Below, piece by piece: positions 1-64,000 of a stretch of DNA of 64,000 nt. The notes under the pieces are model-generated. The model had not been told where the DNA came from. It ran no database searches and saw nothing but the letters and a program-made list of their open reading frames with translations. How positions within the stretch are numbered: the first letter of the stretch is position 1; the number at the start of each line of letters is the position of its first letter. A program made the position numbers and the translations under genes. This DNA comes from Deltaproteobacteria bacterium (GTDB taxonomy: Bacteria > Desulfobacterota_D > UBA1144 > Nemesobacterales > UBA2774): positions 62,001 to 126,000 of the forward strand of contig JAVKFU010000019.1 of NCBI GenBank assembly GCA_040223695.1, read 5' to 3'.

Positions 1-673
1 CGGTATTACGGGACCGCTTAACCTCTCGATTAAAAAAGACCAGTTCTGGGGGATTATAGGTCCGAACGGGGGAGGTAAATCCACACTGCTGAAAACCCTT
101 ACGGGTTTAATCCCTCCTGTTTCGGGAAATGTCCGGGCGGAAAAGGAATTAATTTTCGGATATGTGCCTCAGAAAGAAGGTTTCGACCCTATATATCCCA
201 TCTCTGTCAACGAGGTCGTGTCCATGGGGAGATACAGCCGGGTCTCCGCCGGAAAGAAATTAAATAAAGCAGATAAGGAAAGTGTAAGTAAAGCCATGAA
301 TAAAGTCGGCATATTTCATCTTAAGGACCGTCCTTACAGATCACTTTCAGGAGGGGAAAGGCAGCGCACGCTACTCGCCCGTGCAGTGGCGGGAGAGCCA
401 GACATCCTTGTGCTCGACGAACCGACGGCTTTTGTAGATATAAAGGGAGAAGCCCAGATGATGGACCTAGTACGCAACATTAAAACTGAAAACAGACTGG
501 CGATATTAATGGTAAGCCATTTCTTAAATACCGTGATGAAATATTCAGACCACATGATTTTAATAGACAAGGACAGAGGTCTTTTTCAGGCCGGAATTAA
601 AACCGACATGCTTGAAAGCGTAAGTGTACTCAGGTTCTTCGGTAAAAACCCAGGTATGGAACAAATAGACTAG
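1..673 (+). CDS. Zinc/manganese ABC transporter ATP-binding protein (5' end outside window)
   Basis: ATPase of a metal (Zn/Mn-type, ZnuC-like) ABC importer, working on the inner face of the cytoplasmic membrane. The reading frame is open from base 2, so the start lies upstream of the window. Visible motifs are Walker A GPNGGGKST (about bases 59-85), the signature LSGGERQRTLLARA (from base 344) and Walker B ILVLDEPTAF (about 404-433), followed by the switch histidine in MVSHFLN. About 223 residues are present, so only some 25-35 N-terminal residues are missing. The permease gene follows 15 bp downstream. Metal specificity is inferred from family resemblance and the ABC-3 type permease; a substrate-binding gene is not in view and may lie upstream. 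Confidence 0.9.
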   Translation, partial: GITGPLNLSIKKDQFWGIIGPNGGGKSTLLKTLTGLIPPVSGNVRAEKELIFGYVPQKEGFDPIYPISVNEVVSMGRYSRVSAGKKLNKADKESVSKAMNKVGIFHLKDRPYRSLSGGERQRTLLARAVAGEPDILVLDEPTAFVDIKGEAQMMDLVRNIKTENRLAILMVSHFLNTVMKYSDHMILIDKDRGLFQAGIKTDMLESVSVLRFFGKNPGMEQID

Positions 674-688
674 ATATGCGGGAGCTTA

Positions 689-1543
689 ATGGAAGTCTTC
701 AATGAATTCTTAAACAGCTATTTCCTCTGGCGCGACCCTATGATTGCAGGGGCGTTTGCGGGAGCTGTATGCGGATTTCTCGGTGTGTATGTGGTGCTGA
801 GAAGAATAATCTTCGTAAGCGCGGCGCTCACTCAAATCTCGAGCTTCGGCGTAGCGCTTGCGTTTTATCTGGAAGCCTACGGCACAGGCCTAGCCGTGTC
901 GCTATTTCATCCGTTTGCGCTCTCGATAATTCTCACAGCGCTTGCGGCGCTATTCTTCGCGCTAAAAAGGGATTTCTTACGTATAAGCCGGGAAGGAGTA
1001 ATAGGCTTCGGTTTTTTGATCGCCTCGGGAGGGGTAATAATACTCGGCGACAGGATTACCAAAGGCGCCCATGATATAGCGAATATTCTTTTCGGCAGCG
1101 CTGTCGTCGTCGACCCGAAAGACGTGTACATAGTGCCCGCAGCGGCGGCAATTGTTTTCATCCTGCACCGTATCTTTTTTAAAGACTTTATATTCGTTTC
1201 ATTCGATGAAGAATCAGCAAGATTGTTTAAATATCCGGTCAGACTGCTCAACACCGCCTTACTCATTTCTATAGCGGTAATTGTAGCAGTCGGCACACGG
1301 GCTATGGGCGCCCTCCCCGTTTTTGCGTTCTTGGCTCTTCCGCCGCTGACATCACTTTTATTAACAGAAAAGCTCAGACTAGTTTTTCTGCTCTCGGTGA
1401 TATTCGGAATATTATCCGCCGCGCTCGGATACTTTTTTTCGTTTATATTATCCATCCCAACAGGGGCCTCGATGACGGTGTGTGCCTCTGTCTTTTTTCT
1501 CATAGGTCTGGGGTGGCGGCAAGCTAAACAGCTGCTTAGATAG
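689..1543 (+). CDS. Metal ABC transporter permease (ZnuB/ABC-3 family)
   Basis: Integral membrane permease of the ABC-3 family, which imports zinc, manganese or related ions; 284 residues, the usual family length. The sequence is hydrophobic throughout with roughly eight membrane segments, and has the family's early run IAGAFAGAVCGFLGVYVVLRR and the conserved late segment GTRAMGALPVFAFLALPP. The start has a ribosome binding site (GGGAG) 5 bases upstream of ATG. It lies 15 bp after the ATPase gene, so the two are cotranscribed. Family assignment is firm; the exact metal cannot be read from the sequence. Confidence 0.9.
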   Translation: MEVFNEFLNSYFLWRDPMIAGAFAGAVCGFLGVYVVLRRIIFVSAALTQISSFGVALAFYLEAYGTGLAVSLFHPFALSIILTALAALFFALKRDFLRISREGVIGFGFLIASGGVIILGDRITKGAHDIANILFGSAVVVDPKDVYIVPAAAAIVFILHRIFFKDFIFVSFDEESARLFKYPVRLLNTALLISIAVIVAVGTRAMGALPVFAFLALPPLTSLLLTEKLRLVFLLSVIFGILSAALGYFFSFILSIPTGASMTVCASVFFLIGLGWRQAKQLLR

Positions 1544-1557
1544 ATAACGGGGAACAA

Positions 1558-2037
1558 ATGATGAAAAAGTTGAGACTCGCAAACATAAAATATCTAACAA
1601 CGCTATTAATAAATGCGATTATGCTGTTTAGCGGGTGTGGCAATTATGAGAATCTGACCGGGAACCTCGATTTTTTGAGATTCGAAAGCTTCAACTGTGA
1701 TGTAGTCAGGGTTGAGGGCGGCGACAGCTTTTTGTGCCAGCTCCCCGACAGGGAGATTGAAAAGATAAGGCTTACAGGAATAGCTATTCTCCCGGATAAG
1801 GAAAAGGAGGCTAAAAAATATTCGGAGTCGATTCTCAGAAGGGGTACGCTCGTAAAAGTAGAACCGGCTGGAGAAGGAATAGATGAAGACGGGAGCATCG
1901 CGGCCTATGTATTCGTACCCGGTGGGGAAATGCTCAATTTGCTAATTATAGAGCGGGGGGATGCGAATCCGGTAAAAGAGGAATTGAGTGAGAAGTACAT
2001 GGAAGACTTCACCGGATTAAAAAGAGAAAAGAATTGA
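1558..2037 (+). CDS. Lipoprotein with degenerate staphylococcal-nuclease-like fold
   Basis: A 159-residue protein with a lipoprotein-type N-terminus (lipobox LFSGC, Cys at about residue 27) followed by a thermonuclease-like OB-fold domain (about residues 45-140). The stretch VVRVEGGDSFLCQLP corresponds to the nuclease motif around DGDT, and KIRLTGIAILP to the usual RLxGIDxPE. The Arg is kept but the following Asp and Glu are replaced, so catalytic activity is doubtful. It begins 14 bp after the metal permease and is probably cotranscribed; a second ATG at 1561 is also possible. Fold assignment is by pattern, function unknown; a structural or ion-related role beside the transporter is only a guess. 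Confidence 0.65.
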   Translation: MMKKLRLANIKYLTTLLINAIMLFSGCGNYENLTGNLDFLRFESFNCDVVRVEGGDSFLCQLPDREIEKIRLTGIAILPDKEKEAKKYSESILRRGTLVKVEPAGEGIDEDGSIAAYVFVPGGEMLNLLIIERGDANPVKEELSEKYMEDFTGLKREKN

Positions 2038-2099
2038 CGATGGGGGCTGAGTACGTTATCCCGGGGATGGAATATATATTCTTATAATCAATTATATGT

Positions 2100-2360
2100 T
2101 CAGGATACTTCATCCAGTGAAATGGACTCGTCCTTGAGCAAGATCGGTATATCGTCTCTTACCGGATATAAATACTTCCTGTCATCTTTTTGAACGAGCC
2201 CAGCGTCGATCCTTTCGGTTATCTTCTGTTTCGACCGATTGAGCAACTCCCCTTTTTCGATTAAAAGATTTATTTTTTCAACAACCTCAGGCTCCGCAAG
2301 CACAAGCTCCTGCCTCGTTTCGGGGCACACTATTATCTCCAGTAAATCTTTGTTAATCAT
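2100..2360 (-). CDS. Trm112-like small protein
   Basis: An 86-residue protein of the Trm112/YcaR (UPF0434) family. Family hallmarks are the opening INKDLLEIIVCPETRQEL and the closing YLYPVRDDIPILL; the middle is a longer charged helix than in short YcaR proteins. The frame is open well upstream, but ATG at 2360 is preferred: it has GGAG 8 bases upstream and it starts exactly where family similarity starts, whereas the upstream extension runs under the divergent lipoprotein gene. In eukaryotes Trm112 activates methyltransferases; the bacterial role is poorly known. The zinc cysteines of the eukaryotic protein are mostly absent. Confidence 0.8.
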   Translation of the reverse strand: MINKDLLEIIVCPETRQELVLAEPEVVEKINLLIEKGELLNRSKQKITERIDAGLVQKDDRKYLYPVRDDIPILLKDESISLDEVS

Positions 2361-2469
2361 ATTAAATCTCCGGACAACTTGTGAGGATCGAAAGAAATTT
2401 TCTTTGGATTGGAGCATCCAATCAATTAGAATACATATATAGTTATTAAAAGCAAAAGGGGTGGTCGAT

Positions 2470-3354
2470 ATGAAAAAAAGTCTTTTAATGTTACCAATTT
2501 TCACAGTCGTTCTAGCGGCTTCCGCACTGATTATAGGGTGTGAGCAGCGCAACGAAAGTGTAAATGAGGAAGTGGTCGAGGAAGAAACAGTAGTAGTTGA
2601 AGAAACCGAGCCAAGCCCGGAGCCGACAGCTCCCGCGCATGAGGTGAAAATCGAAACCGGGGAGAGATCGCCAGCTTTCCCGGGAGCGAAGACCAGGTTC
2701 ACTTCTCTTAAGGACGGCGACGTTCTGGAAGACCCTAATGTGTCTGTCGTATTAAATGTCGAGAGCTATCAGCTCGGCGTTCAGACGGATACGGACAGAG
2801 CTAAGGAAATCGCCAATTCGGAGAAGGGCCAGCACGCACACATAATTCTGGATAACGATCCCTACATGGCCGACTATGAAGCCGGTAAGCCCTTTGAGAT
2901 CGGGGTGCTCGAAGAGGGCCCTCACACTCTGGTTGTATTCCCCAGCCGCTCATATCACGAGAGCGTCAAATCGTCCGAAGCGGCTCAGATAGTCAATTTC
3001 TACGTGGGAAAAGAAGCCGGAGAGTTCATGCTGGACAATACCAAACCTACTATAATCTACAGCAGGCCCAAAGGAGAGTACAAGGGGGATGACTCGAAGA
3101 AAATCATGCTCGACTTCTATCTGAATAACGTTGAGCTTGGTGATGACGGCTACAAAGCGAAATACACGATCACAAGAAAGGATTCAGATGACCAGCTCGG
3201 GACTATCACTATGACTGAGTGGACTCCCGCATTCGTGACAGGACTTACGAGCGGAGAGTATGTGATAACCCTTCAGCTTCTGGACAAGGACGGAAATGTG
3301 GTCGAAGGCTCCTTCAATAATACTGAAAGGGTTATTACTGTGGAGACTGAATAA
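2470..3354 (+). CDS. Hypothetical lipoprotein
   Basis: A 294-residue exported protein of unknown function. The N-terminus is a lipoprotein signal (MKKSLLMLPIF then a hydrophobic stretch and a Cys at GC near residue 24). A Glu/Pro/Val-rich linker (about residues 28-55) leads to a globular domain of Ig- or beta-sandwich-like character with conserved-looking segments AHIILDNDPYMADYEAGKP and GPHTLVVFPSRSYHESVK. ATG 2470 is preferred to GTG 2461 because AAGGGG lies at the right distance. It is divergent from the Trm112-like gene and convergent with the following gene, with a shared bidirectional terminator. No family recognised with confidence. Confidence 0.75.
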   Translation: MKKSLLMLPIFTVVLAASALIIGCEQRNESVNEEVVEEETVVVEETEPSPEPTAPAHEVKIETGERSPAFPGAKTRFTSLKDGDVLEDPNVSVVLNVESYQLGVQTDTDRAKEIANSEKGQHAHIILDNDPYMADYEAGKPFEIGVLEEGPHTLVVFPSRSYHESVKSSEAAQIVNFYVGKEAGEFMLDNTKPTIIYSRPKGEYKGDDSKKIMLDFYLNNVELGDDGYKAKYTITRKDSDDQLGTITMTEWTPAFVTGLTSGEYVITLQLLDKDGNVVEGSFNNTERVITVETE

Positions 3355-3382
3355 CCGATAAATAAGCTGGTAATAAGCAATT

Positions 3383-3414
3383 AAAAAGGGGGATAGTCTC
3401 TTATCCCCCTTTTT
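3383..3414. terminator. Bidirectional rho-independent terminator
   Basis: A perfect 13-bp inverted repeat (AAAAAGGGGGATA, 3383-3395, and TATCCCCCTTTTT, 3402-3414) with a 6-base loop. It has A-tract and T-tract arms, so it can terminate transcription in both directions between the convergent genes ending at 3354 and 3445. Confidence 0.92.
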
Positions 3415-3444
3415 CGTATTTCAAATCCAAGATCAGTTTACAAA

Positions 3445-4044
3445 TTAGTTCACGAAAAGAACCCAGGCACCCTGATCGCCCTGAATTTTACCCTGAAGCT
3501 CAACATCGTTTCTGTCAGACATTTCTTCAAGCTTTTTGATAGCGTCTTCCGATCCGGAGAGGGCATATACCTGGCCGCTCTTGGTTCTTACGACATGAGC
3601 ATGAGGCTCAAGCTCGGTGCATGGTCCTGTAGCCACTACTTGCTTGACCGTTCCGGCTTGATAATCGGGCAGCAGGCAAACAATAGTTCCGGTTACCGTA
3701 GCAGTCTGATCGTCTTTTAACGCATTTGCGGAAGCGAGAATCCAGCCTCTTGTGTTCCCGGCAAGCTCTCCGCTAACTGTCTGCTTTTCTCCGGCGCCTT
3801 TCATGCTCTTAACTTCTTCCCCTTTCCCCGCCAGGGCATACATTTTACCGTCCGCTCCCATTTGAAGCATTGTCCCCTTACATTCCTCGAACTCTGTCAT
3901 CGTCTGCATGCTACCCTCCTCGTCAACCTCTACACAGACAATAGTCCCTTCCACAGCGTCCTCTGCAAAACCGGGTATTGCCGCAGCCACAACAAACGCA
4001 AACGCTGCAAATAATAACGACAATGATAAGTCTCTTTTTAACAT
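3445..4044 (-). CDS. Exported protein with two internal repeats
   Basis: A 199-residue exported protein of unknown function. Residues 1-27 are a Sec signal peptide ending in PGFA. The mature part is two repeats of about 80 residues. Each opens with GTIVC, has a second Cys 14-17 residues later, then an MYALAG / VYALSG strand, and closes with RGWILASANA / QGAWVLFVN. The start at 4044 is chosen because GGGAGG lies 9 bases upstream and the signal peptide begins there; the frame runs 16 codons further upstream without support. The paired cysteines suggest one disulfide per repeat in the periplasm. No named family recognised. Confidence 0.75.
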   Translation of the reverse strand: MLKRDLSLSLLFAAFAFVVAAAIPGFAEDAVEGTIVCVEVDEEGSMQTMTEFEECKGTMLQMGADGKMYALAGKGEEVKSMKGAGEKQTVSGELAGNTRGWILASANALKDDQTATVTGTIVCLLPDYQAGTVKQVVATGPCTELEPHAHVVRTKSGQVYALSGSEDAIKKLEEMSDRNDVELQGKIQGDQGAWVLFVN

Positions 4045-4295
4045 TTTACACACCTCCCAATGTGATTTGTTTCGTGTACTATATATAAACACAAGAAATT
4101 ATTGATTACAAGTACACACCATTGCTATCAAAACAGAGGCTTTATTCCATTCAATACGCCTAAAAACCACATTCCCCGGCCCATAACTGTATCAGAATAT
4201 TAGTTATAAAGAATCAGGCGCATATTTTTTTCATATTTACAAAATAATACTTTATGGGATACTATTTACGAAAGAGGGAATACAGGGAGGTAGTA

Positions 4296-4535
4296 ATGTC
4301 TCAGAAATGCATGATTACAGGAAAGAAACCGCTCGTGGGAAACCACGTTTCACATGCGAACAACAAGGTAAAACGCCGTCAGAATCCCAACCTGCAGTGG
4401 AAACGCATTTATGTGCCGGAGTATGACCGTTTTGTCAGGGTCAGGGTATCCACCCGTGCTCTGAGAACAATAAATAAAAAGGGCTTTTTGTCCTTCCTCA
4501 AAGATAACAGGCTCACCCTGAAGGATTTAACATAA
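4296..4535 (+). CDS. rpmB: 50S ribosomal protein L28
   Basis: Ribosomal protein L28 of the large subunit, 79 residues. The N-terminus SQKCMITGKKPLVGNHVSHA and the segment VKRRQNPNLQWKRIYVP are diagnostic for L28. The start ATG 4296 has GGGAGG 6 bases upstream; the open frame extends 14 codons further upstream but family similarity begins at 4296. It is a single-gene unit here, without rpmG beside it. Confidence 0.95.
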   Translation: MSQKCMITGKKPLVGNHVSHANNKVKRRQNPNLQWKRIYVPEYDRFVRVRVSTRALRTINKKGFLSFLKDNRLTLKDLT

Positions 4536-4587
4536 AAAACTCAAAAAGTGGAATTTCAAGCGGTTATGATTATATTTTATATTGAAT

Positions 4588-5013
4588 ATGATCAGAGCGT
4601 TTAAAAGCAAATTACATCCTTTCATTTCGGAAGCGCTGGCTGCTTCCGACTCAATCCTGCAAGATAGAGAGAAGCTGAGAGAACTAATCGGGACCGCGTC
4701 TGTCAAGATGGCTTCCTGTAGCAATAAGATCAAGTCCGTAAAAAACGACCTGTCTACGCTTCTTGACTTGATAAAGGCATGGGCGCGGGGCAGCTACACA
4801 CAAATGCCCTGGAGCACGCTGCTGCTGTCAACCGGAGCCGTAATCTATTTCATAAATCCCTTCGACGCGATCCCCGACATTCTACCCGCAGCCGGGCTCG
4901 TAGACGACGCGACCGTAATAGGCTTCGTTGCTGCCTCTGTAAAGGAGGACATCGAACGGTTCAAGCAGTGGCAATCGAGCGGGGACAGCCCCCCGGATCC
5001 TGCTACCGCCTGA
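4588..5013 (+). CDS. DUF1232 (YkvA-type) membrane protein
   Basis: A 141-residue protein of the DUF1232 family, function unknown. The diagnostic block YFINPFDAIPDILPAAGLVDDATVI (about residues 90-113) is intact and follows one hydrophobic segment (TLLLSTGAVIYFI). The first 70 residues are helical and charged. Start is uncertain: TTG 4582 and ATG 4588 are in frame and neither has a strong ribosome binding site; ATG is used. It is convergent with acs, with 22 bp between the stop codons. Confidence 0.85.
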   Translation: MIRAFKSKLHPFISEALAASDSILQDREKLRELIGTASVKMASCSNKIKSVKNDLSTLLDLIKAWARGSYTQMPWSTLLLSTGAVIYFINPFDAIPDILPAAGLVDDATVIGFVAASVKEDIERFKQWQSSGDSPPDPATA

Positions 5014-5035
5014 ATATGCAATACGTAGTTATCGA

Positions 5036-7003
5036 TTAACCTTCCAAGTGTTCGTACTGTTCCTTCAAACCTTTCACGACGGCGGGGTCAGCAAGCGTGG
5101 TCGTATCACCGAGAATAGTCCCTTCGGCAATGTTTCTGAGGAGCCTTCTCATTATCTTGCCGCTTCTCGTTTTCGGCAGCTCGGCGGTGAATATGATTTC
5201 ATCGGGCCTTGCTATCGCGCCGATCTTTTTGGATACGTGTTTTTTCAACTCATCTATCAGCTTTTCGCTATGTTTTACGTTTTCTCTTAATGTTACGAAC
5301 GCCACGATTGCCTGTCCCTTGATTTCATGCGCCCTCCCAATTACGGCCGCTTCTACAACGTGAGGGTGAGCTACATGCGCGCTTTCGACTTCCATAGTGC
5401 TTATCCTGTGCCCGGCGACATTCATAACGTCGTCAACCCTTCCCAGAACCCATATGTATCCGTCCTTGTCCCTCTTCGCCCCGTCTCCAGTAAAATATAT
5501 ACCGGGGAATCTGCTCCAGTACGTATCCACATAGCGCTTCAGGTCTCTGTAAATCGTTCTCAGCATAGAAGGCCAGGGGGTTTTGATAACGAGGTATCCG
5601 GCCCCCTCCTTCACTCTCTTCCCGTTTTCGTCGACTATGTCGGCTTCAATACCGGGAAAGGGCAGGGTCGCGGAGCCCGGTTTTAATTTGGTAATCCCCG
5701 GAAGGGGGGTTATAAGGATAGACCCCGTTTCGGTCTGCCACCAGGTATCCACTATCGGACACTTTTTATTTCCGATGTTGATGTAGTACCACATCCAGGC
5801 TTCGGGATTTATCGGCTCGCCTACGGAGCCGAGAAGGCGGAGAGAGCTCAAATCATGTTTTTTGGGATACTCCTCGCCCCATCTCATAAAAGCCCTGATG
5901 GCAGTGGGTGCGGTGTAAAAAATAGTTACGCCGTACTTTTCGACAATTGCCCAGAACCTTCCGATGTCAGGATAGTCGGGCGCTCCTTCGTACATTATAG
6001 ATGTAGCTCCGTTCGCCAGGGGACCGTAGATTATGTAGCTGTGACCCGTTATCCAGCCTATATCCGCTGTACACCAGTAAGTATCTTCCTCCTTCAGATC
6101 AAACACCAATTTTGTAGTCGCGTATACTCCGGTCAGGTATCCGCCGGTCGTGTGCACTATTCCCTTGGGCTTTCCGGTAGTTCCGCTTGTGTACAGCATG
6201 AAAAGCATATCTTCGCTGTCCATTTTCTCAGGCTCGCAGTAGGCGGGAGCGTCATCCATTAATTCATGCCACCAGTAATCCCTTCCTTTTTTCATCTTTA
6301 TTTTGGCCCTGCTTCCAACCCTCTTTACAACAACGACTTTTCGGACGCTCTTGGTTTTCTTAAGAGCCTCGTCCGCGTTCTTCTTCAGAGGAACTACACC
6401 GCCTCTCCTGTAACCGCCGTCCGAGGCAATAAGGACTTTGGCCTTGGAATCATTGATCCTGTCACTGAGACTCTCGGCGCTGAACCCGCCGAAAACTATG
6501 CTGTGAGGGGCGCCTATCCTGGCGCATGCCAGCATCGCTATTGCAAGCTCGGGGATCATGGGAAGATATATCGTAACACGGTCGCCTTTTTTGACTCCCA
6601 GGCTCTTGAGGACGTTGGCGAATTTGTTTACCTCCCTGTATAGCTCCCGATAGGTAAGTGTGACGCTTTCCCCGGATTCGGCTTCCCAGATTATCGCAGC
6701 CTTGTTCTTTCTCCAGGTATTTAAGTGACGGTCGAGACAGTTGTAGGAAACGTTCAGCTTCCCGCCGATAAACCACTTGGCGTGAGGCGGTTTCCAGCTC
6801 AGCACTTTCCTCCATTTTTTAAACCAGTGGAGCTCCTTGGCAAAATCCTCCCAGAATTTCTCCCCCTGCCGTTTTGCCTTCCTGTATATGGAATCGTCCT
6901 TTACATTCGCCTGCTCCCTGAATTTCTTGCTCGGCAAGAAGGTGCGTCTTTCCTTTAGAAGAGCCTCTATTGTTTTTTCAGTAGTTTTTGTAGTTTTTGC
7001 CAT
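5036..7003 (-). CDS. acs: Acetyl-CoA synthetase (AMP-forming)
   Basis: Activates acetate to acetyl-CoA via acetyl-adenylate in the cytoplasm. The 655-residue protein matches the usual family length. Motifs include [11 protein letters not shown] (about 271-281), [32 protein letters not shown], and near the C-terminus [11 protein letters not shown], with the Lys that is commonly acetylated to switch the enzyme off. ATG 7003 is chosen over the longer frame (start 7048) because GGGGGAA lies at the right spacing. The N-terminus is rich in Lys/Thr. It is monocistronic, with 155 bp to its upstream neighbour. Confidence 0.96.
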
Positions 7004-7203
7004 TCGGTTCCCCCTTCGTATATATTCGGCAACAGTGAGATACTCCAATACTAACTAATATTGCAGGTGATTTGAAGATTATTTAAATGGGGAGCTCTAA
7101 TATCTATCTATCAATAACCGAGAATGTAGGGAAAGGAGACTTAATCTTAAAAAGTTGTTAGAGAAACAACACATTCGACCATTATAATCAAATGTGTGGA
7201 TAT

Positions 7204-8928
7204 CTAATTACCCCTGTCAAAAACGGGCGGGGGCAGAAGCGGTGGTTTTTCCTTTTTTGAAGACTCGCGCTGAAATTCCATCTCCGAGACCACTATGCTC
7301 GGAGCTACGGTCGAGACCGGGACATAGCCTGACTCGGCTCCGCAGAACCCGTTAAACACCGCATAGTCGTCACCGGTGGCAACGATATTGTTTATCGTCA
7401 CAAGAGGGGTCCCGACAATCTCTATATCCCTCACCGGCGTCTCTTCACCGGTTCTGGGGTCAACCTTGTATAAAACCAGTGGTGTCCCTCTAAAGGCCTG
7501 GAAATTATAAGAAGAGGTATTGGTCTCCCCCCCTCTCATGCTTTTAATTATGAGGCCGAAGGGCTTATTCTGACGCTTTACCTCATCTAGGAGCAGCTCC
7601 TTCAATTTCACACGGGACAGCTCCTTGCCGGATTCGATAATCGTGTTGCTCATCCTGGCCATCGGGGGCTGTCCGTATGACGCTCTTCCGTGGCCGTTGG
7701 ACCTCTGAAACCCCTCGACAGGGGTCCTGGATAACAGGAAATTCCTGAGAATCCCCTCTTCCACCAGCACCACCCTCTCTCCGGGAACGCCCTGGTCGTC
7801 AAAGGGGTAATAACCCATCAAATCCACCCCCTCGTAGCTTCTGAGTGTCGGGTCGTCGATGATGGACAGAAAGGCGGGGATTATTTTCTTGCCCACCTTC
7901 TCCTTAAACGTCTGGCCTTCGTCGTCATCGATCTGTCTCTCCCCCTCGAGCCTGTGCCCGACGGCTTCGTGGAATACGACCCCCGCGGCCTCGGGTTCGA
8001 GCAGCGCCGGAACGCTTAGCGGAGGAAGCGCTTCGGCCTTTCTCATTTCCAGGGCCTCCTCGACCATCTCCTTTACCTGATTCTTTATCTCCTCGACCGG
8101 AGGTACATCGTCGGGAGTCACATAGTAAAGATTCCTGTAATTCTCCACTATTCTTCCGTCATCGGCCCTGCTTTTTACCTGAGCGTCCAGGGAGTAGAGA
8201 ATTTCATCCCTTATGTACCGAGTCCCTTCCGAATTCACGAAATAAACCGTTTCTTTCTGCGCAGTTACTACAAGATCTGCATTGAGCAACTCCTTGTAGT
8301 CTTTATAAACGGAGGAGACTTCCCTTACCGCATCCTCCCATTTTTGGGGGTCGAATGACAATGTAAGCTCCGGGCCGTAATAAGCATGGCTTTTTTCCCT
8401 GGAGAAGCTTTTGATATCGTCCTTTTTTACTTCCTGCACTTTTTCCGCTTTTTTATTCAGGTACTGAGAAAGAGCCTCCTTGTAAGCATGGTCCGTAACC
8501 TGCCATAGCGCGGTTCTTATAGCATCAGGGTCGTTATCCAGCGGAACGGACGATGAGTCATGGAACGGCATTCTGCCCCCTGATCTGCCCTTGACAGAGT
8601 TATCGAATTCGTAACTCCCTACGCGCACATCCACGAAAAGCCGCCTGACCCTGCTTTTTTCCGAAGAAATAATCGCCCCGTACTTACCGCGAATATTGTA
8701 ATAGGTATTGTCCTTTATCTGGTAGCTGATGAAGTAGGGGTCTTCGTAACCCTCGAGCCTGAGCTTTTGCTGCGAGCGTTCGAGCTCGTCTCTCATTGCC
8801 CGGAGAACGACCGTGTCGTCTCTTTGAGCTTCCTCCTGTCCCGGCTCAGCGACCGCGGTAAAGGAAAAAATGGGAATCAACAGGAGGAGCAGAGCCATAA
8901 CCCCGGGTAATGGACTTTTGATACACAT
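7204..8928 (-). CDS. Exported TldD-like metalloprotease (family U62)
   Basis: A 574-residue member of the TldD/PmbA (TldE) protease family. The metal-binding motif HEAVGH is at residues 320-325, and the surrounding EAAGVVFHEAVGHRLEGE and the later GRASYGQPPMARMSNT are characteristic of the catalytic TldD subunit. Unlike cytoplasmic TldD it carries an N-terminal signal peptide (hydrophobic MALLLLLIPIFSFTAVA, cleavage near residue 28), and the protein is about 100 residues longer than E. coli TldD. No TldE/PmbA partner is adjacent. Whether it acts as a soluble periplasmic protease or alone is not visible. No strong ribosome binding site precedes the ATG. Confidence 0.87.
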   Translation of the reverse strand: MCIKSPLPGVMALLLLLIPIFSFTAVAEPGQEEAQRDDTVVLRAMRDELERSQQKLRLEGYEDPYFISYQIKDNTYYNIRGKYGAIISSEKSRVRRLFVDVRVGSYEFDNSVKGRSGGRMPFHDSSSVPLDNDPDAIRTALWQVTDHAYKEALSQYLNKKAEKVQEVKKDDIKSFSREKSHAYYGPELTLSFDPQKWEDAVREVSSVYKDYKELLNADLVVTAQKETVYFVNSEGTRYIRDEILYSLDAQVKSRADDGRIVENYRNLYYVTPDDVPPVEEIKNQVKEMVEEALEMRKAEALPPLSVPALLEPEAAGVVFHEAVGHRLEGERQIDDDEGQTFKEKVGKKIIPAFLSIIDDPTLRSYEGVDLMGYYPFDDQGVPGERVVLVEEGILRNFLLSRTPVEGFQRSNGHGRASYGQPPMARMSNTIIESGKELSRVKLKELLLDEVKRQNKPFGLIIKSMRGGETNTSSYNFQAFRGTPLVLYKVDPRTGEETPVRDIEIVGTPLVTINNIVATGDDYAVFNGFCGAESGYVPVSTVAPSIVVSEMEFQRESSKKEKPPLLPPPVFDRGN

Positions 8929-9060
8929 ATATTAAAAAGATTAGCTATGAGATCCATATATGTAAAGGAGAGATAGACAGGCAGAGTAATTAAGACAGAT
9001 AATGGCAGGTTTAGGTTTCAGCCGCCGCAATATTAAATAAAGAGATATGAGGGTGAGACT

Positions 9061-9795
9061 CTAATTTACCCTGGCTCCGGGTTCGTCTAAATTCTCTACA
9101 AGAACGGCAAGAAATTTGTTAAGGGACTCGACCGCTCTTCTATAATTTCTCACTCTGAATCTTAAGTAAGGGGTGAGGAGAGCGGGATGAGATAAAAAAT
9201 ACGGCACGGATTTCCCCCAGTCAAACCTCCCCGAGCTGCCATATATCGCTCCCATATCGGGCAGGCGCTCCCATGATTCGTCCGAGACCGTACGAACGGA
9301 CATTACAGGTGTACTGCTCTGTCGGGCAGCCTCGGCGATTCCCCAGGTTTCCATATCGACTATTATTGCCCCGGTTTTCTCGTAGAGTCGCTTTTTTATT
9401 TCAGGGTCGTTCAGGAATCTGTTCTCGGTAAGAATATCGGCCTTTCTGTAATCGTGTTGCAATTCCGGATATTCGCCGTTCAATTTTATCTTCTCACCTT
9501 TTTTCAAGCTGATTACATTTTCTCCCAGAACGACGTCGCCCACAGACATTTCAGGGCTGAGTCCGCCGCCGAGTCCCGCGCTTATAATAAGCCCGGGCCT
9601 GAGCTTCTGAATCACTGAACTCGATCCCTTCCTCGCCCTCTTTATACCGATTCCCGTCGCCCCAAGAGCTATCCGTTCCCCGGAGAGGTAGCCGATTTTA
9701 TAGTGCAATTCATCTACGATTTTCTCTTCCTCGGTAAGGAATACCCTGCTCAAATGCTCAAGCTCATCCCATGTGGCCGACAGTAGAGCGATCAA
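9061..9795 (-). CDS. Nucleoside phosphorylase/nucleosidase family protein (MTA/SAH or hopanoid-associated type)
   Basis: A 244-residue protein of the purine/uridine phosphorylase superfamily. The frame shows the Gly-rich strand SAGLGGGLSPEMSVGDVVL, the substrate-binding VDMETWGIA, and the catalytic-Asp region VRTVSDES. It could be a 5'-methylthioadenosine/S-adenosylhomocysteine nucleosidase, a futalosine hydrolase-like enzyme, or the phosphorylase that accompanies hopanoid genes; no hopanoid genes are in view. The start is TTG at 9795 with GAGGGG 9 bases upstream. It lies 47 bp downstream of the uvrA-uppP pair on the same strand. Confidence 0.78.
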   Translation of the reverse strand: MIALLSATWDELEHLSRVFLTEEEKIVDELHYKIGYLSGERIALGATGIGIKRARKGSSSVIQKLRPGLIISAGLGGGLSPEMSVGDVVLGENVISLKKGEKIKLNGEYPELQHDYRKADILTENRFLNDPEIKKRLYEKTGAIIVDMETWGIAEAARQSSTPVMSVRTVSDESWERLPDMGAIYGSSGRFDWGKSVPYFLSHPALLTPYLRFRVRNYRRAVESLNKFLAVLVENLDEPGARVN

Positions 9796-9842
9796 ATTAT
9801 ATGGCCCCTCTTTCCCTGAAAAACAAATACAGGTCCGTTTCT

Positions 9843-10649
9843 CTAGTTTCTGCCCAGGTACATGAACACAATCAGGGCGGCGAGTATCAGACGGTATATC
9901 ACGAACACAGTGTAGCTTTCCCTTCTAACGAACCTCAAAAGATACTTGATTGCGAAAAATGCAAACACGGCGGATGCTATGATTCCGGCAATGAACGGCG
10001 CGCTCATTACGGAAGAGTACTCCAAGTGTCTGGATTCGAAGACGCCCGCACCCGCTATGAGCGGAGCCGCCATGAGGAAGGAAAATTTGGCTGCTTCGTC
10101 CCTCTTGAAATCTCTTAACATGGCCCCCGTGATCGTTATCCCCGATCTGGAAACCCCGGGTATAATGGCAAATGCCTGAGCGACGCCGATAACGAGACAG
10201 TCCGTTATATTCATCTCAATTATTGATTTGCGCCGGGCCGAGAACCTGTCGGAAAAATAAAGCAGCAAACCGAAAAACGACAATGAGAAGGCTATATACA
10301 GGGGATGTCTCAGAAGCCCCGCCGCCTGCTCCTCGAACAGGAACCCGAACACCGCCCCGGGTACGGTAGCTATAATGATATACATTCCTATCTTTCCGCC
10401 CGGACGTCCCTCAAAGCTCCTTTCCATAACCCCTTTCAGGAACTCGCTTATAATCAGCATCCAGTCCCGCCAGAAATAAAAGATAATTGCAATCAGGCTC
10501 CCTACGTGGAGGGCGACATTAAAAGGAAGCCCCTGATCCCGCCAGGAGAAGAACCAGGGCAGGAGAACCAGGTGCGCTGTGCTGCTGATGGGGAAGAATT
10601 CCGTAATTCCCTGTATCGCGCCCAGAATTATCGACTGTATGAGGTCCAA
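9843..10649 (-). CDS. uppP: Undecaprenyl-diphosphatase
   Basis: Dephosphorylates undecaprenyl diphosphate to recycle the lipid carrier for peptidoglycan and other surface glycans; an integral membrane enzyme with its active site facing the periplasm. The 268-residue protein has both BacA/UppP motifs: the N-terminal EFFPISSTAHL and the central PGVSRSGIT, within about eight membrane segments. The start is TTG one base after the uvrA stop codon, with AAGAAGGGA as a likely ribosome binding site inside the end of uvrA, so translation is probably coupled. Confidence 0.94.
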   Translation of the reverse strand: MDLIQSIILGAIQGITEFFPISSTAHLVLLPWFFSWRDQGLPFNVALHVGSLIAIIFYFWRDWMLIISEFLKGVMERSFEGRPGGKIGMYIIIATVPGAVFGFLFEEQAAGLLRHPLYIAFSLSFFGLLLYFSDRFSARRKSIIEMNITDCLVIGVAQAFAIIPGVSRSGITITGAMLRDFKRDEAAKFSFLMAAPLIAGAGVFESRHLEYSSVMSAPFIAGIIASAVFAFFAIKYLLRFVRRESYTVFVIYRLILAALIVFMYLGRN

Positions 10650-10650
10650 T

Positions 10651-13482
10651 TTAATTTATTCCCTTCTTCCGGCGTTTCCCGTTTTTAAGGACATGTTTCA
10701 AGAACGTTGCCGTATGGGATCCCCTCGTCTGCGAGATTTTTTCAGGTGTCCCGTGCTCAACGATGTATCCGCCGTTCTCGCCCCCTTCGGGTCCCATATC
10801 GATCACATAATCGGCGCATTTTATCACATCGAGATTATGCTCAATAACGATTACGGTGTTTCCCGTATCAGTGAGCTGCTGAAGCACGTGAATAAGCTTC
10901 TTTACATCGTCGAAATGAAGCCCGATGGTAGGCTCGTCGAGGATGTATAGCGTTCTCCCGGTCGAACGCCTGGAGAGCTCTTTTGAAAGCTTTATTCGCT
11001 GCGCCTCGCCCCCCGAAAGTGTTGTCGCCGGCTGGCCGAGCCTTATGTACTCGAGCCCCACCGCCTCAAGGACATCCAGTCTGGATTTGACCTGAGGGAT
11101 GTTTTTAAAAAAACCGGCCGCTTCCCTTACCGTCATATCAAGTACGTCTGCGATACTCTTGCCGTTGTATTTGACCTCAAGGGTCTCCGAATTATACCTG
11201 CTTCCCCCGCATCTTTCGCACGTAACATATACATCCGGAAGAAAGTGCATCTCTATCTTCACCGTCCCGTGTCCGAGGCAGACGCTGCACCTCCCTTCCT
11301 TTACGTTGAAGCTGAATCTCCCCGGTTTGTATCCCCGCATATTGGCCTGTGGGAGCATTGCGAAAAGGTCCCTGATCGGCGTAAAAAGGCCGGTGTATGT
11401 CGCGGGATTGGACCTCGGCGTCCTTCCTATAGGGGTCTGCTCCACATTTACGACCTTATCGATCTCTCCGTCGCCGGACAGCATTTCATGCTTTCCGACC
11501 CTTTCCTTGCTCCTGTAGAGCTTCCGGCTTAGCGCGTTATACAAGGTATCGATCACGAGGGTGCTTTTCCCCGAACCCGATACACCCGTGACGCATGTAA
11601 AAACTCCGATCGGAAAGGAAACGTCAATGTCCTTCAAATTATGCTCGGAGGCCCCTTTTATTTCTATGAACCCCCTGGGCTCCCTTCTTACTTTGGGGAC
11701 AGGTATCGTGAAATTTCCAGTGAGATAATTGGCGGTCAGGGATTCACCGTGTCTTATCAGCTCCTTTAAATCCCCTTCGGCTACGATCCTCCCGCCTTTT
11801 TCACCCGCTCCGGGACCTATATCCACAATAAAATCGGCGTTTCTTATCGTATCTTCGTCATGCTCGACAACGATTACCGTATTTCCGCTGTCTCTCAGGG
11901 ATTTGAGCGTGGATATGAGCCTTTTATTGTCCCGGGAGTGAAGCCCGATAGTCGGCTCATCAAGTACGTAGGTAATACCCGTAAGTTTCGATCCGACCTG
12001 AGTCGCGAGTCTTATCCTCTGCGCTTCGCCGCCCGACAGAGTCGGGGCGGAACGGTCAAGGGTAAGATAACCGAGCCCCACGTCCGTCAAAAAAGTCAAA
12101 CGCGAGTCGATCTCTTTTAGTATTCTCTCTCCAATCTGAAATTCCCTCGGGGTGAACTTCAAGCCCTTAAAGAATTCGAGACTCACAGCCGCTGACATCG
12201 TAGCCACATCGTGTATCGACTTGCCGTCAATAAGTATGGAAAGGGCCTCTGTTCTGAGCCTCGACCCTTTGCACACCGGACACTCTACAGTCCTCATAAA
12301 CTGCGAAAGCTTCTCGCGGACGGGAGCGGATTCGGTTTCCTGATACCACTCCCTGACTATGCCTACAACTCCCTTATAGGTATCCCGGTACTTAAGCACC
12401 CTGCCCCGTCTCTCCCTGTAAAATATGATCTCCTCGTCACCCGAGCCGTTTATAATCGTTTTCCTGGCCTTGGGGGGAAGTTTGCCGAAAGGAACGGTCA
12501 TGCTGATGCCGTAATACTCGGCTACGTTTTCTATAAGCCGCTTGAAGTAACTGGAGTTTCTCCATGGTATTATCGCCCCGTCTTCGATGGAAAGCTCATC
12601 GTCGATCAGGAGCTCCGGATCGCAAAACCAGATTTCTCCGATCCCGTGACACTCGGGGCATGATCCATAAGGGCTGTTGAAAGAAAAGAGCCTCGGGGAT
12701 ATCTCGGGATAGCTCATGCCGCACCCGGGACAGGCGAATTTGTCGCTAAGCGTGAGAACCTCCCCTTTTTCCGTCTCTACCCTGACAATCCCGCCCGAGC
12801 GCTTAAGCGCGATTTGGAGTGAATCTCCTACCCTGTCCTGAACGTTTTCAGGGCGGATGACGATAACGTCCACCAGGAGCTCTATCGTATGTTTTTTCTG
12901 CCTGCCGAGTTTTATTTCGTCATCGAGATCATGGACCCTTCCGTCTATTCTGACCCTTAGAAAACCCTCCCTCCTCAGCTCATCCAGCTCCTTTCTGTAC
13001 TCGCCCTTTCTTCCCTGCACTATGGGGGAGTAAATCGTTACCTTCTCGCCCGCTCCGAGACCCGTGACGCGCTCGACCATTTTATCGAGGCTCTGCGCCG
13101 TTATCTCCAAACCGCATTTGTGACAGTAGGGCTTGCCGAGCCTGGCGTAGAGGAGTCTCATGAAATCATAGATCTCCGTTATTGTGCCCACGGTAGAGCG
13201 CGGGTTCCTCTGAAAAGTCTTCTGATCGACGGAGATCGACGGAGAAAGCCCTTCGATCGAATCCACGTCCGGCTTATCTATCTTCTCGACGAACTGCCTC
13301 GCATAGGCGGAAAGGGATTCCATGTACCTCCGCTGCCCCTCGGCAAAAAGGGTATCGAAGGCGAGGGAAGACTTCCCCGAGCCGCTTACACCGGTTATTA
13401 CAACTAATTTTCTTCTGGGAAGGCTCAAGGAGACGTCTTTAAGATTGTGCTCCCTTGCTCCCGTGATTTTAATTGAATCCAA
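10651..13482 (-). CDS. uvrA: Excinuclease ABC subunit A
   Basis: Damage-recognition ATPase of nucleotide excision repair, 943 residues, normal length. It has two ABC modules: Walker [17 protein letters not shown] near the N-terminus and [16 protein letters not shown] in the second half, signatures LSGGEAQRI twice, and Walker [15 protein letters not shown] and [14 protein letters not shown]. Zinc-finger cysteines are visible at CHKCG, CPGC/CPEC and CSVC/CERC. Start is TTG 13482, exactly at the family N-terminus ([17 protein letters not shown]), without a clear ribosome binding site. Followed directly by uppP. Confidence 0.97.
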
Positions 13483-13558
13483 AGTGGGTTTAAGTTTACC
13501 AGTTATTTGGTCTTAGCCGATATTAAGTTTTAAAACCTATCATAGAATATATTTTCCG

Positions 13559-14635
13559 CTATGCAAAAGACTTGATTTTCTCTACGGTTTTTTTGTCCAG
13601 CTTTTCTATTACCGCCTTCAGCAGCTTGACCGTATTATCGAAATCAGCTCTGTGAATTATCGAGTTGTGGCTGTGAATGTGACGTGTGGGCACTCCGAGC
13701 ACAACCGTGGGAACGCCCTCTTTATGGAGGTGTATTACGGAGCCGTCCGTAGCGCCGCCTTCCATCGTAGTGAACTGAAGCGGTATTTTTGATTTCCTGG
13801 CGGTATCGATCACGAGGTCCCTCAGCTTGAGGTTGGGTATCATCCGCGCGTCATAGAGAAGAAGTGAGGGGCCTCCGGCAAGCTTGGTTGAGGATTCATC
13901 GGCCTTTATGCCGGGCACGTCGCCCGCAATATCGGACTCGAGTATTATTGCTATGTCGGGGCTGACGATTTCAACGCTCGTGCTCGCACCGCGCACGCCG
14001 ACTTCTTCCTGAACCGTCGCCACGCCGTAGAGGGTATTGGGCTGCCTGTTTTTAGTAATGGACTGAAGGGCGGATATGAGTACTCCGCAGCCCACGCGGT
14101 CATCGAAAGCCTTGGACATATACGTTTTGGGATTGGACAGGATCGTGAATTCGCTTACGGGGACTATGGGATCGCCGGCGCGGACACCCGCTTTTTCCAC
14201 TTCTTTCTCGGATGTAGACCCGATATCTATATACATATTTTTTCTCTGCACGAGCTTGCCCCTTTCATCCTGGGACAGGAGGTGGGGAGGCTTCGCCCCT
14301 ATTACTCCTACGACATCACCCTTGTTAGTCTTGATTACCACTCTCTGGCCGAGAAGCACGTGGTCCCACCATCCGCCGAGGGTGGTAAATTTTATGAACC
14401 CCTCGGACGAGATGTGTTTAACCATAAATCCGATTTCATCCATATGGCCCGCAAGCATTATCCCGGGTTCGGAAAACTTTCCCGCCCTCTTGCAGATAAG
14501 GCTCCCCATGTTGTCCTGGCTTAACTCGCCCAGTGGTTTCAGGTGGTTTCGTATCACACCGCGTATCTCGGTTTCATATCCCGGAATACCGTGCGCCTCG
14601 GTCAATTCCTTCAACAGCTTTTCGGTTTTATCCAT
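13559..14635 (-). CDS. M42 family metallopeptidase (glutamyl aminopeptidase-like)
   Basis: A 358-residue cytoplasmic aminopeptidase of family M42, which form large tetrahedral complexes with two metals per subunit. Metal and catalytic motifs are present: AGHMDEIGFMV (His and Asp), KAFDDRVGCGVL (bridging Asp), QEEVGVRGA (catalytic Glu-Glu), ILESDIAGD (Asp) and the C-terminal RHIHSHNSI (His). ATG 14635 has GGGAGCG 8 bases upstream. Substrate preference (acidic residues, leucine, or peptide chains) cannot be told. Upstream of and codirectional with uvrA, 76 bp away. Confidence 0.92.
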   Translation of the reverse strand: MDKTEKLLKELTEAHGIPGYETEIRGVIRNHLKPLGELSQDNMGSLICKRAGKFSEPGIMLAGHMDEIGFMVKHISSEGFIKFTTLGGWWDHVLLGQRVVIKTNKGDVVGVIGAKPPHLLSQDERGKLVQRKNMYIDIGSTSEKEVEKAGVRAGDPIVPVSEFTILSNPKTYMSKAFDDRVGCGVLISALQSITKNRQPNTLYGVATVQEEVGVRGASTSVEIVSPDIAIILESDIAGDVPGIKADESSTKLAGGPSLLLYDARMIPNLKLRDLVIDTARKSKIPLQFTTMEGGATDGSVIHLHKEGVPTVVLGVPTRHIHSHNSIIHRADFDNTVKLLKAVIEKLDKKTVEKIKSFA

Positions 14636-14842
14636 CCGTGTCGCTCCCTTTAAAAATTACAGTCATCCAGAAGTATGGATAATCAGCGGATACCAAAGTT
14701 AGAATTATCACTGTTACGACATTTCCTTGTCAATATAAAGTGTATATTCTCGAACTCCGGTAGAATGACTTTTATAAGCCGGGCGGCGTTTCTTAACCCG
14801 CGCTTGCAAATCCCCTCTCCCGCAGTACACTAAGAATCCCGT

Positions 14843-15817
14843 TTGAGAATGATAGAATACGATCAAGGGATTCATCTAAAAGGCACCGACCTCTGGTTTG
14901 ACTCAAGAAAGAAAACCAAATTATCTTTTATATCCAGCGCTAATGTTGACAGATTCGTCTCCCCTGAAAAAGTTATTTCCACCCCGGAGACAATTAAGCT
15001 CATAGAAAAGAGGATAAAGAAATCGGTTGTTCTGGCCTGTCCCTATCACAGACCTTTTACGCTCGGGAACCTGCAGGTGGAGCTGATCCCTTCCGGGTGC
15101 ATGCCGGGCTCCTCGCAGATAGTTATCAATAACGGGAGCAAGTTGATCATTTATACGGGAGACTTGAACCTCCGGCAGTCGCTTACTTCTGTGCCGGCGC
15201 ATGTCAAAAGGTGTCAGATACTAGTCCTAAAGTGCACCTATGGTGCACCGAAATATACTTTTTCGCCGTCCGAGGAGGTCATAGGCTCGTTGATCGAATT
15301 TATAGACGTGTCTCTTTCCTCGGGCTCAAGCCCAGTAATGCTGGCGGAAACTCCGGGAAAGGCCCAGGAAGTGATGAAGATACTTTCCGGGAACGGGTAT
15401 AAAATGAGCGTCCACAAATCGATTTACAAAGCCGCTAAAATATACGAGCAGTCAGGTATTGAGCTTTCAAACTACGAGCCATTCAGACCAAAGAGGCTCG
15501 AAGGAAAGGTGCTGATATTTCCGCCGCTCAAAGGGGAATCCAGGAATCTGGAGAAAATTAAAAATAAAAGAGTGGCGCTGATAATTGAAGCGGCGAATGA
15601 TGAAATATCCTACATGAAAAGGATATTCAACGCGGACGAGATATTTCCGCTGAGCACTCACGCAGGTTATGACGAGCTTTTGGAGTTTGTGGAATTCGTC
15701 GGGCCGGAAACCGTTTACCTCACCCACGGCTACGCAACCGGGTTTGCCCGGACTCTTCAAAAGAGAGGGTACGAGGCGATACCGCTCGAGAAACCCGTTC
15801 AATTAAAACTATTATAG
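14843..15817 (+). CDS. Metallo-beta-lactamase/beta-CASP exonuclease-like protein lacking the metal motif
   Basis: A 324-residue protein resembling ligase-associated DNA exonucleases and other beta-CASP RNA/DNA processing proteins (COG1236 type). The order of segments fits: N-terminal core, STPETIKLIEKR, IIYTGDLNLR with the Asp ligand, and a C-terminal STHAGYDELLEFVEFVGPETVYLTHG. At the place where active members have HxHxDH, this one reads FISSANVDRF, so the main metal ligands are gone. Start is TTG 14843 or ATG 14849; no strong ribosome binding site. YjbQ follows 10 bp later, so the two are an operon. Likely a non-catalytic relative. Confidence 0.7.
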   Translation: MRMIEYDQGIHLKGTDLWFDSRKKTKLSFISSANVDRFVSPEKVISTPETIKLIEKRIKKSVVLACPYHRPFTLGNLQVELIPSGCMPGSSQIVINNGSKLIIYTGDLNLRQSLTSVPAHVKRCQILVLKCTYGAPKYTFSPSEEVIGSLIEFIDVSLSSGSSPVMLAETPGKAQEVMKILSGNGYKMSVHKSIYKAAKIYEQSGIELSNYEPFRPKRLEGKVLIFPPLKGESRNLEKIKNKRVALIIEAANDEISYMKRIFNADEIFPLSTHAGYDELLEFVEFVGPETVYLTHGYATGFARTLQKRGYEAIPLEKPVQLKLL

Positions 15818-15827
15818 GAGGGACGAA

Positions 15828-16247
15828 TTGGCAGTCATTACGAAAAGCCTGAGTTTACAGACTCAGGGAGAAACGGACTTAATCGATATAACAGGCGCCG
15901 TCGCGGAGGGCGTAAGGGAGTCGGGTTTATCTTCGGGGACGGTAACTGTCTTTATACCGGGATCAACCGCCGGGGTTACAACAATAGAGTACGAAAGCGG
16001 CGCCATAAGGGACTATAGTGAAGCCATAGACAGGATCGCGCCCAGGGGAATTCACTATCATCATGACGAGAGGTGGGGCGACGGCAACGGCTATTCCCAC
16101 GTCAGGGCCGCGCTCCAGGGGGCGTCGCTAACCGTGCCTTTCTCGTCTTCGCAATTACTTCTGGGGACATGGCAGCAGATAATACTCGTTGATTTCGACA
16201 ACAGACCGAGGTCAAGGAAGATAATTCTCCAGATCATGGGCGAATAA
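15828..16247 (+). CDS. YjbQ/UPF0047 family protein (secondary thiamine-phosphate synthase type)
   Basis: A 139-residue member of the YjbQ family (UPF0047), a small beta-barrel protein with weak thiamine-phosphate synthase activity reported for E. coli YjbQ. Conserved segments are FIPGSTAGVTTIEYE, HHDERWGDGNGYSHVRAAL and the C-terminal LLGTWQQIILVDFDNRPR. The start is TTG, supported by an ideal AGGAGGG 7 bases upstream. Cotranscribed with the preceding beta-CASP-like gene. The physiological role remains unclear in the family. Confidence 0.92.
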   Translation: MAVITKSLSLQTQGETDLIDITGAVAEGVRESGLSSGTVTVFIPGSTAGVTTIEYESGAIRDYSEAIDRIAPRGIHYHHDERWGDGNGYSHVRAALQGASLTVPFSSSQLLLGTWQQIILVDFDNRPRSRKIILQIMGE

Positions 16248-16255
16248 TAGAAGCT

Positions 16256-16284
16256 CGAGAGGCGGCTTGACAAGCCGCCTCTCG
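16256..16284. terminator. Strong hairpin between convergent genes
   Basis: A perfect 13-bp inverted repeat (CGAGAGGCGGCTT, 16256-16268, and AAGCCGCCTCTCG, 16272-16284) with a 3-base loop between two convergent genes ending at 16247 and 16290. There is no clear T-run after it on either strand, so it may block transcription less cleanly than a classic terminator or stabilise the 3' ends of both transcripts. Confidence 0.7.
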
Positions 16285-16289
16285 AATAA

Positions 16290-16949
16290 TCAAACGAACT
16301 TTACGGAAAAATGCTGCGGTTTATACCTGACATTCAGGTTGACGATCAGAGGGGTCATCGCCTCTATCATTGATGACACTTCCAGAGGTCCAGCATCAAG
16401 CACCCTGAGGTTCCGCATCTCTTCTGTAAGATTCTTTACAACATCCTTGGCACCTTCATCGTCGCCGCAAATGACCACGTCATAATCCAGCTCCCTGTCT
16501 ATCTCGCTCAGCTCCTTCGCAGGAAGGTTATGATAGGCCGATACAAGCCTTGCGGTCTCCGGGAGTGCCTCTTTAATCTCGAGCGCCGAGGAGCCCTGTG
16601 CCGGGGGATTAAATAAAAAGGCCTTACCTTCCCTTTTCATCGATACGACCGGAGTTACGACTATCTGATCCGAAATACTATCGCCGATCTGACTCACGGT
16701 GGAGGCCGCGTACTCCGGCGGGATGCTTATGATTATTATTTCGGATTCTTTAGCCGCGTCCGCATTCGGCATGCCATGAATTTTGGGTTCGACACCCAGG
16801 GCCTTCAATTTTTCTATGTACTCGGACGCTATGCCCTTGGCTTTCTCATCGCTCCTAGAGCCTATGAAGATCTCGTGCCCGGCCTTGGACCATCTGAGAA
16901 CAAGCCCCTCGGCAATATCCCCTGTTCCGCCTAATAAAGATATTTTCAT
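16290..16949 (-). CDS. NADPH-dependent F420 reductase-like protein
   Basis: A 219-residue protein of the NADPH:coenzyme F420 oxidoreductase family (Fno/NpdG), which passes hydride between NADP(H) and F420. It opens with the dinucleotide fold ISLLGGTGDIAEGLVLRW and the NADP-phosphate-binding FIGSRSDEKA, and has IISIPPEYA and VSAYHNLPAKEL as expected. Start ATG 16949 has GGGAGAAAG upstream. Three luciferase-like genes elsewhere in the window would be natural F420 users. F420 biosynthesis genes are not in view. Some family members use other substrates, so F420 use is inferred. Confidence 0.82.
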   Translation of the reverse strand: MKISLLGGTGDIAEGLVLRWSKAGHEIFIGSRSDEKAKGIASEYIEKLKALGVEPKIHGMPNADAAKESEIIIISIPPEYAASTVSQIGDSISDQIVVTPVVSMKREGKAFLFNPPAQGSSALEIKEALPETARLVSAYHNLPAKELSEIDRELDYDVVICGDDEGAKDVVKNLTEEMRNLRVLDAGPLEVSSMIEAMTPLIVNLNVRYKPQHFSVKFV

Positions 16950-17109
16950 TTTTTCTTTCTCCCTTTAAAAAAGTTGCATCTATTTTAACAAAATAGAGGT
17001 TCTAGTAAAGGGAGAGAGGAGGGGCTTGGCATATTTCTCTATAAATAACCTTTATATTTGGGCAAATGTGAATGGTACGAGAGGAGACGGGCAGGATAAA
17101 ACCACGGGG

Positions 17110-17709
17110 TTAAAACTTCCTTTTGAAATAAAGAAAGAGGGAAAAACTTTCCTCATTAAAAAAATGATCCTCTGTCGCCAGATCGCTGTCGGGAATAGCC
17201 ACGAACGGCAGTAACCCGCCGTAAAATATCGTTTCCCTGGACCGGAACTCTTCAAAATCAAGCGTGCCGTCTTCTACAAATCCGACTGCCGGATTGGGCG
17301 ACAAGGAATAGTTCGCCGATGATAGCCCGTATTCAGGAGATTGATCCCCGGTAGCGGCTGACTGTTGCAAGGCGGCCATTAATTTCTTTTCGGGTATACA
17401 GAGGTTCTTTCCCTCATTGTATGAAATATTATTCCAATTATCCCGGGCAGCGTCCATTTCTTCCTGTTCGAGCAGAGTTCCTCTGAGTGTGCCGCTATCT
17501 ATAAAGGTGTAATTGTAGCAGGAGGTTGCCGGAACCGGGCCGAAAATATCTTCAATATTGTTGAAGTCATAATCAGCCGCTTCGGAGGTTGCAAAAAACC
17601 CGAATAAGAATATTAACGCAATAATTAAAAGTAATACCCGCACCCTAACATACCTCAATCCCTTGTTTATTCCCGTCAAAACGGGCTCCCAGGGTCTATT
17701 CACCCGCAC
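17110..17709 (-). CDS. Hypothetical exported protein
   Basis: A protein of up to 199 residues with no recognised family. A hydrophobic segment LLLIIALIFLFGFFATSEA looks like a signal peptide with cleavage after SEA, and the mature part is acidic, rich in Asn, Ser and Phe, with two cysteines. The GTG at 17709 gives a long 25-residue N-terminal region before the hydrophobic stretch; a start at a GTG about 23 codons later would give a normal signal peptide. It is the last gene of the minus-strand run, 82 bp from the alpha/beta hydrolase. Confidence 0.55.
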   Translation of the reverse strand: MRVNRPWEPVLTGINKGLRYVRVRVLLLIIALIFLFGFFATSEAADYDFNNIEDIFGPVPATSCYNYTFIDSGTLRGTLLEQEEMDAARDNWNNISYNEGKNLCIPEKKLMAALQQSAATGDQSPEYGLSSANYSLSPNPAVGFVEDGTLDFEEFRSRETIFYGGLLPFVAIPDSDLATEDHFFNEESFSLFLYFKRKF

Positions 17710-17791
17710 ATTATAATATAAATATACGATATTACATTTTCAATAGATGAGTTTGCCGAGTAACGGGATTCAAAAAGCCGGGCGGGTTCAT

Positions 17792-18568
17792 CTACTTCAG
17801 CGCCGATATAAAGCTTATTAAAACCCGATTGAATTCTTCAGGACTTTCCTGCATAACGAAGTGCCCCGCTTTCTCAATAACTTTAAAACTCGACCCTTTA
17901 ATGTTCTTATTTAGATACTCTCCGTATTTCACCGGGGTCAGGATGTCCTCCGAGCCTGAAACAATGAGCGCGGGAACACCGATTTCGCCTACACGGGCCG
18001 TGATATCGAATTCGTCGCAGGCGACTAAATCCCAATAACAGACATCCTGAGAGGTATTGAGCAATCCCTCGCGGAACTCCTTTTTTAGCTCCTCGGATGA
18101 ATTTTCCGCAAACGCTCTCGTTGGGGAAATATCGCAAAACAGCCGATAGTTATTTTTAACGGCCTTCAAGGTTTCTTCCGCGACCCGCAGCCTCGCCCCT
18201 GTGTCAACCAGAACGCATGCCCTTACCTTCTCAGCGTGCTCCAGCGCGAAAAGCATAGCCGCACCCCCGCCCATAGAGTGGCCTACGAGTATGAGATCAT
18301 CCAGGCCCAGTGTACCGGCGAATTCCTCTATGAATTCTTTGTACCCGTCCACACTCCGGTGTCCTTCACCGCCGGACTTGCCGTGCCCCGGCAGATCGGG
18401 CGCAATGAAATTAAAACCGGGCGTTTTTCCTAAAAGGTCAATCTGAAATCTCCAGGTAGCGCTCCTCTGCCCGGCGCCGTGTATCATTAAAACCGTAGCA
18501 CGGCTCCTGTCTATTTCACTGTCCGATATATAGTGAATCCTGTTTCCGTTCAGAAGAATTTCAGACAT
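17792..18568 (-). CDS. Alpha/beta hydrolase
   Basis: A 258-residue serine hydrolase of the alpha/beta fold. The oxyanion-hole region MIHGAGQRSATW, the nucleophile elbow VGHSMGGGAAM (Ser near residue 98), the Asp in VSGSEDILTPV and the His in KAGHFVMQESPEEF form a complete catalytic set. No signal peptide, so cytoplasmic. It begins 17 bp after the frameshifted yggU gene, on the same transcript as proC and yggS. The substrate is unknown; 2-hydroxymuconate-type hydrolases, lactonases and esterases look alike at this level. Confidence 0.88.
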   Translation of the reverse strand: MSEILLNGNRIHYISDSEIDRSRATVLMIHGAGQRSATWRFQIDLLGKTPGFNFIAPDLPGHGKSGGEGHRSVDGYKEFIEEFAGTLGLDDLILVGHSMGGGAAMLFALEHAEKVRACVLVDTGARLRVAEETLKAVKNNYRLFCDISPTRAFAENSSEELKKEFREGLLNTSQDVCYWDLVACDEFDITARVGEIGVPALIVSGSEDILTPVKYGEYLNKNIKGSSFKVIEKAGHFVMQESPEEFNRVLISFISALK

Positions 18569-18585
18569 GATTGAAAATCCGGAAT

Positions 18586-18869
18586 TTATTCCGACCTGTA
18601 CTTTGATATGAATGAATCATAGGCTTGCTTATCGATTCCCGTTACTTTCAGGATTTTTATTCTTGAGGATTTTCCCTTAATTATATCCACGCTCGATTTG
18701 GGTACTCCAAAATCTTCGAAGTGAATCCGATCAGCCGTTTATTAGCCTCCCCGCGGGCAGGCGGGGCGGAAATCCTTATTTTCAGCCTCCCGTCATGAAA
18801 TCCGGTAATTTCATCTTTCGAGGACCCGGGTTGAATCAGGATCTCTATATGTACCGATGACTCTTCCAA
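18586..18869 (-). pseudogene. yggU: YggU/DUF167 protein with one-base frameshift
   Basis: A DUF167 (YggU) gene broken by an apparent one-base deletion. From TTG 18869 the first frame reads IEILIQPGSSKDEITGF, then RISAPPARGEANKRLIGFTSK, all typical of DUF167. It then runs into a stop soon after. One frame over, the sequence continues as DFGVPKSSVDIIKGKSSR, then ILKVTGIDK, which is the expected family C-terminus, ending at 18586. The shift lies near 18708-18718, in an A/T-rich run. With one base restored the product would be about 94 residues. Its place after yggT, proC and yggS matches the widely conserved gene order. A sequencing or assembly error is an equally likely cause. Confidence 0.85.
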
Positions 18870-18873
18870 TATT

Positions 18874-19182
18874 TTATCGCAAGCCTAACTTTAGCTGAGT
18901 ACCGTAATCTATAATTGACTGCACCGCCACCTGGTCGATGAAGAAAAGCGCAACCATCACTATAATCGGCGATAAATCTATTCCGCCCATTACCGGAAGA
19001 AGCCGTCTGGCGTACCTCAAGACAGGCTCGGTTGCTTTATAAAGAAATTGAACTATCGGATTATAAGGATCGGGATTTACCCATGATATTATAGCTCTGC
19101 CGACAATTATGAATAAATAGATAGTGATCATATAATGGAGTGTTTGACCTATTCCGATGATAAGGTTGGCGACAATAAACAT
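18874..19182 (-). CDS. yggT: YggT family membrane protein
   Basis: A 102-residue integral membrane protein of the YggT family. The diagnostic block is present: ISWVNPDPYNPIVQFLYKATEPVLRYARR, here seen from about residue 33 as SWVNPDPYNPIV and LYKATEPVLR, between two hydrophobic segments. YggT proteins are linked to osmotic stress and, in some bacteria, to cell division and membrane complex assembly. Its ATG overlaps the proC stop codon (TAATG), so translation is coupled. Confidence 0.93.
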   Translation of the reverse strand: MFIVANLIIGIGQTLHYMITIYLFIIVGRAIISWVNPDPYNPIVQFLYKATEPVLRYARRLLPVMGGIDLSPIIVMVALFFIDQVAVQSIIDYGTQLKLGLR

Positions 19183-20000
19183 TATTTATTCTCCTTGGAT
19201 AATTCTCTCGAACGATACGCGGCGGCTTCCACAGCCGATATGACGTTCGCCCTGAACCCTCCGGATTCAAGCTCGTGTATTCCCTCGATCGTAGTGCCCC
19301 CGGGAGATGATACTTTGTCTTTGAGCTCCGCGGGGTGCGTCTTTTCCTCAATAATCATTTTTGCCGTGCCGTAAACCGTCTGAGCCGCGAGTTTGAGCGC
19401 TATATCCCGCGGGAGACCCATCTTTACTCCTCCGTCCGAAAGGGCCTCTACGAACATAGATACGAAAGCGGGCCCGCTGCCGCTGAGTCCCGTGACCGCA
19501 TCCATCAGGCTTTCGTCTTCCACAATATACGCAAGGCCGACAGATTCGAAAATCTTCCTCACCTCCTCCCGCTCTTTATGATTCAGATTGGAATTGCAGT
19601 AAAGCACTGACGCGCCGGCCTGAACCAGGGCAGGGGTATTCGGCATAACGCGGACGATTTTCACCTTCTTTTTTCCAAGAGCGCCCGCGATTGTCCGAAC
19701 CGGAATACCGGCAGCTATGGAAACAATAATCTTTTCGAGTGTAATTTGGGATTTTATTTCATTTACAACCTTTCCAGTCGAATTCGGCTTTACGGACAAA
19801 ATTATCAGCTCAGATTTCCCGGTCAGCTCTCTATTGTCCGCGGTCGTTTTAACTCCGAAAACTGATTTAACATGATCCAGTCTTTTGGCGACAGTATCGC
19901 TAACCAGAATTTCGGTATTACCTACAACGCCCGATGAAATAAGCCCTTTTAAAAGGGCCTCGGCCATGTTCCCCGCGCCTATGAATCCTATTTTCGCCAT
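19182..20000 (-). CDS. proC: Pyrroline-5-carboxylate reductase
   Basis: Last step of proline synthesis: reduces 1-pyrroline-5-carboxylate with NAD(P)H. The 272-residue protein has the N-terminal dinucleotide motif IGFIGAGNMAEALLKG, the middle IVRVMPNTPALVQAG, and the C-terminal signature region LSGSGPAFVSMFVEAL with SSPGGTTIEGI, all typical. It sits between yggS and yggT in the conserved order, overlapping the yggT start by two bases. Confidence 0.96.
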   Translation of the reverse strand: MAKIGFIGAGNMAEALLKGLISSGVVGNTEILVSDTVAKRLDHVKSVFGVKTTADNRELTGKSELIILSVKPNSTGKVVNEIKSQITLEKIIVSIAAGIPVRTIAGALGKKKVKIVRVMPNTPALVQAGASVLYCNSNLNHKEREEVRKIFESVGLAYIVEDESLMDAVTGLSGSGPAFVSMFVEALSDGGVKMGLPRDIALKLAAQTVYGTAKMIIEEKTHPAELKDKVSSPGGTTIEGIHELESGGFRANVISAVEAAAYRSRELSKENK

Positions 20001-20023
20001 ATCTATTCCCTACCGTCCGAATT

Positions 20024-20713
20024 TCAGGCTCTCGCTCCGAAAATCGCCGAGCCTATTCTTACCATCGTAGCCCCTTCTTCTATAGCGACCTCAAAATCGC
20101 CGCTCATTCCCATGGATAGCTCTGTGAGTCCGGGAAACTTCTCCCTGAGATTATCCCTCAATTCCCTGAGCTCCACGAAATAGGGCCTCGCCCTTTCGGG
20201 CTCGTCGAAAAAAGGCGGCATCGTCATAAGCCCCTTAACCTCGATATGATCATAATCCCCGAGACGGTTAATGAATCCCTGGACTTCATCCCTCCCGACC
20301 CCCCCCTTGGCCTCCTCCCCTCCAGTGTCCACCTCTATGAGAACAGGCATCCTGATACACGCTTTTCCAGCTCTTTTATCTATCTCCATGGCGACTGACA
20401 CAGAATCCAGCGAATGAACAAGCTCTACGTTCCCGATCAGGTACTTGACCTTGTTACGCTGAAGGCGGCCTATGAAATGCCATTTTACACCGCTCTTTAC
20501 CGCTTTTTCCACGGTTTTATGCTTGTCCCTTAACTCCTGCGCGTAGTTCTCTCCGAATGTATCGACGCCTAACCCCGCCGCCTCTATGATTCTTTGGGCT
20601 TCCACCTGCTTGGTCACCGCTACCAGTCTTATATCGCTGATATTTCTTCCCGACCTTTTAGCGGCTTTTTCTATCCTCTCGGTTACATTTTTTATATTAC
20701 TTGCCAAATCCAT
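20024..20713 (-). CDS. yggS: YggS family pyridoxal-phosphate homeostasis protein
   Basis: A 229-residue single-domain PLP-binding protein of the YggS/PLPBP family, with a role in vitamin B6 and amino-acid homeostasis. The PLP lysine lies in RLVAVTKQVE near residue 34; GENYAQEL, WHFIGRLQRNKVK and the C-terminal ELSMGMSGDFEVAIEEGATMVRIG bind the cofactor and its phosphate. The 5' end overlaps the maf stop region by 17 bp. Normal length and no oddities. Confidence 0.95.
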   Translation of the reverse strand: MDLASNIKNVTERIEKAAKRSGRNISDIRLVAVTKQVEAQRIIEAAGLGVDTFGENYAQELRDKHKTVEKAVKSGVKWHFIGRLQRNKVKYLIGNVELVHSLDSVSVAMEIDKRAGKACIRMPVLIEVDTGGEEAKGGVGRDEVQGFINRLGDYDHIEVKGLMTMPPFFDEPERARPYFVELRELRDNLREKFPGLTELSMGMSGDFEVAIEEGATMVRIGSAIFGARA

Positions 20714-21302
20714 ACTTACCGAACGGCTCGACTATTCCGAGTTTTTTTAAAGCCTCAAGCAGCTCTACCACCGGGAGACCTACGACATTCGTGTATGAAC
20801 CCTCGATTCCCGTTACCATAAAGGCGCCTATTCCCTGAATACCGTACGCCCCCGCTTTATCCATCGGCTCTCCGGTCTTAATGTAACCTTCTATCTCGTA
20901 CGCCGCAAGCGGCTTGATGCCGACCCTGGTTCGCACGATTTCACTGTGGAGAACTTCCCGCTTTGGCTTAACAATTGAGAAAGCCGTGTATACATTATGC
21001 TCCTTTCCCGATATTTTTTGAAGCATAAGCGCCGCTTCCCCTTTACCCGACGGCTTTCCGAGTACCTCGCCATCCACGACCACGATTGTATCGGCTCCGA
21101 TAACCATATTGCCGTTTTCCAAATTCCGGGAAACGGATGAGGCTTTATCCAGGGATACCCTGAGCGCGAACTCTTGAGGGGTTTCATCTCCTTTGAGGGA
21201 CTCGTCCGCGGACGGGCTCACAACCTCAAATTCAATCCCGGTATTTCCAAGAAGCTCTTTTCTTCTGGGGGAGGATGAGGCCAGGATAATTTTATATTTC
21301 AT
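20697..21302 (-). CDS. maf: Maf-like nucleotide pyrophosphatase
   Basis: A 201-residue Maf/HAM1-type enzyme that hydrolyses non-canonical or unwanted nucleoside triphosphates (dTTP/UTP or m7GTP class) to monophosphates. The N-terminal ILASSSPRRKELLGNTG is the family motif, VIGADTIVVVDGEVLGKP carries the catalytic Asp, and DKAGAYGIQGIGA completes the site. It is the first gene of the minus-strand run down to about 17110 and overlaps yggS. Confidence 0.94.
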   Translation of the reverse strand: MKYKIILASSSPRRKELLGNTGIEFEVVSPSADESLKGDETPQEFALRVSLDKASSVSRNLENGNMVIGADTIVVVDGEVLGKPSGKGEAALMLQKISGKEHNVYTAFSIVKPKREVLHSEIVRTRVGIKPLAAYEIEGYIKTGEPMDKAGAYGIQGIGAFMVTGIEGSYTNVVGLPVVELLEALKKLGIVEPFGKYGFGK

Positions 21303-21517
21303 GACAATAAATTACCCGACTGTGATGTATGTGTGACGCGCCGAATCAAGTTTATTCAGCGGTAACGAGAATATAACAATAATAAGATGCGCCCTGAGAG
21401 GATCATATGCCCATCGCGGGAGGACGTTAGGCCCTGAGTAAAAAATTCCCGGAGGTCCGTATCTCATTCACGAAAGAGTCGGGCTGTAAGTGCATATTTG
21501 AATTTATCGATTAGCGA

Positions 21518-22093
21518 TCAATAATAATTCAGCTCGCTGTCAATCCAGTATTTCTCGGCGCCGACATTCGTACGAAGCGCTATGCCCTGATCGGTAATTT
21601 GATAGATAATTATGTCGGAGTCAAACGGGATTTCTCCGCTTGCCGCAGCGCCCCTGGTTTTCGATTTCAACGCAGCGTCGCCCTGGACGCCGAAATCCCA
21701 TCCCTTCCTGATAAACTCGTTGAGAACGACAGGGCTGTTGAATATAATCACCTCTCTCTTATCCGTAACTCCCACTCCGAGGCCTATACCTCCTTCGGCC
21801 ATCTTCATAAACGTCTCTTTGCCATTGGAGCTATTTACCACGACGCCGTAGCCATTCCCTGAACCGACGACCAGAAACTGGGTGCTGATATTGCTGAAGA
21901 CACCGTAGCCCGCGGCATGTTCTATCAATTCCCTCGTTACGGGCTCTTTCGCGTAAAGCTCGGCAAGGGTATTGTCCTTCATCTGCAGGATATACGCTCT
22001 TTTGGACGCAGGGCTGTTGCCTTTGGGCTTTGCGCACGCGTAGACAAAACCTACCGTAAAAATCAGGGAAAGAATCATAATGTAGAATTTCAT
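21518..22093 (-). CDS. SYLF/YSC84-domain lipoprotein
   Basis: A 191-residue lipoprotein: signal MKFYIMILSLIFTVGFVYAC with the lipobox Cys at residue 20. The rest is a SYLF (YSC84-type) lipid-binding domain, seen in GYGVFSNISTQFLVVGSGNGYGVVVN, AEGGIGLGVGVTDKREVIIF and the C-terminal block ending in ALRTNVGAEKYW. Bacterial SYLF proteins are periplasmic or membrane-associated with poorly known roles. A GGAG precedes the ATG. It stands alone, with about 215 bp to maf in which I see nothing. Confidence 0.85.
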   Translation of the reverse strand: MKFYIMILSLIFTVGFVYACAKPKGNSPASKRAYILQMKDNTLAELYAKEPVTRELIEHAAGYGVFSNISTQFLVVGSGNGYGVVVNSSNGKETFMKMAEGGIGLGVGVTDKREVIIFNSPVVLNEFIRKGWDFGVQGDAALKSKTRGAAASGEIPFDSDIIIYQITDQGIALRTNVGAEKYWIDSELNYY

Positions 22094-22261
22094 TTCTATC
22101 TCCTTCTGTTCTCTACAGAATTCTTACTCTCTGTCCGTAGAAAAATCAGTTTGCATGTATTACAGAATACAATGTTACGAGGTCAAAGTCTCTATATTTT
22201 TTCATTACGCCACGCATACAGCGGGTGAACGAAATAGAATCATTCAGGATGTATATACGGT

Positions 22262-22645
22262 CTAGGACTTTCCGTCCAGCTCCTGGAATACCTCTTTAGC
22301 CAGCCTGAGACCCGTGAGGGCGGCCGGGAAACCGGCGTAAACGAGCGTCTGCATTAAAACCTCTACAATCTCTTCTCTGGTGCAGCCGCAGTTGAGCGCG
22401 CCCTTGATATGCACCTTGAGCTGATTGGGCGCAGTACCCAGAGCCGTAAGAGCGGCGACAGCGGTGATTTCACGCGACTTCATGTCCAGACCCGGCCGGG
22501 AGGATATCTCGCCGAACACGAACTCCATGAGGTAGCGCACCATGTCGGGCGCTATATCGTTAAGACTGGCCGCCGTCCTTTCCGCGGCTCCGGGAGAGAT
22601 CTCCTCAAGCTTTTTTAAACCCTGCTCGTATTTATCGCTCGGCAT
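22262..22645 (-). CDS. Carboxymuconolactone decarboxylase (CMD/AhpD) family protein
   Basis: A 127-residue all-helical protein of the CMD/AhpD-like family. Conserved segments are MKSREITAVAALTALGTAPNQLKVH and the loop GALNCGCTREEIVEVLMQTLVYAGFPAA. Members include gamma-carboxymuconolactone decarboxylases and alkylhydroperoxidase-like proteins; only NCGC is visible rather than a clear CxxC redox motif, so a redox role is not supported. ATG 22645 is chosen over an upstream start (22684) because GAGGGGG lies 6 bases before it. Confidence 0.86.
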   Translation of the reverse strand: MPSDKYEQGLKKLEEISPGAAERTAASLNDIAPDMVRYLMEFVFGEISSRPGLDMKSREITAVAALTALGTAPNQLKVHIKGALNCGCTREEIVEVLMQTLVYAGFPAALTGLRLAKEVFQELDGKS

Positions 22646-22726
22646 ATTTACCCCCTCTATCTTACTTGAAATCAAAATACGCAATGCCTATACTACGGCT
22701 TTTAATCAATTTGTAAAGGAGCGCTC

Positions 22727-22831
22727 ATGCTGATTCTGATCGCCAGGTTCAGGATCAAACCCGGATATAGAGAGAAAATGATAAGCACGGAGAGAATACA
22801 ATCGCCTGAGTGCAATCATATTGGACAATGA
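22727..22831 (+). pseudogene. Possible remnant of an antibiotic-biosynthesis-monooxygenase (ABM) domain gene
   Basis: A 34-codon frame with a good ribosome binding site (AAAGGAG) and ATG. It begins MLILIARFRIKPGYREKM, which resembles the first strand of ABM-domain monooxygenases (usually about 95 residues), and then loses resemblance and stops. It is most simply a truncated gene; it could also be a chance small frame. Confidence 0.35.
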
Positions 22832-22859
22832 GAAACTCATTCTTTAAGATAGTGCGATT

Positions 22860-24476
22860 ATGAACACTAAGATAATTCTATTATTTGTAAGCACATTCCT
22901 GATCTTCGGCTGCGGCAATAATAGCGGCAATGACATCGATTGGAGCCAGAAAGACACGCTCAATATAAATATCGGCAACGAGCCGCCCACGCTCGACCCG
23001 TCCCGCGCGACCGACACGACGTCATATACGGTGCTGAATAACCTGATGGAGGGTCTTACGCAGTTCGACGAAGAGTTCAAGCCCCGTCCCGCCCTTGCGG
23101 AGAGCTGGGAAATGAGCGACGACGGCAAGACATATATCTTTAAAATCAGGGAAAACGTTAAGTGGACAGACGGAAAGCCCTTGAGGGCGCAGGACTTCGA
23201 ATACTCATGGAAAAGGATTTTGAGTCCCGAGACGGGGGGAGACTACGCATACTTCCTTTATGACATAGAGAACGCCGAGGAATATAACACGGGGAAAATC
23301 AATGACGTAAACAAGGTTGGGGTAAGGGCTCTCGACGATAACACGCTCGAGGTAAAACTGAAAAGGCCGGCCTCTTATTTCCCGAGCCTCTTATCGTTTA
23401 TGTCGACCTATCCGATTCGTAAGGACGTAGTGGAGAAGCACGGGCTTAAATGGACCGAGCCCGCAAATATCGTTACACTGGGTCCCTACACTCTCACGTC
23501 GTGGAAGCACCACGACCACATATTGCTGACTAAAAACCCCGATTACCGGGGGGAGCCGCCGAAGATAGAAAAGGTAAAGCTTATTATGAACGAAAACCCG
23601 TCCTCGGCGCTGGCCCAGTACGAAGCGGGACAGCTCGACTACGCGGACAGCAAGAGCATCCCTCCTCTCGAAGTGCCGAGGCTAAAAGACCTGGATGACT
23701 TTACGACGACCCTTCAGTTCAGGGGCAACTACATAGCGTTCAACGTCGGGAAGCCCCCGTTCGATAACCCTCTCGTGAGAAAGGCGTTTGCGGCGTCCAT
23801 AGACAGGCAGAGCATAGTCGGCCTGATACAGGGGGCCGGTATAACGACAAAATCCTGGATTCCGAAGAACATGCTCGGCTACAACCCGGACATCGGGATC
23901 GAGTTTGACCCGGAGCAGGCAAAAAAGTGGCTGGCGGAGGCCGGATACCCAGGCGGCAAGGGGTTCCCGGAGGTGTCTTTCCTCTGGCCCGACGTGAGCA
24001 ATAACAGGGTCATTGCCGAGGCGCTACAGAGCATGTGGAAAGAGTATCTGGGAATTAAAGTCGAGCTCACGAACCAAGAATGGAAGGTCTATCTCAGCAC
24101 TATCAATACGGACCCGCCCGAGATTCACCGAGCGGGATGGGGCGCCGACTTCCCCGACCCTCATAACTTCATGACGCTGTTCACCTGCAATTCCGGAAAT
24201 AACAGGACGAGGTGGTGCAATCCCGAATACGACAGGCTGGTCGAGGAGGCGGCTCAGGAAACAGAGCGAGGAAAAAGGAAGGAGCTTTACGATAAGGCGC
24301 AGAAGATATTGACTGAAGACGACGCCCCGATCGCGCCTTTCTATATATCGAACCAGCAGAATATGATTAAGCCCTACGTAAAGGGCCTGAAACCCAATCC
24401 GCTTGACCTTTTGCTGTTCAAGAAAGCGTACTTTGAAGATAACAGTATGAAGAACGCGGGAGAGCCTGCGAATTAG
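22860..24476 (+). CDS. Oligopeptide ABC transporter substrate-binding lipoprotein
   Basis: A 538-residue extracytoplasmic solute-binding protein of family 5 (OppA/DppA type). The signal MNTKIILLFVSTFLIFGCGN ends in a lipobox with Cys at residue 18. Family segments include NEPPTLDPSRATDTTS, LAESWEMSDDGKTYIFKIRENVKWTDGKP and YDKAQKILTEDDAPIAPFYI. It would deliver oligopeptides to an Opp-type permease, but no permease or ATPase genes are adjacent, so it is an orphan here. The ribosome binding site is weak. Confidence 0.93.
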   Translation: MNTKIILLFVSTFLIFGCGNNSGNDIDWSQKDTLNINIGNEPPTLDPSRATDTTSYTVLNNLMEGLTQFDEEFKPRPALAESWEMSDDGKTYIFKIRENVKWTDGKPLRAQDFEYSWKRILSPETGGDYAYFLYDIENAEEYNTGKINDVNKVGVRALDDNTLEVKLKRPASYFPSLLSFMSTYPIRKDVVEKHGLKWTEPANIVTLGPYTLTSWKHHDHILLTKNPDYRGEPPKIEKVKLIMNENPSSALAQYEAGQLDYADSKSIPPLEVPRLKDLDDFTTTLQFRGNYIAFNVGKPPFDNPLVRKAFAASIDRQSIVGLIQGAGITTKSWIPKNMLGYNPDIGIEFDPEQAKKWLAEAGYPGGKGFPEVSFLWPDVSNNRVIAEALQSMWKEYLGIKVELTNQEWKVYLSTINTDPPEIHRAGWGADFPDPHNFMTLFTCNSGNNRTRWCNPEYDRLVEEAAQETERGKRKELYDKAQKILTEDDAPIAPFYISNQQNMIKPYVKGLKPNPLDLLLFKKAYFEDNSMKNAGEPAN

Positions 24477-24545
24477 GCACTTCTTCTATCTATCACAAAT
24501 CTTTCCCTCTACCTTCCATAGGAATGAAATAGAAGAAATGATAAG

Positions 24546-24575
24546 ATTGCCGCGAGTGCTTCGCACTCTCGCAAT
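24546..24575. repeat. REP-like intergenic palindrome
   Basis: A 30-base imperfect hairpin: the arms ATTGCCGCGAGTGC and GCACTCTCGCAAT pair around a TTC loop with two small bulges. It lies between convergent genes and has the look of the short extragenic palindromes scattered through many bacterial genomes. Only one copy of this form was noticed in the window. Confidence 0.5.
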
Positions 24576-24640
24576 GACGCGCCGGGCGGGCTCGCAGCTG
24601 GAAGCCACTCCTACTGTCATTTTAGTTTCAATAACAATAC

Positions 24641-24733
24641 TCAGTCTGGTACACGGATTGAACCGTCTTCTCCGATCTGGAATGAGGGGTTCAATGCGAC
24701 TTCCCATAGGTAGCCGTCCGGGTCACTGAAATT
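24641..24733 (-). pseudogene. C-terminal remnant of a glyoxalase/VOC-family gene
   Basis: Directly after the stop of the luciferase-like gene (4 bases), one frame reads FSDPDGYLWEVALNPSF followed by an acidic tail and a stop. SDPDGYLWEV is the classic C-terminal motif of glyoxalase/bleomycin-resistance (VOC) proteins, with the Glu as metal ligand. Only about 30 codons remain and there is no start codon or upstream domain, so this is a gene relic, probably truncated by a deletion that fused the neighbourhood. Confidence 0.7.
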
Positions 24734-24736
24734 TCA

Positions 24737-25789
24737 TCAGTCCTTAAAATATGGGATGATGTCTTTGGCGTAGGTTTTAAGGGCCTTCTCCGGGTCGGGG
24801 CTGAACCTGTAGAAGAGCACGAAATGCCTGACTCCCTTCTTTATATATTTCTCGATCTTGTTTATACAGTCCTTTTTGGAACCCGTTATAGTGAAGTCGA
24901 TTATGGCCTCCCTCGGGAAGAACTGCCCCAGCTGTCTGAACTTCTGCCTGCCCTCCTCATCCTGAGGGACGACGTTGAAATAGTTAAGACCGTGATACTC
25001 CTCGGGGATTTCGACATCGTACCCCGCTTTTTTGAGCTGGTCCTGCATGACTAGCACGTACTTAAACGGCTCAAGCGTTTTGTAGGCCTCGTCCTCATCT
25101 TTACCGAGCGATGTGAAGACCCAGAGAGCGGGGTCAATTTCCTTCATTTTTCTTCCCGCGGACTTTGCGCTTTCCTTGATTGTTCCCAGATATTCGGCAT
25201 AAAGACCGGGATTCAAGTCGATGGGGAGCCAGCCGTCCCCGAGCTCTCCCGCAAGCTTCAGACCTTTGGGCGTATGAGTCGCTATATAGGTTGGAATCCT
25301 GTTCCTCTTGTAAGGCCTCACCTGAAGGAAAGCGTCCTTCATCTCGAAAAACTCACCCTTGTAATCGATCGGACTGTCCGAGGCCCACAGTTTCTGCATA
25401 ATCTCCATCGATTCCCTCAGTCTCTTAAGGGGCTTGTTCCATTTAATGCCGTAAGCGTCGAGATTCATCGACTCGCCGACGCCTAATGTCAGTGTGACTC
25501 TGCCCTTCGATATGTGGTCGATGGAAGCGAGTCTCTGAGCAAACACCGCAGGGTGCATTCTGTGCGGGTCAGAGACGGTGCCGAGACTGATATTACTGGT
25601 CTTCATCGCAGCCGCGGTAGCTATTGTCCATGCTTCGTGTGCTTCTGTGGGGGAGACGAAAACAAGGTGGTCGGGATACCAGACGGTATCGAATCCAAGT
25701 TTGTCCGCCATAACCGAAAATTTTAAAAGTCCATCCATATCAGCCCCGGGCATGGGGGCCGAAAGTCCGAATTTAATCTCATTTGCCAT
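24737..25789 (-). CDS. Luciferase-like (LLM) F420- or flavin-dependent oxidoreductase
   Basis: A 350-residue TIM-barrel protein of the bacterial luciferase-like superfamily. Typical segments are KFGLSAPMPGADMDGL, ADKLGFDTVWYPDHLVF, SLGTVSDPHRMHPAVFAQRLASIDHIS and GRVTLTLGVGESMNL, the last two most like F420-dependent dehydrogenases and Mer-type proteins. No signal peptide. ATG has GAGGTG 6 bases upstream. A VOC-gene relic lies directly downstream. Cofactor (F420 versus FMN) is inferred from resemblance and from the F420 reductase-like gene nearby. Confidence 0.88.
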   Translation of the reverse strand: MANEIKFGLSAPMPGADMDGLLKFSVMADKLGFDTVWYPDHLVFVSPTEAHEAWTIATAAAMKTSNISLGTVSDPHRMHPAVFAQRLASIDHISKGRVTLTLGVGESMNLDAYGIKWNKPLKRLRESMEIMQKLWASDSPIDYKGEFFEMKDAFLQVRPYKRNRIPTYIATHTPKGLKLAGELGDGWLPIDLNPGLYAEYLGTIKESAKSAGRKMKEIDPALWVFTSLGKDEDEAYKTLEPFKYVLVMQDQLKKAGYDVEIPEEYHGLNYFNVVPQDEEGRQKFRQLGQFFPREAIIDFTITGSKKDCINKIEKYIKKGVRHFVLFYRFSPDPEKALKTYAKDIIPYFKD

Positions 25790-25953
25790 TCTTACACCTC
25801 GCTATTAATTGTAGTTTCATTATAAACGGAATAGCGGACAAAACACAATATAATAAGCGCAAATAAGCGGCAGACGGTTCGCTAGTGGTTCTATAGTCCA
25901 TAGAAACCAGATGTTATAATAAGCACAGACAGCAAAAAGAAGGAGGAAAATAA

Positions 25954-26976
25954 ATGAAATTCGGTATCGGACTGTTCGGCATGCAGAGCCATGAGGAGCT
26001 TCCCTACACTCATCCGGAGCTATACAAAAACGCGCTCGAGCAGGTGAAGCTGGCTGAAGATGTGAATTTCGACTCCGCGTGGATCTCGGAGCACCATTTC
26101 CTCGAAGACGGTTACTGTCCGTCGCCCGCAGTAATTGCGGCAGCTATGGCAGCTATGACTGGAAGGATAAAGATCGGCTCCGCGGGAATTATCCTACCAC
26201 TGCACAATCCGGTGAGGGTGGCGGAGGATGCCGCCGTGGTCGATAATATTTCAGGCGGAAGGTTTAATCTCGGCGTGGTGCTCGGATACAGAAAAGAGGA
26301 ATACGAGGGGATGGGAGTGCCGATGAAGCAAAGACCCTCGAGGATGGACGAGGGGATAGAGGTGCTGGAGAAGGCGCTTGCGGGAGAAAAATTCTCCTAC
26401 GAAGGCGAAAGGTATAAACTGGAGAATACCGTGGTCACACCGAAGCCGGTACAAAAGCCGATACCCCTTTACGTGGGGGCTTTCGAGGAGCCCGCGATCA
26501 GGCGCGCGGGCAGGTACGGATACCCGCTCCTGATAGGCCCCGGGAGAACAGTGGATATGGTAAGGGATACGCTCGGCTACTACAACGATGAGGCGAAGAA
26601 GGCGGGGAAAAACCCGGACGACGTGGAGCACATACTCCTTAGAGAAACATTCGTATCCGCGGACAGGGACCGGGCCATAGAAGGCGGGAACAAGTACATA
26701 ATAAGCATGTATAAGTATTACTTCTCGCTCGGAGTGAAGATGTTCGTAAGGGGTAAGCAGCTTACCGGACTGGACGATCCGCTTTTCGAGCACCTTGCGG
26801 AGCAAAGGTTTATAATCGGGACGCCTGAAGACTGCATCGATGAAATAAAGATGTACCGGGACACGCTCGGAATCAATTATATAGCCTGCAGAATGGTGTT
26901 CCCTCAGGCTACTCACGAAGTTATCTCAAACTGTATTGAGCTATTCGGAAAAGAGGTAATCCCTAATATTGACTGA
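25954..26976 (+). CDS. LLM class flavin-dependent oxidoreductase
   Basis: A 340-residue luciferase-like monooxygenase. It opens MKFGIGLFGMQSHEELPY and has FDSAWISEHHFLEDGYCPSPAV, HNPVRVAEDAAVVDNISGGR and NLGVVLGYRKEEYEGMG, typical of flavin-dependent (FMN) members close to the alkanal monooxygenase alpha-like group. It is a paralog of the gene at 55283-56308, sharing EHHFLEDGYCPS and VRVAEDAAVVD. AAGGAGG precedes the ATG. Transcribed divergently from the gene at 24737-25789. Substrate unknown. Confidence 0.9.
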   Translation: MKFGIGLFGMQSHEELPYTHPELYKNALEQVKLAEDVNFDSAWISEHHFLEDGYCPSPAVIAAAMAAMTGRIKIGSAGIILPLHNPVRVAEDAAVVDNISGGRFNLGVVLGYRKEEYEGMGVPMKQRPSRMDEGIEVLEKALAGEKFSYEGERYKLENTVVTPKPVQKPIPLYVGAFEEPAIRRAGRYGYPLLIGPGRTVDMVRDTLGYYNDEAKKAGKNPDDVEHILLRETFVSADRDRAIEGGNKYIISMYKYYFSLGVKMFVRGKQLTGLDDPLFEHLAEQRFIIGTPEDCIDEIKMYRDTLGINYIACRMVFPQATHEVISNCIELFGKEVIPNID

Positions 26977-27100
26977 GGCAATATTCAGGAACCACTTGTT
27001 TTATAGCACCGCCAGAAAGAAATGACGGGCGGCGACTTGAATCCTGAGAATTGAGACGTTATGATGTATGTGTTGTTTATAAGGTTCTTTTAAAATTTAT

Positions 27101-27271
27101 AGTGGTAAGGAGCTTTCAGCTTAATAGGGAAATCCGGTGAGAATCCGGTACAGCCCGCTCGCTGCTGTAAGTAGTCCGTAAAGTCCCCCGCAGAATGCCA
27201 CTGGAATCAAAGATTCCGGGAAGGCGCCGGGGAGTCCCGAGGCTACAAGTCAGAACACCTGCCTTACAACT
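27101..27271 (+). promoter_or_regulatory. Cobalamin (B12) riboswitch
   Basis: Adenosylcobalamin-type riboswitch in the leader of btuB. The closing stem pairs GTAAGG (27105-27110) with CCTTAC (27262-27267). Inside are GGGAAATCCGGTGAGAATCC (27127-27146), the central GCCACTG at 27197-27203, and the B12 box near AGTCAGAACACCTGCC (27248-27263). It should switch off expression of the downstream uptake operon when cobalamin is plentiful. Confidence 0.95.
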
Positions 27272-27328
27272 GTGAAATTACTTTTCTTCGGGGGGAGAAA
27301 GTAAATGGTTTTAAGATACAAACAGTCT

Positions 27329-27353
27329 CCCGGTTTCAGTACGAAGAACCGGG
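27329..27353 (+). promoter_or_regulatory. Hairpin that can hide the btuB ribosome binding site
   Basis: A 7-bp stem, CCCGGTT (27329-27335) and AACCGGG (27347-27353), whose right arm overlaps the GGGGG ribosome binding site (27351-27355) of btuB (GTG at 27361). It is placed where an expression platform acting on translation would be. No T-run follows, so transcription termination is less likely. Confidence 0.55.
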
Positions 27354-27360
27354 GGCTCAA

Positions 27361-29241
27361 GTGATAAAGCATTTCCTGTCAGCATTTCTTGTTCTAACAA
27401 CTTTTCAGGCAATAGCCCAGGAGAGCGGGGTGGAAACCCTTGAGACAATAGTCGTCGAGGATGCTCCCATAGAGCCTCCTCTAAACTACCCGTCCGCTTT
27501 TTCGACCGTCATAGAGCTTGAGGATTTTAAGGGCGAATACAATACCGCCTCCGATATACTCTCATTCTCGCCGGGGGTGGTCGTAAGAGATTTCGGCGGA
27601 TTCGGGCAGCTCAAAACCCTGTCCATCAGGGGCTCGTCCAACGACCAGGTAGTGATTCTGCTGGACGGCGTGAGGCTCAATAATCCCATCGGCGGCGGAG
27701 TAGATCTTTCGACGATCCCGGTTCACTATGTGGACAGATTCGAGATCGTGAGGGGCGGGGCGTCCGCGCTTGCGGGAAGCGACGCGATAGGCGGCGTCGT
27801 AAACATCGTAACAAAAGAAACCGACGAGCCGTTTACATTCGGCTCCGCCACGTACGGCTCGTACGAGACATTCGAATTGAATTTATCAAGGGCCCAGAAA
27901 ATCGGGGATTTCAGCTATCTGGTGTCATTTACGCACGCGCAGAGCGAGGGTGATTTCAAATTCAAATCCGTAAACGACCTCACACTCAAAAGGATAAACA
28001 ACGAGTTCCACTCCGAAAGTTTTCTGGGGAAAGTCAACTACGACCCGGGGAACGGCTGGGAGATAGGGCTTCTCAACGAATTCTTCTACGACGACAGGGG
28101 GGTGCCGGGTCTAGGGGAGTTTCAGCAGCCGAATTCAAGCCAGAAAGATTTGAGAAACCTGACCAGCCTGAACATATCAAAAGATGGCTTTATAAAACCT
28201 GAACTGGACCTCAACATAATACTGTTCAACAGGTTCGACTATCTGAAATTTACCAACCCGACCCCTACGGTAGGCGTGCCCATAGATACTCTGAGCGAGA
28301 CCTACTCGTTCGGTATAAACCCGCGGCTCACGTGGTTCGCTCCCTATAATCAGATAGTGACATTCGCGACGGAGGCGAGGGGGGATATTTTGAGGGACGA
28401 GGATTTCGACAACCCGAAGCGGTTTACGTACAGCGTGTTTGCGGGCGACGAGATAAGCTTGTGGGACGAAAAGGTGCTCATAAATCCGGTGATCCGTTAT
28501 GACCTGTGGACAACAAGGGAGGACGAGACGACTACCGATTCTGGATTCTCCCCCAAGCTCGGCGTAATTGTTTCACCGTTTAATTACCTGTCATTCAAGG
28601 GAAACGTAGGCCGGTCGTTCAGGGCCCCGAGCTTCGGGGAGCTCTTCTTCCCGGAAGAGGGATTCATAGGGGGGAACCCCGACCTCAAACCGGAGACATC
28701 CTACGACTTCGATATAGGATTCGTACTGTCACACCCCCGCGCCGCGCTCGAATTCAACTATTTCAGAAACCACATTAACGATCTTATCGCATTCGTATTC
28801 ATAAGCGCCCTCAGGATCGAGCCGAGGAATATAGGGGATGTGGTCGAGCAGGGCATTGAAACGAGTCTCGTATTGAGACCGTTTGATTTCCTGGAGCTAT
28901 TCGCCGGTTACACGTTTCTCGACGGCGAGGTGGAAGAAACGGGGGCGCAGCTTCCGGGAAGACCGAGAAACAAGTTCGACCTGAGAGCCGTCCTTACGTA
29001 CAACCTGCTCACGCTGTTCTGGGAGACTCATTACGTGGACAGCATACCGCTGAGCGCCTTCCCAAACTCCAAAACGACAGACCCCCGGACGACTTACGAC
29101 ATAGGGGCGAAGGCGGAATGGAAAAAACTGTTCGTAACGTTCGAGATAAAGAACCTGACCGACAATCTGGACGTAAGGGACGCGCTCGATTTCCCGCTTC
29201 CCGGCAGGACATATTTCGCCACGGCAGGAATAAATTTTTAG
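27361..29241 (+). CDS. btuB: TonB-dependent vitamin B12 receptor
   Basis: Outer-membrane TonB-dependent receptor, 626 residues, close to E. coli BtuB in length. A signal peptide (to about residue 19, ending AIAQ) is followed by a TonB box-like ETIVVED, the plug domain (SDILSFSPGVVVRDFGG, VVILLDGVRLNNP, VDRFEIVRGGASALAGSDAIGGVVNI) and a 22-strand-type barrel ending with FATAGINF, a terminal Phe as needed for barrel assembly. Substrate assignment rests on the cobalamin riboswitch upstream and the btuF-btuD-btuC genes downstream. Start is GTG with GGGGG 5 bases before. Confidence 0.93.
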   Translation: MIKHFLSAFLVLTTFQAIAQESGVETLETIVVEDAPIEPPLNYPSAFSTVIELEDFKGEYNTASDILSFSPGVVVRDFGGFGQLKTLSIRGSSNDQVVILLDGVRLNNPIGGGVDLSTIPVHYVDRFEIVRGGASALAGSDAIGGVVNIVTKETDEPFTFGSATYGSYETFELNLSRAQKIGDFSYLVSFTHAQSEGDFKFKSVNDLTLKRINNEFHSESFLGKVNYDPGNGWEIGLLNEFFYDDRGVPGLGEFQQPNSSQKDLRNLTSLNISKDGFIKPELDLNIILFNRFDYLKFTNPTPTVGVPIDTLSETYSFGINPRLTWFAPYNQIVTFATEARGDILRDEDFDNPKRFTYSVFAGDEISLWDEKVLINPVIRYDLWTTREDETTTDSGFSPKLGVIVSPFNYLSFKGNVGRSFRAPSFGELFFPEEGFIGGNPDLKPETSYDFDIGFVLSHPRAALEFNYFRNHINDLIAFVFISALRIEPRNIGDVVEQGIETSLVLRPFDFLELFAGYTFLDGEVEETGAQLPGRPRNKFDLRAVLTYNLLTLFWETHYVDSIPLSAFPNSKTTDPRTTYDIGAKAEWKKLFVTFEIKNLTDNLDVRDALDFPLPGRTYFATAGINF

Positions 29242-29286
29242 CGGACAAAACATTAAAAAAGATATATCAACAAGGAGGTATTGTTT

Positions 29287-30783
29287 ATGAAATTACTAGT
29301 ATCCATGTTTTTATTGGCCGTATCGGCATTAGCCCTTAGCGGATGCGATGAGACAGGCGGAGGCGGAGGCGGTTTTATACCGACGGGCAGCATTCTGGCG
29401 GTTGCGGAGAAAGCGGGGTCCGAGGAAACAATAAAAGTAGGCGGCCTTCAGGGCGCGGTGCCTCCGGGAAGCACTGTGGAGGTTACGAATCTCGATACGG
29501 GGAAGACGAAGACCACAACAGGGGCGCCAGACGGGAGCTTCGACCCCACATTTATCGGTGACACCGATGACACATTCAATGTGCTGGTAACGAATAACGG
29601 AAATATAGTGGAAGATACGGTAATAGGGGTCACTCTGCTTTCGGATGCGGTTGAGGAAAACCTTGCCAATCTCGGGAGCGTTCCTGCGGATATTGAGATA
29701 CGCGGAGACAGGGCATATGTGATAAATGGGTTTTCCAATAATATACAGGTCTTTGATTTAGATCAGGATCCCCCTGGACTTATAGGGACTATTGTTCTTC
29801 CACCCGGCTCAAATCCCACAGATATGGCATTTCTCGACAATACGCGTGCCTACGTCGCGAATAATATCGGTCAGAGCGTAGCCGTCGTAAACGTCCAGAC
29901 CAGGGTTTGTGAAACCCTTATTGTAAGAGCCGGACAAGGGGGAGACACACAGCCTTGCCAGGAAGTCCTCACGGTTGCGGGAACACCCTTTGAAGACCCG
30001 GCAGGGGTTGCTGTAGCGAACGGGAAGGTCTATGTATCGAACAATAATCTGGCAGGCTTTTCCGATCCAAACGGCAACGGCTTTATATCCGTGATTAACG
30101 CTGAGACCAACCAGTTTATTACAACGATAGAGGCTACAGGCGCGAACAGCACCAGCATGATAGTGTTTGACGGGAATATCTTCGTAGTCAATGCAGGTAA
30201 CATTACATCCACACCGGATTTCTCGGAATTCTTCTGTGATGAAGAATTTCCTCCGTCGATCGACGTAATCGACCCGCAAACAGATATTATAATCGATACG
30301 ATTCCTATTCCATTGAGCGCTGAAAACGCGTTAGTCTGTCTGCCTAACGCTATAGCAGCGACAGGCGACGGGTTCGGTTACACGGGACTGGGACTGGTAG
30401 GGGCTTTATTAAAGGTTGATCTCCTGACCGGCGATGTAATAAACGGTACGGACAATCCTATTATAATTACGGGTCTATCCGGATTGAATAACACAGCGGA
30501 TGTAGCAATCAGGGGAAACCTGCTGTTTACGACCCTGTTTAATTCCGACCAAATCGCGGTTGTCGATACCGACACGGATGAGGTTGACCCGTTTCCGTAT
30601 ATAGCTCCTTTTCCGGCGGGCATAAGGGCTTTTAATCCCGGCTCTCAACTCTTTGACGGCGTACAGTCGCTCGCTATAAGACCCGGCGCGCCGGGGGTCG
30701 ATTTCAACGGGGCCGACATATATTTTATTACGGGGATAAGCGAGCAGCTGGGGTCTGTGGATTCCACTCTGGGAACTCAGTGA
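29287..30783 (+). CDS. Lipoprotein beta-propeller (YVTN type) in the B12 operon
   Basis: A 498-residue lipoprotein. Signal MKLLVSMFLLAVSALALSGC has a textbook lipobox, followed by a Gly-rich linker. Residues 30-120 form a small beta domain (VPPGSTVEVTNLDTGKTK). The rest holds about seven YVTN-like repeats, e.g. RAYVINGFSNNIQVFDLD, RAYVANNIGQSVAVVNV, KVYVSNNNLAGF, NIFVVNAGNI, LLFTTLFNSDQIAVVDTD, so a surface or periplasmic propeller. ATG 29287 is preferred because AGGAGG is 8 bases away. It lies 45 bp after btuB and before the binding proteins, within the riboswitch-controlled run, so it may help capture or hand on cobalamin. That role is inference. Confidence 0.8.
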   Translation: MKLLVSMFLLAVSALALSGCDETGGGGGGFIPTGSILAVAEKAGSEETIKVGGLQGAVPPGSTVEVTNLDTGKTKTTTGAPDGSFDPTFIGDTDDTFNVLVTNNGNIVEDTVIGVTLLSDAVEENLANLGSVPADIEIRGDRAYVINGFSNNIQVFDLDQDPPGLIGTIVLPPGSNPTDMAFLDNTRAYVANNIGQSVAVVNVQTRVCETLIVRAGQGGDTQPCQEVLTVAGTPFEDPAGVAVANGKVYVSNNNLAGFSDPNGNGFISVINAETNQFITTIEATGANSTSMIVFDGNIFVVNAGNITSTPDFSEFFCDEEFPPSIDVIDPQTDIIIDTIPIPLSAENALVCLPNAIAATGDGFGYTGLGLVGALLKVDLLTGDVINGTDNPIIITGLSGLNNTADVAIRGNLLFTTLFNSDQIAVVDTDTDEVDPFPYIAPFPAGIRAFNPGSQLFDGVQSLAIRPGAPGVDFNGADIYFITGISEQLGSVDSTLGTQ

Positions 30784-30828
30784 TCTCACAGTTTGCATAT
30801 ACATATAAAGTCGATAATGATAATTACA

Positions 30829-30860
30829 GGGAAGAGGCGCGTCGATTGCCCCCTCTTCCC
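30829..30860 (+). other. Hairpin in the leader of the first btuF-like gene
   Basis: A 9-bp inverted repeat, GGGAAGAGG (30829-30837) and CCTCTTCCC (30852-30860), with a 14-base loop, between the propeller gene and the next gene of the B12 operon. No T-run follows it, so it more likely stabilises or processes the mRNA than terminates it. Confidence 0.45.
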
Positions 30861-30886
30861 CAAATTATCAACGGAGGCAAATGACA

Positions 30887-31834
30887 ATGCGCATATGTTC
30901 ATTCCTTCCCAGCACTACCGAGATAGTCTATGAGCTCGGGCTCGGGGACAAAATCACAGGCGTCACGCACGAATGCGATTATCCTCCCGAGGCCCGGGAC
31001 AAGAAAAGGGTGATTATGAGCTTCATAGACCCTGAAAAACTGTCGAGCAGGGAAATAGACGAGCTTGTCTCAACGAACGCCCGGGAGGGAAAGAGCACAT
31101 ATCTCATAGACAAAGACGCGCTCGTGGAAGCCGACCCCGATATAATCCTGACTCAGGAGCTATGCGAGGTGTGCGCGGTTTCGGGAAACGAGGTGACAGA
31201 GGCGGCAGAAGCTCTGGGGCACGAACCCGAGATTATAACCCTTGAGCCGAAAACCCTGAGCGAGATTCTGGACACTATTCTCATAATAGGAGAGGCTACC
31301 GGCACTATTGACACCGCGCGGGAAATTACAGACAGGCTTCGACAGAGAATAGAGAAGATCCGGTCACTCCTGAGCGGCGAAAGGGACCGTCCCAGGGTAT
31401 TCTGCCTCGAATGGCTCGACCCTCCTTATGTCGCGGGACACTGGGTGCCCGAGATGGTGGAGACCGCGGGGGGAGAGTGCGGGATAGGCAGGCCGGGCGA
31501 GCCCTCGTTCAAGGTATCATGGAAGGATATCGTGAATTTCGCCCCGCAGATGCTGTTCATCATGCCGTGCGGCTACGATATAGAAAAAACGCTAGATGAA
31601 ATCGACACACTGACCTCGCACGAGGAGTGGTTCTCGCTGCCGTCCACCAACAAGGGGCAGATATACCTTTTCGACGCAAACTCTTACTTCAGCAGGCCCG
31701 GACCGAGGATAGTGGACGGCCTTGAAATACTGGCCAAGACAATCCACCCCGAGCTGATGAAGGGCTACGATCCTCCGACCGACTCGGTTCTCAATTTAAG
31801 GAACTATATGCAGTTCGAACTGTTTCTCGGATAA
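30887..31834 (+). CDS. Cobalamin-binding protein (BtuF-like) without signal peptide
   Basis: A 315-residue protein of the BtuF/FecB-type periplasmic-binding fold. It starts MRICSFLPSTTEIVYELGLG, directly in the first strand of the fold, with no signal peptide, and has THECDYPPEARD and LTQELCEVCAVSG, hallmarks of a widespread cobalamin-binding subfamily. Exported BtuF relatives carry leaders, so this one may stay in the cytoplasm. ATG 30887 is 9 bases from GGAGG; ATG 30881 is only 3 bases away, so 30887 is chosen. A second, exported BtuF-like gene follows 3 bp later. Confidence 0.85.
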   Translation: MRICSFLPSTTEIVYELGLGDKITGVTHECDYPPEARDKKRVIMSFIDPEKLSSREIDELVSTNAREGKSTYLIDKDALVEADPDIILTQELCEVCAVSGNEVTEAAEALGHEPEIITLEPKTLSEILDTILIIGEATGTIDTAREITDRLRQRIEKIRSLLSGERDRPRVFCLEWLDPPYVAGHWVPEMVETAGGECGIGRPGEPSFKVSWKDIVNFAPQMLFIMPCGYDIEKTLDEIDTLTSHEEWFSLPSTNKGQIYLFDANSYFSRPGPRIVDGLEILAKTIHPELMKGYDPPTDSVLNLRNYMQFELFLG

Positions 31835-31837
31835 AAA

Positions 31838-32719
31838 ATGAACAGAAGAATTTTAACGATATTATTAACTTTATTAATGCTGTTTTCTACGGGACTCAAC
31901 GCGCGCCCGGACGACACGCCTGAAAGAATCGTCTCTCTTTCCCCGAACCTGACCCATATAATTTACGCCCTCGGAGAGCTCGATAAAGTGGTAGGCGTCA
32001 CCATCTATTCGGATTTCCCTCCCGAGGCGTACAAATTACCCAAGGTCGGGGGGTGGGTGAATCCCAGCTTCGAGGCCATAGTAGCGCTCAAACCCGATCT
32101 CGTCATGCTCATGAGGGATCAGGACACTATATTCGGAAAAAAAATCAGGGACCTGGGACTTAAAACGCTCGTTACGGACAGCAATAATTCGGTTGACGAT
32201 ATACTGAAAACGATTACAAATTTAGGCGGCGTACTCGGTAAAGAGGAGAAGGCGGCGAGTGTGACCTCCGACATCGAAACCAGACTGAACGAAATAGGGA
32301 ATAACACCCGGAACCTGCCGAGGAAGAGTATTTTGTTAGTAGTGGGAAGGAATCCGGGAACACTTGAAGACATATACGTTATCGGAAGAAATAACTATAT
32401 TAATGAGCTGATCGAGCTTGCGGGGGGGGAGAATGTAGTACAGAACACGAGGCTATCAATAAAAATCACAAAAGAGGCGATACTGACGTTCGACCCCGAT
32501 GTGATAATCGAAATCAATCACGAACAACTGGACAGGGAAAAGGAAATACTGGACACCTGGAGCGAGCTGAGGCAGTCAAGAGCCGTACAAAACGGTCAGG
32601 TTTATATACTCCCCAGCACCGTGCTCCTTCATCCGAGCCAGACTATCGTTCAGGGCGCAGAGGTTCTGACCCGGATACTTCATCCAGAAACAGTGGAAAA
32701 ATATGGCAACAATAATTGA
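31838..32719 (+). CDS. btuF: Periplasmic cobalamin ABC transporter binding protein
   Basis: A 293-residue solute-binding protein with a clear signal peptide (MNRRILTILLTLLMLFSTGLNA). The mature part begins ERIVSLSPNLTHIIYALGELDKVVGVT and has PKVGGWVNPSFEAIVALKPDLVM, the BtuF/FhuD-like fold. It would bind B12 delivered by BtuB in the periplasm and dock on BtuCD. It overlaps btuD by 17 bp. Symbol based on fold plus operon; ferric siderophore binding is excluded only by context. Confidence 0.88.
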   Translation: MNRRILTILLTLLMLFSTGLNARPDDTPERIVSLSPNLTHIIYALGELDKVVGVTIYSDFPPEAYKLPKVGGWVNPSFEAIVALKPDLVMLMRDQDTIFGKKIRDLGLKTLVTDSNNSVDDILKTITNLGGVLGKEEKAASVTSDIETRLNEIGNNTRNLPRKSILLVVGRNPGTLEDIYVIGRNNYINELIELAGGENVVQNTRLSIKITKEAILTFDPDVIIEINHEQLDREKEILDTWSELRQSRAVQNGQVYILPSTVLLHPSQTIVQGAEVLTRILHPETVEKYGNNN

Positions 32720-33476
32720 ATGCGAGGAACTCGGCTTTTCATACGACGGTTCCGAGGTCCTGAGCGACATAAACCTGTCGTTTGGCGAAGGGAAGATGCT
32801 CGGTATTCTGGGGGCGAACGGGGCGGGGAAATCAACCCTGCTCAAGCTCCTTTCGGGAATATTGAAGCCAGGGAAGGGTAACGTCCTATTTAAAGATAAA
32901 CCGTTACGGAACCTTGACCGGAGGGAGATTGCAAAGAGAATCGCATATATACCGCAGGACCCCGTATTCGCGTTCCCCTTCACCGTCATGGAGATGATAC
33001 TGATGGGGAGAGCCCCCTACATAGGCCGCTTCGATTTCGAGAGGGAGGCCGACAGGGAAATCGCGGAAGCCGCGCTGAAGAAGGTCGGAATCAATCATCT
33101 GAAAAACCGCCTGATTACGGAGATTTCCTCGGGGGAGAGACAGCTCGCCTCAATAGGACGCGCGCTCGTCCAGGAGCCCGAGGTAATGATGCTCGACGAG
33201 CCCGCCACCTTCCTGGATATAAAACACCGAAACGAAATAATGAAAATCCTGAGGAGGCTCAAGGATGAAAACAATATCCTCATTGTAGCGGCGACTCACG
33301 ATATCTTCAGCGCCTTATTTTACTTCGACGAAATAATAATGATAAAAGACGGCAGGCTGTTTACGCAGGGGCAGACAGCGGAGGTAGTCAGTCAGGAGAA
33401 CCTCAGCTCTCTCTACGGAACCCGGGTATCGGTAAGGAAGGACGGGGGGAAGGTCTTCGTCTATCCGAGCGACTGA
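32703..33476 (+). CDS. btuD: Cobalamin ABC transporter ATP-binding protein
   Basis: A 257-residue FecE/BtuD-type ATPase. Walker A GANGAGKSTLLKLLSG (about residues 38-53), Q-loop YIPQDPVFAFPFTVMEMILMGR, signature SSGERQLASIGRAL, Walker B VMMLDEPATFLDI and the switch His in ATHDIFSA are all present. It overlaps the binding-protein gene and precedes the permease. Together with the neighbours it forms the inner-membrane B12 importer. Confidence 0.92.
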   Translation: MATIIECEELGFSYDGSEVLSDINLSFGEGKMLGILGANGAGKSTLLKLLSGILKPGKGNVLFKDKPLRNLDRREIAKRIAYIPQDPVFAFPFTVMEMILMGRAPYIGRFDFEREADREIAEAALKKVGINHLKNRLITEISSGERQLASIGRALVQEPEVMMLDEPATFLDIKHRNEIMKILRRLKDENNILIVAATHDIFSALFYFDEIIMIKDGRLFTQGQTAEVVSQENLSSLYGTRVSVRKDGGKVFVYPSD

Positions 33477-33518
33477 TCGCTCAGCCGGAATACAAATCAT
33501 ATTTTTTATCCTACGACA

Positions 33519-34520
33519 ATGAGCACAAAGAAGAAATTTATTATTTCGATCTCTCTGTTACTGATACTCTGGGCCTTGATATCACTTGTAAGCATATTTA
33601 CGGGCACGTACGGGATGCTGACCCCCGGCGAGATAATGGGCGGAGACGAGCTGGTCAGTACGATTTTTTTCAAGATCAGGGTTCCCAGGGTTTTAATGGC
33701 TTCTGTCGCGGGCGGAACCCTGGCAATCACCGGGGCCGCGCTCCAGGCGTTATTCAGAAACCCTCTGGCCTCCCCTTTCACGCTCGGAATATCGGGAGGG
33801 GCTTCTCTGGGGGCCCTTATAGCTATCAGATTGGGACTGGCAGCGGGCGTGCTGGGGTTCTCGATGGTCTCGATTATGGCCTTTCTGTTTTCATTACTGA
33901 CGATGATATTCGTATATTCGATATCTAAGGTCGGGGGAGTAATAGCTACGGGAAGACTTCTTCTTGCCGGGGTTGTAATGAACTTCCTTTACTCCGCGTT
34001 CGTGCTCTTTATTCAGTTCTTCTCCAGTTTTACGGAGTCGCTTCAGACTATGCGCTGGATTATGGGGAGTCTGGATATAGTGGGTTTCGATGACGTCTGG
34101 AAAACGCTGATATTCGTAGTGCCCGGAGTCATTATTCTACTGTCGATAACAAAGGATATGAATCTGTTCGGGCTTGGGGACGATGTGGCATCGTCCCTCG
34201 GCGTGAATGTAAAGAGGATGGAAAAATTAATCTACTTCGCGACCTCACTTGCCGCAAGCGCCGTAATCTCCGTAACGGGGCCTATAGGGTTCGTGGGATT
34301 AATCATTCCTCATATACTCAGGATGATTCTGGGAGTGGATAACAGGATTATTCTTCCGTGCTCATTCCTGCTGGGGGCCTCTTTTCTCACGGCCGCCGAC
34401 ACGGTGTCCAGAACCCTGATTTCCCCGGTAGAGATACCCGTGGGAATTATCACGGCGTCTGTAGGGGGGTTGTTCTTTCTTTGGCTCCTGATCAGAACCA
34501 AAAAAGAAGTGATAGTTTAA
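33519..34520 (+). CDS. btuC: Cobalamin ABC transporter permease
   Basis: A 333-residue FecCD/BtuC-type permease with about ten membrane helices. Family blocks are RVPRVLMASVAGGTLAITGAALQALFRNPLASP, here as RVPRVLMASVAGG and ALFRNPLASPFTLGISGG, and the C-terminal GPIGFVGLIIPHILRM, which contacts the ATPase. The start ATG lacks a good ribosome binding site, but it sits 42 bp after btuD. It ends the operon; hairpins follow at 34553-34592. Confidence 0.92.
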   Translation: MSTKKKFIISISLLLILWALISLVSIFTGTYGMLTPGEIMGGDELVSTIFFKIRVPRVLMASVAGGTLAITGAALQALFRNPLASPFTLGISGGASLGALIAIRLGLAAGVLGFSMVSIMAFLFSLLTMIFVYSISKVGGVIATGRLLLAGVVMNFLYSAFVLFIQFFSSFTESLQTMRWIMGSLDIVGFDDVWKTLIFVVPGVIILLSITKDMNLFGLGDDVASSLGVNVKRMEKLIYFATSLAASAVISVTGPIGFVGLIIPHILRMILGVDNRIILPCSFLLGASFLTAADTVSRTLISPVEIPVGIITASVGGLFFLWLLIRTKKEVIV

Positions 34521-34552
34521 AAACGACTCGGACCCGTTTAAACGATACTGCC

Positions 34553-34592
34553 GGCCCTTCGGGCCCTCAGAGTAGCTAAAAATACCAGCTAC
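34553..34592. terminator. Hairpin pair at the end of the B12 operon
   Basis: Two short hairpins, GGCCC/GGGCC (34553-34557 and 34561-34565) and GTAGCT/AGCTAC (34572-34577 and 34587-34592), lie between the convergent btuC gene and the small minus-strand gene. Neither has a T-run, so the termination role is only suggested by position. Confidence 0.4.
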
Positions 34593-34601
34593 AAAATGAT
34601 A

Positions 34602-34793
34602 CTATGAGCCCGGAGCCTTAAACGGATCGGCTTCGCCGCTCCCTCCGCCGCTCGTAGATTCAGCCTGAGGGGGTTCGGATGGTGGTGGTGGCGGTGGTGG
34701 CGCCTCCGTAGCCGCAGCCGGAGTATCTACCGCAGGCTGCATAAAACGCCAGATTACAAAAGCCAAAGCTATAATAATGAGTGTCCACATCAT
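34602..34793 (-). CDS. Small single-pass membrane protein with proline-rich tail
   Basis: A 63-residue protein: one membrane helix at the very N-terminus (MMWTLIIIALAFVIWRF) followed by an Ala/Pro-rich stretch with seven consecutive prolines and a Ser/Gly tail. A GGAGG lies 10 bases upstream of the first of two ATG codons, which supports translation. No family recognised. It could be a membrane-anchored spacer or partner protein; it faces the end of the B12 operon but is transcribed toward it, so is not part of it. The 281 bp upstream (to 35074) contain an AT-rich stretch and no gene. Confidence 0.65.
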   Translation of the reverse strand: MMWTLIIIALAFVIWRFMQPAVDTPAAATEAPPPPPPPSEPPQAESTSGGGSGEADPFKAPGS

Positions 34794-35073
34794 CTCTTTG
34801 TTTCCTCCAATTTCAAATTATCAAGCACTCAAAATATTACCGCGAAAGAATCCCTGCTCAGAATTTCAAATCCCGGCTTCTTGAATGTGCCTAGAATAAT
34901 TTCATCTATCGGGCATTAATACCTTGATACTAATAAATTTTATATGCTCATGTCAAGAAAAAATTTTTAAAACCACTAAAACCGTGCTTTTTCGCCTCAT
35001 CGGAACCGAAAAGGGCTATTTTTTGTGTAAATTAAGATTATATTAGAATTAACCAGGCGCGGAGGGGAATTTT

Positions 35074-35553
35074 TTGCTATCCATACTGCTTAAAAACTTG
35101 TTCAACAAAAGCGGGCTCAAGATAGACCTTCCCGAGCTGAATCCCGATACAGAGCTTTCACTCTCGCTTATAGAATCGGGCTGTGTTTTCGTATCGGTAG
35201 GCAACAAAACCGCGCTAATAATAAAAAGCGCTGCAGACGACTTAAAAATCTTGCAGCAATCAAACCGTATATACATTGATTTCGAGCTTATAAAAAGACC
35301 GGAATTCCCTACACTGGGCGCGTATGTGATTTTTGAAACCGGCACAGGTGCTGCGCTTCGTTTTGAATACTTCTTCAATATAGAATCATCAGAAGAAATG
35401 GAGCTTCTTGAAACGCTGGTCGATCAGGACAACTTTGATATCATTCTTTACGACGGAGCTATAAAGCACCTTAAAAGGACAACAATAAGCGGTGACAAAA
35501 AAAAAGAGCTCGCTTCGCTGCTGACCGGGGCGGGAGAGAAGTTTGACAAGTAG
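35074..35553 (+). CDS. Hypothetical cytoplasmic protein
   Basis: A 159-residue protein without signal peptide or membrane segment and with no family I recognise. It is rich in Leu, Ile, Glu and Asp; a segment GAYVIFETGTGAALRFEYFFNIESSEEMELL suggests beta strands followed by helix. The start is TTG, supported by GGAGGGG 6 bases upstream. fabH follows 54 bp downstream and may be cotranscribed. Confidence 0.65.
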   Translation: MLSILLKNLFNKSGLKIDLPELNPDTELSLSLIESGCVFVSVGNKTALIIKSAADDLKILQQSNRIYIDFELIKRPEFPTLGAYVIFETGTGAALRFEYFFNIESSEEMELLETLVDQDNFDIILYDGAIKHLKRTTISGDKKKELASLLTGAGEKFDK

Positions 35554-35607
35554 ATTTGTTCTCAGATACTATTCCCCCACGAGTACCGATAAGGAGTAGA
35601 GATAAAA

Positions 35608-36585
35608 TTGAGTTTTGTAAGGTTCTTAGGAACTGGTTCGGCGGCACCCGACAAAGTCTTAACCAACTTTGATCTGGAGAGAATTGTCGATACCTCGGAC
35701 GAGTGGATTCAAACGAGGACCGGGATACGCGAAAGAAGGGTAGCCGAGCCGGATGTCGCGACATCCGATATAGCCTATGAAGCCGCGATCAAAGCCCTTA
35801 AAAGCGCCTCTGTCGAAGCGGAGGAGCTTGACGGAATCATAGTGGGCACCATATCGCCCGATTACATGTTTCCCTCCACAGCGTGCGTTCTTCAAAGCCG
35901 TCTCGGCGCGAAAAATGCCTTCGGTTTCGATGTGCTCGCAGGGTGCTCGGGGTTCCTGTTCGCTCTACAGGCGGGCAAGGGCATTATCGACGGAGGCGGC
36001 GCGAAGAAGCTTCTTATAGTGGGAGCCGAGACTCTTTCCAAAATTATGGATTTTGAGGACAGAACGACTTGCATACTGTTCGGCGACGGCGCCGGGGCAG
36101 CCGTGATCTCACACTCCGACAGACCCGGTATTCTTTCCTGCTGTCTCGGATCCAACGGTGATTTCGGAGACTTGCTTTACATGCCCGGCGGAGGCTCCCG
36201 AATGCCGGCCTCGGAGGAGAGCGTGAAGAACAAGTGCCATTATTTAAAGATGGAAGGCAAAGAGGTTTTTAAGGAAGCGGTAAAAGCTATTGAGTCTTCT
36301 TCGCTGGAAGCGATTAAAAAAGCGGATCTTACGACCGACGAAATCGATCTTTTCATCCCCCATCAGGCAAATTACAGAATACTCGAAGCCGTCAGAAAGC
36401 GGCTCGGCATGCCGAAGGAGAAGGTATTCAGCAATTTGGACAGGTACGGAAACACTTCATCCGCATCTGTGCCCATAGCACTCGATGAAGCCGTAACAAA
36501 CGGCAGAATCAAAGAGGGAGACAACGTACTGTTTTCGGTATTCGGCGCCGGGTTTACATGGGGCGCGGCTGTAGTGAGGTGGTAG
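35608..36585 (+). CDS. fabH: 3-oxoacyl-ACP synthase III (KAS III)
   Basis: Starts fatty-acid synthesis by condensing acetyl-CoA (or another acyl-CoA) with malonyl-ACP. The 325-residue protein has the full catalytic triad: Cys113 in VLAGCSGFLF, His in FIPHQANYRI and Asn in YGNTSSASVP, plus the N-terminal TRTGIRERR. Start is TTG with AAGGAG upstream. Normal length. It is alone here, without the fabD/fabG/acpP genes that often follow. Confidence 0.95.
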   Translation: MSFVRFLGTGSAAPDKVLTNFDLERIVDTSDEWIQTRTGIRERRVAEPDVATSDIAYEAAIKALKSASVEAEELDGIIVGTISPDYMFPSTACVLQSRLGAKNAFGFDVLAGCSGFLFALQAGKGIIDGGGAKKLLIVGAETLSKIMDFEDRTTCILFGDGAGAAVISHSDRPGILSCCLGSNGDFGDLLYMPGGGSRMPASEESVKNKCHYLKMEGKEVFKEAVKAIESSSLEAIKKADLTTDEIDLFIPHQANYRILEAVRKRLGMPKEKVFSNLDRYGNTSSASVPIALDEAVTNGRIKEGDNVLFSVFGAGFTWGAAVVRW

Positions 36586-36738
36586 GGGAATCCACAGTTC
36601 CCCGTTTTCGTCTATTCTCTTATTTACACGCGCTTATTTCCCGCAACATTAATCATGCAAATCTAATTTCATTTCCAAGCAAAACCCCGGATTGAAAAAG
36701 GGAGACAGCAAGCCATAGTTAATCAGATCATAAACATA

Positions 36739-37593
36739 GTGCTGCCCGTTTTCCTCATTGCCGGTATAGGATATTTGTTCGGCAGGCGCAAAAAGATAAG
36801 CCTCTCATCCGTAAACGACTTTATAATTTATCTGGCGACCCCGGCCCTGATTCTTTCATCCCTTTCCAAAGACCCGATAGACATAAACATCGCGGGGAAG
36901 GTATTCGTTTCAGTCTGCGTTATTATCGGGGTGTCTTTAATCCTAGGCGTTCTCGTTATAAGAGCGCTTAAAATACCCATCAAGGTCTATCTGCCCCCGG
37001 TGCTTTTTGCCAATACGGGAAATATGGGGCTTCCGCTCGTGCTGTTCGCATTCGGCGAGACCGGTTTTAATGTGGCGATACTGTATATGGTGTCAACGAC
37101 GATGCTTCACTATACGCTCGGCATTTTAATCCTGAATTATGACGAGAGCCCGCTTGAAATTTTCAAGCTCCCGCTCGTCTATTCCGCAATCGCCGGTGTG
37201 TTGCTGAGCGTATCGGGCCTGACGCTGCCTACCCCTGTTTTCAGGGCGGTCGACCTGCTCGGAGAGGCGAGCATACCGACAATGATATTCGCCCTCGGGT
37301 ACAAGCTGTCCGAAGTGAGCCTGAACGACGTGAATAAATCTTTTCTGATCGGGGCCATGAGAATTTTTTTCGGCGTGAGTCTGGGAGTTCTGGCAGTATC
37401 TATTTTCAAGCTCGACGGAGTGGCCGCAAAAGTCGTAATCCTGGAGTCCGCCATGCCTCCCGCGATTTTCAACTTCGTACTGGCAGAAAAATACAAACAG
37501 GACTCTCAGACGGTAGCCTCGATTATTCTGGCCGGGACGCTGATTTCCATAATCACCACGCCGGCGATTATCGCTTTTCTTATAAATGGATAG
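36739..37593 (+). CDS. AEC (auxin efflux carrier) family transporter
   Basis: A 284-residue (or longer) integral membrane transporter of the AEC family, with about ten helices. Family blocks are PVFLIAGIGYLFGRRKKISLSSVNDFIIYLATPALIL, here PVFLIAGIGYLFGRR and FIIYLATPALILSSL, and FANTGNMGLPLVLFAFGE. The substrate is unknown; bacterial members carry malonate, malate or other organic anions. The first canonical start is GTG 36739 but it lacks a ribosome binding site; a GGAGA lies 9 bases before an in-frame ATA at 36715, which would add IVNQIINI as in many family members. Its stop codon directly abuts the stop of the convergent gene. Confidence 0.88.
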   Translation: MLPVFLIAGIGYLFGRRKKISLSSVNDFIIYLATPALILSSLSKDPIDINIAGKVFVSVCVIIGVSLILGVLVIRALKIPIKVYLPPVLFANTGNMGLPLVLFAFGETGFNVAILYMVSTTMLHYTLGILILNYDESPLEIFKLPLVYSAIAGVLLSVSGLTLPTPVFRAVDLLGEASIPTMIFALGYKLSEVSLNDVNKSFLIGAMRIFFGVSLGVLAVSIFKLDGVAAKVVILESAMPPAIFNFVLAEKYKQDSQTVASIILAGTLISIITTPAIIAFLING

Positions 37594-38562
37594 TCATTTT
37601 TGCCCGTTAAGACACCTGACCTTCATAATCGGCGCTCCGAACAGGTGGTATTCGGTATCGTAGAGAAATTCTTTTCCGCCGTTCACATAGGTAATACTCT
37701 CCTGCTGGAGGAGGGAATCGAGCTCTATAACACTGTAATCAATGCCTTTTTTCATTTCTCCCGCAGGCTTGAGCGCGGACTCGGAAAGGTCGATATTGAA
37801 CTCGTAGGCGTTTTCATAGGTCAGCACAAGGAAGCTCTTGCCGTCAGGCGCTATGTCGAATGAAGACACTATTTTGCCGTATACTGAGTCGGATGAGCCG
37901 AGCACGGTAAAATCTATATCGCCCACGTAGTCGAGCTTTAAAGGTCCCTCGCCCGCGCTCTCCCATCTAGCTTTTTCGAGCCTGTAAAGCCTCGCGGGAT
38001 AAGCCTCCGATCTGTCGAGGTCTTCCTCTTTGGTGAGTATGTAAATATCGCCGTTCGGATGGAGTGCCATCCCCTCGGCATTTCGCGGACCGTCAGGATA
38101 TACAACTTTAAGCCTCTTTACCGGGGTAACGGACCCGTTGTAGTTTTCGAGCTCCTGAATAACCAGGATTTCCGTAAATTTTCTCTTCCGTCCGTTGTCA
38201 CCGATGTCGGCGATGAAAAGGCACGATTTCGAGGACAAACATTCCCCAACATCAACGTCTTCGAAATCACTGCTCCGTGCATCGAAACCGTTTATTCTTA
38301 TCTTGCCCGCGTTCTTCCCGCGTACATCCGTAGTAAAGAAATAAGGCCCCCCTCCGGAATCGTTAATATGGTAAAGCCTCCCCGGAAATATGGAGGATGC
38401 GGCAATACCGCTCGCCTCATCTATCATTGTATAGTCAAGCGAACCCGTCTTTTCACCCGCGCTCCACCTGCCGCAAAATTCCGCCCGGCTCTCTGGCATA
38501 ACCCATAGAAATCCTGAGAACAGTATTATTAAGACGAGTATATGTTTCAGGAGACTTTTCAT
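37594..38562 (-). CDS. Secreted beta-propeller-like protein
   Basis: A 322-residue exported protein. Signal MKSLLKHILVLIILFSGFLWVMPESRA leads to a mature protein with propeller-like strands: EASGIAASSIFPGRLYHINDSGG, EDVDVGECLSSKSCLFIADIGDNG, NAEGMALHPNGDIYILTKEED, DFTVLGSSDSVYGKIVSSFDIAPDGKSFLVLTYENAYEF. Two Cys in DVGECLSSKSC and others near both ends suggest disulfides. It resembles NHL/SdiA-regulated or phytase-like propellers without a nameable function. The start has no strong ribosome binding site. Confidence 0.7.
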   Translation of the reverse strand: MKSLLKHILVLIILFSGFLWVMPESRAEFCGRWSAGEKTGSLDYTMIDEASGIAASSIFPGRLYHINDSGGGPYFFTTDVRGKNAGKIRINGFDARSSDFEDVDVGECLSSKSCLFIADIGDNGRKRKFTEILVIQELENYNGSVTPVKRLKVVYPDGPRNAEGMALHPNGDIYILTKEEDLDRSEAYPARLYRLEKARWESAGEGPLKLDYVGDIDFTVLGSSDSVYGKIVSSFDIAPDGKSFLVLTYENAYEFNIDLSESALKPAGEMKKGIDYSVIELDSLLQQESITYVNGGKEFLYDTEYHLFGAPIMKVRCLNGQK

Positions 38563-38668
38563 TTTATGCCTTCCCTTGTTTCAAAAACTTAAATAAAATA
38601 TTACCCACGAAGTTAATCAGGCAAAATACTTTTTTATTTCTTCCGAAAGTATTATTATCTTGAACAAT

Positions 38669-39958
38669 ATGTCCACACGGATCATAAAAGGAAATTCCGC
38701 CCCGCTCAGAGGGGAATTCACCCCGCCCGGAGACAAATCGGTCTCTCACAGGTCGCTCATGATAGGCTCACTGGCCAGAGGCAAATCCAGGGTCACAGGA
38801 TTTCTTAATTGCGACGACACTATCTCGACCGCAGACGCGATGAGCAGGCTCGGAATTCCCCTGAAAATCCGGGGAAGCAATGTGGAGATAAACGGAAACG
38901 GGCTTTCGGGGCTGAACGAGCCTCAGGATATTATCGACGCCGGAAATTCGGGAACGACTACGAGGCTACTGAGCGGGCTCCTGTGCGCACAGGATTTTTT
39001 CACCGTCGTTACAGGCGACAAATATCTGAGGGCAAGGCCCATGAAGAGGGTAGTGGACCCTCTGAGACTAATGGGCGCCAGTATTACGGGGAGAGAGGGC
39101 GGCAACAGGCTGCCCCTTGCAATAACGGGCGGCAAGCTCACGGGTATCTCTTACGAATTACCCGTCGCGAGTGCTCAGGTCAAGTCGGCGCTCCTGCTCG
39201 CGGGACTTTACGCGGACGGCATAACGGAGGTCATTGAAACAGAGCCTACCAGAGACCATACCGAAAGGATGCTCAACTATTTCGGCGCCGAAGTAACCAG
39301 AGACGGAAAGAGCATAAAGATAGACAGGCAGGAGGATTTTAAAGGGAGAGACATTTCAGTGCCCGCGGATATTTCCTCGGCGGCGTTTTTCATAGTCGCG
39401 GCACTGATAAACCCGGGCAGCGAAATCCTGATCAGGAACGTCGGATTAAACCCCCTTAGAACGGGGGTTCTGGATATACTGGAGCATATGGGCGGAAACA
39501 TAGAAATACTTCACAGTAAGGAGGAATCGGGAGAGCCCGTAGGGGACATCCTGGTCAGGTCGAGCGAGCTACGCTCGGTTGAGGTCAAGGGCGATATGAT
39601 ACCCAAAGCAATAGACGAGCTTCCCGTAATCGCGGTAGCGGCCTCTTTTGCCGAGGGAGAAACGGTAATCAAAGACGCGGCCGAGCTCAGGGTGAAGGAA
39701 ACGGACAGGATAAAGGCAATGACCGCGGAGCTGGGCAAAATGGGCGCAGGGGTTAAAGAATTTCAGGACGGCATGTCCATAGCCGGAAAGGAATCCCTGA
39801 GCGGGGCCGCCTGCTCAAGCTGGGGCGATCACAGAGTCGCGATGGCGGTCGCAGTGGCCGCGACACGCGCCCGGGGAGAAACCGAAATAGAAGGCGCAGA
39901 GAGTGTTTCGGTATCGTACCCCGAATTCTTCGATGTAATCGGACGGCTCAGAAGTTAA
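38669..39958 (+). CDS. aroA: 3-phosphoshikimate 1-carboxyvinyltransferase (EPSP synthase)
   Basis: Shikimate pathway enzyme that joins PEP to shikimate-3-phosphate. About 429 residues, normal length. Motifs: PPGDKSVSHRSLMIGSLA at the N-terminus, DAGNSGTTTRLLSGLLC, ELPVIAVAASFAEGET and the C-terminal WGDHRVAMAVAVA. Start ATG 38669 fits the family; a TTG nine bases earlier is also in frame. First gene of the conserved aroA-cmk-rpsA run. Confidence 0.95.
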   Translation: MSTRIIKGNSAPLRGEFTPPGDKSVSHRSLMIGSLARGKSRVTGFLNCDDTISTADAMSRLGIPLKIRGSNVEINGNGLSGLNEPQDIIDAGNSGTTTRLLSGLLCAQDFFTVVTGDKYLRARPMKRVVDPLRLMGASITGREGGNRLPLAITGGKLTGISYELPVASAQVKSALLLAGLYADGITEVIETEPTRDHTERMLNYFGAEVTRDGKSIKIDRQEDFKGRDISVPADISSAAFFIVAALINPGSEILIRNVGLNPLRTGVLDILEHMGGNIEILHSKEESGEPVGDILVRSSELRSVEVKGDMIPKAIDELPVIAVAASFAEGETVIKDAAELRVKETDRIKAMTAELGKMGAGVKEFQDGMSIAGKESLSGAACSSWGDHRVAMAVAVAATRARGETEIEGAESVSVSYPEFFDVIGRLRS

Positions 39959-39978
39959 TTGAGATTAAGTTACCGCGA

Positions 39979-40680
39979 ATGAGCGAAGCGCCTCCGAATA
40001 ATTCGCCTCGAATAAAGCTAGATATGATTATAACGATAGACGGCCCTTCCGGCGCCGGAAAAAGTACGGTTTCTAAATCGGTCGCGCTCCTGCTGGGTTA
40101 TACGTACCTGGACACAGGGGCGATGTACCGCGCCGCCGCGCTCGAGGTAAGAAGAAAGGCGGTCGATATTAACGACGCGAGTGGGCTCGAATCCCTTCTC
40201 CGAAATACGGATATAAGAATTGAAAACACCCGCGGCGATAATCTCAGGGTCATACTGAACGGCGAGGATATTACGGATAAAATCAGAACCCCGGAGATTT
40301 CCCGCCTCTCTTCCGATATAGCTACCAGGAGGGCAGTGAGAGAGAAGCTCGTCGAGCTTCAGAGGAATACAGGCAGAGCCGGGAACATAGTGGCTGAGGG
40401 AAGGGATATGGGCACATATGTGTTCCCGGACGCGGACTTCAAGTTCTTCCTTGAGGCCTCCCTCGACGAGAGGGCGCGAAGGCGCTGTAAACAACTCCTT
40501 GAATCCGGGAGTAAATCCGACATCCGTGAAGTGAAAAATGAACTCGAAATCAGAGACAGACAGGACAGGGAACGGTCAGAATCTCCCTTGCATCCCTCAC
40601 CGAATGCGGTCATAATAGATACTACGAATCTATTGGCTGACGAAGTTATAAGCATGATAATTAAAGAAGTTCAAGGTTAG
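39979..40680 (+). CDS. cmk: Cytidylate kinase
   Basis: Phosphorylates CMP and dCMP. P-loop TIDGPSGAGKSTVSKSVA, then YLDTGAMYRAAALE and the C-terminal IDTTNLLADEVI are typical. From ATG 39979 the protein has 233 residues; ATG 40024 (MIITIDGPSG) gives 218 and matches many family members, so the start is uncertain. The gene begins 20 bp after aroA and precedes rpsA, the usual proteobacterial order. Confidence 0.94.
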   Translation: MSEAPPNNSPRIKLDMIITIDGPSGAGKSTVSKSVALLLGYTYLDTGAMYRAAALEVRRKAVDINDASGLESLLRNTDIRIENTRGDNLRVILNGEDITDKIRTPEISRLSSDIATRRAVREKLVELQRNTGRAGNIVAEGRDMGTYVFPDADFKFFLEASLDERARRRCKQLLESGSKSDIREVKNELEIRDRQDRERSESPLHPSPNAVIIDTTNLLADEVISMIIKEVQG

Positions 40681-40768
40681 TAAATATATCTGCGCTACCT
40701 AATTCTACTTCTTAGAGTGATAACCGACAGTTACTATAATAGATAATACCGTACAAGAAGGCAGGTCT

Positions 40769-42463
40769 ATGGAAGACGAGAAAAATTTTGCGCAACTTGT
40801 TGACGAGAGCATGAACGTCCCTGACAAAGGCGTCGTATTTACCGGTCATGTGGTCCGGATCGACCAGGATGACGTATTCATCGATTTCGGATCCAAATCC
40901 GAAGGCGTCGTTCCGGTTCAGGAATTTTACAATAAAAATAAAGAGCTCGATGTGAATATCGGGGATGAAGTCGAAGTCGTTCTGGACAACTGGGCGAGCG
41001 AAGGATTGCCCAGGCTGTCGAAAATCAAAGCCGCCAAGCTCAAAGAAGATGAAATAATACAGGAACACTTCGAAAAGGGTGAGCTGATAAAAGCCAAAAT
41101 ACTACACAAGGTCAAGGGCGGATTAATCGCAGACATCGGGGATAAAACCGAGATAAGAGCTTTTATACCGGGATCCCAGATCGATATAGTGCCTAGGCCG
41201 GATTTGGACAGCCTGACAGGGGAGACGCTTGAAGCGAGAATAATCAAGCTAACGGGGAATGACATTGTTCTATCGAGAAGGGTGCATCTGGAAGAGGAGC
41301 GCGAGGTGCTCAAAAAGGAAACACTTTCCAAAATCGAAGAAGGAATGGAGGTTACGGGAAGGGTTCTCAATATTATTAACCAGGGTGCATTTGTAGATAT
41401 CGGGGGCGTAGAGGGATTCATACCCGTAAGCGAGCTCGCGTGGGGCAGAGTTTCGCACCCGAGCGATGTTCTTGCAAGGGATCAGGAAATAGCGACAAAA
41501 ATTATTAAATTTGAAGAGCCGGAAAAAATAACGCTCAGCCTGAAAGAAACGATGCCCGATCCCTGGAATTTCGTCAGGGAAAAATACAGACCTGGTTCCC
41601 GGATCAGGGGCAGGGCGGTTTCCCTGATGGATTTCGGCGTATTTGTCGAACTCGAACCGGGCGTCGAAGGACTCGTGCACGTTTCAGAAATCGCCTGGAC
41701 TAAAAGATTCCGTCACCCCAAAGAAGTGGTCAAAGTAGACAGCACGCTTGAAGCGGTTGTGCTCGATGTGGACCCTGAGAACAGACGAATATCGCTCAGC
41801 TTAAAGCAAATCGAACCGAGCCCCTGGGAGATATTCAAGGAAAAGAACCCGCCCGGCACCAGAATAAAAGGCGTAATCAGAAATGTTACTGATAAAGGGC
41901 TTTTCGTGGAGGTCTCGGAAAATATAGTCGGCCTCCTGAGACCGGACAACATATCCTGGAAGGGAAGGGTAAATCCTGAAGAATCTTTTGAAAAGGGAAG
42001 CGAGATAGAGGTTGTAGTTTTAAATGTCGATGAGAACAATCAAAGAATCGCGCTCGGATTAAAACAACTTACAGCCGACCCCTGGGAGGAAGTTCAGCAG
42101 AAGTACAAAGCCGGCAAATCCGTTGCAACAGGGACTGTAAAAGAGATTAAGGACAGGGGGATTGTAGTACAGCTCGATGATGATATCGAGGGCTACATCC
42201 GCTCAAGCGAGCTTAACCGTGAAAGAGGCGACAGGGACAGGGACATAACGAAAAGCTTCAATATCGGAGACGAGATAACCGCTCAGGTAACGGGTTTCGA
42301 TAAAAGAAGCCGGCAGGTGAATCTCAGCAAACGGAGATACGACGAGAGGCTCGAGAAAGAGCGCGTTTCGGATTTCATGACTTCCCAGGGAGAGCCTTCG
42401 GCAAAGCTGGGTGACGTGCTGAAAGATAAATTAAAATCCATTAATAACGACGAGGTTGTCTGA
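40769..42463 (+). CDS. rpsA: 30S ribosomal protein S1
   Basis: S1 protein, 564 residues, with six S1 OB-fold RNA-binding repeats. Repeated signatures include KGVVFTGHVVRIDQDDVFIDFG, VTGRVLNIINQGAFVDIGGVEGFIP, GRAVSLMDFGVFVELEPGVEGLVH, IKGVIRNVTDKGLFVEV and ATGTVKEIKDRGIVVQLDDDIEGY. It helps recruit mRNA to the ribosome. Normal length and position after cmk. The leader of about 88 bp has no evident special structure. Confidence 0.96.
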   Translation: MEDEKNFAQLVDESMNVPDKGVVFTGHVVRIDQDDVFIDFGSKSEGVVPVQEFYNKNKELDVNIGDEVEVVLDNWASEGLPRLSKIKAAKLKEDEIIQEHFEKGELIKAKILHKVKGGLIADIGDKTEIRAFIPGSQIDIVPRPDLDSLTGETLEARIIKLTGNDIVLSRRVHLEEEREVLKKETLSKIEEGMEVTGRVLNIINQGAFVDIGGVEGFIPVSELAWGRVSHPSDVLARDQEIATKIIKFEEPEKITLSLKETMPDPWNFVREKYRPGSRIRGRAVSLMDFGVFVELEPGVEGLVHVSEIAWTKRFRHPKEVVKVDSTLEAVVLDVDPENRRISLSLKQIEPSPWEIFKEKNPPGTRIKGVIRNVTDKGLFVEVSENIVGLLRPDNISWKGRVNPEESFEKGSEIEVVVLNVDENNQRIALGLKQLTADPWEEVQQKYKAGKSVATGTVKEIKDRGIVVQLDDDIEGYIRSSELNRERGDRDRDITKSFNIGDEITAQVTGFDKRSRQVNLSKRRYDERLEKERVSDFMTSQGEPSAKLGDVLKDKLKSINNDEVV

Positions 42464-42465
42464 TA

Positions 42466-43347
42466 GTGCGCGGGTTTTTACTTGCGATAGTGGCGCTTGT
42501 GCTTCTGTTTTTTACCTTTATCGCCGGACTCGGCTGCGGACTGCTCATTTCGGGCGACGACAGCCTGACAAGCGGTGAAAAAGTCGCCGTCCTGAGAGTG
42601 GACGACGTAATCATGGACGATCAAATCTATCTCGAAAGCATCTCCAAAATAAGAGATGACGATCAGATAAAAGCGGTCGTGGTCAGAATCAATTCCCCGG
42701 GCGGAGCAGTGGGGCCTTCCCAGGAAATATACAGCGAGCTTCTGAAACTTGGCGGGGAAATGCCTGTTGTAGCAAGCATCGGAAGCGTGGGCGCGTCAGG
42801 CGGATACTACATCGCGTGCGCCGCCGAGAAGATTTACGCCAATCCCGGGTCCGTCACGGGGAGTATCGGCGTAATCGCTCAGTTCGCCAGCTACGAAAAG
42901 CTGCTCGAATGGGCCAAGGTGGATGTCGAAGTCATAAAGAGCGGTAAATTCAAAGACATAGGCTCCCCTTTCAGGGATATGTCGGAAACCGACCGCGAAT
43001 ACATACAGGAACTCATAAACAACGTACATTCACAATTTAAATCCGCAGTCGCCGAATCCAGAAACCTGAGTACGGCACAGGTTGACAGGATTGCCGACGG
43101 AAAAATATTCTCGGGGGAGCAGGCGAAAGAACTGAACCTGGTAGACGAATTGGGAACTATAAACGACGCTATAAATTTTGCGGGCAGCATGGCCGGGATA
43201 GAAGGGGAGCCTAGCTTGAAATATTTTCCCAAAAAGAAATCCCCGCTAATGGATTTACTCTCGGCAAAGATCGGTATTCCTCAATTAACCGGCGTCCCGA
43301 CAAAATCCAGCTTTGGACTTTTCTATCTGGTTGATATAATAAATTGA
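42466..43347 (+). CDS. sppA: Signal peptide peptidase SppA (short form)
   Basis: Membrane-bound Ser/Lys peptidase that degrades cleaved signal peptides in or near the periplasmic side of the membrane. The 293-residue protein has one N-terminal membrane helix (GFLLAIVALVLLFFTFIAGLG), the nucleophile region SIGSVGASGGYYIACAAEKIYANPGSVTGSIGVI with Ser in GASGG, and the Lys in KSGKFKDIGSP. Start is GTG directly after the rpsA stop codon, so it is coupled to rpsA. Confidence 0.93.
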   Translation: MRGFLLAIVALVLLFFTFIAGLGCGLLISGDDSLTSGEKVAVLRVDDVIMDDQIYLESISKIRDDDQIKAVVVRINSPGGAVGPSQEIYSELLKLGGEMPVVASIGSVGASGGYYIACAAEKIYANPGSVTGSIGVIAQFASYEKLLEWAKVDVEVIKSGKFKDIGSPFRDMSETDREYIQELINNVHSQFKSAVAESRNLSTAQVDRIADGKIFSGEQAKELNLVDELGTINDAINFAGSMAGIEGEPSLKYFPKKKSPLMDLLSAKIGIPQLTGVPTKSSFGLFYLVDIIN

Positions 43348-43349
43348 AT

Positions 43350-43835
43350 ATGAAACTGCTCTGGGCGCCCTGGAGGCTTGAATACATAACGGGGGAGAAA
43401 GAAGGGAAATGTATTTTTTGCGATAAACCCAAAGAAGGAAATGACAAAGAGAATCTCATATTATATAATGGTGAGACGGGTTTTATTATAATGAATCGTT
43501 ATCCCTACTCGAACGGGCATCTTATGACAGTTCCTTATAAGCACACGAACGATTTTTCCGAGCTCAGTCAGGAAGAGAGACTAGAGCTGATGAATCTCAA
43601 CGTCAAGTGTATCGATATACTTAGAGCCATTAAGCCCGAAGGTTTTAACATCGGTATGAACCTCGGAAAGGTCGGGGGGGCCGGCATCGACGACCACCTG
43701 CATTTTCATATCGTTCCGCGGTGGAACGGGGATACAAACTTCATGCCCGTTATCGGTGATGTCAGGGTGATGCCGGAGTACCTTCAAGATACCTATGAAA
43801 CGCTTAGCCGACAACTAAAAACATTGGAGAGGTGA
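43350..43835 (+). CDS. HIT family hydrolase (Ap4A phosphorylase-like)
   Basis: A 161-residue histidine-triad protein. The triad motif HLHFHIVPRW is intact, preceded by GFNIGMNLGKVGGAGIDDH, and the N-terminus LLWAPWRLEYITGEKEGKCIFCDKP carries a CxxC of the kind that binds zinc in many HIT proteins. Likely a nucleotide hydrolase or transferase acting on Ap4A or AMP conjugates. ATG 43350 starts 2 bases after the sppA stop codon; a TTG at 43344 is also in frame. Confidence 0.92.
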   Translation: MKLLWAPWRLEYITGEKEGKCIFCDKPKEGNDKENLILYNGETGFIIMNRYPYSNGHLMTVPYKHTNDFSELSQEERLELMNLNVKCIDILRAIKPEGFNIGMNLGKVGGAGIDDHLHFHIVPRWNGDTNFMPVIGDVRVMPEYLQDTYETLSRQLKTLER

Positions 43836-43840
43836 GAAAA

Positions 43841-44215
43841 ATGCGGTTTATTAAAATATTATTCATAGTTCTGGTAATAGTTTTATTTGCAGTATTTTAT
43901 AGTCAAAATGAAGGTGTCTTTACCTATAATTTCGAACTTAAACTGGACTTATGGAAATATATGATAGGTCCTTACTTAACCAAAAACATAGTAATTATTC
44001 TAGCCGCATTCGTTATGGGCGCGCTCGTAACTGTAATTTACGGCGCTCTTCAGTCAATAGGAGCGAGCGCTGAATCCAGACAAAAAAGCAGAAGGATAAA
44101 GGAACTCGAGGCAAGGGTGCAGGAATTATCCGAGGAAAAGAGACAAAAAGAACAGGAGACCTCGCCGTTTGCCCCCACAGTGACCCGGGAACACGGTACG
44201 TCACAGGACGGCTAA
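43841..44215 (+). CDS. LapA domain (DUF1049) membrane protein
   Basis: A 124-residue protein with two membrane helices (IKILFIVLVIVLFAVFYSQN and IVIILAAFVMGALVTVIYGAL) and a C-terminal coiled coil of about 35 residues rich in Glu, Arg and Lys. This is the LapA/YciS layout. In E. coli LapA works with LapB to control LPS synthesis; here lapB is not next door. ATG 43841 has GAGAGG 5 bases upstream and lies 5 bp after the HIT gene stop. Confidence 0.85.
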   Translation: MRFIKILFIVLVIVLFAVFYSQNEGVFTYNFELKLDLWKYMIGPYLTKNIVIILAAFVMGALVTVIYGALQSIGASAESRQKSRRIKELEARVQELSEEKRQKEQETSPFAPTVTREHGTSQDG

Positions 44216-44275
44216 CGTACTGACGAATTAAACATATTGTGCTAATCCTGTCTTTTTGATTAAACTATCTAGAGT

Positions 44276-45205
44276 ATGAGAAACTCAGGAAAGCCCGGCT
44301 GGATAAAGGCCAAAATACCGCAGGGTCCGAACTACAAACACCTTAAAAACCTGATGAGGACGCTCAACCTCAACACGGTTTGTGAAGAGGCAAAATGTCC
44401 CAACATAGGAGAGTGCTGGGGAGCCGGGACTCTAACGTTCATGATCCTGGGCGATACGTGTACGAGGAGCTGCGGCTTCTGCCATGTAAAGACCGGAAAG
44501 GGCGGGGAAATCGACCGGGACGAGCCCGGGAGGGTCGCCAGGGCTGTACGGAGTCTCACGGAAAATAACGCTTATATAAGCCACATAGTGATAACCTCTG
44601 TTAACAGGGATGACAGGAACCTGGAGAGCGCCCGTGTTTTTGCCGAGACGATAAGAGAGGTAAGAAACAGCAGCCCCGGGGTGAAAATAGAGGTGCTCAT
44701 ACCGGATTTCAAAGGCGAGAGAGAGGCGCTGGATGAAATACTGGCCGCCGCTCCGGATGTGCTCAACCACAATATAGAAACGGTTCCGAGGCTCTACCGC
44801 CACCCGCAGCTTACGCCGAGCGGGAGGAAAAGATCCGTGCGCCCGCAGGCGAACTACGAGTGGTCTCTCAGGCTCCTTGAAGATAGCAAGAAATACGGTC
44901 ACGAAGGCATGCTCACGAAGTCGGGAATCATGCTTGGCCTGGGGGAGGAGATGGACGAGATAATCGAAACGCTGAAGGACCTGAAAAACACGGGCTGTGA
45001 TATCGTCACCATAGGGCAGTACCTGCAGCCGACAATAGACCACCTTCCGGTATCCAAATTCTATCACCCGATGGAGTTCGACTCGTTAAAGGCGTACGGG
45101 GAGAACGTCATCGGCATACCCCACATAGAAGCGGGCCCTCTCGTAAGGAGCTCCTATCATGCCGAGAAGCAGGTGGTTAAACTCTCCCAGCATCAGGCGG
45201 CTTGA
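44276..45205 (+). CDS. lipA: Lipoyl synthase
   Basis: Radical SAM enzyme that inserts two sulfurs into octanoyl groups on lipoyl domains. The auxiliary cluster motif CEEAKCPNIGEC (about residues 40-51) and the radical SAM motif CTRSCGFC are both complete, and the family C-terminus GPLVRSSYHAEKQV is present. 309 residues, normal. No lipB or lplA is adjacent. It marks the left edge of the AT-rich island that follows. Confidence 0.96.
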   Translation: MRNSGKPGWIKAKIPQGPNYKHLKNLMRTLNLNTVCEEAKCPNIGECWGAGTLTFMILGDTCTRSCGFCHVKTGKGGEIDRDEPGRVARAVRSLTENNAYISHIVITSVNRDDRNLESARVFAETIREVRNSSPGVKIEVLIPDFKGEREALDEILAAAPDVLNHNIETVPRLYRHPQLTPSGRKRSVRPQANYEWSLRLLEDSKKYGHEGMLTKSGIMLGLGEEMDEIIETLKDLKNTGCDIVTIGQYLQPTIDHLPVSKFYHPMEFDSLKAYGENVIGIPHIEAGPLVRSSYHAEKQVVKLSQHQAA

Positions 45206-45281
45206 AAAAATATATAGACTATAGCTATAACCCACATACTTAAAATCAACTATAATTTAAATAACCGATACGGAGCAATCC

Positions 45282-45746
45282 CTAAAATCTCCACCCTTCT
45301 TGTTCCATAAATTGCTTTAAATTTAAGCAAGGCACAGAAAAATGTTGACAGATATTAGGAATTTTTGCAGAGTTAGGTTTAAATACCTCACCTGTTACAA
45401 CATGAGCACCTCTTACCGCAGCTTTTGCAATAACGAAAGGATCAGCGTTCAATCCCCCTTTGAGTAATTTTTGCTGTTGAATGTTATGTTGAAATAGAGG
45501 AACGCCATAAATCTGCCTAATGAATTTTCCTTCATCTATGGATATTTCCTCAAAGATATTACCATTATCGTTTGCCCATTCTTGAAGATCATCCGTACGA
45601 ACATTAATCTCTCTAAGATTTTCGCGTGTAGAAATAATACTGCCATTATCTACTAACCCATTGAAGTTATCCCACAATGTAGGAAATAAATCGGGATAAT
45701 AATGACGAAAAAGATCGATTAGGGGTGAGGTATCAAATATATACAT
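45282..45746 (-). CDS. DUF4411 PIN-like protein, probable toxin
   Basis: A 154-residue PIN-like protein of family DUF4411. It opens MYIFDTSPLIDLFRHYYP with an acidic residue at position 5, and has STRENLREI and NADPFVIAKAAVRGAHVVTGE with further acidic residues suited to a metal-dependent RNase site. PIN toxins cleave RNA. Its ATG overlaps the stop codon of the upstream XRE/ImmA gene (TAATG), so the two are translationally coupled, as in toxin-antitoxin pairs. The DNA is clearly more AT-rich than either flank, which suggests transfer. Activity is inferred. Confidence 0.82.
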   Translation of the reverse strand: MYIFDTSPLIDLFRHYYPDLFPTLWDNFNGLVDNGSIISTRENLREINVRTDDLQEWANDNGNIFEEISIDEGKFIRQIYGVPLFQHNIQQQKLLKGGLNADPFVIAKAAVRGAHVVTGEVFKPNSAKIPNICQHFSVPCLNLKQFMEQEGWRF

Positions 45747-46900
45747 TAAATATCTCTTTCGAATTTGCTAATAGAATTAAATTTGTCTTCGAATTTGCTA
45801 ACGTATTTTGGTTTGATATTCAAATACTCGCCTAGTTGAACAACATCAATTTTATTCTGGTGATAATTTTTTAGTACTAGATTAATATAGTGCGGGCCTA
45901 AATAAGCTATTTGTGTGAAATAATAATCGCCACCATCGCCGCCCCTTCCTTTAGCTTGTTTTGCCCATTCATCTGATTTTTGCTCATAATATTCCTTAGT
46001 GATTGCATCCTTAGATAGAAACTTACGAAGAATAACCTCTCTGCTGACGTTATATCTTTGTGCCAGCTTGTATATGCTTCGTTCATCTATTTCTAGATCC
46101 TGTATGGACTCTAAGAAATCTGAATCTGGAACAAGAAATGCGGCTGTAAATTCATTGCAGAATATTTCAATTCTTTTTGCGTCTTTTTGAAGATTATAGA
46201 TGTAATCATCTCTAATCTTATCAATTCCACTAGTGTGCAATAACAGGTGTGTCAGTTCATGAATTAGGGTGAATATTTGTCTACTTTTAGAATTTGTATT
46301 ATTTATATAAATTATAGGAAACTCTGCATGATAAAGACAGAATCCCGAAAAGCCACTATCTTTGAAAGCATCCTTGAATACATATACGCCATGATCCGTA
46401 ATTACATTTCTCCATTTCTCGAAGGCTTCATCAACACCACTCCAAGAAATCTGGTCATTTAGCGTCACTGATAGATATGATCTAACCTCATAGGTCAATT
46501 CGCTTATCGGGCGATTCAGGTCAAGATGAATATTTCGAATAATATATTTTTCTGATGGATTGTCATTGTCATTCAACTCCATAAGATTCAACTGCATTGC
46601 TTTGGCTTTTCTAAGTAACATGCGGACGCTTCGTGGCATATATTCAAATTCAATGTCAGGCAATGTTCTGAATGACTTCTCTAAGGGTTCAATTTCAGGC
46701 GGTTCGGGAAAGAAAAATACCGCCATTGGACATTTGAATTTATCCGATAGAGATTCAAGTTGGCTGTACGTAGGAAAGGAATTACCGACTTCCCAATCTG
46801 AATAGAGCTTGAAGTGTTTGGATAGGTCATCAACGGTGTAACCCGCACGTTCCCGGGCCCATTTTAATACGGATGGTGTGATTGGCATCCGTTCAGGCAT
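45746..46900 (-). CDS. XRE helix-turn-helix/ImmA-IrrE metallopeptidase, probable antitoxin
   Basis: A 384-residue two-domain protein. Residues 5-60 resemble an XRE helix-turn-helix (SVLKWARERAGYTVDDLSKHF ... WEVGNSFPTYSQLE, short form). The middle holds the ImmA/IrrE (COG2856) zinc protease motif HELTHLLLH with the third ligand in FCNEFTAAFLVP. The C-terminus is helical. Such proteins are commonly paired with DUF4411 PIN proteins and act as regulator/antitoxin. An inverted repeat overlaps its ribosome binding site (AGGTG). AT-rich like its partner. Confidence 0.85.
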   Translation of the reverse strand: MPERMPITPSVLKWARERAGYTVDDLSKHFKLYSDWEVGNSFPTYSQLESLSDKFKCPMAVFFFPEPPEIEPLEKSFRTLPDIEFEYMPRSVRMLLRKAKAMQLNLMELNDNDNPSEKYIIRNIHLDLNRPISELTYEVRSYLSVTLNDQISWSGVDEAFEKWRNVITDHGVYVFKDAFKDSGFSGFCLYHAEFPIIYINNTNSKSRQIFTLIHELTHLLLHTSGIDKIRDDYIYNLQKDAKRIEIFCNEFTAAFLVPDSDFLESIQDLEIDERSIYKLAQRYNVSREVILRKFLSKDAITKEYYEQKSDEWAKQAKGRGGDGGDYYFTQIAYLGPHYINLVLKNYHQNKIDVVQLGEYLNIKPKYVSKFEDKFNSISKFERDI

Positions 46901-46920
46901 TAATATTCACCTCTATTAAT
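46899..46920 (-). promoter_or_regulatory. Candidate operator for the XRE/ImmA gene
   Basis: Inverted repeat ATTAATA (46899-46905) and TATTAAT (46914-46920) with an 8-base spacer that contains the ribosome binding site of the XRE/ImmA gene. An HTH protein could bind it to control its own operon. The arms are short and in AT-rich DNA, so chance is possible. Confidence 0.3.
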
Positions 46921-47092
46921 ACTATAGTTTGTAGTTCTGAGTTTTTATTTTAATCATACATCACGTTTAAGTATTATATAAATTTCACAACTTCGCTAGC
47001 TGCAAATTTCCATTTAGCATCGTAAATTAAAATGGTTATTCAAACTGTTTTCATCTTGATAATTACAGAAAAGCATATAACATCATATCCTC

Positions 47093-48304
47093 ATGAAATA
47101 CGTGATACTGCAGGGCGACGGGATGCCCGACCACCGGCTTCCGGAGCTAGACGGAAAGACCCCGCTCGAGGCCGCCAACACCCCCAATCTGGACAGAATA
47201 GCGAAATCCGCAATTAAATTCGGGATGGTGAAAACAATCCCCGAGAACCTGCCGCCCGGAAGCGACGTAGGCAATCTGACAGTCCTCGGATACGACCCAA
47301 ACGTTTACTACACGGGTAGGTCCCCCCTTGAGGCCGCGAGCATAGGCGTCAAACTCGGAGAGAATGACGTGACGCTCAGGTGCAATCTGGTAACTCTCGC
47401 TCCCGGAAACGGGAGCCACGTGATGGAGGACTACAGCGCCGGACACATATCGACCGAAGAGGCGAGGGAAATAATACTCGATCTCAAAAAAGAGCTTGAG
47501 GAAGACGGTCTTACATTCCATCCGGGTGTAAGCTACCGCCACCTGCTCGTATGGACGGGAGGGAACAGGGACATCCACACGACCCCGCCGCACGACATCT
47601 CGGGTAAGGAGATAGGCCCTTATGTTCCGACGGGGGAAGGGACCGACATGCTTAACCGGCTGATCGAGAGGTCGCGCGAAATTCTGCCGGACCACCCGGT
47701 TAATAAAAAGAGAATAGAGGAAGGGAAAAACCCCGCTACGAGCATATGGCTCTGGGGCGAGGGGGTAGCCCCCGATATGCCTTCTTTTAAAGAGCTGTAC
47801 GGCCTGACGGGCTCAGTTATCTCCGCAGTGGATCTCGTTAAGGGCATAGGGCATTACGCGAAGCTCAAGGTAATAGACGTTCCCGGAGCCACCGGATACC
47901 TGGATACCAATTACGAGGGGAAGGTGGAGTACGCGCTCAATTCTCTTGACGAGGTGGATCTCACGATGATACATATTGAGTCCACGGACGAGACGGGACA
48001 TATGGGGAAAGCGGAGCTTAAGATACAGGCGATCGAAGACTTCGACGGCCGCGTCGTGGGGCCGGTTCTGGAAGGGATAAAGAGATTCGGCGATTACAAA
48101 ATTTTGGTCATGTCGGACCATCCCACGCCGATTGATCTCAGGACGCACGTAAACGAGCCCGTGCCGTTCGCTATATACAGCTCAGAAGACGAAAGCGTGA
48201 AAAACGACAGGTTCGTGTACACGGAAAAATCCGCTGCGGAATCAGATATATATATTCATGACGGCTGGAAACTGCTGGGGATGCTGATAGGGAACGATAC
48301 TTGA
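47093..48304 (+). CDS. apgM: 2,3-bisphosphoglycerate-independent phosphoglycerate mutase, archaeal type
   Basis: A 403-residue member of the alkaline-phosphatase superfamily, ApgM group (COG3635), interconverting 2- and 3-phosphoglycerate. It starts KYVILQGDGMPDHRLPELDGKTPLEAANTPNLD, with the metal-binding Asp in GDGM, and has GSDVGNLTVLGYDP carrying the nucleophile-type Ser, and the late metal site VMSDHPTPIDLRTH. No good ribosome binding site precedes the ATG. It begins right after the AT-rich island. Distinct from GpmI, which is longer and has an inserted domain. Confidence 0.92.
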   Translation: MKYVILQGDGMPDHRLPELDGKTPLEAANTPNLDRIAKSAIKFGMVKTIPENLPPGSDVGNLTVLGYDPNVYYTGRSPLEAASIGVKLGENDVTLRCNLVTLAPGNGSHVMEDYSAGHISTEEAREIILDLKKELEEDGLTFHPGVSYRHLLVWTGGNRDIHTTPPHDISGKEIGPYVPTGEGTDMLNRLIERSREILPDHPVNKKRIEEGKNPATSIWLWGEGVAPDMPSFKELYGLTGSVISAVDLVKGIGHYAKLKVIDVPGATGYLDTNYEGKVEYALNSLDEVDLTMIHIESTDETGHMGKAELKIQAIEDFDGRVVGPVLEGIKRFGDYKILVMSDHPTPIDLRTHVNEPVPFAIYSSEDESVKNDRFVYTEKSAAESDIYIHDGWKLLGMLIGNDT

Positions 48305-48356
48305 AACGTCAGAATACTACTTTCCAAACCCCTATGCTTCTGTTTCTATCATATTA

Positions 48357-48480
48357 AAAAAAGATAGATTCTCCCGGCGTTTATACTGAGCTTATCGAAG
48401 GGTTCGAAATGACAATAAAAGGCGAGAACCTGAAACAAGCCTGCCCTGAACTCGATTCAGGGTTCAGGTTGACGGAAATG
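48357..48480. repeat. Intergenic palindromic repeat region
   Basis: About 120 bases between convergent genes that contain two hallmarks of dispersed intergenic repeats: GAGCTTATCGAAGGGTTCG with an AAATGACA tail, and the palindrome CCCTGAA-CTCGA-TTCAGGG. No coding frame. Such sequences are scattered in many bacterial genomes; another palindrome of this kind lies at 24546. Confidence 0.5.
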
Positions 48481-48501
48481 TTATAAGATTTACCAGCTCT
48501 A

Positions 48502-49272
48502 TTATTTATCTTCCCTCTTCACTTCTTCCCAGAGCTCATCCATTTCTTCGAGCGTCAGCTCTGAGAGCTGTTTTCCCAGGGCCTCGGCTTTATCCTCGAT
48601 CCTCCCGAAACGGTCTATGAACCCGTTGATCGCCTTGTGAGCGGCCCCCTCGGCGTCGATCTTCAAATGCCTGCCCAAATTGACGAGAGAAAAAATGAGA
48701 TCGCCCCACTCTTTTTCTATCCCCTCCCTGTCGCCGCTTTTTATCTCCGCCTCAAGCTCAGAAAGCTCTTCTCTCACTTTGGAAATAACCTCGCCCGCAT
48801 CGCTCCAGTCAAATCCCACCTGCGATGCCTTCTCTCCGACCCTCTGCGCTCTCAGCAGCGAAGGCATTGTGCGGGGAATATGGAGAAGCCTTCTCTTTCT
48901 CGATTTCTCCTTCAGCTTCTGCGCGTGCCATGTTTTTACCGCCTCCTCCGCATTTGCCGCTTTATCCTCGCCGAACACGTGAGGGTGCCTTCTTACGAGC
49001 TTAGTGTGGAGCCTGTCGATTACCTCATAAATATCGAACTCCCCGCTTTCGTCCGCGATCTGAGACGCGAAAAGCACCTCGAAGAAGAGATCGCCGAGCT
49101 CCTCGATAAGCTCGTCTTTATCCCGCGCCTCAATCGCCTGAACGACCTCGTAAGCCTCCTCGATAATATAGGGTCTCAGGGTTTCAAGCGTCTGCTCCCT
49201 GTCCCAGGGACACCCCTCGGGGCTTCTCAAGTGCCTGGAAAGCTTTACCAGATCATCAAAAGATTTTTTCAT
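48502..49272 (-). CDS. mazG: Nucleoside triphosphate pyrophosphohydrolase
   Basis: A 256-residue all-alpha NTP pyrophosphatase with two MazG domains. The N-terminal SRHLRSPEGCPWDREQTLETLRPYIIEEAYEVVQAI and EELGDLFFEVLFASQIA carry the ExxE/ExxD metal motifs; a second EWGDLIFSLVNLGRHL lies in the C-terminal half. It hydrolyses NTPs or lowers alarmone levels. ATG has AGGAGCG upstream. Its first 90 bases and its promoter region are duplicated at 51659-51890. Confidence 0.95.
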   Translation of the reverse strand: MKKSFDDLVKLSRHLRSPEGCPWDREQTLETLRPYIIEEAYEVVQAIEARDKDELIEELGDLFFEVLFASQIADESGEFDIYEVIDRLHTKLVRRHPHVFGEDKAANAEEAVKTWHAQKLKEKSRKRRLLHIPRTMPSLLRAQRVGEKASQVGFDWSDAGEVISKVREELSELEAEIKSGDREGIEKEWGDLIFSLVNLGRHLKIDAEGAAHKAINGFIDRFGRIEDKAEALGKQLSELTLEEMDELWEEVKREDK

Positions 49273-49416
49273 AATCGCTCCTGTTTTTCATTCAAATTAC
49301 GGTGAGCTAAACGACCGTACGAGTACATGCCAATATTAAATCTGAAGGGTATGCGATATGTAATTCAGACTCAATATTAATCAAGTTAGCAGAAAAAGGC
49401 ACGAACGCAAAAAACC
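49182..49416. repeat. Direct repeat copy A (mazG 5' end plus upstream region)
   Basis: About 235 bases that recur, diverged, at 51659-51890 in the same orientation. Shared blocks include TTTCAAGCGTCTGCTCCCTG, GATTTTTTCATAATCGCTC and the ends near AAAAACC. The two copies flank the gene at 49542-51656. Copy A holds the intact mazG start. Confidence 0.9.
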
Positions 49417-49541
49417 GTGTTGAGATTGTATCTCCTCAATTCAGTATATTCCACAGTCAAGTTTTATCTACAAATATTTCAAACTGGTGATAAGATTATA
49501 TAAGTCAATTCATAACTATACAAAATAAAAGGAGATGGAGG

Positions 49542-51656
49542 ATGGTGTTTAAAAATAGCCTGCCAACACTTGTAGTCACTTTTCTTACGTCCGGTTCTTT
49601 TCACCGGTTAATTCTGAGATTTGCCCTGTTGTTTGTTCTTCTAGCTTGCGTACCTGCTGTAATATCCTGCGACTCAGGAGATAATGAGTCAAAACAACTA
49701 AGCGGTTTTGTTCTAAGCGGTGATGAACCGATAGAGTCGGTTGAAGTAACTCTTTTCTCGACGGGGACGCCCAGGGGAGTGGAGTTACTGGGCACAGGCC
49801 TCACAGACGACACAGGGTTTTTCGAAATATCATTTGACCTTCCTTCAGAAGAAAACGCAGTAATATACGTAACCGCACAAAGCCCTATTCTGGCATTATC
49901 AGGGCAGACAAGGCTTCTTATCAATGATTCCGTCAGGCTTGCAACGGTACTCGGCAGAAAGCCAATTGAGGACGAAATCGTGATAAACGAGAGGACTACC
50001 GTAGCAACAGCCTACGCTATGGCGCAGTTTTTTGAGGACGGCGAAATAGACGGCCCCTCGCCGGGACTACAAAACGCCGCGGACATTCTTACTAAGCTGG
50101 TTGAGCTCGACACTGGCGATACTACCTTTTTCCTGAATACATTTCCAAACGGCGGCAGCACTACGACGCGGGGGACATTTAATTCCCTGGCCAATATGCT
50201 TGCCGCTTGCGTACGCTCCGGGAATGAGTGTGACGAGCTTTTTGACCTTGCTACAACACCCGGGGGAGATGAGCCCGATGATACTTTGGAAGCGGCTCAT
50301 AATATAGCCCTATTCCCGTGGCAGAACGTGGATGAGCTATTCGATTTTTCACTTATGGAGCAGGTATACGGGCCCGCGCTCGATTCGACGGAGGATATAA
50401 CGGCATGGATCCTTGCTGTAAGGTACATCGGGAACGGTATGGAGTTTAACGGCCCGGGGAACGTCGCTTTTGACCCCGAGGGTAACGCATGGATCACCAA
50501 TAACTTTGTGTTTCAAGACAATCCACTTAATGTAGCATGCGGAGACGACCATGTGCTGAGGCTCACGCCGACGGGCGAGGACGCTCCAGGCGCACCTTAT
50601 CAGGGCGGCGGTCTTTACGGAGCTGGCTACGGCATTACGCTCGATCCTGACGGGAACGTATGGATAGGTAACTTCGCTTTTCAAGGCGAAGGATGCCCGC
50701 TCGACCCAGACGCCCGTGCTCAATCAGTATCGAAGTTCTCGCCCAACGGGACTCCGCTATCACCGGATACGCTTGGCGAAGATATTGGAGGATTTAAAGG
50801 GGCCGATAACACGCTCTTCTTTCCTCAAGGCACGGTTTCAGACAAAGACAGTAACATCTGGATCGCAAGCTGTAGCGCAGATCATGTAACGCAGTTTCCG
50901 GGAGGAGACCCCGACCAGGCTTTTGTAATACAAGAGACGGATGATTCAGATGAGAAAATTGTAGTCGCGCCGTTTGATATTGCAATAGACGTCGACGGGA
51001 ATGCATGGGTAACCGGGAACGAGAGCGCAAATGTAGCGAAGTTCGATCCCGATGGCAACCTCATACTAAACGTTTCAGGTGAAGATGCGGCTGAGGCCGG
51101 GTTCAAACTGCCGATGGGCATAGCGACTGACGGATTCGGAAATGTGTGGATCGCGAACTCAGGCTTTGTGACCGCTCCATGCGACGGTAACTCAGTACCT
51201 AATTTGATAGATTTTATAGCACTCACTTTTGACCCGGACTTCATGAACCCGGATGCGTCGGTAATTAAGGTAACGTCAGACGGATCGGAGATAGGGTCAT
51301 TCAAAGGCGGCGGCTTGCTCATGCCGTGGGGCATATCTGTGGACGGCGGCGGGAATGTCTGGGTATCGAACTTTGACGGAAGCACTATTTCATACTTGTG
51401 CGGAGAGGATACATCTAACTGTCCACCCGGCCTGGAGACAGGAGACCCGATAGCTCCCATGGGCTATTTCTTTAACGGCCTTACGCGCAGCACGGCCGTG
51501 GAAATCGACCCATCCGGAAACGTCTGGGCTACAAACAACTTTGAAATATTGGCCATTCCGGAGAACCCGGGCGGAGACGCAATGGTGGTTTTTATAGGTG
51601 TTGCAAGTCCGGTTGCCGCTCCGCTGATCGGGCCGCCTCAATCAATAGGGCCATAG
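49542..51656 (+). CDS. Large lipoprotein with seven-repeat NHL/Vgb-like propeller
   Basis: A 704-residue exported protein. An unusually long N-terminus (about 43 residues) ends in a lipobox-like AVISC. Residues 50-120 look like a carboxypeptidase-regulatory beta sandwich (LSGFVLSGDEPIESVEVTLF, TGLTDDTGFFEISF). From about residue 300 there are seven motifs of the type GNxW: EGNAWITNN, DGNVWIGNF, DSNIWIASC, DGNAWVTGN, FGNVWIANS, GGNVWVSNF, SGNVWATNN, as in virginiamycin B lyase-like propellers. ATG has AAGGAG 7 bases upstream. Lies between two diverged direct repeats. No catalytic site identified. Confidence 0.8.
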   Translation: MVFKNSLPTLVVTFLTSGSFHRLILRFALLFVLLACVPAVISCDSGDNESKQLSGFVLSGDEPIESVEVTLFSTGTPRGVELLGTGLTDDTGFFEISFDLPSEENAVIYVTAQSPILALSGQTRLLINDSVRLATVLGRKPIEDEIVINERTTVATAYAMAQFFEDGEIDGPSPGLQNAADILTKLVELDTGDTTFFLNTFPNGGSTTTRGTFNSLANMLAACVRSGNECDELFDLATTPGGDEPDDTLEAAHNIALFPWQNVDELFDFSLMEQVYGPALDSTEDITAWILAVRYIGNGMEFNGPGNVAFDPEGNAWITNNFVFQDNPLNVACGDDHVLRLTPTGEDAPGAPYQGGGLYGAGYGITLDPDGNVWIGNFAFQGEGCPLDPDARAQSVSKFSPNGTPLSPDTLGEDIGGFKGADNTLFFPQGTVSDKDSNIWIASCSADHVTQFPGGDPDQAFVIQETDDSDEKIVVAPFDIAIDVDGNAWVTGNESANVAKFDPDGNLILNVSGEDAAEAGFKLPMGIATDGFGNVWIANSGFVTAPCDGNSVPNLIDFIALTFDPDFMNPDASVIKVTSDGSEIGSFKGGGLLMPWGISVDGGGNVWVSNFDGSTISYLCGEDTSNCPPGLETGDPIAPMGYFFNGLTRSTAVEIDPSGNVWATNNFEILAIPENPGGDAMVVFIGVASPVAAPLIGPPQSIGP

Positions 51657-51658
51657 GA

Positions 51659-51749
51659 TTTCAAGCGTCTGCTCCCTGTCCCACGGTCATCCCTCACGGC
51701 CTCTTAAGTGCCTGGAAAGCATTATCAGATCCTCAAAGGATTTTTTCAT
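51659..51749 (-). pseudogene. mazG: mazG 5' fragment
   Basis: Reads MKKSFEDLIMLSRHLRGREG, then a stop where intact mazG has the Cys of GCPWD, then PWDREQTLEI in the same frame before ending at the propeller gene. It is a truncated copy of the first 30 codons of mazG within the direct repeat. Confidence 0.88.
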
Positions 51750-51890
51750 AATCGCTCCCCTGTCAATTCAAATGATCACGGGTGAAACGGCTACAAATAC
51801 ATGCTATATTAAACCTACGGGGAATTTGAAATGTAAAGAATACTCAGTATTGATCAAGGTAGCGGAAAACCGCATGAACCTAAAAACCGG
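51659..51890. repeat. Direct repeat copy B (duplicated mazG promoter region)
   Basis: The second copy of the segment at 49182-49416, starting 2 bases after the propeller gene's stop codon and running to the first codons of the next plus-strand gene. Differences are scattered substitutions and small indels, so the duplication is old. It includes a dead mazG 5' fragment. Confidence 0.9.
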
Positions 51891-52464
51891 TAACGCAAAG
51901 GGCTTAATATTCATCAATATCAGAGAGTATATAGTAAAAACATACGGTCACGATATATGGGACAAGGTAATTAATGAGCTGCCCGCATCAGACAGGGAGA
52001 CACTCAAAAAGGATTTTTTAAGAACCGGCTGGTACTCCGCTCCCCTTTTAAACCGCCTGATAAAGAGCTATGATCTCGCGGTCGGCAACGGCGATTTCAA
52101 CTCGGTCATACCGCTTGCGGAATATATAGCGAAAAAAGACCTTATTCCCATGTTCGATATTTTTGTGGATCTGAATAACCCCGTATTTGTTCTCAACAAC
52201 GCGCCTTCACTCTGGAGCAGGTATTTCGACAGCGGCGTAATGGATGTAAATGTGCTGGATATCGAAAAAAAACACTCTGTTGTCGAGCTCTTTGAAAACG
52301 CGGATGAAAACGCGGCTTCAGGGGCCGCAATCTGCAATTACGCGGTTCCAGAGTGGTTTAAAATCGGACTCATGAAGGCGGGCGCGGAATCTGTAAAAAT
52401 CATGCAAACAATTTGCCGCTACCAGGGCGCCGAATCATGTAAATACGAGATCTGGTGGGAATAA
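51874..52464 (+). CDS. Hypothetical protein, possible heme-NO-binding/V4R-like or DUF2378-like sensor
   Basis: A 196-residue soluble protein. The N-terminal KGLIFINIREYIVKTYGHDIWDKVI resembles the first helix of heme-NO-binding-like and DUF2378-like domains; the C-terminal MQTICRYQGAESCKYEIWW resembles the closing C..GxxxCxF element of V4R/small-molecule sensors. Neither assignment is secure, and I see no certain heme-ligating His. ATG 51874 is preferred because the frame upstream lies within the duplicated intergenic repeat. The original neighbour of mazG across the divergent promoter. Confidence 0.55.
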   Translation: MNLKTGNAKGLIFINIREYIVKTYGHDIWDKVINELPASDRETLKKDFLRTGWYSAPLLNRLIKSYDLAVGNGDFNSVIPLAEYIAKKDLIPMFDIFVDLNNPVFVLNNAPSLWSRYFDSGVMDVNVLDIEKKHSVVELFENADENAASGAAICNYAVPEWFKIGLMKAGAESVKIMQTICRYQGAESCKYEIWWE

Positions 52465-52491
52465 GAATTTCTGAACGAAGCAGGACGCGCG

Positions 52492-53631
52492 TTAAATCTT
52501 GACTCTTAACCTCTTCGGATACTTCGTCAAATTAGTACAGCCGTTTTTTTCTACCAGCACTACGTCTTCAATCCTTACGCCGCCCGTTTTCTCGTAATAA
52601 AGCCCCGGCTCGACCGTTACCACATTGCCCTCTTCGAGCACTTCATCGCCGAGCCCGACCCTGGGAGGCTCATGAATCTCGAGTCCCAAGCCATGCCCGG
52701 TTGAGTGAATGAAGCCTTGACTTTTACCGTCGATGTTTCCCGTCTCAAAACCGCAGTTGTTAAAATAATCGACTACGGCGGAATGAACGTCCCTCACCCT
52801 TACGCCGTCCCTGATCATGCCGATCGCGAGCTTTTGCCCCTTCAGCACCGTGTTATACATCCTGACCAGCTTCTCGGAGGGCTCCCCCCTTATTACGGTT
52901 CTTGTCATGTCTCCGAAATAACCGCTCTTCTGGGATCTGGGAAATATATCAATGACCACAGGCTTATCGGCGGAAAGGGGACCTTCCCCCGTGTGGTGGG
53001 GCATCGATGAATGGATACCGCAGGCGACTATGGTATGGGACGCGGTAAATCCCATCCTGGAAAGCTCCGCGTTTATCTCACCCTTTATCCTTTCGGAGCT
53101 TAGCACCTGTCCGTCGAGGTATAGCTTCTTCTTTCTTATCTCGGAAGAGGCTATCATCTTTATTGCCACATCCATCGCTCTTGCGGTTTTTCTGAGCGCG
53201 TCTTTTATCAGCTCGACTTCCCGGGGGGTTTTCCTGAGCCTTTCCACGAAGAATGGGTCCCTTTCTTCCGTGATAACGGTAAAACCCCTTTTCCTCAACT
53301 CATCGGCATATTTTAAGGGGAACATTCCGGGGACTTTTAACCTTTTAATCTTTTTGTCCTTAAGCAAAAGGTCCGCAATATCTATTAACCTTATTCTCTT
53401 CTTCTTGTTTTTGCTTTGTGCCTGCAACCTTCTCTGGCACTCGGAAAGGGAAAGGATTTTATCAACGGCGGCCTCTTTCTTTCCCCTGTCAATCTCGAGG
53501 TCGCTTAAAACCAGTATTTTTTCGCCGTTATGCTCTATGTATATAACCGGGTCCGGCACAAAAAAACGGGTCCTGTAAAAGAGATCGGCGTTATTCTCGC
53601 TTTTGTCTATTATTAATAAAGTGCCCTTCAT
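52492..53631 (-). CDS. M24 family metallopeptidase (Xaa-Pro aminopeptidase-like)
   Basis: A 379-residue protein of the pita-bread fold. The C-terminal catalytic half has five metal ligands in expected positions: VVIDIFPRSQKSGYFGDMTR (two Asp), FIHSTGHGLGLEIHE (His), VTVEPGLYYEK (Glu) and GGVRIEDVV (Glu). The N-terminal creatinase-like domain (about residues 1-140) includes SLSECQRRLQAQSKNKKKR, unusually basic. ATG 53631 begins at MKGTLLIIDKSEN; the frame also runs to 53673 but without added similarity. Xaa-Pro dipeptidase or aminopeptidase activity is likely. Confidence 0.88.
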   Translation of the reverse strand: MKGTLLIIDKSENNADLFYRTRFFVPDPVIYIEHNGEKILVLSDLEIDRGKKEAAVDKILSLSECQRRLQAQSKNKKKRIRLIDIADLLLKDKKIKRLKVPGMFPLKYADELRKRGFTVITEERDPFFVERLRKTPREVELIKDALRKTARAMDVAIKMIASSEIRKKKLYLDGQVLSSERIKGEINAELSRMGFTASHTIVACGIHSSMPHHTGEGPLSADKPVVIDIFPRSQKSGYFGDMTRTVIRGEPSEKLVRMYNTVLKGQKLAIGMIRDGVRVRDVHSAVVDYFNNCGFETGNIDGKSQGFIHSTGHGLGLEIHEPPRVGLGDEVLEEGNVVTVEPGLYYEKTGGVRIEDVVLVEKNGCTNLTKYPKRLRVKI

Positions 53632-53804
53632 CGTTGAAGAAACACTATACCTTACGACATGTTCCAATATCAAGAAGAAAATGATGTATCCGGCGTTTGG
53701 GAATCAACGGGCGCTCAAGAGCGCCTGAACCTTTCGTATTCGACCTACTACGTGTTATAATTAGAGCACTTGACGGGAATAAATCTAATAATAAGAGGGG
53801 ATTT

Positions 53805-54260
53805 ATGAACAGAAATTCTTTCAATGCCGCGCTTATGATCCTGGCCGCCGCTTTTTTATATGCCGTTACAACTACGCCGGGCTATACAGAGGACGGAGAC
53901 TCCGCAAAGTCGATATCCCTGGACCAGATTTGCGAACTCTATAGTGATTACCCCATGTCCACCGACAATATTTACGGAAACAAAACCGTCAAAACAACCG
54001 TGGAAGTATCGAGCGTGAGAAAAATTCACTCAATTTGCTCGGACGCCCCCGAAGGCAGCTTTACGATGGAGATAACAAACAAAAGCGGGACAATTCTGGA
54101 GTGTTTCTGCAACGAGCCGGTTTACAAAAGCGTGCTCGAAAATACACCCGGGGGGAGCCGCCTCAGTGTCGAAGGGATGTACAAATCAATGACAGCATCG
54201 TACTCGGAGAGTGAAAACAAACAGTGCAAGGTCACTATCTATAACTGCAGCTTTAAATAA
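53805..54260 (+). CDS. Exported OB-fold (tRNA_anti-like) protein
   Basis: A 151-residue exported protein. Signal peptide MNRNSFNAALMILAAAFLYAVTTTPGYT, then an OB-fold domain of the tRNA_anti-like type: ICELYSDYPMSTDNIYGNKTVKTTVEVSSVRKI, here with NIYGNKTVKTTVEVSSV as the diagnostic strand pair, and RLSVEGMYKSM. Several Cys (ICSD, ECFC, QCKV, NCSF) could form disulfides in the periplasm. Start 53805 has AGAGGGG upstream; the frame extends 36 codons further without support. Function unknown. Next gene follows after 2 bp. Confidence 0.75.
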   Translation: MNRNSFNAALMILAAAFLYAVTTTPGYTEDGDSAKSISLDQICELYSDYPMSTDNIYGNKTVKTTVEVSSVRKIHSICSDAPEGSFTMEITNKSGTILECFCNEPVYKSVLENTPGGSRLSVEGMYKSMTASYSESENKQCKVTIYNCSFK

Positions 54261-54262
54261 CG

Positions 54263-54748
54263 ATGCATACGGCGCTGAAATTCATTTACAATCTGTCTAT
54301 ATGTTTCTGGATAGGGAGCATTTTCTTTTTCTCTTTCGTGGCAGCCCCGAGTATTTTTAAGGTATTGTCCAGGGAAACCGCGGGAAACGTAGTCTCGGAT
54401 ATATTTCCGAAATACTACCTCGTAGCATATATATCGGGCGGCCTGGCCATAATTTCATCTGTTATCCTCTGGTACTTGAGCGACCGCGGCTCGGGGCTTT
54501 TATTCGGAATAAAAATAGCGGTCCTGTTCGTTATGCTGGCGTTAGCTGTTTTCGCGGGGGAGGTGATAAGACCCAAAGCTGTCGAAGCCAGGGCGGAAAT
54601 GAGAAGTCTTTCCGAAAAATCGCCTAACTACCCGATAACACATGATAAATTCCGGAACTTGCACAGGCAGTCGGCTATCATGAATTCGGCTGTTTTTTTA
54701 TTGGGAATTGCCATATTATTCTTTAATGCATATACTAATAAAGAATAG
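54263..54748 (+). CDS. DUF4149 membrane protein
   Basis: A 161-residue integral membrane protein with four helices, family DUF4149 (TMEM205-like). Features: ICFWIGSIFFFSFVAAPSIFKVLSRETAG near the N-terminus, LVAYISGGLAIISSVILWYL and a conserved HDKFRNLHRQSAIMNSAVFLLG near the C-terminus. Function unknown in bacteria; copper or general membrane roles have been proposed for relatives. Coupled to the preceding gene by a 2-bp gap. Confidence 0.85.
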   Translation: MHTALKFIYNLSICFWIGSIFFFSFVAAPSIFKVLSRETAGNVVSDIFPKYYLVAYISGGLAIISSVILWYLSDRGSGLLFGIKIAVLFVMLALAVFAGEVIRPKAVEARAEMRSLSEKSPNYPITHDKFRNLHRQSAIMNSAVFLLGIAILFFNAYTNKE

Positions 54749-54780
54749 GAAACACATTTTTTCAAGGGAGGTAGTTATTA

Positions 54781-55104
54781 ATGTTCACAGTAACTACAAA
54801 AGCAGTTGAAGAGATCAGGAAATTACTGTCTGAAGAGAATATACCCGATGCCTTTCTCAGAGTAAGGGTTATACCCGGCGGCTGTTCCGGTTTTTCCTAC
54901 GAAATGGGATTCGACGACGAGATGGAGGATTCGGATAAGCTTTTTGAACAGGAAGGAGTCAAGGTTGCTATCGATGAGCTCAGCCTTCCATACCTCCAGG
55001 GCGGCGTTCTCGACTATCAGGACGGTCTCAACGGAACCGGTTTTTCCATAAACAACCCCAACGCGACTGGTTCCTGCGGCTGCGGGCAGTCCTTTACCGC
55101 ATAA
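54781..55104 (+). CDS. Iron-sulfur cluster insertion protein (ErpA/IscA family)
   Basis: A-type Fe-S carrier of 107 residues. The three cysteines needed for cluster binding are at 35 (PGGCSGFSY), 99 and 101 (GSCGCGQSFTA). The pattern FSINNPNATGSCGCG is ErpA/HesB-like. An AGGGAGG precedes the ATG. It would deliver clusters to apoproteins such as LipA. No isc or suf genes are adjacent. Followed by a strong terminator. Confidence 0.93.
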   Translation: MFTVTTKAVEEIRKLLSEENIPDAFLRVRVIPGGCSGFSYEMGFDDEMEDSDKLFEQEGVKVAIDELSLPYLQGGVLDYQDGLNGTGFSINNPNATGSCGCGQSFTA

Positions 55105-55128
55105 AATCAGAATTTAAAAGCTAACCAA

Positions 55129-55171
55129 ATGGCCGGATAGGGAACATTCCCTATACGGCCATTTTCTTTTT
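55129..55171 (+). terminator. Rho-independent terminator
   Basis: Long hairpin: ATGGCCG (55129-55135) with CGGCCAT (55156-55162) and ATAGGGAA (55137-55144) with TTCCCTAT (55147-55154), one mismatch between them, followed by TTTTCTTTTT. Terminates the erpA-like transcript. Confidence 0.93.
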
Positions 55172-55282
55172 CGTTCTTATCAATTTAGAACCTTTCAGGT
55201 TATAATAGTCAATGCCGAATTTAAAGGCACAGAGCATATTACCGGTAAATTTCAACCGCATTATTAAACAGGAGTAGAAACG

Positions 55283-56308
55283 ATGAAATTCGGAATAGGT
55301 TATTTTAGTCTTCAGTCACCCCCGCATAAATCAAGGCCTCACAGAGAGCTATACGCGGAAATGCTTGAAGAAATCAGCGCTGCAGATGAAATGGGTTTCG
55401 ATTCGGCCTGGCTAACGGAGCATCACTTTCTGGAAGACGGGTATTGCCCTTCGCTTTTGGTAACGGCCGCAGCCATCGCTGCCAGGACAAAGAAAATACG
55501 TATCGGCACCGGAGTTCTTCTGATGCCGCTTCATGACCCTGTGAGGGTCGCCGAAGACGCCGCTGTCGTCGATCTTATTTCAGGTGGGCGCTTAATTCTC
55601 GGGCTGGGTCTCGGATACCGGCAGGAGGAATTCGCAGCATTCGGCAGGAGTCTTAAAGAAAGAAGGGGACGTATGGAGGAAAGTATCGAAATACTCCATA
55701 AAAGCTGGGCGGATGAGCCGTTCAGCCTGGAAGGAAAGTATTATAAAATCGAAAATACGAACGTCACGCCGAAACCGGTGCAAAATCCGATACCTATCTG
55801 GATAGGGGCGTTTACCGAACCTGCCATAAGAAGGGCTGCGAGGATAGGCGCGCCGCTCTTCGTACCCGCAATCGGGACAATACCTATTGTGAAATATCTC
55901 TTCGACCTCCATAGCTCACTGCTTGAGGAATACGGAGAAAATCCCGATGACTTTGAAAAACCGCTTGTGAGAGAGATATATATTTCGGATCAAAAAAGCG
56001 ACAAGGCGTGGGAGAAAATAAAGGAGAACGTTACATATACGGCAAAGGGATACGCGTCGTGGGGTTCTATGGTGGACCGGGAGGGCAATTTGCTTTCGGA
56101 CCCGGACGACCCTGTTTTGTATGATATAGCGAGGGAACAGTCCATAATCGGCACACCGGAGGAATGTATCGACACCATAAAAAGGTACATGGACGAACTC
56201 CCTGTCAATAATCTGATATGCCGGTTTAAATTCCCGGGAATCAGCCATGATGAAGCGATGAGGTCAATGAAACTTTTTATTGAGAAGGTGCTTCCGGCTG
56301 TATCTTAA
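55283..56308 (+). CDS. LLM class flavin-dependent oxidoreductase
   Basis: A 341-residue luciferase-like monooxygenase, paralog of the gene at 25954-26976. It starts MKFGIGYFSLQSPPHKS and shares FDSAWLTEHHFLEDGYCPS, HDPVRVAEDAAVVDLISGG and the late VRFKFPG-like end. One-domain TIM barrel with no signal peptide. AGGAG precedes ATG. It forms a single-gene unit between the erpA terminator and the carboxyltransferase gene. Substrate unknown. Confidence 0.9.
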   Translation: MKFGIGYFSLQSPPHKSRPHRELYAEMLEEISAADEMGFDSAWLTEHHFLEDGYCPSLLVTAAAIAARTKKIRIGTGVLLMPLHDPVRVAEDAAVVDLISGGRLILGLGLGYRQEEFAAFGRSLKERRGRMEESIEILHKSWADEPFSLEGKYYKIENTNVTPKPVQNPIPIWIGAFTEPAIRRAARIGAPLFVPAIGTIPIVKYLFDLHSSLLEEYGENPDDFEKPLVREIYISDQKSDKAWEKIKENVTYTAKGYASWGSMVDREGNLLSDPDDPVLYDIAREQSIIGTPEECIDTIKRYMDELPVNNLICRFKFPGISHDEAMRSMKLFIEKVLPAVS

Positions 56309-56350
56309 GGCTTCAGAGGCTGTAAAGAATCCCGCCTTAAACCCTTGAAA

Positions 56351-56395
56351 AGAGGATATATGGAATTTAAGCCTGGAAAATTCTCCAGGTCCTCT
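56351..56395 (+). other. Nested hairpin upstream of the carboxyltransferase gene
   Basis: AGAGGA (56351-56356) pairs with TCCTCT (56390-56395), and inside it CCTGGA (56372-56377) pairs with TCCAGG (56384-56389). It sits 92 bases before the accA-accD fusion gene and 43 bases after the previous gene, without a T-run. It could be a leader structure or a processing site; the function is not visible. Confidence 0.4.
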
Positions 56396-56486
56396 ATATA
56401 TCATCTAGCCTGTTATGTGGTTATAATAATTCGGTTTATTATAAAATACAGCTCAAATGATTCAAAAAGCACGGAGAAAATAACAA

Positions 56487-58301
56487 ATGAGCCGACCTTC
56501 CAAGCTGAGTTCAATACATGAACAATCAAGGTCCTACGATAAGATAAAATCCAGGCAAATAATCGATTCTTTATATAAAGATTTCGTATCGTACGGCGAA
56601 CTGGAGGATTTCCCTACCAGTATAAGCGCCCCTTCCGGACAAATAATTGATATCGTCGATGATCCCGCCGTAATTGTAGGCACAGCTGTATTTAAGAAAA
56701 ACAATAAAAAGGTCGCGGTCATCGCTCAGCTGATGCCCTCAAGCGACGAGGAGCGCACAAGACTCAACTACGGACTGGTTAAAGCCGACGGGTACGCACT
56801 GGCTTACAATATGATGAACTACGCCGAGGAGAACGGCCTGATGCTCCACACATATGTGGACACAATCGGAGGAGACCCTTTCGAGTACTCAGCGGGCAAA
56901 CTGCAGTCGTGGCTGATTTCCAATTGCCAGGCTAAAATGATTTCACTCAAGACCAAATCCATATCAATAGTCCTTGGCAGCGGTGGCAGCGGTGGAGCGA
57001 TCGCGCTTCAGCTCGCGCACAGAAGATATATGCTCTCGCGCGCAGAATATTCGGTTATAACCGCCGAAGGATGCTCCGCCATACTATTTCGGAGCGCCGA
57101 GAATATAGAAGAAGCGCTTGAGGTTCTGCAGCCGACCTCCGAGTATATGCTGAAATACGGAATAGTGGATAAGGTAATTAAGGAGCCGGCACTGGATAAC
57201 TCCGACTATAAAAAGAAGATTCTGGGCAATATAGAAAAAACAATATTGACGGCTACCGAAGAACTTGAAAAAACGGACATAAAATACCTTCAGAAAAACC
57301 TTGTAGACAGGATACAGCAATGCGGTGAGGTAGAGAAGGGCGAGCATACCTATCAGGCGATTGCAAAGAAAATAAAAAGCTGGCTGCCGCACTACTCGTT
57401 CGGCAGGACGCCCACGCCCGAAGTATCCCATATGCAGTTAGCCCTCTACGGCGCCGAGCCTCACTTCTGCAACGATGAAAAGGATGCGGAGGGAAAAATA
57501 GTAAGGCCCGGATGCCGCAGACACTTTGCAAAGGAAGAGTTTCAAAAGAATTTTTACGCCTGCCCGTACTGCGAAAAACCCAATCCGATCGGGTCACACG
57601 ATTATCTTGACCTTCTGCTTAATACGGATTCGTTCCATGAGCTTCATTCTAATTTCAGCGTGGACGATATCGATTCACGGTTCAATTTTTATGATTACAG
57701 CGAGACCAGAAAAAAAACTTTCAACCGCACGGATTCAAAGGATTCCCTGGTTGTAGGCTACGGGAATATGTTCGATATCCCTGTCGCGATAGCAGTGAGC
57801 GAATTCAGGTTTATGGGAGGGTCGATGGGAGCCGTATTCGGTGAAAAAATGAAACTGATAGCCGATTTCGCGGTGAAGGAAAACCTTCCTCTTATTTCCG
57901 TGACTGCATCGGGGGGAGCCAGAATGCAGGAAGGGACGATCGCTTTGTATCAGATGGCAAAAACCATCTCCGCCATACTACAATTAAAAGAGGCGGGACT
58001 TCCCTATATTTCGGTGCTGGGCCACCCTACGACAGGCGGGGCTTTGGCCAGTTATGCCGTTCAGGGCGACTATATAGTCGCCGAGAAGAAAGCCACGGTC
58101 GCCTTTGCGGGGGACAGGGTAGTTAAACTGACGAGCGGCGGAAGAGGCGTCGATCCGGCAACCATGACGTCCGAGTTTTTCACGAAACAGGGCGGAATTC
58201 ACCTGGTAACGGAAAGAAGCCAGTTAAAATCATCCATTGCGGGAATCTTGAGGCTCACCCCATGGTATAACTCCATAAAAACCAAAAATAAAGATAATTG
58301 A
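56487..58301 (+). CDS. Fused acetyl-CoA carboxyltransferase (AccA-like then AccD-like)
   Basis: A 604-residue fusion of both carboxyltransferase subunits, which move CO2 from biotin to acetyl-CoA to make malonyl-CoA. Residues about 60-260 are AccA-like (VLGSGGSGGAIALQLAH, SVITAEGCSAILFRSAENIEEAL). Residues about 365-600 are AccD-like (FMGGSMGAVFGEKMKL, LISVTASGGARMQEG, GHPTTGGALASYAVQGDYIVAE, SEFFTKQGGIHLVTER). The joint holds a zinc ribbon with Cys 328, 343, 359 and 362; the first knuckle is split by 14 residues instead of CxxC. GGAGA precedes ATG. accB and accC are not in the window. Confidence 0.9.
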   Translation: MSRPSKLSSIHEQSRSYDKIKSRQIIDSLYKDFVSYGELEDFPTSISAPSGQIIDIVDDPAVIVGTAVFKKNNKKVAVIAQLMPSSDEERTRLNYGLVKADGYALAYNMMNYAEENGLMLHTYVDTIGGDPFEYSAGKLQSWLISNCQAKMISLKTKSISIVLGSGGSGGAIALQLAHRRYMLSRAEYSVITAEGCSAILFRSAENIEEALEVLQPTSEYMLKYGIVDKVIKEPALDNSDYKKKILGNIEKTILTATEELEKTDIKYLQKNLVDRIQQCGEVEKGEHTYQAIAKKIKSWLPHYSFGRTPTPEVSHMQLALYGAEPHFCNDEKDAEGKIVRPGCRRHFAKEEFQKNFYACPYCEKPNPIGSHDYLDLLLNTDSFHELHSNFSVDDIDSRFNFYDYSETRKKTFNRTDSKDSLVVGYGNMFDIPVAIAVSEFRFMGGSMGAVFGEKMKLIADFAVKENLPLISVTASGGARMQEGTIALYQMAKTISAILQLKEAGLPYISVLGHPTTGGALASYAVQGDYIVAEKKATVAFAGDRVVKLTSGGRGVDPATMTSEFFTKQGGIHLVTERSQLKSSIAGILRLTPWYNSIKTKNKDN

Positions 58302-58455
58302 AACTGTTTGGATTAATGACAAAATACAGTTGACCGTGATTCCGAAGCAATTACAACGTTGAGATTTGCTTATAATGATATGAGCTGGATCGGCGTAATC
58401 GATCGTAATGCAGTACCTATTGCGCCGATGATAAAAATGATACCTGTATAAAGAA

Positions 58456-60339
58456 ATGAAACCTGAATCCGGATTAAAGAAGACGGAAAACAACGAAAAG
58501 GTCGTAATAATCGGGGCCGGACCCGCCGGTTTGACCGCCGCTTACGACCTCTTGAAAGCCGGTATGACGCCCGTTGTGCTTGAAAAGGACGACACGGTCG
58601 GAGGCATTGCAAGAACCGTAAACTACAGAGGGTACCGGTTCGACATAGGCGGCCATAGATTCTTTACGAAAGTCCCTCAGGTCCAGGGTATGTGGGAAGA
58701 GGTACTTGGGGAGGATTTCCTGGAGAGAAAGCGCCTGTCCAGGATATACTACAATAACAGATTTTTTTATTACCCCTTCCGTATATCAAACGCGGTGTTC
58801 GGACTCGGTTTGTGGAACAGTATCCTCATTGTCACAAGCTATCTGAAATCGCAAATTTCACCAAGCCTGCCCGAAGACACATTTGATAAATGGGTATCGA
58901 ACCGTTTCGGTAGACGTCTCTACGAACTGTTCTTCAAAACTTATACGGAAAAGGTATGGGGTATCCCCTGCAGTGAAATAAGCGCCGAGTGGGCCGCGCA
59001 GAGGATAAAAGGTCTCTCGTTATTGCAGGCGCTCAAAAACGCCTTGCTCGCGGATAAGGGCAAGAAAAAAGAGGACGTAATTAAAACGCTTATAGACAGC
59101 TTTTACTATCCGAGGCTCGGACCGGGGATGATGTGGGAAAAGGTTGCGGACAGAGTGACCGAAGACGGGGGCGAGGTTTTGCTAAACGCCGATGTGCGAA
59201 GGATATTGATTGAGAACGGCGAGGTTCACGGGGTCGAAGTAGATGAGAACGGAGTGAAACGGGTCGTCAAAGGTTCTCATTTCATAAGCAGTATGCCGAT
59301 CAGAGAGCTTGTGGCGAAGCTCGATCCTCCCGCGCCCGAAGAGGTATCTACAGCCGCTTCTCAATTAAGCTACAGAGATTTCCTCACTATTTCCGTTATA
59401 GTCAGCAAACGGGTCGTTTTCCCCGATAACTGGATTTACATCCACGACCCGGGAGTAAAGCTGGGAAGGATTCAAAACTTCAAAAACTGGAGCGAGGACA
59501 TGGTTCCTGAAAAAGAGAAGACCTGTCTGGGGCTCGAGTATTTTTGCTTCGAAGGGGACGGGCTCTGGTCAATGAGCGACCGGGACCTGGTAAATATGGG
59601 AATAGAGGAGCTGGAGAAGGTGGGGCTGGTGAAAGCTTCCGAGGTGGTGGACGGAACTGTCGTCAGGATGCCGAAAGCGTATCCGGTTTATGACTCCACT
59701 TACAGGGAATCCCTGAGGGTAATACGAGCCTACCTCGGTGGAATCGATAATTTACAGCTCGTCGGCCGTAACGGAATGCACAAATATAACAATCAGGACC
59801 ACTCGATGCTTACCGCAATGCTGGCGGTGCGGAATATTCTGGGCGCTGATTACGACCTCTGGAGCATTAACACCGATCAGGAGTACCATGAGGAAATATC
59901 AGAGGACAGCCGGCCCGAGCGATACGAATTCGGGGAAATTTCACAAACCCAGCCTATAGTGCCCGAACACGCAGCCCGGGAGGGCGCGTCCCCTGTTGAG
60001 CAGGCAATAATAAGAGCTTTCGCCAGACTGGATAAAGGAGCCTTCGCGGTTTCGGTAGGAACGGTTTGCGGTCTCGCGATTTTCCTTGCCACCCTTTTCC
60101 TGATAATAAAAGGCGGGCCTGACGCAGGAGCGAACTTGAGACTGCTCGGCCAGTATTTTATCGGCTACTCGGTAAGTCTGGAGGGGACGTTTATCGGGTT
60201 GGCATACAGCTTTCTATGGGGTTTCATTTTTGGATGGCTCTTCGCGTATATGAAAAATTTCTTTACCGGCCTTTTCATATACAGGGTAAAAAAAGAAAGG
60301 GAGCTTTCATCATTTAAAAATTTTATCGATTATATTTAA
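58456..60339 (+). CDS. NAD(P)/FAD-dependent oxidoreductase with C-terminal membrane domain
   Basis: A 627-residue flavoprotein of the amine-oxidase/UDP-galactopyranose-mutase-like superfamily. FAD motif VVIIGAGPAGLTAAYDLLKAG (about residues 15-35) is followed by VGGIARTVNYRGYRFDIGGHRFF. The middle has KTYTEKVWGIPCSEISAEWAAQRIKG and the FAD-closing RNGMHKYNNQDHSMLTAMLAV. Residues about 505-627 form an extra domain with two membrane helices (about 532-551 and 579-599). The next gene encodes a protein made only of that extra domain. Substrate unknown; the neighbours (ABC exporter and glycosyltransferase) suggest a lipid or polyprenol-linked sugar. Confidence 0.85.
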   Translation: MKPESGLKKTENNEKVVIIGAGPAGLTAAYDLLKAGMTPVVLEKDDTVGGIARTVNYRGYRFDIGGHRFFTKVPQVQGMWEEVLGEDFLERKRLSRIYYNNRFFYYPFRISNAVFGLGLWNSILIVTSYLKSQISPSLPEDTFDKWVSNRFGRRLYELFFKTYTEKVWGIPCSEISAEWAAQRIKGLSLLQALKNALLADKGKKKEDVIKTLIDSFYYPRLGPGMMWEKVADRVTEDGGEVLLNADVRRILIENGEVHGVEVDENGVKRVVKGSHFISSMPIRELVAKLDPPAPEEVSTAASQLSYRDFLTISVIVSKRVVFPDNWIYIHDPGVKLGRIQNFKNWSEDMVPEKEKTCLGLEYFCFEGDGLWSMSDRDLVNMGIEELEKVGLVKASEVVDGTVVRMPKAYPVYDSTYRESLRVIRAYLGGIDNLQLVGRNGMHKYNNQDHSMLTAMLAVRNILGADYDLWSINTDQEYHEEISEDSRPERYEFGEISQTQPIVPEHAAREGASPVEQAIIRAFARLDKGAFAVSVGTVCGLAIFLATLFLIIKGGPDAGANLRLLGQYFIGYSVSLEGTFIGLAYSFLWGFIFGWLFAYMKNFFTGLFIYRVKKERELSSFKNFIDYI

Positions 60340-60350
60340 AGGCTTAACCC

Positions 60351-60680
60351 ATGAACAACCGTTCGGATGAACAAAAACTGCTTGAAGCGGTCGCTATTTT
60401 AAATGCGAAGATGCTGGGGCTCATTCTCGGACTTTTAATAGGACTCGTAATATTCATAGCAACCAACTGGCTTGTGATAAAAGGGCCGCAGCTCTCCCCG
60501 TCCGGAGAGTACGTAATGGGCCCGCATCTGGAGCTGCTAAGCCAGTTTTTCATAGGCTACAGAGTTTCCTTTGCGGGAAGTATAATCGGTTTTCTTTACG
60601 GTTTTGCCGCAGGGACGATAGGAGGAGCTTTAATAGGCTGGATATACAACCGAATTGTTATATTGAAGCAAAAATACTGA
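60351..60680 (+). CDS. Small membrane protein homologous to the C-terminal domain of the upstream oxidoreductase
   Basis: A 109-residue protein with two membrane helices. It aligns over most of its length to the tail of the preceding flavoprotein: LVIFIATNWLVIKG against LAIFLATLFLIIKG, LELLSQFFIGYRVSFAGSIIGFLYG against LRLLGQYFIGYSVSLEGTFIGLAYS. The loop between the helices is longer here (QLSPSGEYVMGPH). Start ATG 11 bp after the oxidoreductase stop, so cotranscribed. No database family recognised; probably a partner or assembly unit in the membrane. Confidence 0.72.
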   Translation: MNNRSDEQKLLEAVAILNAKMLGLILGLLIGLVIFIATNWLVIKGPQLSPSGEYVMGPHLELLSQFFIGYRVSFAGSIIGFLYGFAAGTIGGALIGWIYNRIVILKQKY

Positions 60681-60910
60681 CCGGGGCTTTGAACATCAAA
60701 TAGGGCTTATTTCCTGCTTCCTGCTGGGGTATAGTCTTCACCGGGAGTGTTCCCCTTGCTACTGTTTTAAAACCAAGAGAGCCGGAAGCTGCTTTTAAAT
60801 CCTGTTCGTAATGTAACATTTACAACTTACAGCACTTTTTATAGCATTTGAAAATCAAGTAAAATAAGTTTCGACCAAAGGCAATCATTCATCTGACCGG
60901 ACATCAAAAC

Positions 60911-62713
60911 TTGAAGAACGAAAAAAAACTGAAAAGAGAGTTTTTACTCAACCTTCTGAAGCCCTATCGTAAATATATCGCATTACTACTCGTGCTGCTT
61001 TTGCTTGCGTCTGCGTTTGACGGAATATCCATAGGTATGCTCGTACCCCTTCTGGCGGGAATACAGCAGGTGCAGAACTACGAGCAGCTTCCCCGGATAC
61101 TGCAACACATAATAGATATATTCTCGGGTTTTACGATTGAAAAACAAATTTTACTCTCCCTCGCTTTTGTAGTTGCCTCAATATTGCTGAAAAACATCTT
61201 CCTGGCCGTCTCTCATTATCTGGGCTACTGGTTAACGGCGAGACTGATCGCAAAATTGAGGTTACAGGTGGTAAATACACTGATGGTCGTTGGAATCGGT
61301 TTTTACAACACCGTCAAGACAGGCGACCTAGTCGACAAGGTAATACACAATACATTTATGGTCGAGGAAATAATAAAACGAACGACCGAAATACTGGATT
61401 ATTTAATCTCCTTTTTAATACTCCTCGTACTGCTGGTCGTTTTCTCATGGAAATTGACGATAGTTACCATTTTGCTGGCCGCCGTCATAGCTTACGCCGT
61501 TTCTCTATACATAAAAAAGTTATCCTTAAGAGGCCGGAAACTCTTACTAAGCGGGAGAAGTTTGACAAGCACCCTGCAGGAGAGCCTTCTCGGAATACAG
61601 GTCATAAAATCATTTACAAAGGAGCGGGAGCAATTCCTCAAGATCGGGGGGGAAATTGAAAATCATGCGGCCAATCATCTTAAAGTGAATTTTTCGAATT
61701 TCATGGTCCATGTAATTACGGAGGCCTTAGGGGTCGTAGCCATAGGAACACTATTTTTAATCGCAATCGAGATCTCTCAGATGGATTACAGACTGGTTTT
61801 AACGCAGCTGCTTCCGTTCATCTACATACTCGCCCGTATTCTGCCTTTGATAAAACAGATCAATCAGGCGAGGGGAGTGATAGTCAGCAGATGGCCCGCA
61901 TTTGAGGCGGTCTACGATCTGACACGGTTAGATAATAAGCCGGTTATTCCCGACGGGGATACGGAATATACAGGTCTGAAAGAAGGTATAGAATTCAGGT
62001 CGGTCAGTTTTTCCTATAATAACGATGAGAAATTAGCCCTGAGGGACGCGGGCTTTTTTATACCGAAAGGAAAAACGACGGCGATCGTCGGAAAATCAGG
62101 CTCGGGCAAATCCACCGTTATTAACCTCCTGTTAAGATTCTACGATCCTCAGGGGGGTAAAATCCTGATTGACGGGGAGCCGCTTGTAGATTACAGGACC
62201 GAATCATACAGGCGGAACATAGGTATCGTAAGTCAGGATACCTTTATTTTCAACGACAGCGTAAGAAATAATATCGCTTTCGGACTTATTGGCGAGGCAA
62301 GTGAAAGTATTATCGTGGAAGCCGCCAGAAGAGCGGGGGCCGATGAATTTATCGCCAAGCTGCCCGATGGCTATGATACGGTATTGGGGGACAGGGGCGT
62401 AAGGCTTTCGGGGGGACAGAGGCAGAGGATATCCATTGCCAGGGCGATATTGAAAAACCCCGAGATACTGATACTCGATGAGGCGACGAGCTCCCTTGAT
62501 TCGAGAACGGAGCAGCTTATTCACAGGGCTATTACGGAACTCAGCCGAAACAGGACCGTAATAATTATTGCGCACAGACTTTCCACGATAAAGAACGCCG
62601 ATCAAATAATCGTGCTCGGAGACGGCAAGGTGTCCGAGATCGGAGAGGAAAAAAATCTTCTGGAACAAAGAGGGGAGTTTTTTAAATTAGCGACAACCGA
62701 GACAGATCGGTAG
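60911..62713 (+). CDS. MsbA-like ABC exporter (half-transporter)
   Basis: A 600-residue fused membrane/ATPase subunit that works as a homodimer. Six helices in the first about 320 residues, then Walker A VGKSGSGKSTVINLLLRFYDP, signature LSGGQRQRISIARA, Walker B EILILDEATSSLDSR and switch IIIAHRLSTIKNA. Most like lipid A/lipid flippases and glycolipid exporters. Start is TTG 60911 with no clear ribosome binding site; 230 bp with no gene separate it from the small membrane protein. The glycosyltransferase gene starts 3 bp after its stop. Confidence 0.9.
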   Translation: MKNEKKLKREFLLNLLKPYRKYIALLLVLLLLASAFDGISIGMLVPLLAGIQQVQNYEQLPRILQHIIDIFSGFTIEKQILLSLAFVVASILLKNIFLAVSHYLGYWLTARLIAKLRLQVVNTLMVVGIGFYNTVKTGDLVDKVIHNTFMVEEIIKRTTEILDYLISFLILLVLLVVFSWKLTIVTILLAAVIAYAVSLYIKKLSLRGRKLLLSGRSLTSTLQESLLGIQVIKSFTKEREQFLKIGGEIENHAANHLKVNFSNFMVHVITEALGVVAIGTLFLIAIEISQMDYRLVLTQLLPFIYILARILPLIKQINQARGVIVSRWPAFEAVYDLTRLDNKPVIPDGDTEYTGLKEGIEFRSVSFSYNNDEKLALRDAGFFIPKGKTTAIVGKSGSGKSTVINLLLRFYDPQGGKILIDGEPLVDYRTESYRRNIGIVSQDTFIFNDSVRNNIAFGLIGEASESIIVEAARRAGADEFIAKLPDGYDTVLGDRGVRLSGGQRQRISIARAILKNPEILILDEATSSLDSRTEQLIHRAITELSRNRTVIIIAHRLSTIKNADQIIVLGDGKVSEIGEEKNLLEQRGEFFKLATTETDR

Positions 62714-62716
62714 TGA

Positions 62717-63805
62717 ATGCCGGATCCGCCCGACCTCGCGATTCCGTGTAAGATTGAATTCCCGGTGCCGACGCAGTTCATCATGAATAACGAGCAACCC
62801 TTCATATCGGTAATAATACCGGTTCACAACGGAAGTAAATATATTGCCGGGTGTATCGATGCGCTCGGGGATTCTTCCTATCAGTCGTTTGAAATTATTG
62901 TTGCGGACGACGCTTCAACTGACGGCACGGCAGAAATCTGCAAACGGGCCGGGGCGAGGGTTATCGAGCTTCCCCGCCGGTCGGGTCCCGCATCAGCACG
63001 CAACCGGGGCGCCGAGGAGGCGGTTGGGGAGATATTGCTCTTCATAGACTCGGATGTCGTCGTCAAAAAAGACACAGTAGAACGGGTGGCTCGAAATTTC
63101 AGGGATAATCCCGGTATATCCGCTCTCTTCGGCTCATATGACGATGAGCCTTCGGCTCCCGATTTCCTGTCTCAGTACCGAAATCTCCTCCATCACTACG
63201 TACATCAGCGTTCGGAAAGATACGCAAAAACCTTCTGGGCGGGGTGCGGCGCCGTAAGGCGTGAGGTTTTTTTGACGCTGGGCGGCTTTGACAATGAGCG
63301 TTTTGAAGAACCCTCGATAGAGGATATAGAATTCGGATACAGATTGTCCGAGAAGGGTTACAAAATTGTTTTGGACAAAGAACTGCAGGTAAAACATTTA
63401 AAGCACTGGGGCTGGTACTCACTGATAAGGACCGACATAATGAACCGCGCTCTGCCGTGGTCAAAACTCATTGTGGAGAGTAAAACGATCCCCGGAGAGC
63501 TGAATCTCCGTATCTCGGACAGAATCAGCACGCTGCTCGTGGGTTTGCTGATTATTTCCGCCCTGATTGTTCTCGCGGGCCTTTTTGGTCTTTACGACTC
63601 ACCCGGTCTGGAAATCATTTCACTTATTTTTATTTTAATCTCCTTCTCCGTTATTATCTTTCTCAATCGGGACCTATACGGGTTTTTCCTTAGAAAAAGA
63701 GGGGTGCAATTTACGCTCCTCGCAGTGCCCATGCACCTTTTCTATTATTTTTACTGCGGTTTGTCGTTCGGGTTCTGCTGGGTAAGAGAAAAACTTTCCT
63801 TTTAA
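62717..63805 (+). CDS. Family 2 glycosyltransferase with C-terminal membrane segments
   Basis: A 362-residue GT-A glycosyltransferase. The nucleotide-sugar region is ISVIIPVHNGSKYIAGC, IVADDASTDGTAEI, and LLFIDSDVVV with the DxD-type motif; further on WAGCGAVRREVFLTLGGFDNERFEEPSIEDIEFGYRL holds the catalytic acid region (EDIEFG). Three membrane helices follow near the C-terminus (LLVGLLIISALIVLAGLFG and two more). It starts just after the ABC exporter gene; ATG 62783 (MNNEQPFISVIIP) is an alternative start. Likely adds a sugar to a membrane lipid on the cytoplasmic face. Confidence 0.9.
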   Translation: MPDPPDLAIPCKIEFPVPTQFIMNNEQPFISVIIPVHNGSKYIAGCIDALGDSSYQSFEIIVADDASTDGTAEICKRAGARVIELPRRSGPASARNRGAEEAVGEILLFIDSDVVVKKDTVERVARNFRDNPGISALFGSYDDEPSAPDFLSQYRNLLHHYVHQRSERYAKTFWAGCGAVRREVFLTLGGFDNERFEEPSIEDIEFGYRLSEKGYKIVLDKELQVKHLKHWGWYSLIRTDIMNRALPWSKLIVESKTIPGELNLRISDRISTLLVGLLIISALIVLAGLFGLYDSPGLEIISLIFILISFSVIIFLNRDLYGFFLRKRGVQFTLLAVPMHLFYYFYCGLSFGFCWVREKLSF

Positions 63806-63843
63806 ATCTTAAGCTCCAAATTATTACTGGTAAGGAAAACCGG

Positions 63844-64000
63844 TTAAGACGAAGTGTATGTGCCCGTGAGTTTTTTTACCTTCTCGACCTCCTCGGGCTT
63901 GTCTAGAATCTCCCCTTTACCCATTTCATAAAGGAAATTGGCATTGTCTCTCGGGGCATGGCTTTTCACATTGGGGTCGAAGAATACTTCTTTCGTATGA
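63844..64000 (-). CDS. C-terminal end of an unidentified protein (continues beyond window)
   Basis: An open frame that enters at the right edge and stops at 63844; the last 52 codons are visible, including KEVFFDPNVKSHAPRDNAN and the end of the chain EKVKKLTGTYTSS. The composition is charged and soluble. No family recognised from this fragment. It is convergent with the glycosyltransferase gene, which ends at 63805. Confidence 0.55.
   Translation of the reverse strand, partial: HTKEVFFDPNVKSHAPRDNANFLYEMGKGEILDKPEEVEKVKKLTGTYTSS

Follow-up and report, generated by a model that had tools for sequence, protein, structure and literature searches.

Does the surface capture of vitamin B12 by a propeller lipoprotein of the BtuG type belong to one phylum, or does it occur elsewhere? 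BtuG, a very tight binder of B12, has been reported as exclusive to Bacteroidetes (PMC6143338), transporters capped by a lipoprotein as seemingly exclusive to the same group (PMC10404256), and BtuG2 as absent from other users of BtuB (PMC12751083). One of these three papers also argues that BtuG originated by competition in the gut. The question is raised by a stretch of 64,000 nucleotides (the window) from an uncultured bacterium, in which a gene for a seven-repeat propeller lipoprotein directly follows btuB behind a cobalamin riboswitch. A sequence-only reading of this DNA had suggested that the protein captures B12 by analogy to BtuG, although the lineage is not one of Bacteroidetes. Named records assign the DNA to Candidatus Dadabacteria. 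We found no published description of a BtuG-like protein in Dadabacteria, and literature searches on Dadabacteria with cobalamin, on YncE with BtuB, and on cobalamin riboswitches with YVTN proteins returned nothing on point.

The riboswitch operon and the cobamide supply of the organism

The operon occupies positions 27091-34520 of the plus strand as a single unit, which comprises a riboswitch, btuB, the lipoprotein gene, btuF1, btuF2, btuD and btuC. All six genes are on the plus strand, and their order is the one first read from the letters; the riboswitch operon stands as proposed, except that its start moves from 27101 to 27091, where the aptamer begins. The aptamer (RF00174, 27091-27280, plus strand) is matched by cmscan over the full model, 1-189, with 98.5 bits against a cut-off of 31.5 (E 2.2e-23). 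It is the only copy in the whole 3.03 Mb genome, and all relatives with contigs that extend far enough have a riboswitch upstream of btuB. Two divergent genes for luciferase-like monooxygenases precede the operon (24737-26976), and they lie upstream of it in nearly all relatives too.

Just before the GTG start of btuB, a hairpin on the plus strand (27328-27354, fold z -2.55) places its 3' arm over the G-rich ribosome-binding site. Since this site could be covered by the hairpin, translational control is suggested, and the hairpin is likely to be the off-switch of the riboswitch, as judged from sequence and folding. The gap between btuB and the lipoprotein gene is 45 bp, contains a ribosome-binding site, and shows no terminator-like site. 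A second plus-strand hairpin, lacking a U-run, lies between the lipoprotein gene and btuF1 (30818-30871, fold z -2.84). Most relatives have hairpins in this gap too, and the present one may set the ratio of the outer-membrane to the downstream products. A lipoprotein gene with its own promoter and terminator would have spoken against a shared function, and no such arrangement was seen: the riboswitch is upstream of both genes, no terminator lies 5' of the lipoprotein gene, and its 3' hairpin has no U-run. The lipoprotein gene as a transcription unit of its own was rejected.

The transporter gene (27361-29241, plus strand, GTG start) encodes a TonB-dependent protein of 626 aa with PF00593 and PF07715. 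Its top NCBIfam match is the TonB-B12 model TIGR01779 (1.4e-51), whose equivalog cut-off it misses at 175.8 vs 599.7 bits, and its closest PDB match is E. coli BtuB (1.3e-32). We call it BtuB-like because of the operon, the riboswitch and this best PDB match.

Two BtuF-like proteins had been read in the operon, and both match PF01497. The product of btuF2 (31838-32719, plus strand) carries a signal peptide and is a BtuF-like periplasmic binding protein (PF01497 1.1e-38; BtuF model NF002894 7.2e-29, under the cut-off). The product of btuF1 (30881-31834, plus strand; PF01497 2.3e-18) bears a conserved C-x2-C motif, with THEC and LC-x-VCAVS invariant; 11 orthologues start at MRICSFLPS or a few residues earlier, and all 11 lack a signal peptide. 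It is therefore unlikely to serve as another binding protein of the periplasm; a simple duplication of BtuF was rejected for the same reason. From its sequence, it is probably a cytosolic protein with a putative role in cobamide handling. The operon is completed by a BtuD-like ABC ATPase (32703-33476, plus strand, PF00005 1.4e-33), overlapping btuF2 by 17 bp, and a BtuC-like permease (33519-34520, plus strand, PF01032 8.1e-85), whose top NCBIfam matches are BtuC models. BtuB, BtuF2, BtuC and BtuD thus have counterparts in the BtuB-BtuFCD system of E. coli, for which we know of no operon of this form with a propeller or a signal-less second BtuF-like protein.

What would such an operon serve? 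No CobS was found in the genome or in any of the 15 relatives of its family. The genome encodes B12-binding-domain proteins of 1235 aa, the size of methionine synthase (MetH), and 714 aa, the size of methylmalonyl-CoA mutase. Since CobS is missing and these proteins are present, the organism most likely obtains its cobamides by import.

The lipoprotein and its relation to BtuG and YncE

The lipoprotein (29287-30783, plus strand, 498 aa) has a lipobox, LSGC, with the lipidated Cys20 invariant in 19 aligned sequences. A Gly-rich linker comes next, then a beta-sandwich at residues 35-117, and residues 122-491 form a propeller of seven blades. The AlphaFold2 model (pLDDT 88.2, pTM 0.85) contains the sandwich and seven blades, in agreement with the seven repeats first counted. 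A domain search gave no match to DUF4465. Four further cysteines are invariant, and the pairs 208/224 and 317/351 are likely disulfides. The precursor has a charge of -45, and relative to its length the protein exceeds in acidity the other window proteins with which it was compared. Invariant loop residues, counted at the level of faces, gather on one side of the propeller (26 of 132 vs 2 of 56 on the other, p 0.0005), where 15 residues are acidic and 1 is basic. Traced through the Asn54-Thr64 loop, this conserved face appears to be the one that holds the ligand in BtuG.

The closest known proteins are BtuG1, BtuG2 and BtuG3 of Bacteroides thetaiotaomicron (PDB 8BLW, 8BMX-8BN0, 8OKV; PMC6143338, PMC10404256). 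They share with the Dadabacteria protein the lipoprotein nature, the seven blades, the immediate proximity of the gene to btuB in a locus controlled by a cobalamin riboswitch, and a strong acidity (published as -18 for BtuG2, vs -45 here for the precursor); they are also its nearest solved structures by sequence. When the lipoprotein was searched with phmmer against 177,635 PDB sequences, only 3 chains matched, all with the BtuG1 propeller (E 1e-3), among them 8BLW, which is BtuB1G1, and 8PTD, which is BtuG1. An order-level profile again placed BtuG1 first (3.6e-8); B. uniformis BtuG, BtuG2 and BtuG3 came after it, separated by few other entries, and hhalign against BtuG1 gave 95.6%. The best Pfam match is DUF5074, the family of BtuG1; the lipoprotein scores 17.9 bits, under the gathering score of 27.2, while the BtuG1 propeller reaches 32.8 and a bridging relative (L093) 37.3.

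The link to BtuG is firm because of intermediate relatives. Pairwise BLASTP connects the lipoprotein to a smaller relative from Neomarinimicrobiota (1e-21), whose AlphaFold2 model is also a seven-bladed propeller. In a fold search of this model against the PDB, 16 of the 17 top matches were BtuG (E 8e-21 to 7e-17; TM about 0.8, rmsd 2.7-3.8), the other one being an archaeal YVTN protein (1l0q), and the remainder falls to 1e-12. A pan-phylum profile of 30 propellers aligned with BtuG1 without a break (1.2e-28). With this profile, an archaeal YVTN S-layer protein exceeded BtuG in total score, through repeated out-of-register matches.

Comparison with E. coli YncE, which we take to be a seven-bladed YVTN propeller encoded beside the TonB-dependent PQQ transporter YncD/PqqU, leads to a different reading, in which the lipoprotein faces the periplasm and acts with BtuB from the inner side, as a scaffold or a delivery step to BtuF. 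Of the bacterial periplasmic propellers, YncE gives the best superposition with the AlphaFold2 model of the lipoprotein (TMt 0.79, vs 0.61-0.66 for BtuG), and the fold search with this model matches propellers of all kinds and does not single out BtuG; the model is less informative, probably because of inserts that blur the comparison. The YncE family PF21783 is matched weakly by 14 of the 30 pan-phylum propellers and by 2 of 19 orthologues (best 0.0018). The lipoprotein itself has no match to it at E 0.01, and the whole genome none at E 1e-5. The lipidated cysteine is followed by Asp at +2 (C-D-E-T-G), with an acidic +2 residue in most orthologues. Such an Asp retains lipoproteins in the inner membrane of E. 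coli, a rule that may not hold in Dadabacteria. Against a periplasmic role, YncE is absent from the PDB sequence matches of both the lipoprotein and its order profile, and the pan-phylum profile reaches it at 1.5e-9 vs 1.2e-28 for BtuG1. YncE resembles the model in superposition, but its sequence relation is far weaker and it has no tie to a cobalamin riboswitch. We regard the periplasm-facing reading as unlikely.

Where the earlier proposal spoke of analogy to BtuG, homology is the better word: from sequence comparison, the lipoprotein appears to be a distant BtuG homologue, recognisable only through profiles and intermediate sequences. Filing it as BtuG proper was rejected, on the DUF5074 cut-off and on the export signal of Bacteroidetes, which is MKWD after the cysteine in BtuG2. 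That signal is described as specific to the phylum, and so its absence bears on the filing and not on the function. The Dadabacteria protein, from another phylum, also differs from BtuG in its additional N-terminal sandwich and its two invariant cysteine pairs.

Linkage within the order and relatives in other phyla

Is the arrangement a chance one? Across 20 homologous loci from the order, the sequence riboswitch, btuB, lipoprotein, btuF1 is kept wherever the contig reaches. This type of BtuB occurs in 21 genomes, and the lipoprotein gene comes next in 19 of the 19 in which the contig continues (in G006 and G030 it stops inside btuB). In some relatives btuF2-btuD-btuC lie elsewhere, having been relocated in G032 and G034 to a separate operon with its own riboswitch, while the lipoprotein gene stays with btuB, and btuF1 remains beside the pair. 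Such order and linkage, kept across the whole order, argue that the operon arrangement is not chance. One locus (L048) has two cobalamin riboswitches, at 4772-4962 before btuB-lipoprotein-btuF1 and at 9797-9988 before btuF2-btuD-btuC. A natural experiment is provided by G026 (locus L133, G026:C81, 2126-6271), which keeps the riboswitch and btuF1 and has the transporter replaced by one that is 26% identical. At this locus the lipoprotein gene is absent, with no relic seen, and its loss where the transporter was replaced connects the lipoprotein with the particular transporter that it accompanies.

Beyond the order, relatives at 26-30% identity, with 28-29% in the search of named records, lie directly after BtuB-like transporters in named MAGs of Ignavibacteriota (placed in Bacteroidota by some taxonomies), Neomarinimicrobiota and Zixibacteria, two of these loci being behind a riboswitch. 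When 387 genomes were surveyed with a profile, 68 genomes outside the order had matches, and in 53 of the 68 a cobalamin riboswitch precedes the propeller on the same strand by at most 7 kb, an enrichment that is partly built in, the survey profile having already held five relatives from riboswitch loci. As a control of small number, none of 5 generic propellers of the YncE family (PF21783) in 20 of the survey genomes was near such a riboswitch, which also speaks against the periplasm-facing reading. Claims on phyla rest only on named records, and some survey genomes may be Bacteroidota.

These linkages bear on the idea that the lipoprotein is a hitchhiker, an unrelated gene of YVTN or S-layer type in the operon. 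YVTN propellers are common, and the fold search alone does not discriminate between them; however, the strict linkage to btuB across the order, the joint loss with the TonB-dependent transporter, and the riboswitch linkage in the distant genomes make it very improbable. A surface-exposed lipoprotein with another ligand, such as a B12 carrier from a host or the community, or a ligand-free structural gate of BtuB, would fit the large additional beta-sandwich and loops; BtuG, whose contacts to B12 are Trp194, Trp272, Tyr316 and Tyr335 in BtuG2, and the lipoprotein were compared at the level of propeller faces. Set against such a non-cobamide role are the strong link to cobalamin riboswitches across phyla and the relation to BtuG, and we judge it quite improbable.

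The relatives vary in their termini: some are lipoproteins, and others have dockerin-like repeats or a type IX sorting tail at the end. Three proteins without a lipobox (L073, 2664-3956; L094, 9480-10868; L127, 5424-6722) have a type IX sorting tail at the C-terminus. Such tails are a signal for the cell surface and fit an exposed position; these relatives should be extracellular, contrary to a place in the periplasm. Two loci (L094 in G193, 5422-10868; L132 in G174, 5385-9977) each have a single BtuB-like transporter with a different propeller on either side, which suggests more than one capture protein per transporter. Two loci of the Neomarinimicrobiota type (L070, 2740-6794; L093, 2101-6186) have two tandem BtuB-like transporters and then one propeller.

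A probable BtuG-like lid and its meaning

Taken with the linkage to btuB, the sequence relation and the bridging relatives in riboswitch and BtuB loci, the earlier proposal of a BtuG-like capture factor gains support. We consider it likely that the lipoprotein is distantly homologous to BtuG and that, as a lid, it catches cobamides at the surface and hands them to the BtuB-like transporter, within an uptake operon that is repressed by B12 in an organism unable to make cobamides. The N-terminal lipid would anchor the protein in the outer membrane, facing outwards, and cobamides would be caught on the acidic, conserved face of the propeller; the strong negative charge of BtuG2 is likewise held to attract cobalamin. 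The ligand would then pass to the adjacent transporter for import driven by TonB, and BtuF2-BtuD-BtuC would complete the uptake. We call the protein BtuG-like, since its mode of action is probably that of BtuG, and we infer its B12 (cobamide) binding, surface exposure, lid action and complex with BtuB.

In a wider sense, we lean towards the view that BtuG-type lids were not invented by Bacteroidetes and are widespread, probably old partners of BtuB-type transporters, attached by lipid or by type IX sorting, in Thermodesulfobacteriota (Dadabacteria), Fidelibacterota (Neomarinimicrobiota), Zixibacteria, Ignavibacteriota and others, which would carry lipoprotein-capped TonB transport beyond Bacteroidetes. 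Additional B12-binding envelope proteins in B12 loci are also known from the DUF4465 binders (BtuJ), reported in 2026 from eight clades, with 40% of one cluster near PF16819 (DUF5074) propellers (PMC13398666). They are beta-jelly-rolls, unlike the Dadabacteria lipoprotein, which is a different protein. That work hints at general B12 scavenging, and BtuG-like propellers would extend the point to the lid itself. If true, a BtuG-like partner in uncultured Dadabacteria and other phyla would shift the origin of BtuG away from the gut, and would account for the ability of environmental microbes that depend on cobamides to scavenge B12 where it is very dilute.
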